From Colletotrichum lupini (lineage: Eukaryota; Ascomycota; Sordariomycetes; Glomerellales; Glomerellaceae), in contig NC_064682.1 in the NCBI RefSeq assembly GCF_023278565.1, positions 3,658,001-3,722,000 of the forward strand: a stretch of DNA of 64,000 nucleotides, given 5' to 3'. Positions 1-64,000 of this stretch are shown one piece after another; position 1 is the stretch's first letter; every line of letters starts with the position of its first letter. A program made the translations under genes and the position numbers. Below the pieces are notes generated by a model, which worked only from the letters and a program-made list of their open reading frames with translations, searched no databases and was not told the DNA's origin.

Positions 1-1
1 C

Positions 2-343
2 CAGGTAGACCTGGAGTCCCTCCGGAGTATCGTGTTCGAGGCGCCTCAACCGCCTGACTACGATCTTGACTGTGAGAGCCACATCAACTTCATCGACGCC
101 TACTGGAAACCGATAAGAGAATGGGCCGGAGTGCTACGACATACAGAGCAAGACGAGATCGATGCTTTCGAGACCGCTCATGAGCCTATCGAGGGGTGCG
201 GAGAGGAGAACGTCGGATGGATGAAGGTGTCTACTGAGACGATGGGTTCCGACTGGTATGAGGTATGGCTTGGCAGTATCGGCGGCGATGCCAGCACTTG
301 GTATGTTTTCTACCAACGCCCGCCCGGGAAGGTGTACTGGTAA
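2..343 (+). CDS. C-terminal part of a fungal paralogous hypothetical protein
   Basis: The frame is open from base 2 and continues off the left edge, so this is the 3' end of a longer gene; the stop is TAA at 341-343. It encodes about 113 residues. The reading matches the tail of the broken gene at 608-1479: both share a (S/G)HIN block, a GC-x2-ENVGWM block and a closing Y-x3-(Q/K)RPP-x2-VY block. I recognise this as a widespread, often multicopy ascomycete family without a known function; no catalytic motif is visible. The upstream part and the true start are outside the window. I am confident that it is coding and have no basis for a function. Confidence 0.7.
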   Translation, partial: QVDLESLRSIVFEAPQPPDYDLDCESHINFIDAYWKPIREWAGVLRHTEQDEIDAFETAHEPIEGCGEENVGWMKVSTETMGSDWYEVWLGSIGGDASTWYVFYQRPPGKVYW

Positions 344-607
344 GAAAGCTGTGAAGAGCTTCGCGAATTCCTTACAACAACCGCAACGTCATCCAGTCTT
401 GTGTACTAGGTAGCGATGAGCACGCTCCGGTAGCAGAACCATCTTCAAAGAACGGTCCATAAATGACAGGGGTCGGCGCCAAGGCGACGAGTTCATCCAA
501 ACGCCGCTTCCCTACGTCTTAGGGGGCTTAGGTCGAGGGGGGGGGAACCTGACAATACACCTCAATCTCATTCTCAACTTCCTCATGCTCATGAAGACGC
601 TCGCAAG

Positions 608-1479
608 ATGAGCTTTCTTTCCAGGCTCTTTCTAAATCTGAACACTCTATGCTGCCAATGTACGATCACAGCTCGCTCGCTCAATAGAGTGTCTCATTCG
701 CATCGACGATTTCTACCTGTTCGTCGTCTCTCGTCAGCCCTTGGCGGCTACCGCTACGTAGCAAACGACGCGAAAGGTTCTAAGCCCAGGATGGACATAC
801 TCTACGAGTCTGAGCTACTAAGGGACGAGACCCAGGACTTTGACAAACAGGGCTGAGTGTTCTACAGGCGTACATACAACGATGATGACGCTTGGGCTCG
901 CTTCAAAGACATCATCAAAGATACATCCCGACAGGGCAGCGAGTACTACGAGTATCCGGGAATTATTGACAAGATGAAGTGGACGTTCTTAGAGGACAAA
1001 AAAACGATTTGATGGCGCTTCCACGGCTACGTTGCGCTCTCATCTACGAATGGGTAAAGCAACCAGCACAGGCAGGGAGTTCATCAGAGAAACCGCCCCG
1101 AGAGTCCAGCTCTCCCAGCTTAGAGAGCAGTTCTGACATAACGATGCATAATGAATATTTCGTGCAAGTCAACGAAGTATCATTGCGCAGCGTCGTGTAC
1201 AAGGAGCTGCCGTCGGCCGAAGCGAACCTCTACGTCCGTGGACACATCAACCTGGTGAACGCCGACTGGCATCACGCGCGTCTGGAGGATAACCACGGAG
1301 AGAATATATGTGTCATCGAAGAACACTTGAGCTTCCCAGCCTTCGAGGGATGCACCGGGGAGAACGTCGGCTGGATGAGGCTGGTAGTGAGTGAAGTTGG
1401 TCCATCTACCTTTCAGAGGATCGCTCATCTGTGTTACATCGTTTTTAAGAGACCTCCCGAAATCGTGTACGGCGTGTAG
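608..1479 (+). pseudogene. Broken paralogue of the gene at the left edge
   Basis: Three frames must be joined to follow the protein. The ATG at 608 opens a frame that meets TGA at 854-856, where family members have an aromatic residue just before a V-x-YRRTY-x-DDDAW block. The same frame is then open to 1012. Near 1000-1010, in a run of A, the protein-like reading moves to the next frame (FDGAS block at 1008-1022) and later to frame 1. In frame 1 it runs as YFVQVNEVSLRSVV, GHINLVNADW, GCTGENVGWM and FKRPPEIVYG to the stop at 1477-1479. One nonsense codon and two frame changes make it a pseudogene. It is a tandem copy of the partial gene at 2-343. No function is known for the family; introns could explain one frame change but not all the lesions. 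Confidence 0.65.
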
Positions 1480-2956
1480 AGTGGGTGCTATGTAGTGTCC
1501 AAGGGTGTATGGAACGTATGTGGAAAACATCGTTGCTCATTATTGTGTACTCGTGTTTTCTTCGTTCAACCAAGCTCCCGCACGTATAGAAGTTGAGATG
1601 CCCAGGTGCGTGGATGATGTGGTCTCCATACATACAGACTCCAACGCCGTTTCGATGGGAATCATAACACCAATCCTACTCTGCGATGGCCGTCTAATCC
1701 TTGGCACCATCTGTTTCGAACCAACCCTGTTGGTACATCGCCATCCCAAAGCCTGACGCCTGGCTTACCGCCATACACTTGTCCATGATCCACATCTTCG
1801 TGTCTTTGTCGGCAAAAGCCGACTTGAGCACGGCTATCATAGGCCAGAACATACACCAAGCATTGAATCCAACGCCCTGTATGGTACAGGCTGAATCTCT
1901 GCCATCGAATCCGAATACAATACGGATTTGCTCGCAAACTTGCTCCATCGCCGTCAGTCCATGAGGGAGGTTGACGAGCGTCTTCAACTCTTCACGCGTC
2001 GGTTCTCCAAGAGCAATTGATAAGCTTAGAATGTACTCGATGAGGTGTAGTCTGATGGTGAGGTAAAGACCTTTCGCTATCGCATCGCTTGCGTCCGATT
2101 TACGGCCCAACAAGTGGTTGAAAGAGTTCAGGTCTTCGTCGACAGCGCCGTCAGGTCCGGGTTTATTCCGGGGCCCAGGGGATAAGATTCTGTAGTTCGC
2201 GGCTGCTTCTATGTCGCGTATGATGTCGATACCTATCTGGAAGATCTCTGTTACGTGGCCGACGGATGCTCGTTCGATATCTGCCGATGATAGCACGTGC
2301 TGGATCATGTGTTTGTAGTCGATAGCTCGAACGAGCAGCGGTTCAACCATGCCGTCTTTCGCCCATGCTGCTTGTTTCAAGCCGACTAGAACTGGTGATC
2401 GACCTTCCTGGCCGATGAATATTTCGAGCATCTGAGGTAGATTAGTGACCGGCCGTGACTAGCTTGTCATTACAAGAATACTTACCCCCAGGTGAACCAC
2501 AAACGCAAGTAGGCCCTTATCGAGTGATGTGGCAACACCCTGTTCTGCTCGATACCTCAAGAGTGCGAGAGAACCTCGACAATGCGATGTTATCTTCCTT
2601 GGTGATGTATCCGGTACTATTGCCTTGAAGTATGTTAGGGTCTCACGTCGAAAGATTCATCCTCATCGGTGTACGTCTCCTTCACCAGCCTCCCTCAGTT
2701 TACTTACCTCGAAGAGGCCGAGAGTGAGTAATGCGACAACAACCGAGTCGTCTTGCGCTGTCGAGTTATCCTTCAGTGCGCCGCCAATCTTGCTAATCGC
2801 CTCGCCATAGTGTTGCCGCGCTTGAGCCATCAAGCCTGCCTGGCACATTTGTAAAGAGGAGCTGGCTAATGCCGTGGCTTTGAGAGCCTCCTGCAAAACA
2901 GGCGATGAGGCAGCCGACGACTTCATGCTGGGGAAGAGGTTGAACAAAGCGACCTC

Positions 2957-3415
2957 GCCTCCGGCAGCGCACATACCCATTCAAATCAATCAAACAAATA
3001 AGTCAAACAAACAGTCAAATATAGGAATTTCAGCGAGTCAAACAATCAAATATTCTAGCCCGTATATTTGATATATTTGATCAAATCTAGAATCTAAGGG
3101 TGGACCCGAATATACCAATAATATACCGAGAAAATACGGAAAAAAGGGACCGCCCGGACCCGGATTCGAACACCGGACCTCCGGAATTAAAGTGGAGCCG
3201 CCCCAAAAAATCCGTCGCCTACGGCGCCGCTTCCACTAACTATACCATTTACTCGTCTAATATTCAGCTTCACTCTATGATAACCTATCAGTCAAATCAA
3301 TCAAATATTTGTCAAATTTATCAAACAATCAAATATGGCGCGAGAAATCAGCCAAACAATCAAATATGAACCTCATATTTGATTTGTTTGTTTGGGTATA
3401 AGCACTGGCCTCCGG
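2957..3415. mobile_element. hAT-type MITE with 8-bp target duplication and a tRNA-like core
   Basis: The element spans 2965-3407 (443 bp) and is flanked on both sides by GCCTCCGG (2957-2964 and 3408-3415). Its ends are inverted repeats: CAGCGCACATACCC on the left and, reading inward from the right, CAGTGCTTATACCC, with 3 mismatches in 14. The 8-bp duplication and a CAG-x-G terminus are those of the hAT superfamily. Subterminal regions are packed with CAAATA/CAAACA motifs, as expected for transposase-binding repeats. It has no coding capacity. It lies in an exon of the Zn2Cys6 gene; removing the element with one target copy restores the reading frame across the junction (YASGG-EVALF). Confidence 0.85.
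3146..3252 (-). other. tRNA-like segment with A-box and B-box motifs inside the MITE
   Basis: On the minus strand the segment starts with TGGTATAGTTAGTGG, which resembles a tRNA D-arm/A box, and ends with GTGTTCGAATCCG, which resembles a T-arm/B box. No acceptor stem can be formed between the two ends and the T stem is imperfect, so it is not a working tRNA. It is best read as a tRNA-derived internal promoter relic carried by the MITE, or as an older SINE fragment captured by it. Confidence 0.5.
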
Positions 3416-3864
3416 ATGCATAGTTGGAGTAAAAGTGGTTAAGTGAGATGAGCTCGGAATCGACTTGAAAGGCTTTCGGTACGGTCCGCAGCCTCCTCTG
3501 AATTTCCTCTTCCTCTACTGAGTCCGGAGAGGTTCCCTCTTCGTCGACTTCCAAAATTGATGACGCTGGGTCAAATGCGCCTCTTTCCTTCAGTCGTTTG
3601 GCGACCCTAACCTGGACCTGGTGAGCCGCCGATGCGTTCTGCTGGCGATGCACAACGGCCCACGGATCCGCGTAACCCGGACACGCCCTCCCGAGACTCG
3701 TACAGCGGTTACATGAGGGCTTTCGGAGATCGCACTGGCAGCTCGCGTTAGATTCAATTCACTTCAAAGAACCGGCTCAAGAGTCGGCAGTAGGTGTTCG
3801 GAGTCTGAGTACTTTGACTTTGCGCCTTGCAGGCGAAGCAGCTCGCTGACGGGCGACATCCCAT

Positions 3865-5223
3865 CGTATCCGTCGGCTCCGGTCCTCTGTGGGCGATGAA
3901 CCCCTGGTGTGATCCCGACCCCCCCACCACTTCTGCGAAAAGATGGAACGTTAAGCCAGCTCTGCGGTGAGCTCAATCTGACATTGGTTTGATGAGTGGG
4001 AGCTCGTGGGATACCGACGATGGCGACGGCTTCTTCGGTCCTTCGGGAACGCGGCTTCGTTCACCTTTTTGAACAGGCGATCGCTTGCTGGTCGTTGGCT
4101 GAGCATAAAGGAGAGACAGCTAATTAGGGCGCGGCCTGGCGTCTATCGAGGCTAGCTGTTCCCTGATCCGAGGCACCGGGCGTGCGGGGGCCACCTCTCG
4201 AGGATTTTAACTTTCAGCAAATGGCTCCAACACGCAACGAAGGAGGGAATCCGTAACTGGGAGACTGGGTGGCTGGACAGTGACGACAGCGTTAGCCAGG
4301 CAAACGGAGGTGATGGTGGTGGCGTCGAGTCATTTGGGAATTTCTCACGCCTTGAACGTATCCCAGCTGGCGCCCATTGAACCCGGAAGCTTTGCAACAG
4401 GACTGAATCGTGTTTGATGACGTGGTCAAAGCGCCGAAACCTAAACCATTGTCTTCCGGACAGTCAATGGCGGGATTCCTGTCCGAGGGATGGTATTGCA
4501 CAGGTTCCTGAGGTTCATTCAAGCTTTTACAACGCGTGGGACTTCCCATTGTTGATGAGACCATGGGACCAGAGGGCTGCTCCACGCCTACGAGACTCTC
4601 ACATAGTGAATTACGTAGTGAAGGGATCCCAGGTTGGGTGGTTGCTGAGGAATCCCTTGGCACCCAAGCTCTCTCGTCCGGAAAGATTGGACAGATCGGG
4701 TCAAGCTTCGGGCCCCTGAATATCAAGGGATTTGTAGCCTCGGCCTGCCAGAAATAGCATTCGTCCCGAAACTCTGAATAAGTTCATTCACTGACTGCAC
4801 GATGGCCGTTGAGTATCTCGCTCAGGTCGAGACCGTCCTTTCGAGTGGATCAAGCACACCCTGGCTGACGTCCTCGAGGTCACCCACACTCTTGGAACAC
4901 GCACATCAGACATTTTGGGAACCATTCACTTGGCGAGCCAGATGTTAAGAGTCCGGTTAAAGATGGCAATGACTGAGACGTGTCAGAAGAGCTCTGAGAT
5001 GAACGCTTATTCCGACTTCACGCGTTCGAGGTGGCACACGATTCAGGCATGGCTTGGGACGACCCTTGGTTCGATAAGGCATCAGGATATGTAAAGGCGA
5101 GATCATTGATGACAATATCTCATGTAATTGATTCAGACGTACTGTCATTAATGCTACTGTCAGCTCCGGTGTGGTGTAGAGCCTTCTCGGCCGAGTGCTT
5201 GCCGATAGACTTCCGGGTTCGGT
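3865..5223. other. No recognisable gene
   Basis: Normal base composition, but no reading frame that I can tie to a family and no consistent exon chain on either strand. Several overlapping open frames of 70-145 codons lie at 4150-4760 on both strands and contradict each other. The part next to 3864 should hold the promoter of the Zn2Cys6 gene. This is probably decayed intergenic or pseudogene DNA. Confidence 0.4.
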
Positions 5224-5635
5224 CTAAGACACCGAACGATCCTCTCGACGCCGTTTCCTCTCCTCTTGTTTGCGCTGAACGTAATATGAGACCATGCTCT
5301 CCAAGTCGTCCTCCCATGGATGAGTTCCTCCCTCGGACTTGACATTGGCGAGACCCCAGTCAAACAGAATCGTGTTAATCTCGCTGAGACAGTCGGCTTC
5401 TGTAATACCCCCATTTCTCTCCGGAATGACTATATCTCCGTGTTCTTTCCTTAGTCCATGAATTTCATCCTTGAGATGTTTTCTTGCCGCTTTTCTCTCT
5501 TCGGCTTGAAGTAGCTGGACCTTGGTAACCTCCATTCGCCGGCGAATGCGTCCGCTGGCGGGGAGGTTTCGCTCGTCTGGTGTGACAGACTCCTCACTGC
5601 TGCTGGTTGATGAAAGTTTGCTGAATAAATTGCGT
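5224..5635 (-). pseudogene. Fragment of a charged coiled-coil hypothetical protein
   Basis: An open frame of about 137 codons follows a TAA near 5640 and ends at 5224. It has a Ser/Glu-rich start, a basic stretch (RIRRRMEV), a helical segment rich in Lys/Glu/Ala (QAEERKAARKHL), a Trp-containing middle (FDWGLANV) and a basic tail (KQEERKRRRED). This looks like real protein rather than chance. No start codon, upstream exon or intron acceptor fits, so it is called a fragment. The adjacent open frame at 5656-5958 on the same strand (a Leu/Glu-rich helical run) may be its upstream part, joined by an intron or lesion that I cannot place. The family was not recognised. Confidence 0.45.
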
Positions 5636-5655
5636 GTAGTGTGTTATATGGCTGC

Positions 5656-5958
5656 TTAGAGCCTGAGATCATCTTTGAGATCATGTTGGAAAGTCTCGAG
5701 TTCGGTGTCGTGAGCTTGTCTAAGCTCAGCCAAGAGCGTGCGATGGAGCGTTTCCAGCACGCGACGCTGGATACTATAAGCTGCCACTGCTATTTTGATG
5801 TCGTAGGTGGTTGGCATCTTCTCATTCATTGAGTCATCGTGATCAGATCTTGCAAAGGTCTTCTTGAGACACAACATTGGCTTGGATATGCTGAGCGACT
5901 TCTTTAATATGATGTTATTGTTTCTGAACTTGATGCGAGTATTCATGAATCCGCCCAT
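5656..5958 (-). pseudogene. Possible upstream piece of the coiled-coil protein
   Basis: A minus-strand open frame of 100 codons. The part after the inner methionine (MNEKMPTTYDIKIAVAAY) is protein-like and helical, with a Leu/Glu/His-rich stretch (LLAELRQAHDTELETF) before the stop. It lies 5' of the fragment at 5224-5635 on the same strand with a gap of about 20 bp. No convincing splice sites join them. It could be a separate relic; the family is not recognised. Confidence 0.3.
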
Positions 5959-6311
5959 GAAACGATCTGGAGTGTCTAGTGTTCAATTGTCTCAGGCAAC
6001 GAGAAACAAACTTGATAGGGTATCACAGTGCTGGAGGACAGAAAATGCAGGAGGAAAGGCTCTGGTCTTACCCTCAATTGTGCAACTATCTCCGAAGCTC
6101 CATAGGAAGACTGGTTCGATATCATGGTCGAAAGGGTGGATCTTTTCAAAAGTGTTCATATTCAAGAACCTCTTTGGTCCCCAGCCTAATGCTACTCACG
6201 GTTCTACGAAAGCCAATGGTACAGATATTTTGCCAGAAACAGTACTATCACGCTTGCAATGGCGTAGCTGATCAAAAATTTGCAGTCCCAAGCTCATCAT
6301 TGCATGGCGTT

Positions 6312-6550
6312 CTAGACTGCTTTGGACAGAACTTCGGCCCAGACTTGATACCCCCTCTCGTTCAGATGAACATGGTCTACCAGACACTCCTCCATATCAA
6401 CCAAGGGCGGCTCTAGGAACTCTATTTGGTTTACTTCATCCTCTTGAAATTGTCGAATAAGCTCAACATAGCTCTCATTCGCTTTCACAATCAGCTCTTC
6501 CCTGATATCCTTCCTCCTGAAGACGGGTTGAAGAAAGGGGACTGGGTAGG
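6312..6550 (-). pseudogene. C-terminal fragment of an SGNH/GDSL-type hydrolase
   Basis: The minus-strand frame ends at the TAG at 6312-6314 and gives about 78 codons. It carries the block V signature of SGNH esterases/lipases near the C-terminus: DHVHLNERGYQVWAEVL, where D-x2-H supplies the catalytic Asp and His. Upstream there is a short Lys/Glu-rich helix and a PVPFLQP stretch. The nucleophile (GDS) block and the rest of the N-terminal half are not found at 6550-7100, so only the tail remains. A C/T-rich stretch ending in CCCAG just upstream could be an old intron acceptor. Confidence 0.6.
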
Positions 6551-8656
6551 TTGACGAAAGGTGTAGGCGTTGCGCCGGCTCCGGTGCCCTCCGATGCGGA
6601 CTAGGTTACGGTTACTTATGCATCTCGGCCTACACTGTACAAGTACTTAGCCCTAGTCACTCCGTTACTAACTCTCACGATACTTCTTCTCAGACATAAA
6701 GTTAAATATATCAACGTATAGGGCGAGCTAATCATATTCACCTATGTTATCGCCTTTAGAAGCAGGGTACGTCGCCTCGATTCGCGCCCGCTGTTAGAAG
6801 AGGAGTGCGCTGCCGTGGGTCGCATCACTGGTTGGTCTGAAGGTTGGGCAGATTAGTACGCTACGTACGGTGGTGATTGGATGGCCGCCTTCCGCCGTTG
6901 CTATACCTCGACGCTTGTTTATTTCTGTTAAGACTGTTGTTGGAGCCCTTTACGCCCGTTAGAGAGTACTGGCTTTCTTCCTAGCCTATTTTGGTAGAAG
7001 CGCCAGTTTATTCAGGCTTAGGAACCCCGCTAACGCCAGACTTAATAGTTCTAACAGTTATGATTTGGCATACCCCGGACGGAATAAGGGCGGTAGATAA
7101 TATGCCGGAGCGCTTCCCCGGCGCAACACACCTCCTCGTGATTGAGAAGAGCTAAACGAGAACCGAGCGAGTCGGCCCAAGATTATTTCGTATAGTGACG
7201 CATAATATCGCCTGGATGGCATCTTCAGCCTAGCCAGATCCCACAACGTGAACATTGAACTCCGCCAGTGCGTTCACGGGCGTGAGAACGAACCTCGCAC
7301 AAACTCAATTCGACCGCGATTTTTTCGCGGGCCAGCAATGATGTACCTTGTTGCTGACGTGGCTACTGTAATCCCGCGGTGGGCCCTTTTTCTATTCTGA
7401 GGAGATCGTGGATACCGTAGAGCGCCTCCGAAACATCAAGAAGAGTTAGGCGAGACGGAAGCTATGGTACTCTATAAGGCTATCTAACTGGTATATGCTA
7501 ATAGCGCTGCGATATAGTCAGATAAAAGACGGCACGAACATGCTTCGGGGCTAGCAAGACGTACGTCGTGATAGTAACTGAGCGGCCGTTGACGATGATC
7601 CTGTCGACATCAGAAGTAACTCTATACAGAGGTGAGAAACTCTACTATCTATGACGAAGACTCGCCCAATTACGCTATCGCGGTAACTACTCGTATATGT
7701 CGGTTATCTGCACGCGTGGGCTGTTGACTACGGCGTCTACTTCCTGTAACATGCCGATGGATCCTCATCTTGCCCCTTCAAGGTCCTATACACTGAGACC
7801 CCAGAACCCTAATCGTGGCGTGTTGAAGACAGGGTGCTCCAATGCAACTTTAATGGTTTGCTAGAGGAGTAATGCAGAATCTAGTTCCGTGGCTGCATCT
7901 GTCGATGAAAAGCTACGTTTCGCTCCGTCATCAATGAAGGCATGATAGCTTTTTTGAAAGGAATAGTCAGGCCATGCAATTACGGTCCAGGGGGTTAGAT
8001 GCCCCCTCCCCCCCATCCCCATTTCTTCACCAGAATCAACAAAATCGCGGCTATCAAATGTTATTACATCTAACTATAGAGAATAGCTGCAATTATTGAC
8101 AGTTTTATTTCCAAATTTCAAATGATCGAAACATCATTCAAGTATCTTTTGCTCCATTTTTGTCACATGCTAGGTCTGGATGATTGCTTCTACAGGTGCA
8201 GCTAGGTGACTTAACCGGAGGTGAAGTCACTGCTTTCCTTGACTTAGACCATGTTAAGACACGCAGATGCAGGGTGACTACGTGTGACTAGGCGGCATTT
8301 CCATACCGAATTGGAAAGGTTTCGCGATTGTCGCTAGACCAGACAATATCAGGAAACGAGGAACCGCTAAACCTCCCTGACCTACCTTAGAGGGGCGGGA
8401 TCTTGAGCAGAAGTTGCACGATATGTAGACATGTTAAGACGTCCATCGAAAAGGTTTCCAGCATATTGAAATAGATAGAAGTGCCCGTTAGCATCTACAT
8501 CGGCTTTCTCATATAAAGCCAACATTCCTCCGTCAAACAACACCAATGTCACACAGATCAACGCTCTTCTTATAGACGAACTAGCTCTAACTCCCCACTT
8601 CTCTTTCTCTTTCTCACATCACTCTCATTCATAAGGTCAACTACTTTTCATTCATA
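6551..8656. other. About 2.1 kb without a recognisable gene
   Basis: No frame longer than about 65 codons and no known motif. The first 1.4 kb has a slightly raised AT and TA content and looks like an old, decayed repeat. The last 150 bp before the terpene synthase start is C/T-rich, as is usual for fungal core promoters. Confidence 0.4.
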
Positions 8657-9854
8657 ATGTCTTGTACAAAGGCCGGTGCCCGGGCCATGTGGCGGCAGCT
8701 CTCCAGTCCCTTGAATAGGGTCTTCCAAAAACACGTCAGACAAGAAGATGACCTCGCTGACCAGCCAAAGCGCTTGGCTGCCCTTGTTGCCCCCATTTGT
8801 TCTCAAATGCTAGAACAGTTAAACTATCCGGGTGCCCCACAGCTGGAAGGTGAAGCTGTTGAGGTACTCTTGGCGTACATGTACAATAGGGCTGTGAAGA
8901 TTGGAGTTCCTCTTGATACTCACATCTCTGCGAAGGGGTTTCGTCTGGGTTATGCTGAAGGATTGGTTTGTTGAGTTCCATTGTTGTTCTTTGCAATGTG
9001 ATTCTAACATCAGTCAGCTCGCCCATCCCAGGCATCCGGTTGAAGTCCAGGGATACGTCGGACTCTTCACCTGGCTTGTCGTTCAGTACGACGATATCGT
9101 AGGGCAAAACAACCAGATGGTGGAGGAGGCGCTCCTTTTTCATGAAAGATTGTTCCGAGGCGAGCCCCAGCCAAACTACTTACTTGAGGGAATTGCCGGA
9201 CTTCTTCGCGAAGCCCGCGACCACTTCGACACCGTCTTAGCGAACATGCTCCAGATCTCGGTGCTCAAATTCCTGACGAGTAATTTATTGGAACGACACA
9301 GCGGTTTCCAACACATGTCTGTCACGCCGGCAGGGCAAAAGTTCCCAGACTTTTATCGAGACATGTCGGGCATGGACCAGGCCTATGCTGTGTTCTGCTA
9401 TCCCAAAGCGCTATACCCGGATGTGGGAGCCTTTCTAGAGGCAATCCCAGACATGGCTAATTTTATTAATATATCTAACGACGTCTTGTCGTAAGTAAGG
9501 TGCGCTATTAGTCCGAGCAAGCTGCTGACGTTCTCCAGTTTCTACAAGGAAGAGCTAAGCGGAGACACGAGAAACTATGTTCATAACCGCGCCACGTGTA
9601 CTGGCAAGCCAGTGATGACTGTGGTAGCGGAAGTAAACCGATAGTCGATAGCATCAGCAAGGCGGGTTGAGAAGATCCTTAAGGGAAGAGGCATATACGA
9701 ACAGTCCTGGAACGATAGTGTCAGGGGCTATATGGCGATGCATACGACCAACCCCCGATACAAGTTGACCGATCTAGGAATCGGCGAGGAGCACCCACTT
9801 GCTCCATTCGAACATAGAATCGGCCAATTGTTTGAGCAAATGAGCCGAAAGTAA
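8657..9854 (+). pseudogene. TRI5-type sesquiterpene synthase with an in-frame stop
   Basis: Three exons, 8657-8965, 9018-9490 and 9539-9854, with introns of 52 and 48 bp (the second GTAAGT...CCAG). Read through, it would encode about 365 residues, the usual length of the trichodiene/longiborneol synthase family (PF06330). Class I motifs are present: an aspartate pair in a YDDI block after FTWLVVQ, and the Mg-binding triad NDVLSFYKEE spanning the second intron. These enzymes ionise farnesyl diphosphate in the cytosol and cyclise it. A TAG at 9642-9644 stops the protein at 295 residues and removes the C-terminal helices including the NPRYK segment, the expected RY pair that binds diphosphate. 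The frame stays open and family-like after the TAG to 9854, so the lesion is a single codon. If it came from CAG, it is a CpA-to-TpA change of the RIP kind. Confidence 0.8.
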
Positions 9855-10507
9855 TGAGTACGTCGTAATCCGAGAATTTTCTGAGTCGTAGCGAAACCGC
9901 GTCAGTAACGATGTGTTTTGACCGTGACAAATTGATGGTGGGCCTGATGTCAGAGGGCTGGGTTCGGACAGAGTATTCGAGATAACAAGTTCTACAAAGC
10001 TAGAGGCAAATCATGCCTATCATTCGAATCTACCTCCTTTTCTACGGTGTGGAGACTCCAGCTTTGTGAAATGCTTCGCCACGGAATTGATATTCTGTCC
10101 CGAGTGGACCTCGCCGCTTCCCCCGGCGCTCCCCCGGAGCTGCCTCGGAGGCTCACCCTCCCCTAGGCGGCACCTGAAATTTGCTCTGTCCTAGTTTTCG
10201 GCGCCTTGCCGAGGATCAAACCGAACCAGCCTTTAGCTGAACGTATATATAACCTTTCCAGTGATTCCAACCATGGAAGGGGCCTGCATGATGCTTTCCT
10301 GAGCTCTCCGGAGAGCTGAGATATCTGGGCTCACTGCATGCGTACAGGTTGTGAGGCGCTAAACGAGTGCAAATACACAAAGCAACGTCAATTGAGCAAA
10401 GACACTCATCATCCTGCTGGACCTCCACAGGCTGAAGCACATAGCTCTGCAGGTCAGTCAGAGTTATGTTCGGCTGAGTGGCTTCATCAAGTACTGCTCT
10501 CCTCTTT
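9855..10507. other. Intergenic region between convergent terpene synthase and isocyanide synthase
   Basis: No gene recognised. It contains a GC-rich stretch near 10100-10150 and an exact TGAGCAAA (10393-10400), the reverse of the yeast copper regulator Mac1 site TTTGCTCA, but it lies on the 3' side of both genes. Confidence 0.4.
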
Positions 10508-11708
10508 TTACTTTCTATCCTCGTTCCGACTCAGCTTCTCACGGAAATAGCTAGGCCGTTCATCCTCATAAACAACATCAAACCGTGGATCATCTTTGAA
10601 CGTGCCAATAGGGGCGCTCAGCCACTCTCCACTCGTCATGAGCGCCACGCAGCAGTGCCACGGCGTCGTATAGCCCGTCTCGGTGTGTAGCAAACTCAAA
10701 GACACCTTATTCTCGCCTGTGGAATGATGGATAGACAGGCGGAGATGGTTGGGGAAAGCAGCCTTGATAGCGCCAGCGAAAGCCTGTTCTGCATCAGAGG
10801 TACGGTACGCTAACAAGGCGGCTTTCACAGCCCCAAACAGTAGAGAACGCACATATCCGCGGATCATCATTTCCTTGGCGAGGAACTTGATTTCTCGCTT
10901 AAAGCTGTTGTGAGACCTATTCTTGCCGGTTGGAAAGATGTGTTGCAAGTCCGATTCAAGAAACCTCCTGTAACCACAATAGGCCATCAGGGTATCAGGC
11001 TGTGTGGCAATCTCATAGTCGATGTCAAGGTCCTCTTTGCCATATTTATTTAAAAGATACCGGCGAAGGTTGGTCGCATTGGCAACGTAGACAATCTCGC
11101 TCGTCTGCTCAGGAAGGGGAAATTGAAGTAGCTCTTTGAGGCAGGAGAAGTTAATCCGGCCAAAGCCTTTCTTGACAGCCATAGCCCGTAGAGCCTCGCC
11201 GTAGGCCCACGTATCGCGATCTGGGATACATAGTAAGTCTGCAATCAAGGGCATCTTAGCAAAGCCAGTATATAAGATGGGGTGACTCACCGTTGTAGAC
11301 CAGACCGTCTGAAATAATAGTGATCCTGGCACCTGGACTATATATATCTCGTATCCGTAGACATATGGTGTTAAGCCGCTGGAGGGCTAGCTCCTCAGCC
11401 TTGTCTGGCAGGAAGCCGAGGACTTTGTACGCTTTATTGGCCGACTTGAACGGAAATGCCGGGAGACACATATCAATCGGCTTATCTGCTGTGACGAACC
11501 CGTTGATGACGGACAAGAACTTGGTCATACCGGCAGCATGCCGGTACTTGAAATTGTCAATCTTGTCGAGAGCATACTCGAAAATGATGGCAAGGATCCT
11601 GGCAGACGTCTCATCCCCCTTATCCGTCTTCCATATCATCTTCTGAATCGCATCAGTGGCGTGAGCGAAATCTTTGCCATGTAGCGAGCTTCTCAAGTCG
11701 GAGTCCAT
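10508..11708 (-). CDS. Isocyanide (isonitrile) synthase, DIT1/PvcA family
   Basis: Two exons, 11708-11291 and 11238-10508, joined by a 52-bp GT-AG intron that restores the motif SDGLVYND; the product is 382 aa. The ATG at 11708 is chosen because the upstream in-frame codons lack another ATG and a TATTTAAA element lies about 85 bp upstream. Family features (PF05141) are a PFKSANKAYKVLG block, LNTICLRI, PGARITIISDGLVYND and DTWAYGEALRAM. Such enzymes turn the alpha-amino group of an amino acid into an isocyanide using ribulose-5-phosphate. The protein is a single domain, without the oxygenase or NRPS modules to which many fungal homologues are fused. It is divergent from the NRPS-like gene at 12858, which suggests a shared promoter. 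The substrate amino acid cannot be read from sequence. Confidence 0.87.
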
Positions 11709-12857
11709 GGATTGAGTGGCAGTTTGTGTGCAGGGAAAATTGAATGATCCAGAAGAAATTGACCGGGTGATGTAAGACTGAGAGTATAGCACAGGGTTTT
11801 AAATACATGCTCAGCCACACAGGTGCAGTTGATTCTCGACAAGTCGGCCCAAAGTCATTTGCTGCCACTGGTCTATAATGGGCTATCTGAAGAAGGTATG
11901 CGGACATGTGGAAGAGAGCTCCAAAGTCGTTGGTTACTGATGTCCTGCTCAAGTTGTGTCGCGAATACACACGGAACTGGTTACGTTCAGAGGTGCGGCC
12001 AAAATCACAGGAACCGCGGCACGAAGTTGAGTGCTCCGGCAGTCCTCCGCGAGGCCCAATTCTCAGCCACGCGTCTAGACCTGCAGCGGGACTTCCCACA
12101 TCTTCCGAGCAACTATCTTGAAGTGAATGTACATCCAGGTAAGACAAGGTAGGGCATGAGTCCAATTCTCTGCACCTAGGTTTTGGACTTGCTACTTTTG
12201 CTAGCTCATGCAGTTCTCGACTGATACGAAGGGACAAAGGCTCGCACCCCTGCTGATCGAAACGGGCGTCCAAACTGCCAGGGGTGATATCTACATATGC
12301 TGCCCTTCGAGGATCGGCACAGTTCTCGGTTCACAGACGAAAAGCAGGTTGTATTCTTCGTAAGTAGCATAGACTAACGATGGTGATGTGTGTGCAGCCG
12401 TCCTCGTCTCGCCTCACATTGTGTTATCGCTATTGGGTGTTCCCGATACGAGGTTGCCGCTTCGAACTCAAATTGAAAGTTTGGCCTTTCAAGCTCATCG
12501 GCAGCATATGAGGCGTTAGTCCGGCCCATGCGCGCCTGCCGTTCATTTAACGCCCAGTACCGCATCTTTTGGTATTGTCAATCTTTCAGGAGATAGCAGG
12601 GATTCGCGGCGAATCACCAAACGTGCTGAGCCCAAAGTTATCATGCTAAGTAACCAATAAATCTGGCTGTTTTTTCACGCCTTTTGTTCGTGCTAAGAGG
12701 CAGGATATGGGCGTCAAATGGATACCCGAGACCTCGTTATCCCCTACGAAAGTTGCTCCTCTTCTACTATCCTACTCTCAGCACCTTTTCGTCAGGTCTC
12801 GTTCTTGACAGTTCCAGTTCAGCATCTCTTCAAATAGTGTACTGACACCTTGCAACA
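11709..12857. promoter_or_regulatory. Divergent promoter region of the isocyanide synthase and NRPS-like genes
   Basis: 1.15 kb between two head-to-head starts. On the minus strand a TATTTAAA box at about 11795-11804 serves the isocyanide synthase. On the plus strand a C/T-rich stretch at 12760-12850 precedes the NRPS-like ATG. Two TGCTCA hexamers, the core of fungal copper-regulator (MacA/Mac1) sites, occur at 11808-11813 and 11946-11951; this may be chance. An open frame at 11653-12273 on the minus strand has no protein-like features and is discounted. Confidence 0.55.
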
Positions 12858-15800
12858 ATGACTGTCCCAGAGCAATATGGTCGGCGGTTGATTCCCCAGA
12901 TATTAGACAGTTTGGCTTCTGTCGAACCTCACCGCATTATATACTCGGTGGCAAATTCCTCGAATATCTCTCATGGGTTCCAACACATATCTGCTCGAGC
13001 TTTTGCAAAGGCAGTTGACAAGACCGCTTGGTGGTTGCATAGTCAAGTTGGTGAAAAAAGGGTTGTCCGGGCAGCGGCTTACATTGGACCTCGTAAGTGA
13101 AGAAACCAATTGCTGGTAGGAGTTTTGCTTTACTGACTCCAGAAGATGACCTCCGGCACGTTCTGTTGACGTATGCATGTGTCAAGGTCGGCTGCACTGT
13201 GAGTGAAATACCTTACTCCAAGCTATTCAAAACTAGCCGCACGTTTCTAACGCATTAATGGAGGCCCTATTTCTGTCCCCCAAAAATAGCACCGAAGGCG
13301 CACTCGCAGTGCTTGAAGCTGCAAAATGCAGCGTTTGGGTCAACCCATGCGGGTATTCATGTCCTCTGGTGGATGACATCCTGCAGAAGCGCAGTATGAA
13401 GGTGTTCCATTTACCAGAATTGGACGAACTGCTCAATGCAGAGACGACTGAATCGTACCCATACACTAAGACTTTTGACGAAGCTTCTCAAAACCCGTTT
13501 TGTTTACTTCATACCTCCGGATCGACTGGCCTTCCAAAGCCGATCGCGTGGTCGCACGGCCTGATCGGTACAATGGATGCTGTGCGACTACTCCCACATG
13601 TCGAAGGAGATGACGGGCTGTCACCATGGACAAACAATTGGATCGATGGGGATAGAATATACTCATCGTTTCCAATGAGTCACGTATTTCTGCCCCGCTA
13701 TACAACCAAAGACCCCCTTCTAACTGATATCACATTCACAGGGCGCCGGTATCATCATGAACATCCTCCTGCCGTCTCTCTTCGGTCTACACTGTATCAT
13801 GGGCCCTAAAGGTGTAGTGCCTAACATGAACCTTATAGAATCACTTGCAGACCATGCAGAGATCGATATTTGGAGCATGGTCCCGTCATTAGTCGATGAG
13901 CTTGGTGAAACGCCCGATGTCTTGGTCAAGCTCAAGCAATCCAAATTCATCTGCGCTTCCGGTGGCCCAGTCAGCCCTCTCATCGGATCAAAAGTAAACG
14001 ATGTCGTCCGAGTTCTAAACCTGACCGGTACTACAGAAGGCCTGTTTATGGGGAATCTATGGGTAGAAAAACAAGACTGGTATTATTTTGCCTTTCACCC
14101 ATTCTCCGGATTCGAGTTCAAGGAAGTAGAGTCAGGCGTCTATGAACATTGGGTACATCGCAACGACCACTGGCCCCTATTCCAAGGTATCTTTCATACT
14201 TTCCCGAATGAAAGGAGTGTCAACTTCAAAGATCTATACACCAAACACCCTACTAAGCCGAATCTATGGGCTTACAAAGGGCGCAATGACGACATCGTTG
14301 TGTTGTCTAACGGCTATAAGATCTCCCCGTTCGAAACAGAGGCTTTGGTCACCACGCATCCTGATATTAAGGGTTGTCTGATGGCAAGTCATTCCGTCCT
14401 ACATATTGGTCAAACCTAGCTAACGTTCATAGATCGGAGCAGGGAAGCCTCAGGCAGGTCTTCTGATTGAGCTTGAAAACCCAACTTCCAAGACCAACGT
14501 GGTATGGGATAGTATCTGGGCTACAATTGAACGCGCCAACGCATTGTCGTTGCACAAAAATCAGGTGCAAAGTGATTACGTCGCTTTCGCTGAACTAGAT
14601 ACACCTTTTTCCCGCACTGATAAGGGAACGGTGAAGCGACGGGCCACGCTCGAGGCGTATGCTGATTACATCGAGCGCTTCTATAGCTCGCGGTCGGACC
14701 AAGACACCGAGTTCTTAGCTATCGACACCAGTTCTATTGTTTCCATCACCGATGCCATCCGTCACGTCTTAGGCAGTCCTCACCTGCTATTAAGAAGGCC
14801 GCACCCGACGATGACCTCTTCGCCATGGGCTTCGATTCGCTGCTCGGTTTTCGTGCTATCAAGACTCTTCGCGTAGCCACCGGGCTTCGTGACCTGTTGG
14901 CCCCAAGGCATCTCTACGGCAGCCCTACACTCCGCCAGTTCTCAGCGACGTTGGCTCAGCTGGTGGCCGACATGCATAGGAAGGCGATTGACAGATCAGC
15001 TTCGAATGGAACGGTTGCAGACAACGTCGCCGAGATGTACCGCATGATCAATTTGCACCGCATGCGTCTCTCACAAAAGGTTAGCCCTTTCGACCAGATG
15101 AGCCCCAACATATATCTGGGCATGAAGTTTTTCTACCAGCTCCGCAAGGGCGCCCGTTTTGAAGACGTGTTTGTACGATTACAGGCAGGGCTGCGTCGGG
15201 CCATGACATTCATTCCCGAGCTCGAGGGTAAGCTGATGCCCTGTTCGGAGGACGAGATAGGGTACAAGAAGGGTGACATGCGCATTTCGATTCCCCCGGT
15301 GCCTTGTACGGCGACGGCGAACCGCAGCACCGAGTCATCCAGGCCACGACAACTGCGTTACCAAGACCTTTCGGCGGTGCTCCCGTCCTTTGCGGAGCTT
15401 CGTGCCGGTGGCTTCGCGTCTTCAGGCTTTGCAGATGATGTCTTACTTTCAAGCCCGTTGCTGCCGCCGCTGCCGGCCGACTTGTTCGTCGCGCAGGCCA
15501 ATTTTATCACTGGTGGCTGTATCCTAGCCATCAACATGCACCACCAATGCTTCGACGGCACGGGCACCATTATGGTGATGCGTATCTGGGGTGAATGCTG
15601 TCGTTATGTGCAAGGCGATGCCTCGGCGACGTGCGCCTGGCTGGACAAAGAGAGTTTGAATCGTAATCTTCTGCAAATTCTACACGAGATGGAGGGGTAT
15701 GCGAAACCGGCAGGCCAAGTAGACAAGAACGTATGGGGCTTCATCGACATCCCGGATCCGGCCGAGACAGGGACGGAGTCTGTGACCGAAATTAAGAACC

Positions 15801-16606
15801 TCGTCACCGAGTCGTCGCTCCCTCCGGCTCCGTTCTTCCCCCGGAATTTTCAATGGCCGCCGAAACCCCTTCCCAACGGCCGACACTTGGCTTCATCCAC
15901 CTTTATCATTCCGACCGAAATGATTGAGCAGCTCCGGCAAGACGTTCTGGCTGACCCCGCAGCCGGGGGCCTCATCTCGGACAGCGACATGATCCAAGCA
16001 TTCGTTTGGCGAGCGGCCGTCAAAGCGCGTCGCCATGTGGCGATACAGCTGCGCGACGAGACCTTTGAAACGGATGAGATGGCCATCGTTGAGTTGCCTA
16101 TCGATGCCAGGCCTTATTTCTCAAAGCTGCTGCCAGAGTCGTATATGGGCAACCTCGTCGTCATCAACCGGCCGAGCATGCCGGTGGCGACGCTCTGCGG
16201 CACAGAAACAACAGTGGCGCAGATTTCACAGGTGCTCCGCGCTGCTGCTGTCCACATCACGCCTTCATTAGTCCATGATGCATTCACGCTGCTGCAGTCA
16301 GTGCCTGACTACACCAAAGTGACTACCGCATGCATGGAGCTGGAGGGGATGCACACCGCCGTTAATAATTTGATGCTTTTCCAGACGAGTGCTATCTCTT
16401 TCGGAGACGAGTTCCTGGATGATGGCGGAGTGCCATCTGCAATGCGCGTGCAAATGGATGCTATCAACGCGGCATTCCGCATGTTGGTTATACACCCACT
16501 GCGCGAGGACGGTGGGATCGAGCTTGTCATTGGCACGCTGCCAGAAGAACTTGATGCGCTGCTGGCAGATGGCGAGTTTACTAGGTATTGTAGGTTTGTA
16601 GGTTAG
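12858..16606 (+). pseudogene. NRPS-like adenylation-carrier-BAHD acyltransferase, one frameshift
   Basis: Exons 12858-13092, 13143-13198, 13264-13683, 13742-14383 and 14433-16606; apart from one lesion they join to about 1175 aa. The adenylation domain has LLHTSGSTGLPKP, NLTGTTEG and YKGRNDDIVVLSNGYKISP. A carrier domain follows with DDDLFAMGFDSL (phosphopantetheine Ser). The last 500 residues form a BAHD-type acyltransferase with HHQCFDG (HxxxDG). There is no condensation, reductase or thioesterase domain. The fourth intron (14384-14432) is GC-AG with a GCAAGT donor. Near 14770-14776, between adenylation and carrier domains, the reading moves from frame 3 to frame 2: one base is missing in the TTAGGCAGTCC stretch. 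This would end the protein at 14876 unless it is a sequencing error. The architecture equals the non-isocyanide part of CrmA-type synthases; the isocyanide synthase is the divergent neighbour. Expected role: activating an acyl group and passing it to a hydroxyl or amine acceptor. Confidence 0.8.
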
Positions 16607-17816
16607 CTTTAGCAGGCGGGTTACCTTGAATGAAGCCCTTCGACGTGCCGACACAAGAGGGGCATCACATTGCACGAGCCCAGAATAGTACCACGAGCAT
16701 AGAGTCACTTTGGTCCCTTCAGCTGATTTGAGACAACTTCATCGTGTCACAGTTGTAGGGAGATCAATGGATGATGAGTCTAGCCATTAAGACCCGACAT
16801 TAAAGCCTAAGGTCCCGACCGGTAAACCAGCCAGCCCCTTCGTCAACATTACAAGATAACCATTGCCTCGTGAACTCTACACTAAACAAAGGTTACACCA
16901 TGCCGAGAAGGGTGCGGGTATGATTTCAAAATGATTCAACTAAGTTAAGTGCCGGGGACCAGGAAAAGACGTTGGAAAGAGGGAAGATAGAAAGCGTAAA
17001 GGGAGAAGGGGAAGAGCAGCCGGTTGGAGCGCTTCTCCTTAGTTTAGTTTACTGATCCGGAAGAAGCCGGCTTGGGGAAGTTGTACTAACTAAGTCAACA
17101 AGGGGATGATGGCAGGAGTGTGAGGCTATTGACCAGGTCTAAAAGATATGAAATAACTATCCATAACTTTAAAAACATTTTTCGAAAAATAACCAGTACA
17201 TCCAACGGATCGGCCCGCAGCCCACAGCGGCATGGACTAGGATTCATAGTCAAAACTCAACGGCAGACCAGTCTAACCCCCCACGTACTGCTATGTAGAT
17301 CCTCGAGGGATTAGTGCGTTACTCCGTCAAGATACTACACAACAGACAAGGATGCGATCAAGTTGTTACCCTTCCTCGTAACATGCCATTTGAATCAGCC
17401 GCCGCTCATCTTTAGAGGAATACCCTACGCACTGCAGCAATAATCCCTAATTAGTTTGTCCACTAGCCTCCTCTCTTCTTCCTCTTTCTCTCTCCATGCA
17501 ACGAGCCTACGTCTCAACCTCGGGAGTAACGCATTTGTTTCAACAATCCTGTGATCCGTCCATCTTTTCTTTTCGTTCCTTGTTTCCGTTGTTCTTTGAA
17601 GCTTCTTGAGGTAATCAACCTAGGACCAAATACTCCCTCGAGAAGACATCAAACTCGCCTACGGCGCCAAGATCCAGCTCCAGATAAGGAGAGACAGATA
17701 TAGAGAGGACGAGCTTGTGATAACACGCATAGTTTCCCACACCCCCCCCCCCCCCCCTTTCCAAAACAAAAGAATTCTACGTCCGACCGAAGAATTGATT
17801 GACTAGAAATTCCACA
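16607..17816. promoter_or_regulatory. Intergenic region with the transporter promoter
   Basis: No gene is seen in 1.2 kb. The last 350 bp are C/T-rich and include a run of 14 C at 17744-17757, about 60 bp before the transporter ATG, typical of fungal core promoters and leaders. Two short-lived open frames have no protein character. Confidence 0.45.
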
Positions 17817-19829
17817 ATGTCCACAACCACCACTCCCGCTGCAGCGACCACAGCCGCCGTCCTCGACAAGAAACGTCTCTCGTCCGATGGCAAGACCGAA
17901 GTCGGCACCAATATTGTCGATCTCTCCCCCGGAGCCAAGCCCGAGGCCGAGGCCAACGCCAACGTCGAGCAGCGCGCCGGCTTCACCGCTGGAGGCTCTG
18001 CCTCTAGTGTTGATCAGGCCAACAACGACCAGCCCGAGTACCCTTCGACCGCCAAGGTGGCGCTGATTATCTCTTCACTGTGCCTTGCCATCTTCCTTGT
18101 TGCTCTAGATCAGACTATCATTGCTCCTGCGCTGGGTGCAATTAGGGCACAATTCGAAAGTGTCAAGGATATTGTGAGCTATTTATTGGAAACCTTCCAG
18201 CAGAGAAATTCGTTAATAGGTCTCAGGGTTGGTATGGCTCCTCTTACTTGCTCACCACCACAGCTCTCCAGCCCATGTACGGAGCTGTCTACAAGCTCTT
18301 CAATGTGAAGATTGCCTACCTTACAGCCGTTTTCGTCTTTGAGATAGGCAGTCTGATCTCTGCCGTTGCGCCATCCTCAGTTGTCTTCATTGTCGGTCGT
18401 GCCATTGCTGGAGTATGCTATCCTTCCTAATCCAATGGACCATTTATTGTGCTCATACTGATTGACCTTCTCAGATCGGAACCGCGGGTCTTTTCTCTGG
18501 GTCAATTGTCATTATCTCCCTAATCAGTATGTCACCTCAAACACCACGGCCTACATCACCAACATGAGCCCCCACTAACATTCCCGTAGTGCCCCTGGAG
18601 AAGCGTCCCCTTGTCTTTGGTCTCGTCGGCGGCATGTGGGGAATCGCGTCCGTTGCAGGGCCTCTTCTTGGAGGTGCCTTCACCGACCATGCTACCTGGC
18701 GATGGTGTTTTTACATCAACCTCCCTATCGGCGGCCTCGCCATGCTAATCGTCTTCTTCTTCGTCCATGTTAATCATAACTCGGCCGAGTCCCGCAACAC
18801 GCCCTTCACGAAACGTGTCCGGCAACTTGATCTTGCTGGTGCCGCCATCTTCATCCCCGCCATTATCTGTCTGCTTCTCGCCCTGCAGTGGGGGGGCGCC
18901 GATTATCCCTGGAACAACTCGCGCATCATCGGTCTCTTCTGTGGCTTCGGTGCCATGATCGCCATCTTCATTGGCATTCAGTTCTGGAAAAGTGACCAAG
19001 GAACTCTGCCTCCACGTTTGTTTAAGAACCGCAACATCTTATCGGCAATGCTCTTCGCGATGTTCTTCGGCGCCGGCTTTTTTCCCCTTATCTACTACCT
19101 CTGTAAGTTTCCTGTCGCTCCTTTCTTGGAGCGCTCTGCTAACACAGCCTAGCTCTCTACTTCCAGGCCATTCAGGGTGTGAGCGCTGTCCAGGCTGGAA
19201 TCAAGATCCTACCTCTCTTACTCTCAACCGTTCTCAGCGCCATCGTTTCGGGGGGCGTTATTACTGTTGTCGGCTACTATAATTTTGTCATCATCCCTTG
19301 CATGATTCTATTTACTGTTGGTAGTGGCATGCTCACTGTCCTCAACGTTGGTTCGCCCCCGAAAGAGTGGCTCGGCTACCAGGTCATCGCGGGCCTTGGA
19401 CTCGGCGCCGGTTTTCAAGTTGGTGTCTTGGTTGTGCAGACTGTACTACCACAGGAATGGGTTCCTGTCGGTACTGCCGCGGTCCAGTTCTTCCAAGCTC
19501 TCGGGGGGGCTCTCTTTATTGCTGTTGCCCAAACTGTCTTCCAGAACGGCCTCATTGACACTATTAAGGCCGACAACATCGGGATTGACCCTACCATCTT
19601 CATCAACAGTGGTGCCTCGGAGGTCAAGGATGTACTCCGCAGAATGGGTCGACTAGATGCGTTTGACATTATCCTCCAGGCGTATATGAAGGGTCTCCGA
19701 GACACATTCTACATCACCCTGGCTTGTGCTGCTTGTGCCTTCATCTGCTGTTTGTTCTTCCAATGGAAGTCGATTAAGCAGGGACCTGACGGTCACAGAA
19801 AGAAGGCAGAGCCTGCAGTTCCTGTCTAA
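17817..19829 (+). CDS. MFS drug:H+ antiporter-2 (DHA2) efflux transporter, 14 TM
   Basis: Exons 17817-18173, 18227-18412, 18475-18526, 18590-19102 and 19153-19829 join in frame to 594 aa. The ATG at 17817 is the first in frame. About 75 hydrophilic, Ala/Thr-rich cytosolic residues come first, then TM1 with the antiporter signature [11 protein letters not shown], a GWYGSSYLL loop after the first intron, and motif C region [19 protein letters not shown] near TM5. Some fourteen hydrophobic segments follow, and a short basic tail (QGPDGHRKK) ends the protein. All splice junctions are canonical and no lesion is seen. DHA2 proteins sit in the plasma membrane or vacuole and export metabolites or toxins in exchange for protons. 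Being next to the biosynthetic genes, it is the likely exporter of their product. It is the only plus-strand gene of the cluster without damage. Confidence 0.88.
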
Positions 19830-20072
19830 AAGAAATGTACAAGTGTCAACTTTTTCGGATTTCGGTATTTAATGTAAAGTGCGGTGACCATTTCGGGCGT
19901 CCGAGAACTAGCTTCCGAGGTCTTATAAGACCTGCCGTATTCCGGAGTGTGCCTGCGGTGGCTGTGCAAATTCTCACGAATCTGCCCAGCCTGCCGTAGA
20001 CTCATCCGGCATGCAGCCTAAACTTTCCATAATCCACGACCAACAACTTTTCCATCGCACCACAGATTGTCC

Positions 20073-21077
20073 TCAGGTCGAAGGCTCCTTTTGTCGCCAA
20101 TTTCCCGATGCTGCTGATCTAAGTGGTTGAGAAGATCTCGCGCTGTTGTCGCGATTCGAATTCTCATATCTGGGCTTCCGCCAAGCCGAGCGCTCACCAT
20201 TTTCCTTCTCATTTTGCACATCCGAGGGCGTCGTACGATCCTTGAGCTTGTCGGGCAGACCGCGAGCAACGTTGACACGCAGACGACCGGTTCCCCAGAC
20301 CTTGCGATCCAGCGCGTTTCTTGCTGCATCGGCCTCTTCAGCTGTCGCAAAATCGACAAAGCAGTAGTGGTGCTCACCGCCCTTGGCCCTGGTAGACTCA
20401 TGGGGAGTGATACGCTTACTGATGGCTAGTCTTTATCGTCGGAGTCAAGTTAGCGGCGGCATAGGGTAAGTTCACCATCGCTGGCGACTGGAGGGGGTTT
20501 CCTACGGCTTGTGGCCCTCAAGAATTTGTTGCAGTTCATCCTGATGTTGTGCCTGGTCAACCATCGCACCCAATCCTCCAACATAGAGTCTCCTGCCATC
20601 CCCTTCCGTCGCAACGACCTCGTCGAAGTGCTTGATGGCGCCGTACGGTACGCTCTCGATGCCGCCGTTCCTACCGTTCCGCGCTGGTGATCTGCCAGCC
20701 TCGTCGCCGCCCTCACCCCGCGATCCTGACCAGTCTCCCCACCTGTTGAAGGAAGGCTCTCTGTCGCTTTGCCAGCGACTCCGGTTCTGCTTCTTGGGCT
20801 CGCATGGGCCGACCTTGAGTGGTCTACCACGGAGGCGCGCATCAAGGGAGGATAGTGCCCGTTCGGCGTCTGCGCGCTCAGCGAAATCGACGAAGCAGTA
20901 TCCGGGATTCCGAGCCGACACTGGATCCATGGAGATGTGAATTTTTTCGTACCCTTCAAAGCCATTGTCTTTCAGCATCTCCTCGATGTCGACGGGCTGG
21001 ATGCTGTAGAGAAGGTTGCCTAGATAAATGCGCCGGCCATCCTCTAGGGCGGCGGGCTGCTCTGATGACGATGTCAT
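20073..21077 (-). CDS. RNA-binding protein with two RRM domains
   Basis: Two exons, 21077-20506 and 20418-20073, with an 87-bp intron; the product is 305 aa. The start is the ATG before TSSSEQPAAL; the upstream open frame has no other ATG. RRM1 (about residues 15-95) has RNP2 RIYLGNL and RNP1 PGYCFVDFA. A linker rich in Arg, Ser, Gly and Trp follows (about 100-150). RRM2 (about 155-240) has RRLYVGGL and, after the intron, HHYCFVDFA. The tail is charged, with RS and RG content. Such proteins act in nuclear RNA processing or ribonucleoprotein assembly; no closer assignment is justified. It is probably a housekeeping gene that marks the right edge of the cluster. It is convergent with the transporter over 243 bp. 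Confidence 0.85.
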
Positions 21078-21426
21078 GGTGTCGTTTGATGAGATCCGGG
21101 GATCAAATGAGCGTTGAAATGAATAGCTCGCAGCCTTTTGTTCGCTAACCACGTGTCGTTGGGAGGGATGTGAAGGATCAAAATTTGAGAAGCCTAGTGA
21201 GGGGCAAGAACCAAATACCCAGTGGGGTAGTTCGCGTTTTTGCGACTAGGGTTCACCGGCACAGAAAAGCTTATACTTCGTTCCATTGGTCAGTGAACAA
21301 TGAATAACAGTAATATATCAGGCTCTCAAACTGCAACGTCCTCATAACTTAATTGAATGCATTAAAGTGCGATGGTATCGAAATCCAGCTCGAGAATAAG
21401 CGCCTCAAGCACCCTCATAGCCCAGC

Positions 21427-23600
21427 TCAAAGAATGAACACGGGCTGTCTGTTCCCAATCAACTCACTTTTCGACACTTGCACATCCTTCTTATCGAAGT
21501 CGTGCAACATCAACCAACAAATCATCCTGAATACGAGTGTATACCAGATTGCCAAGCGCTGCATCTCAATATGGTTGGGTACTATCGTTTCCCACTGTGG
21601 CAGCTCTGACAATTTGCTTGGCTGCGGAAGTTCCGGCTGATCACCAGGTTGCTCAGTCTCGATGCGATGAGGCCACGTCTTGACCCTGCTGATGCCAGGC
21701 GTGGGCGTCGAGTCGTCTAGAGCCTTGGTTGGAGACTCTCCGGGGTTAAGTCTCAACGGCGACGGAGGGACTGCGCTGCCGGCTTGGGGTGAGCCGTTAC
21801 CCAAGCGGGATCTTCGTTTCTCTGTGTCGTCGTGTATGGCTCTTGAAACGACCTCGTCGTCTCGCTTGCCCCTCTTGGTAGAGTTGGTAGGCACTACACG
21901 CCATAGTATGCGCTCGAAGTATGTCTCCATGAACCTTTGTTCTCTCATCTCCAGAGGGATACCAAGCAGGTCCCGAAACGAAATCTGTTCTTTCCCCCTT
22001 TTATCCGGACTGTTGATGGCTGCCAACACTTCCTGGAGGTGACGACGTAGCACATCGAGCACGATTCCCTGGTCTCGTTTCTTGAGAGATTTGTCTGCCA
22101 TATCAATGGCTTTGTGCAAGAGACTCATTCTTTTGCTCGTTAGAGGCGGGTTCTCGTCAAAATCGTTGCTCATCTCCTCCGCTGACTCCGAAAGAGCCCT
22201 GATATCTTCGACGGCAGTTTCAACCCTCTCATCGATGACAGTCTCTGCTTCTTCTTCAACAACCGTGAGATCGTTCATCAACAGTCCGCTAAAAGCGATG
22301 AGCAGACGCTGGAGTGACAACGAATCTCTGTCCCAAGAGAAGATTGTTGGATTGGGCAGGAAACGGAAGCATCTTCCTTCAATGTGCAAAACTCGGGCGA
22401 GCATGCCGATGACCTCGAAGGTAACTGCCTAAGAGTTAGTCGAACATGCACAAACTCCCATAGATTCACTCGATTAACTGATTACATACCAGAAAAGAGG
22501 TGCCGGTCTTTCTTTCCTTCTCTGTAGAAGAGCGTGGTTTTGCCGTTGCATCCTATCTGGGTCAAAGTCTCCGCAATGGCATCGCGAGTGCTCAGTTGAA
22601 GGATTTCGACCTTGGTTCCAGTTCCCGACGACGTTTTGAACTCCCTCTGCCACTCCAAGTCTTCGTCGGGATCCTTCTTAACTCGATAGAAAGTTGGCAC
22701 TCGCCCAAAACAGAGCTCCTTCACTTCAGATGTCGGAATCACTCGCCGCTCCTCAAATACAGTGGGACCGGTTTTCTCAAAAACAAAGACGACACCCAAG
22801 TCGGGTACACGTGAGCCAGTCAGACTATAGCCATTTCCTTCCGCGCGGTACTGGTTGTTGTCTCGGTCGAAGACTCTCCAATAGAGTCCAAGTATTGCTG
22901 CTAGCTCGACCAGATGAGAGATCGTAGAGGTTGCATAGGGCTTCTTGATGGAGGGGTTCGCATCGAAGCTTCTTTCCTTCGCCTGTACTTTCACGGCCAA
23001 AGTCGGCTCAGGCAGGTCCGGGATGATGGAACTTGGCAACCATTCCCCTTGTAGCTTCTTGCACTCCCATTTTTTGGAATCCTTCTCCATTCTTTCAAGG
23101 GCGATTAGGAGATAGACCCACGTTGCTAGCTCGTTGTTGACAGTGTGGACCTTTTCAGTAGGCTTAGACGGCTTTTCGTCGTTGGTTCCGTTGGCTGGTC
23201 CAGGGTTTGGGAATATCTTGGCATATTCGAGTCGGTTCTTGGTACAACTTTTCTCAGTGCCCTCCACGGACCACATCTCTCCTTTTTCAGGTTTATTCTG
23301 GTTGTTTGGGGGGGCCAGAAAGATGATTGGCGCCTCGAACCTAACCTCGAGACGTAGCTCCTTGAACTTTGGCCGTTTTGTCGTGCCTTTCGCCCATCCT
23401 CCCATCACGTCTTCGGTGCAATTGGGAAGCCCTTTAGCCGACGCAAAGATCGCTTGCATGATCTGTAGAGTCGCTGCAAAGAGAGCGACCACCGAGACGA
23501 CGAGAGCAACAATCGCAACAACTACGTCGCTCCCTCCGTTAGCATTGCCATTGCTGTTGCTATTGTCGCTCGGGCTATTACTGGAATTGCTGTCGGCCAT
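21427..23600 (-). CDS. Membrane-anchored protein of unknown function
   Basis: Exons 23600-22490 and 22424-21427 join over a 65-bp intron (GTATGT...GGCAG) to 702 aa. The N-terminus is a Ser/Asn/Gly-rich segment of about 24 residues followed by one strong membrane helix (VVVAIVALVVSVVALFAATL, about residues 26-46). Thereafter the protein is soluble-looking, with an acidic helical stretch in exon 2 (VVEEEAETVIDERVETAVED) and a Pro/Ser-rich part near residues 575-610. A second hydrophobic run, LAIWYTLVFRMICWLML, lies near the C-terminus. I recall similar proteins of unknown function in many ascomycetes. No catalytic motif is visible. Gene structure and coding quality are good and there are no lesions. 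Confidence 0.8.
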
Positions 23601-24400
23601 CTTGACAGATGTTCACCCCGTGAAACACCACGTAAAGAAATGACGAGTGCGACAGAGACCATCAAAGTCCGAAGTCTTCGCCAAGAATCCTATCCCATAC
23701 GGCTGGGATTGAGAATGAGATTGGTGATGCTACCCCGCCGAGGAAGATTCCGTTGATCACCGGCAGAAGTGGGTCGCAAGTGGACGAGCCGGCGCCGGAG
23801 TTGTGAGCACGTGGACGGCGGCGACTAGCCGTGTCTAAGGCCAAATGTCGGTGAAGGGTCTGGTAGTTTAAAGCACCATTGTTTCGACTGGAGACGACAT
23901 TTTCATCGAGAACGAGACATAAGTAAATAGACTAACGAAGCGGAAAAGTCGAGGACGAGGCTTTGGTGAACTACCGCAATTGATGATTTTGCGACGGTTC
24001 GCCCCGTCTCACAGGATTCGAGCTGCAGGTGAAGGCCGCTTATGCGGCATCCCTGGAAATGCGCATCATGAGGTCCAGCTCAGCCCATGGCGCAGCCCAA
24101 AACAGTCGGAAAGGGACACCGCGGATGTACGGATCTTGCGGCCTGCGTAGACTGCCTGATCATCATGTCTCAACCATTGGGCAGAGTTCAATTGGAGAAG
24201 CTGGCAACTGTCACATCTCACCAACAGCACTCTTCTGGCTCAAGCAGCAGGCTACGCAGAGCCTCCTTTCTCGCATGAAAACCTGAAGGCTCTCGCTGCG
24301 GGCCTCAGTTCTTGCGTGCGAATTTGTCCATTGGAGTCTGCCTGACCAACCTGTCGCACGTTGGACGTCATAAGCCATCTTTGATTTCTAACTGTTGGTA
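23601..24400. other. Flank between the last intact gene and the repeat block
   Basis: GC-normal DNA holding the promoter of the 702-aa protein. Overlapping open frames of 60-85 codons at 24029-24286 have no recognisable family or introns. Base composition changes abruptly at about 24400-24600 into AT-rich repeat DNA. Confidence 0.45.
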
Positions 24401-24508
24401 TACACGTAGGCAGGTCAGACCTTTCGGTCGCGACTAGGTTAATAGGTCAGTATAGGTCTATTGCGTATATATAAGAGGGGAAGATCGTGGGCAGAGCCCG
24501 CGGTCCTT

Positions 24509-24568
24509 TAGTAAGTATAGGTAGGTAAAAGGGTCCGTTTATACGGGCCTAGACTACCTACTTACTAC
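24509..24568. repeat. Imperfect inverted repeat at the edge of the AT-rich block
   Basis: TAGTAAGTA-TAGGTA-GGTA on the left pairs with TACCTACTTACTA on the right, apart from a 6-base insertion, around a GGGTCCG/CGGGCC core. It sits at the compositional boundary and could be an element end. The stretch from 24.6 to 26.26 kb that follows is RIP-mutated and unresolved. Confidence 0.4.
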
Positions 24569-26261
24569 CCCTACCTAACTACTTAATAAGGCCCCTTTTT
24601 TACCTCGTAATTTAATATTAGTAGTCTTCTATTTTTATAATAAAAAAGGCTAGAATAGGGGCTAGGTCCCCCGCTAGTAAGAACTAATAATAAAATTTAT
24701 AGTTAATCCCCTATTTAAAAATACCTAAAGCCGTATACTAAAATTTTAATATAACTTTTATTATAATTATTCGTATAGAAATTTTAATATTCCCTTTTTT
24801 TAATTACTTCTTAATCCTCTAATATATATAATCTATATACCTAAATTCCTTAGAAATCGTTAAATTTAGCGTAATTAAAAAAGAGCTTTTTATTAATCTA
24901 ACTATACCCTAAATACGTATATTCTTTTCTAAACCGAAGCCCGAGAGGTATATACGTTCGCTAAACGACTTATTATTTATAATATATTATTATTTTAACT
25001 ACGTATTACTTATCCTTCTATTTTAATTATGATAATTCCTTTATTAATAAATCGTTCGAGGGATTTATTTAATATATTTTTTATAAACCCGTTAACTAGG
25101 TTATTATCGCTACTAATTTAATAAATCTCGCAAAGCTCGTAGCGTTCGTATAATTACTTAAGTATTATAATATCTATTATAAAGCGCTTTTCTTTTATAA
25201 TACCTAGCTTAACGAAGTATTTATATAGTAAGTATAAATTTATATAGACTATAGTAAGGATCTTTAGAACGTTAAGTTATTTAATAATAAGGTTTAGGGT
25301 AATTAAAATAGTATAGGTAACGTTAATACTTATAACTATTTTATAAATTTCTAATATTAATACGCTCTAAATAATCCTTTTACTCTTTATAAAGCTATAG
25401 TAGATAATATTATTATTAATTATAAAGCTCTCGTTAATTTATTTTTTATTTATAAAAATAATAATATAACCTAGCTATAAAGTATAATTAGCGTTATTTA
25501 TAAATAACCTATTTACGAAAATAAAAAGTTTAGTTATAATTAGATTTAATAATATAAATATAAGCCCTCGGTTTAAATAATTGATTTACTATTTAATATA
25601 ACGGTTTAGCGTAGTATAGTTAGTAAATAACGGATTTATTTAGTATTAAATAGTAAACGACGTATTAAAAGCTATTTTTAATTAGTAAATTAATATAATA
25701 TAAGTACTTCGAGCTCGCTATTTAATAAATTATTATTTAGTATTTAATATTAAGGGGTTAACTTATTTAAGCTTCTTCTCTTAATTCTTCTATTTAAGTA
25801 CTATATTAATACTTTTTGATAAGATAATCTCGCTATTAAAAATAAGCAGCTCGTTAGTTAATAGTTATTATTTTAATTTAGTTAGTAGCTTGGTATGTTT
25901 AAACTCGGTTTCTTTTTTTTTAACTAAAAATCTTATTTAATAATTTAATAATATTATCGGTCTATATATTAATAATACTAAATAATCTATTTTCTCTTAT
26001 CGAGATTAGTAAGTATAAATTAAACGTAAATATTATTATTTAAAATATTTTTAAATAATACTTATTATATATTATTTATTAATAAGTACTAAATTTTATA
26101 AAGCTATATAGTAACTATATAATGTATAGAATAATACCCTTAGGGTATAAATAACGGATCCGAGTTAGTAATTAAGTAAAAGCCTTATAATAAAGAGGTT
26201 AGCTCGATTATATATATATTTAAGTAATATTTTATAGCTAAGCGACGTAGCTTTTTATTAT

Positions 26262-26480
26262 AAAAGGGAACTCGAGGTAGGTCGGAACGCTATTATATTA
26301 ACCTAATTAACTAAAGACTTAACATAAAAAAAGAAAAAATAGAATAGTAAGTAGAAGCTAGCGAGCTAGCCTTTTAGGCCTAGTAGTTTAGCTCGTTACG
26401 TAACTATTAAAAGCTTAGCCTCGTAGCTTAAAGCTAAGTTATAGGGCCTATAGGGCCCTAATATTTATTATTATAATATT
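26262..26480 (-). mobile_element. 3' LTR (visible part) of a Gypsy retrotransposon, RIP-mutated
   Basis: This segment is a direct repeat of 33529-33748. In the last 21 aligned bases of the two copies, all differences are C-to-T or G-to-A, with this copy the more mutated. On the minus strand it is preceded by a purine tract of AAA and nine G (26482-26493), the expected polypurine tract next to a 3' LTR. That fixes the element's orientation as minus. Its far end could not be traced beyond about 26262. Confidence 0.7.
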
Positions 26481-29400
26481 ACCCCCCCCCTTTATACTAG
26501 AGGGCGCTATTTATAATATTAAAAAATAAACTTCTTAATTACCTCTTATTTTAATAAATTTATAGCTATAATTATTATTATTATATTACCGTTATCCCTT
26601 AGTAATAATAAATTATTAATTATAGTAGCTTCTATTTATATATCTAAGTTTTATAATAAACCTTTAGTAATTAAGTATTAGTAATAAAACGCTTATAGCG
26701 CTATTAGTATATACTTAAAGCTCTTTACGTCGTATTATATTAAATCCGTATTATATCCTTTTTAATTTACTTAGTACTATAGCTTTTCTTTATATAAGTA
26801 TAACTTAACTATTTTAAAAACCTCGTACTCTAGCTTATTATTATTATTAGTAATTAATAGTAATAGTTCTTAGTTCTACTTAGGTAATAAGTCGTTAGCG
26901 GCCTTTTTTAGCTTATTTAAGTAAAAAACTAAGTATACTTAGCTACTTATTAGTAACTCTATAACTTATATACCCCCCTATTTAGTATTAATAATAAGCT
27001 ATAAGCTAGCTTATAGTTATTATAATTTATTTATATTAATAAACTTTTAGTACGAAGTATTAACGAAGACCCGGTCTCTTATTTTTAAGTTATCTGGGTA
27101 TTAATAATAGTTGGTATACTTTTTATATTATACTTAAGTAACTTTTATATTACCCTTAGTAATCTCCTAGGCCTCGTATATTCCCTAAGCTATACGCTAT
27201 ACGTTAGTACGGTTTAGTTTCTTTTTTATAAAACCGAATTAGTAAGTTCGCTTAGACTAATTAAAGGAAAGCTATAGCTAGTAACCGAATTTTACTTTAT
27301 ATAATAATAGCCCCGTAGTCTTACTAAGCTAAGTAGTATAAGTAAAGTTAATTATAAGTAATATGTCGCTCTAGTTATTTTAATATTAATTAATTAATAA
27401 TCTTAATTACTATAAGATATACTAATTTAGTACCTCTATTTAGCTATCCGTTTATAAATAATCTATTATTAATAACTATAACCTAACTTTATAAATCTTA
27501 TAGAGCTCCCCTTAGAAATTAAAGATAAATTAGGGGCCTCGGTTCGACGTAATAGTTTTTAATAAGCCGAAGATAGGTAGTACCTATTTATAAAATATTT
27601 AGCTTATATTTTTTACTATAGTAGTTTTATAATAAAAAATAAATATCGCCCTTTTACTTAGGTAGTCTATTATTATTTATATATTATTAAATCCTTTTTA
27701 ATTAGTAGGGATACTTATAAAGTTAGTAAAAATATATTACTATAAGTAGTCGGGTATTAGTAATAGTCTTAGCTCCCCTAGAAGTTTATTACGCAGCTTT
27801 TATAACTAGTAATAGGTATAGTAATTCTGTACGTATTAGTAAGTATTTACTATTAGGCCCAGCTAGTAATATTACTATTTAATTATTTTTATAACCTTAT
27901 TATACCCTAAGTAAGTAAGAAGTTTTTATTTATAGACTTTATAAATAATTATATAGTGGTTTTTTTCCGGCTTTATAGGTATAAAAGATCGACCTTAACG
28001 GGATTACGCTTTTAAAAGAAATTATATAATATAATATACTCTTTAACTATATAATATATATTATATATCCTAAGTACGCGCTTAACGTAATATAGTAATT
28101 TTAATACGAAAACCGCTATTTAATTCGGGATAAATAAGCTACCCTTGTTATTATATAGTAGTGCCGGTTAAAAAGGTTAATAATAAAAGTTGGTTATAAT
28201 AATTAGCTATAATAGTCGGCTATAATAGTTAGAGGCGGCCTTTTTTAATTATAGAGGTTCTGAACTTTAATAGCGACGTAGAGGTTTTTAAAAAAAGGGC
28301 TAAATAGGTTAATATTTACTACTTATACTAGAGCTCGTAAAGATTTTTTTTATCCTTATCGCTTTTAATATTATTTAAAGCTACTCTCTATTTAAACTAA
28401 ATAAATTTATTAAATAAATTTACTAAATAAATCTACTAAATAAATCTATTAAATAAACCTATTAATATATAAACTACTACCTTAACGAGAACCTATTCTA
28501 TTTTTAGTATATAATTAGTAATTAGTAAGCTAGAACTTTTTAAAAATACCCGTTAATAAGTCTGCCCCTCTTAGGCTAGGTACCCTCGGCTAGCTCGACG
28601 CTATAGTTATTATAACTAATATTAGTATACCTAAGGATTAGTAAAGTACTTTTTAATAGTACGGAATTTAGCTAGGTAATAGTACGAACGTTATAAATAG
28701 CCGGGCTAATATAAATATTAAGATTTAATATATTAACGCTAGCTTAGTTATAATAATTATAATAGACGGGCTAGAAGTATATAAAGTTAGGGTAATAAAC
28801 TAGTATTTTAAATAGCTCTTATAGGACCCCCTGGGTAATAATAATACTTATATAAAAAAATAGATTATATTAGACCTAGCTACTTACGTAACCTAATATT
28901 AAGAGGTTTTATACGTATTAAAATAAGTAAAGCTTGCTTTATAAGCGGGTAATAGAAAGTTAGGAGCTATTAATAAAAAGGAGATAATAGTTAAGTCGGT
29001 TAATTACTATTTTAGTTAGTAATTAGGTATAGAGCGTATTATACTTAGTTTTTTTTAATACGTAATATACGGTACGGCCCCGGCGGATTGCTCTATCGGG
29101 GGGTTATAAATAATTATAATATAAAAGTTCTCCTCTTTAAATACTACGAGCTTCCCGTTTATTATTAATAATCCGTTATTTTAAATAAATTAGTACTTAT
29201 ATCCTTTAGCTACTAGCGCTCGTATTAATATAAAAGACGTTATAATAAGGTTCTTATTAAGCTTTAAAATCTTCTTTATTAATAAGTACCCCTAGAGCTC
29301 GTTTTTTAATAAAAATAAGCTAATTATAAGCTATAGTTAGTTAATAATAACGCTTAATAGCGCTTATAGCTCTATTATAATATTAAAAAATAGTAGTCTT

Positions 29401-32400
29401 AATAATAAGAGGACTTATATTTTATTAGCTTTTTTTAGTACTTATTAAATACGGATATTTTCTACTTTTTATAAGAGGGCGTTAGTTAGTACGTTCTCTT
29501 TCCCTAGGTAATAATAAATTTAAAAATTAAAGTTTATTAATATACCGGCTTAACGGGCTTATTATAAGTTAAGTAAGTACTTAGTTATAAAAAATAGTAA
29601 TAATTAATAGTTTATAATAACGTCGAACTTATATTTATAGCTTACGAGCTCCGCGCGCTATTCTTCTAAATATAATACTATTATTAATATTCTTTTATTA
29701 TAAATAGTATAATTAAGCTCTGCGCTACTAATTATTTTTAAATAAAAGGCTATTAGGTATTATAACTTATTATCCTTTTATTATTATAATAATACCCCGG
29801 TATATACTAAGTTAGAAGCGTTTACTTTTAGTTATATTAATAACTCTAATTTAAAGTAATAGAGAATAGGCGCCGACGTTAGCGCTAGTTTTATAGTTTT
29901 AAAAGCCGTTTCGTAATTAGTATTAAAGTTAAAAAGAACTCCCTTATTTATGAGCCTCGTAAGGGGCCTAGCTAAGTAGCCGTAATTCTTTATAAACCTT
30001 TTATAAAAGTTATAAAACTTAAAAAAAGACTAAATACCCTTAAGTAATATAAATAGTTTTTAATTTCTAACTATAAAAACTTTCTCTTTATCTAGCTATA
30101 TACTTTTTATTAAAATTATAAAGCCTAAGTATTTTATAAAAATAACGCTAAATTCGTACTTCTTAATATTTACTTATAAGTTTACTTTTTATAAATAGTT
30201 TAGTACTTTAGTAACGTATTTTTAGTATTAAAGGGGGTCGTTAGAGAAGATTAGGATATTATTTATATATACTATATAAAAGCTATTTAAGTATTTTATT
30301 AATATCTCGTTTATATATCGTTAGTATATAATAAGCTTATTATAAAGCTTAAAAAGTACTATTTTATATTTATATACCTTATAATAGGTTTTAAACGTTA
30401 TTAAGTCCTTAGAGGCTAGGTTAAGTTAGATATAATAAAAAGCTTATTTAATATTTAGTCTAATAAATACCTTTACTTTACTTAGCTATATAAAGGTCTT
30501 ATTAATAAATAATAGGGGGTAGTAGTCTTTTTTTATAACTTTATTAAGTTTATAAAAGTTAATATAAAAACGTAAGTTATTATTATACTTTTTTATAAAT
30601 AGCGTTAGTAATATAAAAAGAGTATTACTTAGCTCGATAAATCCCTTTTATAAGTACTTTAATAAATAGGCCCTTATAACCTCTAGCTCGGGTATTAACT
30701 ACTTATATAAAGAGTAATAAGTTAGTTTTTTTTATTACTATTTAAGAGCTCGATTTTACAATTATACGGCCTATAAGGCGTTAATATATCGCTAACTACT
30801 TTATTAAAAACGTTAATCTAAGGCTATAAATACTTTAATAAGTTCGTTATTATAAGGTTATAAATAACTTAGTTATTATTATATAAGGGTTTTACCTCTT
30901 CCTTTTTATCTTTTATAATATAATTAAGCTTATAAAATAAAATAAAGCCTATTTTAACGTCGTTCTACTTTAAGTTCTTTTTAAAAATAGGAGCGCTAAT
31001 AAAAGTAATATCTATTCATATTATTATTAAATATAGTTTTTATTACTTAGCCCTTTTTATAAGAGTAATATTAATATTATTAAGGGCGCGTTCTATTTTT
31101 TTTATATTCTTAGCCTCGTTTAACTATTATATTTAACGGGCTATTATTTTTAGTAAGCGTAGTAATATCTTAATTAGTATACCCTTTACTTATTACTACT
31201 AGAGCTTTTAGTTATACTAAGTTATATTTATTTCAAATAGGTCTTATTAATAATTAGCGTCGATTTAGTATTATATATTAATAACTTCTAGGGTATATAG
31301 GTCCTCGATATCCTTAATAATAATAAAGGGCGTTTTTTATAATAATAGGTCCTTAGGCTATATTAAATATTAATAGTAAATATTAAGGTTTACCCCGTAG
31401 TATTCGAACTACTTCTGCCTTAGGATTAGGTTATAGCGGCCCGTATTAAGCTAAAAGAGGAGTATTTTTAAAAAGACTTATTAATTAATATATAAGTTAG
31501 CGGTCTATATTACGTTAGTATTACTTAATTACTTTTTATTAAATCTAATAATAAGGATTAGGTATAGTAATTTATAAAATAGGGCCGCGTAAAACTATTA
31601 TAATAGAGGGGTTACGTAATTATTTATAAATCCGTACTTATTAGCTCCCGTATTAAATAAAGCTCTTGGGCAAATTTAATATTTATTAAATACTAATATA
31701 AGCTCTATTTTAAGGGGCTAGTCCCCTACGAGATTTTATAAGTTTATTAAATTAATTACTAATTCTTTATCTTTTTTATATATATTCCCTAGCTAGGAGT
31801 TTATTTTTACTAAGGGTTTTAGTTTTCTAAACCCGACTCTATTTTAATAAGGCCCTTAGTAGTGTTAATAATAGTTATAATAATCTTCGGCTTCTTAAAG
31901 TAGTTTTTAAAAATATATTTAGTATTATTATAAATAAAATAAGCGCCACTATCCTTAAGCTTTTAATATAGGGCTTTAGGGATTATTTTATAAGTAAAGG
32001 TACGACCTCGGTTCTATTTAGTACTTTTAATATTTTTATTATTTCCGTTATTTTTATTACTTTTATTTAAAGTCTAGCGGGTTTAGTTAGAAACTTTAAC
32101 TAGGCGGTCCTTTATAAAAGGGGGCTATATTACGTTAGCTAACTAAGTAACGTACTTGGTATATTTTTAAAAAGTAGCCGTATTATTTAAGTATTTTAAT
32201 ATAGCTTAGTTATAAAAATATATAAGTAGCTTATTATAAAAACGGCGCTTTTATTATAATTTTAAAAGCTTATTAATACGTGCGAGCTTAGTAAATATAG
32301 AGCGCTTTTAATAAACGTTTTTAAATATAATCGTAAGTATATCTAGCTTATAACTAGCGTTATTTATAGCGGTCGGGCTAGTATAAGCTAACTTAAGCTC

Positions 32401-33528
32401 GTAAAATAACTACTTAGCTATAGTAATTTTATTAAAAATTAGTATTAGGTATATAAACTCTATAGTACTATTTCTAATCTTATTAATAATATACTTTAAG
32501 TGGTACTTATCCGTATTATAATTAGTATTTTCTAAGCGCTTCGTAATATATTAAAGCTAATAATTAAACTTAAGGTTAATATTATTATTTATAAAAATAG
32601 GTACGTTAAGTATTTTTTAAGAGCCGTAAGTAATAGAATAGAACGAGGTTAGAATAGTTTTATAACTACTTTACGTCTCTAAGTATATTAGCTATTACTT
32701 TAGTATACTAAGGGTAGTAGTATTTTAAATAGAGCTAGCCTAAGAGCCGTTTTCTAATTATTTTAGTTTTTTAGTTATAGCTATATTACTAATATAAGCT
32801 TAAGTAAGAGCTTTTTTTATAATACGGAGCTTTATAGCGGTAGTATATATAAAGTCGAGGTTTTTATAGGTTATTATATATAAGCGCTTAGTACTATTAC
32901 TTAGCTAATTAATAATAAAAGCTAGGACTTACTTTAACTAGTACTAAGTAATATGTATTTTTAGTTATTATTCGATCTATTTAAACAAGGTTTTTTTATT
33001 ATTTTTAAAATATAGCTCCTAAATAAGATTAAGGTCGATATATTACTTAGTATTTTTTTAAAAAAGGATATTATTATAGATATAAATAGGTAAGGTAAGT
33101 TAGTTAGTTACGTTATTAAAGTACGCTAAGTAATCGGCCTAGGTAATAAAGGGTAAGAAGTACTTTATTGACTAGTTAAATAGTACGACTTTAGGGTTAA
33201 TAACTAAGAGTTTAGCGCCTTTATTAGGGCTTATGACGCTCTATTAAGACTTATAAAAGTAACGACTTTATTAAAAACTATTAATATAAAAAGAGACCTA
33301 GCCTCTTTAGTTATATTTTCTAATTATTATATTTAATAAAGGGGGTATATATTTAAAGAGTATTAATTATATTACTTACGTATAATTAATTCAGTTAGTT
33401 ATTACTTAGCTCTCTCATATACCTTTTTAATAAAAGTAGCTAGTTAGGATAATAAGTAGTTAATAAATTAAAATATTATCGTTCTATTTCTAAAGAATAG
33501 TTAATTAAGTAATATTAAGTAATATTAT
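26481..33528 (-). mobile_element. Internal region of a Gypsy-type LTR retrotransposon, RIP relic
   Basis: On the minus strand near 30240-30310 a frame reads Y-I-V-Y-I-N-N-I-L-I-F-S, the degraded form of the YLDD box of Gypsy reverse transcriptase (YVVYLDDILIFS). The flanking helices also fit, with TAA/TAG interruptions. Orientation agrees with the polypurine tract at 26481-26493. Gag should lie toward 33 kb and integrase toward 27-29 kb, but these were not confirmed. The segment 27955-29100 inside it also occurs, inverted, outside it, so a second element may be nested here. No open frame survives. Confidence 0.6.
27955..29100 (+). repeat. Arm A of a 1.1-kb inverted repeat pair with a 13-nt minisatellite
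   Basis: This segment matches the reverse complement of about 34145-35265 over its length. Good anchors are the AAAAGATCGACCTTAACGGG stretch near 27987 and AGACCTAGCTACTTACG near 28874. Near 28395-28465 it carries about five 13-nt tandem units of the form CTAAATAAATCTA. Identity is obscured by RIP transitions. It probably belongs to a transposable element different from the Gypsy copy that holds it. Confidence 0.65.
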
Positions 33529-33748
33529 AAAAAGGAACTTAAAATAAGTTAGAACGCTACTATATTAATTTAATTAACTAAAGACTTAATATAAGAAAAG
33601 AAAAAATAGAATAGTAAGCAGAAACTAGCGAGCTAGCCCTTTAGGCCTAGCGGTCTAGCTCGTTATGTAATTACTAAGAGCTTAGCCTCGTAGCCTAAGG
33701 CTGAGCTACGGGGCCTATAGGGGCCCCAATGCCCACTGCCGTAATACT
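33529..33748 (-). mobile_element. 5' LTR (visible part) of the Gypsy retrotransposon
   Basis: Direct repeat of 26262-26480. It shares AAAGACTTAA, AGAAAAAATAGAATAGTAAG, the CTAGCGAGCTAGCC stretch and the CCTATAGGG palindrome zone. This copy retains more C and G near its outer end (CAATGCCCACTGCC). On the minus strand it is the upstream LTR. Confidence 0.7.
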
Positions 33749-33829
33749 TCTTAAATTAAGGTCGGGGCTAGGGCGAGGATTAGATATTAACTAGTTCTTT
33801 AAATTATTAATAACTATATAAGGATCTCC

Positions 33830-34075
33830 TTTTTCCCCTTATTATTATACCCTTATATAACTAAATAAGACTTTTTAATAAGGTTAAGTCCTAGGTTTTT
33901 AATCTCGTTAATAAATTAAAACTTAAATATCCTTATATCCCTATATTTAGGGCTAAATTAAATAAATTTAATTACCCCTCTTTTTACTAGTCCTAAAAGC
34001 TCTTTATTAATAAATTCTATAAAAAGTACTCTTAGGGTAGTAATAATACCCTTATTATAGAGCTTAGTAATTAAT
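33830..34075 (-). mobile_element. Copia-type reverse transcriptase fragment, RIP relic
   Basis: The minus-strand frame reads ELLGLVKRGVIKF, then RIF-KF-FINEIKNLG and K-S-YLVI, with stops at Gln-like positions. This is the N-terminal start of Ty1/Copia reverse transcriptase (L-x-RGVFE..., RIFGSRFVDEIKN-G, EKSRLV). Only this piece was recognised; arm A' at 34145-35265 may be its upstream neighbour from the same element. Confidence 0.55.
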
Positions 34076-34144
34076 TTAAAATTTACTTTCTTTTTAAATA
34101 TAAAATAAGTTATAGTTATAGAAGTATTACTATAGCTGCCCCCC

Positions 34145-35265
34145 TGACGGAGTAATCCGCTAGGGCCGTACTATATATTACGTATTAGAGAAAACTAAGT
34201 ATAATACGCTCTATACCTAATTACTAACTAAAATAGTTCCTAACTTTTTATTACTCGCTTATAGAGCGAGCTTTACTTACCTTAATATATATAAGACCCC
34301 TTAGTACTAGCCCGCGTAAGTAGCTAGGTCTAATATAATCTATTTTTTATATAAGTATTATTATTATTTAGGGGGTCTTATAAGAGCCGTTTAAAGTACT
34401 AGCTTATTACCCTAATTTTATATACTTTTAGCCCGTTTATTATAATTATTATAACTAAGTTAGTATTAATATACTAAATCTTAATATCTATATTAACCTC
34501 GCTATTTACGGCGTTCGTATTATTACTTAATTAAATTCCGTATTATTAAAAACTACTTTACTAATCCTTAGGTATATTTACGTTAATTACGATAGTTATA
34601 GCGTCGAGCTAATTGAAGAGGGCGCCTAGCCCGAGAGGGGTAGACTTATTAACGGGCATTTTTAAAGAGTTCTAGCCTACTAATTACTAACTATATACTA
34701 GGAATAGAGTAGTAATTTATATATTAATAGGTTTGTTTAGTAGATTTATTTAGTAGATTTATTTAGTGGATTTATTTAGTGGATTTGTTTAGTAGATTTA
34801 TTTAATAGATTTATTTAGTTTAAATAGAGCTTTGGGCGATATTAGAAGCGATGAGGATAGAAAAAATCTTTACGAGCTTTAGTATAGTAAAAGAGTAATA
34901 AATATTAGCCTATTTAGCCCTTTTTTTAGAAACCTCTACGTTATTATTAAAGTTTAGAACTTCTATAGTTAAGGAAGGCCGCTTCTAACTATTACGGCCG
35001 ATTATTATAGCTAATTATTATAGCTAACCTCTACTATTAAACTTTTTAGCCGGCACTACTACGTAAAGGGTAGCTTACTTATCCCGAATTAAATAGTAAT
35101 TTTCGTATTAAAATCATTATATTACGTTAAGCGCGTGCTTAGGATATATTATGTATATTATATAGTTAAAAAGTATACTATATCGTATAATTTCCCTTAA
35201 AAATATAATCCCGTTAAGGTCGATCTTTTATACTTATAAAGCTAGAAAAAGAAAAAAAAAACCAC
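34145..35265 (-). repeat. Arm A' of the 1.1-kb inverted repeat pair
   Basis: Reverse complement of 27955-29100. It holds six 13-nt units of the type TTTAGTAGATTTA (with GG and TG variants) at about 34737-34820. Homology seems to end close to a CCACTATATA stretch on the right and to CCTGACGGAGTAATCCGC on the left. The 1.4 kb that follow to 36650 are AT-rich and unresolved. Confidence 0.65.
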
Positions 35266-36654
35266 TATATATTACTATAGCTGCGCCGTATTAATATTCT
35301 TTTAGTCCTCTTACTCCGTAATAGAGGGTCGTCGTTAATTATAATAACAATTTTATTAAGGACTTCGTTTATAGTAGTACTATTATTAATTAGTTAGTTA
35401 ACCGTAAAGATTAATAAGTAGTTAACGTACTTTATTATTATAATTAATAACTTAGGATCGACCTCCTCTAAGTACTAAGGTTTAACTATAGTAGCCTAAA
35501 AGTTTATTAAGCTATAAAGTAATTTTATTACGTAAGTAATACTATTTATTAAAACGAGCTTAAATAGGCCTTTTTACCCTTTATTTTCTTACTAAATTTT
35601 AACGTTTAACTATAGTAATAGATTAATAATATAAGAAATATTTAGTCTATTTTAAGTAGTTAGTACCTCGCTTATTTACTTATTAATATAAAGTTTATAG
35701 ACTTTTCTTATTACTTTTTTAACTATTTTTATATATTAAGTGATATTTAGTAATAGTAGAGATTTGTTAAAAGTGCGTAAAAAAGCTCTAAAAATGAGGA
35801 GTATAAGAACGAGGCTATTTAGGCTAACTATATTATTAATTACTTTAATTATAGCTTAAAGTATAGCCTTTGCGCTTATTAATAAGTACTTATTTTAAAT
35901 AATATTATATACTTTTTTAAGTATTATATAATATTTCTTAGCTTTATTAATACTATTATAAGCTTTAACGGGTACTTCCTTAACTTTAATAAATATAGAT
36001 CTAATAAAAGATTTAAACTTTATAGTACTAAAGTTCTTATTAATATTTATAATAATCTAATCCGGCGGACCGAGGTAAACGTCGATCTAACATAGCTAAA
36101 GAGCCTCTTATATATACTTCGTAATTATATTTATAAAAAACCTTACTATTCAAAAAGAAGTAGTAATATTAACGATATAAAGTACTAATTAGTTAGTATT
36201 TTTATAATTTATTAAGTATATTACGTTAATTACGACTTTATAACTAAAATTATAATTATTTTATAAAATAAATTAAAATCGGCTAGGAGTAGTAGCGTTA
36301 AGTTAGTATTATTAATAAACTTGTATAAGCTTTTTAAGGGCTACGATCTCTATATCGTTATTAAACTACTAAAATAGCTTTAAAAAATAAAGAACTAAAG
36401 GGTAGCTAAAGTACTAATATAAGTAGCACAATTCGCTCTTTATTAAGTAGTTAGTAATAACTTTCTTATTATTAAAGAGCAAAAGCTAAGGGTATTTTTA
36501 TTTATAAATAATAAGTATTATAACGTCTCCTTTAATTAATAAGTTATTAATATTATTAAAATATATTCTTAGCTTATTTATATCCCTTAAGTAGTATAAA
36601 AAAGGAGTATTAGTTAATAAGATATAAAAAATAATATTACTACTAAAAGCGAGA

Positions 36655-37130
36655 AGTCGCTGCTAGGGCCGCCGAATCCGGTGGGAAGTGCCGCTGTTCT
36701 AGGCGGCACTAGTAGTGAGAGGGAGCGGGGCGAGGGGCGGATACTGCTAGGTATTAAATACTTCGTCCCGCTCCCTCCAACGCCCGCAACCTGGTTATGG
36801 CAGTGCGCCCCTGCTTTTTGTCCAAGCGCCTTCCATCTCCTTCCCTTCTACCCTGCCCGTCGGTTAAGCCACTACTTGCTTGTTCTTCCTAACTCCCTCG
36901 CTTTCTGGCATTCGTTGAAGCAATTTTTGGCTGCTCAGGCTGTTTAGGTTCTGCTTGACGCAATAGCGCCGCCTACTATAAAGAGCGGCGTCGTGCCTGT
37001 CGTCTTTTGTCGTCTTCTCTCGACTCAGTACAGTACACGCTCACGACCCCTCTTCTGCCGCTGCGACGAGCGACTATCTCGCAGCCATGTCCCAGCCGAT
37101 GCTCGCCGATTATCGACCTTAACAAACAAA
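36655..37130 (+). promoter_or_regulatory. Unmutated promoter island upstream of the recombinase relic
   Basis: About 475 bp of normal composition between RIP-destroyed flanks. It holds two perfect inverted repeats: AGTGCCGC/GCGGCACT (36687-36694, 36703-36710) and an 11-bp pair GAGGGAGCGGG/CCCGCTCCCTC (36719-36729, 36767-36777). A C/T-rich stretch follows, then a TATAAAG at 36977-36983 and the ATG at 37087, which opens the recombinase frame (MSQPMLADYRP, then TAA where Gln is expected). The layout is that of a fungal promoter. Confidence 0.65.
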
Positions 37131-39720
37131 AACAACCGTTGACTTTTTAAAGCGGTTTACTAACTAAGAAACATAACGTCGGATTACGAACTAGCCAAAG
37201 CCGTTCTCAGCTAAGGAGTACGCCGACCTACGTAAGTAGCTTAAAAACGTTAACTTTATTAAGCCGAGATATATAAACGAAACCGAGATTAATATCGCGG
37301 TTATATATAGGAAATAGAAACGGTTCGCCGCGTAGATCTTATACTTATTTCTTTATTAACTAACCTATATAATAATAGTTATTATTAAGAGTAGAACCTC
37401 GGTAAATAGCAAGCGGCCTTAGAAAACGTAAGTTACGAGATAATAATAAGCTTCTTTTTCCGAATTAGCGAGTAGTCAATAAGGAAAATCAAATCCTGGG
37501 GTACGACGTAAGTATATATCTAGCAGTTTTAGTAGTTTTATACTACCGTCGCTAGTCGCTATATAGATAGGAATAATGCAAAAGAGCTATATAAAATATC
37601 TACTAATTGCGGTAGCCGATAGTTTTATAATAATGCTAATATGGGCTAGGCTAGTTCTACCGCACGATCCTAATCCCCCAGTTCGGATACCGGGTACTAA
37701 ATATTAACGAGAAGCCAGTCCTCAGAGCCGATAACCTACTAACTATCTTAATATTTAATATTACGTATAATATTAATATCTTTTTATTAGAACGGTAGCG
37801 TACTTAGCTAGCTAGTTATTACTAGCTCCTTTATTATACTAGCGCGCGGCCTACCGAGGTCGTATATATTAAAAAAAAAAAACCTAAAGATAGAAGTACG
37901 GACGAGATTTTTAAGCTCTAAGGTATTAAGTCCCTTAATATTAAGTATAATAAAGACGTAGAGAACGTGGATTATAATAACTAATTATTATAAAATAAAA
38001 ACTCCTTTCTCTTTAATAAATTACTAATATAAAAAATAACTAGGCGGGGACGTCTAAAAGCCTTGTACTATAAGGATATACTTATAATAATTATTCGCTA
38101 TTTAGTAACGGGACGAGCCGTATTAGTAATAGTTATTAAGTTTATTTATTATAAAGGAGCTAATAATAAGCTAAGACTATAAGTATGCGTAGCGCCGCGG
38201 CTCTAATTACTTTTAATACTTTTTATATTAACTATAAATAGGACTTTTTTTTTTTATACTTATAAGAAGGTTTATTTTCTGTGCCGTTAGTACTATTATT
38301 ACTCTAGCGCTCTACGACTAGGCTTTTAACGTAGTAAGCCTAATAAATATAACTTAAATACTAAAAGTAGAAGTTAGGGGTCTAGTCTAGTCTATGGCTT
38401 TATAGTAAAAGTAGTTAATACTTAAGGTTTTAATCTTTCGAAAGTTTAGCGGTAGTGCGTTAGCCGTTAACGAGGCTATAAGCTATTCTAAATTACGAGA
38501 TAACATAGGCTAATAGAGCCTTAATATAGGTTTTAAGAAGGCCTAGACGCTACGGTTCGCCCGAAGAGGGGCGGTAAATATAGTAAATAGTAAGTTAATA
38601 TAAATAGTATTTATAAGGACTTTAGATACTTAAAGCTTTAACTATAAGGAATATATTTAATACTATATATAACTCAATAATACGCTACGATCTTAAGTTC
38701 GCTACGTTTTAAAGCGCATATTTTAATAAGAACGTTTAGTTCGATTTTTAGAATACCTTTTTAAAAGAGGAAACCGAGGAGTAAATATATAAAGTATTTA
38801 CGTATATTAACCTTATGCGCAATCCTCGCGTAATAAGAAATATAGTCCCTAAGGAGGTCTAGGAGAACTTACCTCCCGATTTAAAAATTATAGAGCTAGA
38901 GTAACAGTAATAGGAGTTAAAGGGTAGTTGATACTAAGTATAAAATAAAGAGAACGAAGCCGAAATCCGTAAGCTAATTAAGGAGATATATACGAAGCGG
39001 GATTAACGTAATAAGAGTGTTATAAAAAAGTATTACGAATATTATTTTTATAACTACTTAATATAGGATATCGAGAGGTAAGCGAACGGTAAAAAAGACG
39101 AGGAATATACTAAACTAGATATTAACCTCTAGATTCCTGAGCGTACTAAACTAGCTTATATCCTTTATTACTAACTAGCCGACTACTCTTATAATAAACT
39201 TATAGAGCTTTAGATTAAGGCTATCGATCTAATAATTATATTTTATAATAAGAGAGAGATAGTTAAATAAGACCGCATCCGTACCTATTCTTAACCTAAG
39301 CTTATTATTAAAGAGGCTCCTTAACCTAAGCCCTTCTTACTACTCCTTAATCCGAATTAGTACCTTAATTATATTAAAGATTATAGGCTTTTACTAATAG
39401 AATAGACGTTTAAGTACTACTAGCTAACGGTTAAAAATAACTATTTTAATAACTAGTATTTAATAAAACGAGAGCGTATTATATAACGTAGCAATCTTAT
39501 TTAGTATAACTATCCTTAATATTAAGATAACCCGAATTTTATAATACTAGATACGTTTAGATAGTATATATAGACTTCTTATAGCGTTTTGCTAAGGATA
39601 TTAGGCTAAGTTAAGTAAAAACGATTAAAAAAGGTAAAGTATAAATAAATAGTTAAAAGGATATAAGGCTAGGCCTAGTTTAGATTATATAGAGTATTTA
39701 GTATTAACGCTTAGATAGAT
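37087..39720 (+). pseudogene. DUF3435 tyrosine recombinase (Starship-captain type), RIP relic
   Basis: From the ATG at 37087 a plus-strand frame can be followed with many TAA/TAG stops at Gln/Trp positions. Diagnostic blocks in order are AEYADLR/FIKPRY; an SARPTEVV box near 37850, corresponding to the first catalytic Arg region of the recombinase; RRGRLKALYYKDIL and IKFIYYKGANNK near 38050-38170 (family: IKFIHHKGADNKPKP); and RYDLKFATF with FNKNV-FDF-NTFLKEETEE near 38690-38790. Then come LPPDLKIIELE, IPERTKLA and a C-terminal IKRERIIQ...NPNF...F stretch that looks like a ruined zinc-finger tail. This matches PF11917 (DUF3435). Such recombinases are the first gene of Starship giant transposons and drive their insertion. 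Here the protein is destroyed but its promoter is not. The cargo and 3' end of the element were not found. Confidence 0.75.
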
Positions 39721-42700
39721 ATATATAACTACTTCTTATATCTCTATCCTATATCTTTAACGTAATAAAATACTAACTCGTAATCCTAAGGTCTAAACTA
39801 TTTTAAAGGGGTACCGAGGATATATTAATAAGTTAGGATAATAAGCGATATATACGCCGCTGCGTTTGCTATAATTATTTAGCTTAACGAGGAATTAAGC
39901 GACGTTAAAATAGCCTTTAGTTAGCTACGTAGGTTCGCTATAGCTTAGGGCGTGCCGGATTTTAACTTAGACTTAATTACTAAAAGTCGGGCTAAGGGGC
40001 CGTTATAAGCGGCGTTCGGTAGGTACCGAACTACTACGTTTCGATATATCTAAGCTCTACTTAACTATTAATAATTTATATAGAAGTAGGTTATTTAAGA
40101 GTTAGTAAAATCGTAAAGGCTAAAGTTAATAATCGGTAAATTATATTTCTTATAAACTACGCTAGTTTACTAAATTAGCTTCGTTAAATAGTACCTAAAA
40201 ATAATAGAGGAGTTTATATAAACCTACCCTAATCCTCTCGAGGCTAGTAAAAAGGTATTAGGATTATCTCTATTATAAGCTTTACTTTTTATATATATAA
40301 AGGGTATAGAGAAATAGCTTCTACCGTTTCTTATTATAAGGACGTTAGAATTTAAATACGCTAATCCCCGTAATTATATTTTTATAATAATAAGTATTAT
40401 ATCCGATACTAACCGCTCCGATCTAATCGATTATAGAAGCCTAATAGAGAAGGTTTATTAATAGTTCGCATCTATTTACGTCGCTAATAGTATAAGTCTT
40501 AAGTTATTTTAGTCTCTCGTTTACTTTACTTTATTAAAATATCGGATACGTTCTTAAGTATTAAATATTTAAAGCGTAGTAAGTAATAAGGACGGGGGTA
40601 CTTTAGTTACCTAGTTTTCTATATAATAATATAAAGATTATAACGTATCTAGGGACATAGTACTATAAATAGTATTATATAATAGTAGTAATATCTTAGG
40701 GATATAGGGCTACGTTATTAATAGGGTTCGCTTTTTTAAATCGGATAATAAAAGTCTTAGCAACGCTCGTATCATCGAAAAATTATTTAATAAGGATCTA
40801 TAACTTTTTTAGAAGAATATTTAGGTAATATAAAGGCGGAGATAGGAATAGTTTAAAGAATATTTAGCTATTATAAAGGCCTCGGGCGTAACTAACGTCG
40901 AGGGAGCTTTATAAAACGTATTACTAAGTAATTTTTTTTTTAATAAAGAAGTTCTTTAGCGTTTAGTAATAGTTAGGATAGAGTTTACTACTTAAATATA
41001 GCTTAATAAAGCTATAGCCTACGAAAGTAACTATAGTAAGTAGTTATCCGCTATAATAATAAGTATAGGCCTTGAATCGAGCTATTTTTTTAAGAGTATA
41101 ATATTAGAAAAGCTATACCGGTAGTTTAGTAGTACGGAGAGCGGAAGGCTAGGCTAGTTAACGCCGGTTATTAAGAATAGAGATTTTATTTATACTTTTA
41201 ATAAAATAGAGCTTCTATATGCCATCCGGCTATTTTTAAAAGGCTAATACCTCCTTATTAATAAATATATTATCCTAGGATTTATAATAGGGGATGCGAT
41301 AGGGTTATCTAGTGCCGCTTTGGAAATAATACTTCTTAAATAATCTAAGTTCGTCTATTTATATTATACCACTATTATATAGGTTATAAGAGTTTTTACT
41401 AGACCACTCGTAAGTTTAAATAATAGCTAAAAACGGTATATCCGCTCTTTACGGTAGTATAGAAAAACGTATAAACTAATACGAGACGTATTTATTAATC
41501 CGTGCCGCTAGTTTACTTAGTTATTTTCACGGGTACGTACCGGTAAGCCTATTAAGAGCCGACGTAAGGGACAGATTTAGTTAGCTTATTATAACTCTTT
41601 TACGTAACTCTAAACTTAGGATACGATAGTTATCGGGGCAATATAGACTAAACGTAACGAAACATATCTAAATAAGCTAGATTATTAAGACTTAAGGGTC
41701 GAATTTACTAATTACTTAATTTATATTATATATATATCGGGTTATAATAGAAGATAAACTCGTAAAACTACGATAATAGCTTCTTAAAGCGTAGTAACTT
41801 TATAACGAAGAATAGCGCCGATACGAGTAGGTTAAAGAACTTACGAAAGTAGTATAACTATAAACCCTTTTATATTATCTCGTATTTTATTACTCGCTTA
41901 GCCTCGTTATTAAAATAGTAACTAATCGTACTTTAACTACGCAAAGTAATATAACTAACCTAATAGGCCGGATTTTCCCTCAACGAATCGTTCTATAGGA
42001 TGACTTCGTAACGAGGTAATAGGATATATAGGATTAACTCTTAAATTCTAGCACGTTCGCTTCGAGGCCTATATTTCTATTTCTATATTAATTAGACTAC
42101 GTTATATCTCTTATTAGCCCAATTAGTAGCGAGACTAGCCTCCAGAACTTCTAACGTAATATAGTTAAGAACGCGGTTTAAAAACTAATTAATAAGGTAT
42201 ATAATAATACGTAACTCTAAAATAATATTGGCTTATAAAGGACTATAACTTTTAAAAGTTATATAAACCTTAGTTAAATAAATAAAGCCCTATCCGAGCT
42301 TATAAAGTAATTATTTATCGAGCGGAATAATATTAACGCTACGGTAATTCCCTTAAGGCTACCGAGCTATAAGCCCCGATAAAGAGCTAGGGGTAAGGGT
42401 AATTAGGTAGATTAGTTCTATATATATTATACTTCTAATAGCTAAAATAGTCCGGCCCTAGCGATTAAGTATAAGGCACTATATAAGTTACGACGCGACG
42501 AGGTCGTTACTAGTTTAGAATTAGAGATTAGACCTAAATATAACGTAATAAATAAGGACGGTAAGGGGTTTAAGTTTACGTTAAGATCGCTCGTTATTAC
42601 TATCGTAACCTAGCTCTTTTCGTATATAATTAGTAAAAGTATTTAGTATAAATATATATATATAGGAGAGGTATTCGTTTTTTTTTTTATTCTAAACGAT

Positions 42701-45700
42701 CTTATTATTATATACTATTCCGTGCGCGTACTTAACTTAGATATTTTTAATAATAACAATAATAAGAATAGGCTCTATAATATAGCTATTATATAAGTTT
42801 TTACTTTTATTTTTTAGGCTCTGCGTACTAACCCGCCCCTATAGTCTTAATATAATACTACCGTAAGTCTTAATACTTAAGCTATAAAGTACGACGACGT
42901 ATTAGAAAATATATTTAAAATAGTACGCAAAGGTAAAGAGGCGTATATCTCTTTATATAAGCCTTAACGCTAGCGAGAGTTTAAGCGCTTATTAATTTAA
43001 ATATAGTCTTAGTATAAGTAATTTAATAATAATATAAAGTAGCGGGATAATAGCGGTAATAATAAAGAAGGAACTTCTCCCTTATTAATACTAATATAAC
43101 TAATCTTTAGTAATAAAAAGGCTCTTACGAAGTTAAGTACGGGCTCGGCTAGTAAATAAGTATAAGAGCACCGATATTATAGCTAAGAGAAGTAGATAAA
43201 TAAAAAAAATCGTTAGTTCTATATACTATAATATCTATTTAGATTAGTAAACGGCTAGCCCCTAGATAAACGCTACCCGAATTTTTAAAATTATAGATAT
43301 TAGTACCTAAACCGACTAGATTTCTTTTAACTTATCTACGTTTAACTAGCTAAAGACCGTAGTTATAATATTAACGTCGTACTACTTTACCTATTTAGCT
43401 CTATTAATATACTCTTTAAGGTTAGGATATTTTCTTATAGCTATACTCTTATTATTAAAAGCGTTAAGATACTTAACTTAGCCCTCCTTCGCTATAAAAA
43501 GAAGATATATAATAAACTCCGCTTAATTTAGGGAAAATATATTCCCGTTTACTTAGGGCGGACTAATTTAACCCTGCCGTTATATTACGATAGTAGCGTA
43601 TATGAGTATGTTTTATTTCTTAGCTAGGCCGGAAAACCTCTATTTAACTTTACTAATTAAGTAACTAACGTAAATATTAACGTAGTTACCTAAGCGTATT
43701 AAAATCTATATTAATTAAGTATTCTTTATAACAACGCAAAATTATATAATATATTACGTAATAAGAGTATAGTAAGTAAAAGTATTATAATAATAAACTT
43801 TAAGCGGGTAGAATTTAGCCGCCGCTTACCTCTTAGTTTACTTAGTTTAAACCGTTAAAATAAAAAGAGGAAGCGGGGGATATTAAGGAAATTAACTATA
43901 TTAAATAGCTAAGGGAGCAAAAGATTTATAAAAGAGCTAGACTTTATAATATATTATATATCGAGATATATAGACGCTAAATAGTAGTAAATAGCCGCTA
44001 ATATAGCTAGGAAAGTATAAGATTTTTTACTTAAGGGTTCTAAAGAACCGTTCTAAGTTCTTATTAGCTTATATATTTATAAATACTAGGAATAGTAATA
44101 AGAAGATAGCTTACGAAGCGTTTAATATTAATAAACCGTTATAAACGTAACCCTCTTACCGGCTATAAATATATATATATAAACGTAACTACCTTATTTT
44201 ACTAGGGGGCTATACTTATATTAGTATATTAGTTAATATAAAATTAACTAATAGCCTTTATCTTATTATATTCGGCGTTATTATATAAACGCTATAGTAA
44301 TTACGGGTAGGCTCTCTACTAATACCGTAGCTAAGATATTAGCTAATAGTATTACTACGGGCTTATATTAGGTTAGTAAATACGAATTTACGTGCCTATT
44401 TTACGTAAGTAAAGTATATACGGGAGGCTCCTTAGCTTTTGAGCTAGCCAGGTGCTACTTAAGTCTAGTACTTTAAAATGCAGAGAATGTCGCTATCTCG
44501 GTTGAAACGCCTAGCTACTTTCTAACTATAGTCCTCTTTAGCGATTTCACTATATAATACAAAGGAATACCGGCTATAATACCTCCCGCGGCCTAATTTA
44601 ATAAGCCTTAGGGGTACGTCGTATCCCTTATCGATTCTAACTAAATAGGGTAATTATACCTTAGTTACCTAGTCTCCCATCGATCTAACGTCAATTTACC
44701 TAAGGCTAGCTATTTAATTCTTAATCCTTTATTAACGTCGCTAATTTAGCTTTTAATAGAACTCCCTAATATTTAAGTAAAGACAAAACTTAGTTAACTT
44801 ACCTATGCCCGGATTATATAGCTAAAAAGTTACTCTCTAATGCCGTTATTATAGATAATTAACGATAAGATTAAATTTTATCGGGCTATTATTTAACTAT
44901 TAAAACGGAGGCAACCCCTTCCCCCCCTCCCCGAACCCCCCCCCCCGCGCTAAGTAGTTAACGCCCAGTATCGATACTTATAAAGTTTCTAATTCTCAAA
45001 CCGTATTTTATAACTTAAAAACGAGATTTAACTAGCTAACTACGTAGCTTTTTTAGCTTATAAGTCCGAAGGATTCGCAGAGATTATAATAGTTTACGTT
45101 AAGGAATAGCTAAATTATTAAGGACTTATTTTATAACTTACTTATAACGAGCTCTAGCTAAAAGAGGTAGTTAAAAATATACGGGGTCTATTTCGGGTTC
45201 TAGAGGACTATATAAGTAAAAGTATATTAGCTATTTAGTATAAAGTCCAATAGTAGCTAAGTAATTAAGGCCTTAAAATAAGTATTATATAAGATCGACT
45301 CTTTAATAAAGCACTAGGAATTAGTAAGAATCGGATTTTATAGAGATAAATACTATCCTAATACCCTATACTATTTTATTAAAATATAAAGCATAGTTAG
45401 GGGAGGGTATTATTACTTAGTAATCTCTAGGCTATCTAATCTCGTTTACCCTCACGGCCTTTAATTCCTAAGGCCTATATAATATATAACGCGTATATAA
45501 GAGTTCTTTTAAATATTTACTAAAGCCGTTATTATAATTATTTCGTATTATCTAAACTTATATTACTAAGGATAGGAAAAGGGCTCTATTATCTTTAATA
45601 AGCACTTAGTTTACCCCGTTCTAAATTAATTTTACTACCTCTAAAATAGTTTAACCCTACTTATCTTTTTATTATCCTCGCGGATCTAATTCCTAGTTTA

Positions 45701-47100
45701 GCGTTTCTATTATACTAAGTTTAATTTTATTATTTATATAAGTTATTATACTTATTAGCGAACTTCGATTTATTTTACTGCCCTAGTTTTATTTTACTAT
45801 TTCGAACTGTTTTTTTACCGTTCTTTTTTAAAATTTTACTACGCTTTTTTACTAGCTATCTAGATCTATTCGCCTTTTTAATTCCGAATTCTACCCCCCT
45901 AATATTAATTTTTTACCGCCCTTAGCCGTACTTTTCTACCCGCCCGCTTTCTAACTATTTAAAAAGACGTTTCTCTATTTAGGGCGTTTATTATATATCC
46001 GTAATCCTTATTTCGATAAATACGGCTAAACGTAAGCTCTGTTTTTTATAATATTATTTTAGTAACTTATTAAGCTCTATTCGCGTCCTTTGTACTAATT
46101 AATTATTATAATATTAAGCTAAAAGGAAAACCCTTACTAAGTACCTATAGCGTATTTAGTTAATTATTTAAATAGAGGTACCCCGACCTTAATACGCTAG
46201 GCTTTAGCTAGTTAAGTTACCTAAGCTAGTAAGATATTACTCGTAAATATATAATTAAGAGTTTAACTTATTAATATAACTATCGTAAGTCCTAGACAGA
46301 GCCCTTTACTAATTCCGTAATAATTATAATAACGGACTATATTTAGTATAAAGTCTACTTAGCCTTGGGTTATTACCTTTACGAATCCGACGAGGCAGAA
46401 CGGCGGCAAAATTATTTAAACTATATATACGAACGAGTATCGATAGCCGGATATAGAATTAACCCCCGCCCTATAATAATAAGATATATATATTAAGGCA
46501 TTTCGATTAAACCTAACTATTGCTATTTATTAAATGGTCCTAGCTAACTAAGTAAATATACTAAGGCACGATCGCGTTTACGGTACTTTACTTACTAATC
46601 ACTAGCGTCTTAATTTTGCTCGTATCTATAGTAGAGTATACTAACCTTAACAAATGCTTTATTATATACCGTAATAAGGCTTTAGCAAAAATATATTTAC
46701 TAAACGATAATAGAACCTAAAAGTATTTAAATTAGGGACTAGATACTAATAGAGCGGAGGGACGTGCTTTTTTAAGGCGCTTTATATTTTTAAGCCTATT
46801 TTATTAAATATAAAAAATCTAATAAAAATAACGCTAGTAATATACTATATATTAGCCCCTTACTATGCTATAAAGTGCTATAAGAGGCCGACCTTATAGG
46901 CCTAATTTTAAAACTAGATAACGCTAGCGAACTAGATATTTAGGGTACCGACTCTTAATATCTAAAATAGTAATATTTAAATCTAGGCGGCGACTATTCG
47001 TTTTACGCTACTATCCTTAGATCTTTTATATATAATATCTATCCTTATTATACCTAGCTTATAACTCTAGCTATATTATTATTATATATAGTATAGTTTT
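39721..47100. other. RIP-mutated DNA with unidentified coding relics
   Basis: Several plus-strand stretches read as protein with only TAA/TAG breaks, for example around 41190-41420 (FNKIELLYAIRLFLKG, YIILGFIIGDAIG). They suggest one or two old genes behind the recombinase relic, but I cannot name them. A less-mutated zone at 44440-44950 ends in C-rich tracts (44925-44948). No LTRs or terminal repeats were recognised. Confidence 0.4.
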
Positions 47101-47329
47101 TATTTAGTAAACTATAGTCTTTTCTACTTATAGATCCGGGTTATTATAAAATAGGGAAGAACGAATACCTATAGAAAAGAGAGATAGGGAAACCCTACTT
47201 AGATCCTACTTTTACTAAGTATAATACGTAGATATAGGAAACCGTAATAAATAGCTAGGTAATTTACTATATTAAGTATCTTATAGAGCTATCGGACTCT
47301 ATAATATCTAGCGTAATAAATTCCGAGCT

Positions 47330-48390
47330 AATTTATAGTTATAATTAAAAAGCTAGCTAAGATCTAAAGATTTAAATACCTAATAGGCCTTAAGTACCTA
47401 GGGATAATACTATATAACTAACTATTAATAAGCTTTATAGCGGTTTTATAAGAGGTTTTTTTACTAATTACGGTACTTAGAGACTAAGCTACCTACTTAA
47501 TAAATAAAAGCACGGCGCGTATTCTTAAATATTCTTTTAAGCCGCTATTTCGCGCTATAATATTAATAAACTCGTTATTCTACTTTAATAAAGTCGATAT
47601 CTTAATAAATCGAAATAGTCTTAAGAAGCTTCTTAACTTCTACTAAGGGCAGTAATAAAATAGCTTTCGAATTAATCTATACTTAGTTTACTATACCCTA
47701 ATTATCGAGCGTTACGAAAAGACCCTTAGTAAGCTAATCGGCGGTTCGTAGAATTCTAAGTAGGGTAGGAATTTCGAGCGTACCTTTACTTAATACCTAC
47801 TTAGGTTAGAAAATAGTACGGCGCATTACTAAGCTCTTCGATACTAACTAAGAGATCTTATATATATTATATAATTTAAAGTAAATATATATTACTAGCG
47901 AAAGGTCGAGGAGGGTAGTACTTTATAATCGCTAGTATGCGTAATAAATCGATTATAGACCGATAATAGCTAAAAAAAAAATGCTTTTACTAGCTAGTAG
48001 CTAATATAATAAGTGCCAATAGCTTAAGCGAATACTATAGAAATTAAGATAGTAGCTAGATATAAGAGTCCGAGGGTATATACATTATAGCTTTAGTTTA
48101 GTAAAACGCCCTAGCTTATCCTTAAATAGTATATAAATAGAACCTTTCAAAAGCTAAGAATTATTAATATAGTAGCTTAATTTGCGGGTTAAGAAGAAAC
48201 GTATTAACTCGAATTTTATAAGTTAACTACGGTTTTAGTATAACTACGCGAGGCCGTTTAAAAAAACGGAGGTAAGTTTTATATTACGATTTATAAAAAA
48301 GCTATAGAGACGTTAAATATTAAAGTATACCCTTTATATATTATAAAAGAGGCTATTCTAGAAAAGTTAAAGGGCGAGCTCTAGAGTTAA
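47330..48390 (+). pseudogene. RIP relic of a fungal non-transposon gene family
   Basis: One plus-strand frame from about 47.57 to 48.39 kb reads as protein with stops only at Gln/Trp-like places. Its blocks are FNKVDILINRNSLKKLLNF, FRINLYLVYYTLIIERYEK, NFERTFT, ENSTAHY-ALRY-LRDL and, at the end, LREAV-KNGGKFYITIYKKA. This matches an ascomycete family whose members are often labelled geranylgeranyl pyrophosphate synthetase although no prenyltransferase motif is visible. It is not a known transposon protein, so its presence here implies a duplicated or captured host gene that RIP then destroyed. The N-terminal part before 47.33 kb is unclear. Confidence 0.6.
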
Positions 48391-51000
48391 TAAAGAGCGG
48401 TTTAAAAAATAGCGGTTTACTTATACCTTTAGGAATTTATAAACTATTTACTTATATTTTAAGAAGTGATATCGAGCCTTACTAGTACTCGCCCAAAGAT
48501 CTACGCTTATATTTTAGCTATTTACGGGAGGGGGCGTTTCGTACTATATAATTATACTAAGTTACTTATACTATAGGGGATAGCAGTATTTATACCTCTT
48601 ACTTAGTATGCTAAGAGTAATTAAACTAAAAGTTAAGTCTTAAGTAACTACCGTACGGAGGTCGGTATACTTAAAGTAGGCTTCTACCTCTATAAAAGGC
48701 TCTATTAAATAAAAGAAAAGCGTCTTAAACTCGTACTAATTAAGCCTTACGAATACGATCGCTTTACCCGTCGTTAATAAACCGTGCTCAAGCAAGCCTT
48801 TAATTATTAATAATAGGTCTATATATAATAGGGCTACGGTAAGCCTCTTTACGTAATACTAAAACCGCGCGTCTAGGTTAATTAATATTTATATTATTTT
48901 TTAGTCTATTACTTCTTCGTATATATTTATTAAGTATAAGTGCTGCGCAGGTATTATATAAGAAGTTAACGTAATAATTTATACTCGGGAATATAGAGTA
49001 TTAAAGAGCTACTTAAGTTATTATTATTTTTAATACGGTAAATATAAATCTAACGGCCCGTAATTATTAAAGATCGATATGTTATTATATATTATAAAGG
49101 GAGGTATTAATAGGATTTGCGTTTAATAACCTCCGCTACTACGTTACTAAGCGCATATAAGTAATTCTTAAAAACAAGTCCGTTAACTAAATTAACCGTA
49201 CTTTAGACTTCTTTTACCTTCTTAAGCTTATTTATAATTATTTTAATAGGGCCCTCGACGGCTTTTTCGTTAGTAGTCTTGCGCTTTGCGATCCTACTTT
49301 CTTAGCTAGATAAGAACGATATACTTCTAAAATAGCGTTAGTTAGTAAGGGAGTATAATAGGGGGTACTAAAAGTAATACTTAATTAGCGCAAAGTCGAA
49401 CTATAAATAGAGATTAATAAGATATAACCTATTCTACAGATTTATAATAAAGCCCTTAGAAATTAGTCTACGGTCTATTTTAATAGTAAATTTAATAAAA
49501 GCTAGGGAATAATAAGTAGGGATATATTTATTAAGTAAAGTAGGCTAAGTTTGTTATTCTATTACCTTAGCGTGTTTTTATTCTTTATTAGCGCGTTCTT
49601 TTATAAAAACTTAGCTAAATCCTCGGTATTTCTTATTCGGCTTATAATATCCTTAATTAATATAGTTAATAAGGTATATATTTAGTTTTTTAAAGGCTAA
49701 AAAGTAATAAGAAAGTATTTAGGCTAGTCTATAGCGCAAAACGGATCTTACTATAATACTAAGCAATCCTTAGCATCCTTATTAATAAGTAAGCCGTCTT
49801 TTTATAAACTAGACTATTTAAAAAGAGGCGTCGTTATATTATAACTTACGTGCGCTCTTTATATATATTACGTGCGCAGAAAAGCCTATTAACGCACGAG
49901 CTATATACCTTACCGGTCCAACGTAACTATATTATAATCGTTTTACTAACTTATATTCGTTAGCGCCTTTTTATTATTAAGTAGAAGTAGAGATTTCTCT
50001 GGGTTAGACTACCTTATACCTAAGGGTTTTAAAATTACTATAGTTATATAGTTTATATAAACTTAGCTAAAAGACTCGGACGGATCGATTACTAATATAT
50101 CTTAGCTAATATATAAGTAAACGGGTCTTAATTTATATCTTCTTATAAACCGCGAAGCGGTATAAAGCTAATAAAAAGTAATAAGTCAATTTAAAGTATA
50201 ATACTATAAGTATCTTACCCACTACCTTTCCCAAGGAGATAGTAAGGATTAGAGGATATAAAAAGAGCGACATACTAAGTATATATACTAATTCGGGCAG
50301 TATAGTAAATATATAAGAAAAATAGATATTAATATAACTACGATCCTCTACTAAATAGCTATATCGTTATATTTAACCACTACCTATACCGGATTAACTT
50401 TTAACGTCGCTCTAAGATCTTCTTTCTACATAGTCTAATAGCAATCTCGTTACTAAAACCGGATAAATCGTTTTTTTCTAAACCTTAGCTTTAAAAGTAG
50501 CCTTAAAGGGCTATAATATAATTAAACTTATTAACTTATTACGAGATTTAGGGAAATTATACTTATTAGAAAACGTGTATTTATGGAACTTACTTTTAAA
50601 GCGGACTTGGACGTATAGATCGGCCCCGTACCGTCGTCTAATTTACTTACAACGCTATATAATATTTTTAATCGCTTTATTATAGTTCTCGTTAGTTCTA
50701 TCCCTTTTCTTTAGCTACTACTAACGAGAAGCTATATTTTTTTTAAGTACGAGCTGCGATAGTACCGTATTATTAACATACTATAAAGTAAATAATAAGT
50801 TTAATTTATTATCTTCTTATCGTTCTACTTTACCTAATACATCCCTTTTTAAGTAAGCATACTATATAAATGCGTTAGGCACTAGGTAATAGTAGAGCCG
50901 CATCTAAGTCTATTTTATAATTACTAGTTTTCTAAACTTTATTATAACTTTTTTATAATAGTAGCTAAAATCGGCTTTTAATACATCTAGGAGCGGGAAG
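48391..51000. other. RIP-mutated DNA, nothing identified
   Basis: AT-rich with very few CpA/TpG and no frame that I can assign on either strand. Confidence 0.4.
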
Positions 51001-51139
51001 AACGTAGAGTCACTACTTATGGATATTAGTACGTACGTTTAGACGCGGGTAGCCCAAATAACGGGATTCAATAGCTATCCGAGAGGTAGAACAGGAAGCC
51101 ATACCCGTTAATTTAGGACCAATTGCATTTGCCAAACAG

Positions 51140-51450
51140 TTATATAATATTAATCATATATTACTTCCTCTTAACAACATACTTCATCTTTTAAAACTTC
51201 TAACTATATACATACAACCACGGTCAGAAGTGCGAGAGTGACTGCTATGAAAGCTAGTTATAGATACTTTAGAGTAGCTCTTAATTACACGCTGCCTCTC
51301 GCACTATCGTATACCATCCCGACCCTACATTTTAGTTTACAAACCAACCGCTATAGCTATTACTAGAGGGTTACGGAGGCCCATTATAGTAACTTTTGGC
51401 TTCTTAAATATTAAGAATGTTTGCGAGAGAGGAAGTGACTTATGATCAAA
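51140..51450 (+). repeat. Left copy of a 300-bp direct repeat, lightly mutated
   Basis: Matches 58985-59330 in the same orientation. Shared anchors are AGTTATAGATACTTT/GATTATAGATACTTT, GCTCTTAATTAC, CGCACTATCGT, CTATAGCTATTACTAGAGG and AAATATTAAGAATGTTT. This copy keeps C and G where the right copy has T and A, so it has escaped most RIP. Its reading frame is broken by an indel relative to the right copy. Confidence 0.65.
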
Positions 51451-51900
51451 ACTATACGCACTTTATTGCTGAACGGACAGAGCGTAAACAAAAGAGTCCA
51501 CTAGAAGCAGCACAAAGATGGGTTTTTCGTCTCTAACCATACGACGCGAGGAAGCTTGCCAACATTTAAAGGCGAGAGGGACTTTAATTGGAGCCGTCAA
51601 CGAAAGCGGAAGAGGCATAACTCGGACTTTTTATCGTCTAATGTGAGTTACACAGATGCTGAAATTGCTAAACAAGCTCATATATCCGCACTCATAGTGT
51701 TTATACCGGCAATTTTAAAAAGGAAGAACTTATCTAAGCAGCATATGTATATGCTGTATTATATAAGTCAAAGATACAATCAAACAATGCATCGTACATA
51801 TATACATACATAGTTTATTACGCTCTAGCTAAGCTATTAGGGCTCAGATGAGCATCGTCTTTCACCGTTGCGAGGGAGGTTGAGGCAGCGAGCGACGAGG
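51450..51900. other. Less-mutated stretch before the LINE
   Basis: CpA/TpG are present here, unlike the neighbouring DNA. An 85-codon open frame at 51556-51813 starts with a basic segment (RQRKRKRHN) but has no recognised relatives; it may be chance. The LINE 5' end probably lies at 51.84-52.08 kb. Confidence 0.35.
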
Positions 51901-54900
51901 ATCTACTATTACGAAGGGTACGAAACCTAACTACTAAAGTCCGACTGAACTAGACTTGCCAAGAGAAAATTAATAATGCGACCGACAGAGCGACCGAGAC
52001 TGCTAATAGTAGCCGGTAGACGGTAACCACGCGAGCCATAACTCTAGCTAAGGAACGTGCGAAACCTATTAAAGATAACGACGAAGGGCTGCTCCTAACG
52101 ATGGGTAAGCAGATTAAAGAGCAATACGTATTAATTAAGATTATGTTCGATATATAAAAGAAGTTAGAAACTTTAAATAAGAACGTTAAGGTAGAGCTTT
52201 GCGTAGTTACTACTAAGCTAAAAGTAGTTAAGAGCGATTAATAGTTTATTAAAAGAGAGCTATAAGTAATAAAAGAACGCGTAGAGGATAAAAGCGCTAA
52301 GACGAACGAAAGCTTTATAATAATCGTAATAATAGCTACGATATAGAATAGCTTAAGTATATTATATATAAACGTCGCGCAAAGCAGCTTAAGTAAGTAA
52401 GGTTATAACTTGCGGGTAACTACGCTAAGTAACGTAACTCTAGCGAGCCGTAGCGACCCTCTATTTTATATAATCGATATATTAAGAGTTAAAAAAGGTA
52501 GTAATAAGCTTAACGTAGGTTGGATCTAGGCTATAGTAGAGAAGGAAATACGCGCTATAAATAAATAGAATAGCTAGCGCTATTAGGCTATTATAATAGA
52601 CCTAAGGAATATAAATAAGATCCGGATTATTTATTATAACGATATTAAATATAAGCTTATTAAGTAGATTATAGAGAAGAGCTTCGGTCCTAGTATACGA
52701 GTTCTATAAAACGAACTCTACTCCGTAAAGATTAATAACGTAAAGAGAACCGAGGTACTAAATAAGAATAATAATATTAGAGCTAAAGCGGTAGAGGTAC
52801 TTAGTTAAGAAAACGAGACTATAGTTACTAAGATATTTTAGCTAAGTAAGAAAGATATACTTAAGGTATATAAGTCTATAGTCGTATTTATAACTAAGGC
52901 TAGTAATACATATAAACTAATCTCTAAGGGCTTTTTTTATATTAAAAAAGAGTCCGGTATAATAATAGCGTTTAAGCGGCGGCTACGTTTTTAGTAATAC
53001 TATAACTACTAGTAAATTATTAAGTATAAGGCGTATTAGTGCGTAAACCCCTAGGTATATAGACGCTGCGCTAAAGTAAGTTACTATTATTTTAAATATT
53101 ATAAGATAATTATAGTATACGTATTTTATAGCGGACTATATAAGTCGTTTAGTAAAAACTATCCGAAGCTATATCCGCGCTCTTATAAGTAGGAAGGTTT
53201 AGATCTTTTAGCTTAATATAAAGAAATAGGCTAAGGTCTACGAGAGTTTAATAAATAACGAGGCGCTGTGCGACTTTATGGCTATAGCGGTATAGGAGCC
53301 GTAGGTATAGAGGATAGAGGGTAAGGCTATTACTATTCTAATAGGATATAATAAGTAGACGAGGATAATACTAACGGAGTAGAGGAACGAAGGAAGATAG
53401 GGAATTAGGAGTTTATTATAGGTAAATAACGAAGTAGAGGCGGAATAGGTATTAATAGCGTCCTCGGATATTACTACGGCCGTTATTCGGCTTTTAGATC
53501 GAAGGCTACTAGTAGCGTCGGTATATATGCTGGTATAGAAACTAAAGATGCTACGGTAGGCATACGACTTACTAAGATAAGCTATTATAAATATTTAAGG
53601 AGGAATAGGTAAAAGGGGGGACGTGGTTTTAGTAGGAGACTTTAACTACTACGACTACTTATAAGGAGGCGACGATATATCGGAGGGCTAGTAGGGCAAG
53701 GCGGACCCGATTATTAAATTAATAAGTAAGTACTCGCTCCGTAGCCTCCTTTTGCGTAGTACGAAGATATAGGAGAAGAACGATATAATAATAATAATTA
53801 ACTTATCCCTCGTATCTAAAGAGCTAGTAAGAACGGTAGTACGATGCGCCCTATACGAGATAGACTATAGGTCGGACTACTGGGCGATCGAGACGACTTT
53901 TAACATTACTATATTTAAAATAGAAAGCTAACTACGGCTCCTCTTTAAGAACGCCTTATAAAAGTAAATTAATAAGAGAGTAGAAGTAGACCTAGGGCGA
54001 ACGCTAACGAGAGGGATAGTATAGTAATAGATAGATTAATTAATATTCATAATATATAAGGTAGTAGAGGTACTAACCCCTAGGGCTAAGCTATTTTTAT
54101 ATATAAAGAGATAGTAGACGGCCGACTTTATATAGCTTTAGTAGATTTATACTTACTAAAGGAACTAGGTAAGGGCAGAGAGAAGGGTAAGTAATACCTA
54201 ACCCGAGCTAGAAAAACGCGCCCCCTCGGCTACTAAGTAATATTACGACGCTATTTAATAATAGAAGAAGAGCTATTAGGAGGACTTTTTAGCTAGCGAT
54301 ATAAATATCTAGAAGGCTGCGAAGTATCTCGACGTTAGTAAAGGGGCTTTTTTAATAAGATCCCCTTTTTAAAAAGAGCCGATAGTTCCTAAACGGAAGA
54401 CGCTATAGACTAGGCCGAAGAGCTATTTTTTATATTCTTCTTTCTTCTTTTTAATATAATTAAAGAGGAGGGGGAGCGGCTATAGAGGTCGCTAGTACCC
54501 TTTTTTAACTTTACGCTAAGAGAAGTAAAGAGATAGCTCTTTATAGTAAAGCTATAAAAAGTACTTAGAGAAGACGGTCTATTAGTAGTAATATAGAAGT
54601 ATATATAGCTAATAGTAAAGGGGAGGGTACTAATACTCTTTTAAACCTTACTAAATAAAGGGACGCTACTTTAGTAATAGCGATACGTAAGGATTATCTT
54701 ACTAAAGAAACTAAATAAGAGCGACTATAGCGTAGTAAAAGCTTAGCGACTAATCTCGCTACTTTTAACGCTTAGAAAAGTGCTAGAGTTAGTCTTAGTA
54801 AAACGTATTTCGCACGCGGTCGAGTCGTTTAGCCTCCTCTTTATAAGCTACTTTAGCGCGCATAAGTAGAGGTTTATAAAGTAAGCGCTAGTACTACTAT

Positions 54901-57050
54901 AGGAGTATATTTATAGAGCGTAGAGAAAGAGAAAGGTAGTTAGTTTAGTTAGCTTTAATATTAAGGGAGCTTATAATAGGGTATATAAGGAGAGACTATT
55001 ATAACGACTTAGGGCGTAGGGTATCCCCGGGAAGCTAGTAAAATAAGTTAATACCTTCTACTCCTATAGAATAGTAAGTATCCTAATTAACGGTTATGAG
55101 TCTAAGGCTTGTTTATTATTATAAGCTAGGCTACCTTAAGGCTCGCTATTTTTACCTATACTCTTCTTTTTTTTTAATACTAACTTCGTATAATACTAAA
55201 TTAATAAGAACGGGGGCGCGCTAGCCTTTATTAATAATTATACGGCGTAAGTTACTGGCCGATTATATAAAGCAAACCGCTAGGGTATTTAAGATATTAT
55301 TAACTAAGTACTTAAGTAGGAATAACGAAGCGGGGCGACCTTTGAGAGGGATAAGACGGCTATTATCTATTTTATGCGTAACTAGAGGCTACTGCTAGAC
55401 TTGACCGGCTTTATTATTAAACGCGATACTATTTAACTAAAGGACTATATTAAAGTACTAGGGGTAACGATAGATACGAAGCTTTGTTTTAAAAAGTATA
55501 TCGTAGACGCGACGACGAAAGGGCTAGAGGTAGTACTAGAGCTTAGGTACCTTAAAGGTCTATTACTAGCGACGGCTAGATAGCTTTTTATTACGGCCGT
55601 AGTACTAACAATGGACTATGCGTTAAACGTTTAGAGATATAAATATTAAGTAGTATAGATAAGAGCGATTAACTAGGTATAGAGGATCGGAGCCTAGGCG
55701 ATTATAGGGACCTTTAACATAGTAGCTACGGCGGTTACTAAGGCGGAGGTAAGTATTTAATTAGCGCGAGAAAGATATAATAAGAGGCTAACGACGTTCT
55801 GGGTACGAATGCGAAGTCTTCTTAAGACTTATTTACTTTAACGTCTACGGCCGGTAATATTTAGACGGTTTCTGTTACCCTTCTAATTAATAGTAGAGGC
55901 ATTCTACGACCTGCTCCTTAATAAGCCAGAGACTATTGAAGTATTTTCGATGGCCCCGTAGAAAGAGAGAATATATATAGTAATTAACGACGACGTAGCC
56001 AAAGCATTAGAAGTAATCTAATCGGGATAGGTAGTTAGGATAGCGACGGGGAGCTCGGTAAGAAACGGGGTTGTGGGCTATAGAACGGCTATAACGCTGC
56101 CTATATTATTTAGAGGGGATAGCGGTGTTATAAAGGCCTCGCGCACGCTCGCTCTAAAAATAAAGTAGAACTCGTATATAATAGAGCTAGTAGTACTAAT
56201 AGAAGCGGTAAGGTCTCTATTAAAGAGGCTTAAATACCGAGCCGTCCATGTGTTTACTTATAATAAGGCAGTAGTTTTAGCGATCTATAACCCGTAGTAG
56301 CAGTTAGGCTAACGAGAGATTTACTAACTATATACTAGCGTACAAGCTCTTTAGAAAAAAAGTAATAGAATAATACTCTTTTGGCTTCTATTAGCGTTAG
56401 AATTAGACCTATCGAAAGCGGCTAAAGTAGTAGTAAAGGAAAGCACGAGACTAAGTAAGACACTATATAAAAAAGCTACTAGAGCTTACTTAACCGCACT
56501 TAGAATTGCTTTATAAACCGTGCTATAGACGTACAGAGCTTTGCCTAATAATATAAGTATATATTTAAAAAAGATCGATATAGCTTTATTAAGAAAGTAT
56601 ACGCGCGAGTTATATGTCGGACTCTCTTAAAAAGAAGCTAATATCCTAGCGTAACTATACACTAATATAGCGAGACTAAATTAGTATTTATATTAGATCG
56701 GTATAGCTGCCTTGGCGCAATGCGCCTGCGGGCAAGCGGTAGAAATAATAGAGCACTTCTTTTTTTACTACATATAGTAGACGGCATAGCGGACTCGGAT
56801 GCTTTAGTAAATAGAATCGTATAGAGGGAACTTATTATACGTTTTTAGAGGAAAGAGCGTATCCGATATTAAGAATTAGATACTATATATCGATGTTATT
56901 AAAGAGACGATTAAGTTTATAATAAGTACGGAGAGGCTAGATATATAGATTAATTAGTAATAGAACTATATAATACTTATATTAATATACTAATTAATAA
57001 TAACCCCCTACGTACCCTCGTACTATTAATAATAGGACTAGCTTCGGCTA
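51900..57050 (+). mobile_element. Tad1-type non-LTR retrotransposon (LINE), RIP relic
   Basis: ORF1 lies at about 52.1-53.3 kb, with a degraded Cys-rich tail near 53030-53170. ORF2 follows. Its endonuclease is seen at 53620-53920 (VLVGDFNYYDYL, GGDDISEG, later DYRSDYWAIETTF). The reverse transcriptase is at 54940-55330 (VSFNIKGAYNRVYKERLL, LP-GS, then F-INNYTA, the altered FADD-like active site FVDDYTAW). An RNase H region lies at 56170-56560. Near 56710-56780 is a C-terminal zinc motif C-x-CG...H-x-F. All frames carry TAA/TAG stops. The order and motifs are those of fungal Tad1-clade LINEs, which copy themselves by target-primed reverse transcription. The 3' end is about 57.05 kb, without a clear poly-A. 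Confidence 0.75.
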
Positions 57051-58984
57051 CTAACGATAGGACGCTAAATACTTTAAGAAATAACTATAAGATGGCCTAT
57101 TATTAATATTATAAGTAACCGTAGTATTAGTATATAAAATAGAAAATGATATATACGGAGGTAAATAAAACTTATATGGGCTTTTAGGAGGTAAGGATAT
57201 AAACGAAAGTAGAGAATATATAAATAATTATACGAGTCCTAAATAGCTTAGCCGGGCCGTAATAAACTATGTATATATATATATAGTACTATATTATTTA
57301 GATGTCTACTATAGATCGTACGGATAAGTTCTAAACCGGTGTATATATAATATATTATAAGCCTAGCGTACTAGACTATAAGCCTTTAAGAAGCTAGATA
57401 GGATTTAACAATAATAAATATCTTCTTTTATTACCTTAGTTATGCGTGAAGTTACTAATATTGGAATTTATATATTAACGAGTCTGCGATCTATACGAGA
57501 AGTTTATATTTTTATATACGGGTCTATAAAATAGCCTTTTACTAACTACTTGCTTTTATTTTACTCTTTATAGCGCGCCTCGATGCGTGTTTATTATAAA
57601 AAGATCTAGTAATATAACTATAGTAATTACGATACCCTTATATAGTTAGTAAGTCTGGCCTTGGGATACCGTATTTAGTAGACCTCGCGTAAGGATTATT
57701 TAAATCTTAGTTAAAAGAATTAGTAATAATCGTACTATTACGGCTAGCTATCCTAAGATAGAGCGAGCGTTCTATAGAGGCTTTCTTATAGACGTATATT
57801 ACTCTATACGAAGATATTACCTTACTATTCTTAATTAGATATCGAGCCGCTATAGGGTAAACGGTATTAATACTAGCCGTGATATTAGGATACGCTATAC
57901 TAGTTAAAAAGCTTATTCCCTAATATAAATCGCCTTATATAAACCCCTTTTCCTTCTTAATACTATCGCTCTCCTCGTCGGAGTTATAAAGGAAGAAGGT
58001 CGATATATATTCTTATAGAAGCTTCTGTTTATAAGGCGTTTTACTTAATAAGGCAATTCTTAAAGGTAAGAATACTAAATAAAGCTTTAAACCTATAATA
58101 CGTATAGACGGACCCTTTATAATAAATATTAACTACGGTATGTTTAAGACCTATATATTATAAGTGTATATATACTACTTTTTACTTACCATAAGCGATA
58201 GGCAAATAAACGTGCTATAGGAGCTATATCTTATTACTTAAAAAAAAGGAAAAACCCCTATCGAGCGTATTAGATAAGCATTATGTTTTAACTTAAATAA
58301 TAAAGAGGTCTTAGTTGCGTTTCTAGGCAGACTAGCTACAAAGGGTCTCCTAGTAATACCTAATAATTCGTATAAATAGGGTGTATATATATAAAGAAGC
58401 CCTGTTCGGATTACGAAAGGCTAGATCTAAATCTTATAGAGAGGATATTAAAGAAGCAGGATCCTCGTCGTATAGCTAAGGATAACGCCAGTTCTAATAT
58501 AAGATACGGCACATATTTTGAGTTATAAGTAACTTAGAATACGGGGTATTTAGTAATATTAACGGTATATAGCTAGGGAGTATAGCTAGAACCGACGTTT
58601 AGTAAGAGCTAAAATCGGATACTATAAATGGGCTAGTTAGTAAGCGAGATCCTTATTTTAACGCTAAAAACGACTTATAATAAGAAAGTAATAGTACCTT
58701 TCTAGCTTAATTCCTAGATCTCGACCTCTAGGTATATAGGTAGGAGTTAGAAACTAAATGCATAAGAGGAAGGCCTCTCGGTATATACAAAGGCCCTTAA
58801 TTACGTTTCTAAGAATATATAATTCCGGCTTACAGGCGTCGATACGGGTTATTAAAAAGAGCCCGGTATAAACTCCGTAAAAACGATATAATAGTGCGTA
58901 TAAGCGTACTATTACTTACTAGAGGTTCCTATAATAAAAAGTTAGGCATGTCCCTAAAAAACAATTTCCGGACACTAAATAATT
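57051..58984. other. RIP-mutated DNA, nothing identified
   Basis: AT-rich, with CpA/TpG loss. No frame could be assigned. It may be part of the unit bounded by the 300-bp direct repeats. Confidence 0.4.
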
Positions 58985-59330
58985 ATAGCGTTAATTATAT
59001 ATATACTATATTATTTCCTCTTTATAACACATTTTATTTATCTAGACTTAACCTACATAGTCTGGGCTTAATATCTTTCTTATTTATAAACTATTATAAT
59101 TTATATTAGGAGAATATGGCTACTATAGAAGCCGATTATAGATACTTTCGAGGAGCTCTTAATTACGCGCTACTATTCGCACTATCGTTTACTATCCTAA
59201 CCTATATTTTTATTTATAAACTAGTTACTATAGCTATTACTAGAGGTCTACGGAGGCCTATTATACTAGTTTTCGGCTTTATAAATATTAAGAATGTTTA
59301 TAAGAGACGGAGTAATATATATATAATACT
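58985..59330 (+). repeat. Right copy of the 300-bp direct repeat, heavily mutated
   Basis: Counterpart of 51140-51450. It contains an 86-codon open frame (59116-59376) with two hydrophobic runs (LLFALSFTILTYIFIYKL and RRPIILVFGFINI). The frame may be part of an old element protein or a by-product of AT enrichment. Differences from the left copy are mostly C-to-T and G-to-A in this copy. Confidence 0.65.
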
Positions 59331-59699
59331 ATATAATAAAGGCCCATTTGGGTTCTATTGGTCTTACGAGGGCTAGGCGTCTAAAGCCGACGTAAACACT
59401 ATTTATACGTTTAGTATTATCGTCTACCCAAACCAGAGCCATAAGCTCTTTTTAGATCGCCCGATATCCTAAGCCTATTTTTAACTTATGTCTAGAAAAG
59501 CCAGAGACCACTCGCAAAAAACGGTACTATCTATATAGAGGATAAACGAGATACCTTTTTTATAACTAAAAGAAGTACCGTAGCGCTTAAATAATAGAAC
59601 TTAAGACCTTTTTTAAACGAGATAGTTAACTCTAGATCTATAATATATATATAAGATACTTTTAGTATAAAGCGCCGTCCTATATAACGAAGTCTAAAT

Positions 59700-60700
59700 T
59701 CTTATATTAAATATAAAGTCGGTAAGCTTATAGTAATAGCGTAACTACCTTATATTCTTATTATACCGTACTTTTATTATAAATTATATCGTATCGCTTA
59801 GTATAATAAACGCTACTTATTATAAAATCTATTTATATAGAGTCGATATCCCTAAACGTAGCGTAGTACGTTTTTAATTATAATAAGCTCTATAACTAGT
59901 CCGTATTTATATAATACTCGCGCACTTAGTATTCGTTCTTTAACCCTAAACTTTATAAAAACGATATAAAAACGGGAAAATACTTTGCCGTTTTTAATAT
60001 TATTATTAATTATAAAGATATATAAGTAGCTCTCGCTACGCTCTAATATACTTTTTAAGCCGGTATTTATTATAATAGACTGGCTATTATATATATAACT
60101 AAGAGCTATTAATATAGCCCTTTTTTCGTTACGGCCCTATATTTAGCTATTTTTAAAAGCTATGCTAATATTATATCGTTTTTTCTTAACTACGGTATTA
60201 ATATTAATAGGGCTCCGGACTATTAGTTACGTACTCCTATTTTCCTATCTCTTTTTAATAGAGACGTTAGGACGTTTATAGTTCTTTTTTAGCGCGGCGC
60301 ATAGCTTAAGTTTTTTAAGTTTAGTATTAACGCTCTTTATTAAGCTACCGCCGCTAGGCTTATTAAAATAATTATATACCTTATTAATAAAAAAGGGATA
60401 AAAGTAAACGAGGCTAATAATAACGAGAATACGCTACTAATTTACTTTTTATTATTTTTATTATTAAAAACGGTTATAAGCTAGTTAGTGCAGTTTAGTA
60501 TTAATATAAATTAGCTTATAATAATTAATATATAGCGCATAATAGCCCTTAATATAGCGTATAAGGACGGTATATTCTCTACTATTTTAGTATTATTAAA
60601 GGCTAGAGCGGACGCTATGGGCGAACTAAATAAATTAATCGAGGGGGCCGATTTAGTACTCTATATATTTAATTAAAAGCCGCTCGAGCTCGCGCTCTTA
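59700..60700 (+). pseudogene. Ankyrin-repeat protein, RIP relic
   Basis: A plus-strand frame, clearest from 60185 to 60680, runs with stops only as TAA/TAG. It shows the 33-residue rhythm of ankyrin repeats: LNYGININ, then TPIFLSLFNRDV-TFIVLF-RGA, INALY-ATAARLIKIIIYL, GIKVNEANNNENTLLIYFL and IIALNIAYKDG with ILVLLKARADA. Ankyrin proteins bind other proteins and are large, expanded families in fungi. The start and end are not defined; the interval given is approximate. Confidence 0.6.
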
Positions 60701-60900
60701 GCCTAGGTAAAAGAAACGGATAGTAGGACAGTATTAATAAAATAACGGCTTATTAAAACCCTCTTTAAATTAAGTACTAACCTAAATAAGGGGGTTTATA
60801 TATTAGTACGCTATAACTAAATAGGACCTCTATTACTAAAACTATTTTAAAAGAGGCGCTACTAAGAAGCCGAGATATTACTTTCTTTAGGCTTTATAAA

Positions 60901-63900
60901 TATTAATAAGCGCGACTTATATAATACGACGACTCTTAACTAAGCACTTTTTATATACTATAATAACCCCGTAATAATATCGATCTTATTATAACGTAGT
61001 ACTAAAATATATAATACCGTGTTATATAATATTATTAGTAAGCTAGCGCGTCTTATAGATATATAAGACTATTAGAGTATAATTAGCTTATTAGTGCGAG
61101 AGCTAAAACTATTAAAAATATTCTATATATTATATTTATACTATTTTTAAATAGCGTCCTAGGGCGGTAACGCTATTATATTATAGTTTTTATAAGAGTT
61201 ATTAAGTATAATTATACGTCTTATTACGGAAATATTAAAGTACGGCGTAAGTTTAATAAAAACGGGCGTTTTAAATATACTATAAAATATAAAAGAGAGT
61301 AGGCTAGGGCCGGTTATTATAAAGGTTTTTTGATTAAAAAGAAAGAGCGCTATATAAAAATAGTATTAATATAATAAGTAAAATAGTAAAGAGAGAGGCG
61401 GGACGCTAATATAAAAAAAATAGTATTAGGGAGGGAGGTAATTAATAAGCAAAGCTAGTAAAAAAAGTAAATAGTTATTAATAATAGACGTAATATTATA
61501 CCCCTAAGGGAAGGAGAAATTATATTTCTTAGTAAGGAGCTTATTATTTTAAGTAGTATTTAATACGATTAGGGATTAAGTATTCTTTAGCTACGTAAAG
61601 GTATAAATTATAGAGCCTACTATTTTTATTAAGCTATATATATATACTATTTTTATTATTTCTAAGAGCACGCTTATAGTCTAACTAACTATTTTATATA
61701 ATATAGATTCCGCGCTTAATATAAGTATTTTACCTTTAGACTACTTAATAATATAGCTCTTCGAGTAGTCTTTCTATAATAAAAATAAGCTCGAAAAATA
61801 ATAAAAGGCCGTTAAAGTCGTAAGATAGAAACGTAGTAAGAAAAGGGCTCGTATTAATACTTATAGGTTTTTTTACGGTATAATAACGTACGTATCGTTA
61901 ATAGTATTTACTAATACGAAAAAGATAATATATACCCCGCTATGCCTAACGACTTATCCGAGGATAACTAAATAGTACTAAATATATTAAATATAAGAAG
62001 AGAGCTTAGTAACTTTAGGTAAAAAGCCGGTAATAAATATAATATAACCGTACCCGCTTTTACTATAGCTACGCTAATATAAGAGATTATTAAGAATAGA
62101 TATACTACTATTATTTTAATAAAGTTTAATAGTAACGAAAAGGTAGTATTAAGGGTAAGTATTCCGTTTTAAAATAAGTAAGTACGGAGAGAACTCCTAA
62201 AGCTTTTTAAGAGCGCTAGTTAGGATATTAATAGGGGATACTAATTATAAAGGGGATATGCTAGCTCGTATAAGGGTCGAGCTACTAAAAAGATATATCG
62301 TAATAATAAAGCTAGTTAAAGTAGCTTTTTTATTATATATTAAACTATTTATCTAATTATATATTAAACTATTTATCTAATTATATTATTTAATATAACC
62401 TTATATATAAATATATAAAATAGTATAATTATACTTTTACTAGGTCTATATAGTTATAGTATTATAATATTATAAGTAAATACCGCTATTATAAATACGA
62501 GCTTACTAATAATTTAGACTAGAGGCCTATATTAAAGCCTTTATTAATAAAAAGAGTAGACATTTTTAATTACGAAAACTTATTATATATAGATATAGCT
62601 ACGTATTATAATACTAGCGAGTGTATATCTACTTATATAGCTATATAAATTTAGACTATCTAACGATAGCTAATGCCTATAACGTAGCCTTTTTATTATT
62701 AATCTCTAAGAGATTTGCTTTTCTAAAGAAAACGCTATATATATATAGCCCTAGCTTATTTAAATAAATATTTACGTTAAAATAATAGTATAGCGAGGTT
62801 TAATAGTCTATATAGCCTAGTCCTTATATTTTAAAATAGTCGAAGCTATTTATACTACTATAAGTAGCGCTTATATATTTTATAGTATAGTCGTAGGGAT
62901 CCGTAACTCCCTCGGGTAGGATTAGCTAGCTAATTATTAACTTTTATAGGTTTTTAAAAACGGAGATTATATTAAAGTATAATAAGAATACGTCGAGCGG
63001 CCCTAACTATATAACGCGACTTAAGCACCCCGTTTTTAGTATATTATAGGCTATTATAAAACTAATAATAGCGTTAATTTATACGCCGTTAAGTAGGATA
63101 ACTATGCCTATTTAATATAGGAAGTAAAAGAGAACCTTTTTAGGTATAGCTAATTAATAGCCGAGTATAACGAGACCTACTAGTGCGCACTAGGCCTTAG
63201 GAGTGGTTATTAATATAATAAATAGACCGGACGAGGTTAATAAAAAGCGGGTTTAGTTATGCCGCTTATTAATTTATAGTTAATAGATATAAACTTAACG
63301 GTAATAAACTAGGTTAGATAAAGGAGTAAACTTCTTAATACTCTAAGTTATTAATTAACTTATACCGTTACGTAAAGTAACTAGATATAGTATACTACTT
63401 AAAGTAATTCTAGGGCCGCTAATCTAGCTTTAATATAACTAAGGGTGCGTTATTAAATCTAAAACGAGCTCCCTTTTAATTATAATATATATACCCTAGA
63501 TCGAAGAGCGGCTTCTAGGGTATATAAAGATTTACTAATTTAGTAATAACTTTACCGCAAGGTCTTAAAAGAATATTTATAGCTATATATATATATATAA
63601 GCTAAAATATAATATTATAACGTCCTATTAAGATACTATTCGAAAAGAGCATTTCTACTTTTAAGGTATTACTAACTAACTAAAATATCCCTAAAGTTTT
63701 TGCGTTTATTTAACGTTATAAGTAAATAGGTTTTTTTTATATTACCCTATATAGAGCGACCGGTGCTTCCTAAGAGTAGCCTTTAAATAACGTTCCGCCC
63801 CCCGCTTATTTTAAAAAAACGAATAAAATAAATTTAATCCCGTATTACTAATAATAACTAACCGTTATTTTATTAATTTATAATAGGGGCTCGCTAGGCT

Positions 63901-64000
63901 TTAAACGCCGCATTTTATAATAAAAAACGTTAAATAGGGCGTCTTAAAAAACCTATTAAAATAAAGATTAAGTAGTACGGTTCTAGTTATAATATCGATA
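60901..64000. other. RIP-mutated DNA to the right edge, nothing firmly identified
   Basis: AT-rich. Some protein-like plus-strand reading occurs around 61480-61740 but no family was recognised. No terminal repeats or structural RNA were seen. Confidence 0.35.

What the first reader, a model, noticed from the sequence alone, without database searches (positions are those of the whole stretch)
36655..39720. Starship-captain-type recombinase destroyed by RIP, promoter spared
Diagnostic DUF3435 blocks (SARPTEVV, IKFIYYKGANNK, LPPDLKIIELE) survive through RIP, oriented plus, right behind a 475-bp unmutated island that ends at its ATG. A captain is the first gene of a giant cargo-carrying transposon, so 36.65 kb may mark the left end of an ancient Starship that reaches toward or beyond the right edge.
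Basis: partly seen in the sequence, partly recalled or inferred. Interest (0 to 1): 0.85.

Follow-up and report, generated by a model that had tools for sequence, protein, structure and literature searches.

The report
RIP-killed giant Starship transposon, 196 kb
The wrecked gene is the movement enzyme at the left end of a roughly 196,000-base fungal "Starship" jumping element whose shared backbone was mutated to death by the fungus's own defence while some stretches it carries were left unmutated.

Summary
The three DUF3435 blocks lie where stated, PF11917 is matched over cut-off in two frames, and 776 of 783 residues of an intact Colletotrichum relative align to 37087-39657; 296 of 304 mismatches are C>T/G>A-explainable. 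The island 36643-~37115 is unmutated here and RIPped in the two other copies found.

At 36642 the element interrupts a high-copy repeat; 13 of 13 copies examined run straight on. The missing half of that repeat lies at C9:3890631. The span is 195,980 bp, with TATTACTA at both ends, terminal inverted repeat GAGAAGTCGCT, and the captain ATG 444 bp from the left end reading inward. Two sibling insertions (218 and 355 kb) pass the same empty-site test. DUF3723 and NLR-like remnants and un-RIPped islands lie inside.

The direct repeat fits the Phoenix family; captain phylogeny was not tested. Host: Colletotrichum acutatum complex, probably C. lupini (inferred). RIPped multi-copy Starships are known, so this is a new member of a known kind.

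The parts
25159..36642 (+). Left half of a high-copy RIPped repeat that the Starship cut: pieces 25159-26256, 33747-34142, 35270-36642, separated by nested inserts
   Evidence: blastn of repeat copy L024 to window; 79 places with the start of the repeat's right half genome-wide; 13 of 13 copies examined (of 33 listed) continue past the point where the window copy stops
36635..36642 (+). Left direct repeat TATTACTA (the same 8 bases stand at C9:3890623-3890630, outside the window)
   Evidence: junction sequences; the 8-mer alone is not rare in the block, 48 in 79,000 bases of both strands
36651..36661 (+). Left terminal inverted repeat GAGAAGTCGCT (inverse AGCGACTTCTC directly before the right direct repeat)
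   Evidence: 0 of 20000 random 30-mers of the block share a word of 11 with the left end
36643..37115 (+). Unmutated island: element 5' end, captain promoter/leader and first codons
   Evidence: substrate index; copies found at C1:1251923-1252406 (71%) and C4:3277393-3277803 (69%) are RIPped
37087..39657 (+). RIPped DUF3435 tyrosine recombinase (captain), five blocks 37087-37326, 37380-37595, 37655-38176, 38244-38588, 38650-39657
   Evidence: PF11917; tblastn of P0001
37847..38721 (+). Positions of the presumed recombinase residues: R codons 37847, 38562, 38565 and Y codon 38719 unchanged; H codons 38147, 38150, 38686 (H in 6 of 6 relatives) now read Tyr
   Evidence: codon mapping, invariant columns; assignment to the tyrosine-recombinase motif is recalled, not tested
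39850..51794 (.). RIPped backbone shared at 83-89% (72-78% for 51445-51794) with copies on C1, C2, C4, C10; 51145-51444 is an insert missing from four of these copies; no protein domain recognised
   Evidence: no Pfam match at E 0.1 for 39700-49690, one chance-level match near 50 kb, no protein match
51795..57285 (+). Nested LINE-like insert missing from other copies: reverse transcriptase (about 54.7-55.5 kb) and endonuclease (about 53.6-53.9 kb) remnants
   Evidence: RVT_1 E 1.7e-5 and Exo_endo_phos_2 E 4e-4, both below Pfam cut-off; breaks against other copies; 44-bp inverted ends 51795-51838 / 57242-57285
57290..64000 (.). Backbone continues past the right edge; ankyrin-repeat remnant at about 60128-60301 (+)
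   Evidence: Ank_2 E 6e-5, below cut-off; the element ends at C9:3890622, 168.6 kb beyond the window

Best explanation
Window positions 36643-64000 are the left 27 kb of a 195,980-bp Starship (C9:3694643-3890622) in a Colletotrichum genome of the acutatum complex. SHOWN: it sits inside one copy of a high-copy repeat whose two halves, in the same orientation, flank it; both ends carry TATTACTA and an 11-bp inverted repeat; its first gene is a DUF3435 captain 444 bp from the left end reading inward; sister elements of 218 and 355 kb have the same kind of ends; captain and backbone carry C>T/G>A damage; some islands inside are unmutated. INFERRED: the captain, acting as a tyrosine recombinase, inserted the element at a TTACT core; once several copies were present, RIP mutated the shared parts in every copy while stretches without a close duplicate escaped. 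The promoter island may have escaped because three of the copies (C10, C2, C1b) lack the first 1.1-1.5 kb, so that stretch had fewer duplicate partners. No undamaged full-length captain of this family was found in this genome, so the element is probably immobile.
For: Captain. Left border sharp and shared by three copies. Repeat interrupted, 13 of 13 copies examined run on. Right half found, with direct and inverted repeats. Right-end sequence at four other places (86-89% at three, 66% at C4), each ending in a form of the inverted repeat and a TTACT-like repeat; 200-bp outer flanks are unrelated, so these are separate insertions. Joined-flank tests: C1 element (C1:1034077-1252408, 218.3 kb), 17 of 19 rows uninterrupted, the other two being its own flanks; C4 element (C4:2922594-3277800, 355.2 kb), 38 of 40, the other two being its own flanks. 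Empty sites shown: TATTACTAAATA in 3 of 3 for C9; CTATTACTAATA in 1 of 3 for C1, the other two with TTATTAATA; TTTACTTTAATT in 2 of 2 for C4. DUF3723 at C9:3881564-3882785 and inside both siblings. PNP-NACHT-ankyrin NLR-like gene from C9:3742531. Unmutated bins: 18 of 152 in the 76,358 contiguous bp read.
Against: Only 80,882 of 195,980 bp (41%) were read; nested Starships or rearrangements in the unread middle are possible. The captain-family tree was not built. Mobility cannot be shown. TATTACTA alone is common in the block (48 in 79,000 bases). The C1b and C2 right ends have no left end, and related captains also stand in composite or truncated loci. The duplicate-partner account of the spared promoter is incomplete: the C1 and C4 copies carry that stretch and are RIPped there, and in 37143-37342 the window has few derived sites of its own (3 of 50) although its substrate index is already low. 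Copy number was tested for only one stretch with islands (L051, capped list), so 'unmutated because single-copy' is not shown; a 514-bp repeat there has over 30 copies at 97-99% and is not RIPped. Of six island reading frames tested, one has a Pfam match over cut-off, one has only sub-threshold helix-turn-helix matches and four have none. The NLR-like gene is itself partly RIPped. The AlphaFold model of the intact relative was too poor to use (mean pLDDT 41.9).
Confidence: 0.94

Rival explanations
1. A stand-alone DUF3435 repeat family (Crypton-like or an orphan recombinase repeat), without cargo or giant borders.
For: DUF3435 sequences recur in the genome, and three copies start inside the captain (at 37775 or 38133) rather than at the left end.
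Against: Homology is collinear over more than 20 kb in the C4 copy; left and right termini are conserved and repeat-flanked in three insertions with empty sites.
Confidence: 0.03
2. The left end is real, but the right border is a coincidence: the block is a patchwork of rearranged repeats (for example a centromere-like AT-rich region) and the orphan repeat half at C9:3890631 belongs to another event.
For: The block is full of nested repeats; 59% of the span was not read; high-copy repeats can recombine; the 8-base direct repeat alone is common there.
Against: The orphan half starts exactly at the base where the left half stops, in the same orientation, next to the inverse of the left end's 11-mer; it is the only match to the missing half downstream on C9; the same right-end sequence is a terminus at four other places.
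Confidence: 0.03
3. For the spared promoter only: the island is not a RIP edge effect. The window copy arrived after the others had been RIPped, or the stretch was restored by gene conversion.
For: Both other copies found of the island are RIPped to 69-71% identity, so a late-arriving copy might no longer be recognised over the first 0.5 kb.
Against: The reading frame it would drive is destroyed; elsewhere a RIP edge lies about where a homology edge lies (the NLR-like gene at about 3743.49 kb).
Confidence: 0.3

Closest known systems
Thetis (GLS-R2), Phoenix-family Starship of Colletotrichum fructicola (PMC11018114, PMC12257634; passages seen)
   Same: Same genus; DUF3435 gene 450 bp from the left breakpoint (here 444 bp); direct repeat TTTACT (here TATTACTA, core TTACT); giant and repeat-rich
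   Different: 989 kb and tied to disease genes; here 196 kb, multi-copy family, RIP-dead captain. Identity of the two captains was not tested
Phoenix Starships of C. nymphaeae and C. lupini, Ph1-Ph3 (PMC13373834; passages seen)
   Same: Same species complex and probably, for C. lupini, the same species; repeat-rich; the paper's 28 Colletotrichum Starships span 19-407 kb
   Different: The main text has 0 occurrences of 'RIP' or 'repeat-induced'. Its Table S4 could not be read here, so this very element may be listed there
Janus (Phoenix) of Aspergillus fumigatus (PMC12153272; passages seen)
   Same: Predicted target site of h2 and h3 contains TTACTA; mean length of h2 217.8 kb (SD 103 kb)
   Different: A. 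fumigatus Starships are with few exceptions single-copy per strain; here several RIPped copies. Captain relationship not tested
RIPped, gene-poor Starship of Gaeumannomyces tritici type A (PMC11905480; passages seen)
   Same: Starship that underwent extensive RIP
   Different: Here several sibling copies in one genome share the ends, and unmutated islands remain inside

Membership tests
Starship | DUF3435 tyrosine recombinase (captain) | tested here: met
   PF11917 over cut-off in two frames; 776 of 783 residues of an intact PF11917 protein align
Starship | Captain is the first gene at one end, reading inward | tested here: met
   ATG 37087, 444 bp from the left end 36643, + strand
Starship | Direct repeats at both borders | tested here: met
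   TATTACTA at both ends; siblings have ATTACT (C1) and TTATTTT (C4, where both empty sites read TTTACTTT)
Starship | Terminal inverted repeats (common, not universal) | tested here: met
   GAGAAGTCGCT, 0 of 20000 random 30-mers as good
Starship | Empty insertion site exists | tested here: met
   Uninterrupted copies of the host repeats in the same genome: 13 of 13 examined for C9, 17 of 19 rows for C1, 38 of 40 rows for C4. An empty site at the same locus in another strain was not available
Starship | Giant size with variable cargo | tested here: met
   195,980, 218,332 and 355,207 bp, lengths that include nested later insertions; DUF3723 and NLR-like remnants and unmutated islands; 59% of the C9 element unread
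Starship | Autonomous mobility by a working captain | not testable with these tools
   The captain is broken here (63 stops against P0001)
Phoenix family of Starships | Family-typical direct repeat / target (TTTAC, ATTAC, TTTACT, TTACTA) | tested here: met
   TATTACTA at C9
Phoenix family of Starships | Captain falls in the Phoenix clade | not tested
   No named family reference captains were at hand
Crypton | Small tyrosine-recombinase element without giant cargo (definition recalled) | tested here: not met
   Element spans 196 kb with inverted repeats and other genes

The most novel reading that the evidence does not exclude
This Starship lineage preferentially lands in other transposons, at TTACT sites inside high-copy repeats (three of three insertions with both ends known), and so builds the giant AT-rich blocks of this genome. 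RIP then works as a family-wide kill switch: it erases captain and backbone from every copy but leaves single-copy cargo readable, stranding cargo genes in dead shells.
Probability: 0.25. Interest if true: 0.65.

Novelty: new member of a known kind. Interest (0 to 1): 0.52.

Why it matters
The Starship surveys whose methods I saw in passages rely on captain genes and on comparison with other genomes (PMC13373834; PMC12153272). Here a captain with 63 stops was still traced to both ends of a 196-kb element, using the interrupted repeat's own other copies as empty sites inside a single genome. The same test delimited two siblings of 218 and 355 kb. If it works generally, dead Starships inside RIPped blocks become countable, and their contribution to fungal AT-rich regions and to stranded cargo genes becomes testable.

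Tried and rejected
Rejected: a stand-alone DUF3435 repeat (borders found); the other DUF3435 loci as the same family (six of them, L001, L002, L004, L005, L006 and L008, gave no tblastn or blastn match to the window captain at E 1e-3; the later search with an intact relative found the family copies). A structure of an intact relative was predicted, but at mean pLDDT 41.9 and pTM 0.24 it was not used and no fold search was run. No solved structure matches P0002 by sequence at E 1. Frames of 49.6-51.3 and 57.25-64 kb gave only sub-threshold ankyrin matches and one chance-level match; two frames of L044 gave none. The host repeat copy L024 gave no Pfam domain. C9:3771001-3880899 and 3883401-3888599 were not read. 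One search aligned two copies in the wrong orientation and is superseded; the script failed and was rerun. Literature searches on RIPped Starships, targets and Colletotrichum: (listings), with passages read; no paper was read whole. Three requests for Starship papers were not held; what is said of recombinase motifs and of the captain's mechanism is recalled.

Full report
WHAT IS THERE. The window is C9:3658001-3722000 of a 63.4-Mb fungal genome in 12 contigs. Bases 1 to about 24,400 are ordinary gene-bearing DNA (GC about 0.5); from there to the right edge it is AT-rich (GC 0.20-0.41) with strong RIP indices. A protein of the gene-bearing part is 98% identical to Colletotrichum costaricense, 93% to C. 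simmondsii and 92% to C. acutatum, so the host belongs to the acutatum complex. The size fits C. lupini, whose genomes are given as 54.5-63.4 Mb with long-read assemblies of 11-116 contigs (PMC11645255, passage); the species is an inference.

THE CAPTAIN. With stops read as X, PF11917 is matched over cut-off in two frames and weakly in the third. A protein search with part of one RIPped frame returned six proteins at E 0.001, all with PF11917: four from Colletotrichum (abscissum, kahawae, higginsianum, cereale), one from Gaeumannomyces avenae and one from Thelonectria olida. Against the intact C. abscissum protein P0001, 776 of 783 residues align in five blocks; 472 are identical and 304 differ. 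Of the differences 296 are explainable by C>T or G>A alone and 2 by the opposite changes; 61 of the 63 stops are RIP-explainable. For P0002 (C. kahawae) 794 of 804 align, 478 are identical and 298 of 316 mismatches are explainable (7 by the opposite changes); the share falls with distance, to 207 of 447 for T. olida. The presumed catalytic Arg and Tyr codons are unchanged, while three conserved His codons now read Tyr (the motif assignment is recalled).

THE ISLAND. Between 36643 and about 37115 the RIP substrate index is that of unmutated DNA (0.81-1.35) and drops to 0.12 by 37143-37342; the composite index stays positive there because TpA/ApT is high. Two other copies were found, 71% and 69% identical. 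Over 36644-37054 the differences are almost all C or G in the window and T or A in the copy: 107 of 109 and 122 of 131. In the first five 100-bp bins the window is derived at 6 of 190 polymorphic transition sites, the C1 copy at 141 and the C4 copy at 158; in the next two bins the window still has only 3 of 50, so site sharing and dinucleotide index do not place the edge at exactly the same base. Three other copies (C10, C2, C1b; 86-87% identical downstream) start only at 37775 or 38133. Why the island escaped is an inference and incomplete.

THE LEFT BORDER. Homology among the window, C1 and C4 copies begins sharply at TAAAAGCGAGAAGT. Upstream, 25159-36642 is one copy of a high-copy repeat, itself split by a retroelement with reverse transcriptase and RNase H remnants and by another insert. 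The 13 other copies examined, of 33 listed, all continue without a break where the window copy stops. So the DUF3435 element landed inside a repeat copy.

THE RIGHT BORDER. If so, the rest of the repeat must lie at the other end. A degenerate pattern of the first 34 bases of the missing half found 79 places genome-wide; downstream on C9 there is one, on the same strand, at C9:3890631. The fetched sequence shows an orphan half: to its left there is no repeat but ...AGCGACTTCTC TATTACTA, followed by AATAAAG.... TATTACTA is also the last 8 bases before the left end, and AGCGACTTCTC is the inverse of GAGAAGTCGCT in the left end. The 8-mer alone is common in the block (48 in 79,000 bases), but none of 20,000 random 30-mers from the block shares a word of 11 with the left end. 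The element therefore spans C9:3694643-3890622, 195,980 bp, and reaches 168.6 kb beyond the window.

SIBLINGS. The right-end sequence recurs at C1:1034069, C1:6136634 and C2:7886324 (86-89%) and at C4:2922877 (66%), with one further 190-bp fragment at C1:1104644. The four end in forms of the same inverted repeat and a TTACT-like repeat, and their 200-bp outer flanks are unrelated to one another. Two of them pair with the left ends at C1:1252408 and C4:3277800. With each element left out and its flanks joined, the query matches uninterrupted repeat copies elsewhere: 17 of 19 rows for C1 (218.3 kb) and 38 of 40 for C4 (355.2 kb), the remaining two rows in each case being the element's own flanks. 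Of five empty sites fetched, the two for C4 read TTTACTTTAATT; of the three for C1 one reads CTATTACTAATA and two have TTATTAATA. The other two right ends (C1b, C2) have no left end. A protein search shows further broken captains of this family and of a diverged second type (33-38% in the last block) at C10, C2 and C1:6.51 Mb; at C10 and C2 a diverged right part runs directly into a copy that begins at 37775, which suggests composite elements. Each copy of the last captain block that is about full length carries 30 or more stops; one fragment at C7:90963-91415 has a single stop.

CARGO. I read 76,358 contiguous bp from the left end plus 2,501 and 2,023 bp near the right end, 80,882 bp in all (41%). 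In the contiguous part 18 of 152 half-kilobase bins are unmutated by index and GC: one is the promoter island, one lies at window 51643-52142 at the edge of the nested insert, and 16 lie at C9:3739.6-3766.6 kb. Six reading frames from these islands were scanned: one has PNP_UDP_1, one has only sub-threshold helix-turn-helix matches (perhaps a transposase), four have none. The PNP_UDP_1 frame (C9:3742531-3743640) is followed by NPHP3_N (NACHT) and ankyrin repeats, the layout of fungal NLR-like genes (recalled). Its first part is unmutated; damage starts about where homology to a 74% identical copy inside the C4 element begins (L051 position 2488), so the gene is not intact. A 514-bp repeat in the same stretch has more than 30 copies at 97-99% and is not RIPped, so duplication alone does not predict damage; it may have spread after RIP stopped. 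The other islands were not tested for copy number. DUF3723, named among genes common or notable in Starships (PMC12134995, passage, which also reports one NLR in a Gaeumannomyces Starship), is present as a RIPped remnant at C9:3881564-3882785 and inside the C1 and C4 siblings; of its 16 rows genome-wide, 6 lie in the three delimited elements.

HOW IT WORKS. Shown: anatomy, borders, damage, siblings. Inferred from what is known of Starships (recalled): the captain recombines the element into a short TTACT core, leaving the direct repeat; several copies accumulated; RIP, which needs duplicated DNA, mutated the shared parts of the copies and spared stretches without a close duplicate. Because no undamaged full-length captain of the family was found, it is probably immobile in this genome.

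COMPARISON. Direct repeats reported for Phoenix-family Starships are TTTAC, ATTAC and TTTACT, and a predicted Phoenix target contains TTACTA (PMC12257634, PMC12153272; passages). In Thetis of C. fructicola the DUF3435 gene lies 450 bp from the left breakpoint (PMC11018114, passage); here it is 444 bp. Phoenix Starships were reported from C. lupini (PMC13373834, passages); its Table S4 was not readable here, so this element may already be listed. RIP-degraded Starships are known (passages). I therefore call it a new member of a known kind, probably Phoenix family, with the captain tree left untested.

Noticed in passing
L051:5133-5646 (C9:3746133-3746646): A 514-bp repeat inside the NLR-like gene has more than 30 other copies at 97-99% identity with no RIP-like divergence: a young burst, perhaps after RIP ceased.
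   Followed up: no
window 51141-51456 and 59007-59335: A roughly 330-bp module occurs twice in the element and in more than 20 further rows, at 67-84% identity; at 51145-51444 it is an insert missing from four other copies of the element, so it is probably a small non-autonomous repeat.
   Followed up: partly
L008 (C5:5402544-5405978): A 590-aa open reading frame matching DUF3435 just over cut-off and Phage_integrase below cut-off, in GC 0.55 DNA: a possibly intact, unrelated recombinase gene.
   Followed up: partly
L001 and L003 (C2:1754740-1759036): A different, nearly undamaged DUF3435 gene (210.6 and 93.2 bits, 3 stops in the matches) in GC 0.51 DNA, near family blocks on C2.
   Followed up: partly
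C1:6209083-6210717: A DUF3723 gene without stops in three matched pieces, between the right end at C1:6136634 and this family's captain copy at C1:6487136: a possible undamaged Starship gene.
   Followed up: no
L013 and L014 (C10:4000837-4010836, C2:2091287-2101286): The same junction at two places: a diverged element's right part (homologous to L044 1-1237) runs straight into this family at window position 37775, suggesting a composite Starship that was duplicated.
   Followed up: partly
P0001 and P0002: Captains from C. abscissum and C. kahawae are 97% identical although the species belong to different complexes (recalled), which would fit horizontal transfer.
   Followed up: no
C7:90963-91415: A fragment of the captain's last part, 87% identical to P0002 with one stop, far less damaged than the other copies.
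   Followed up: no
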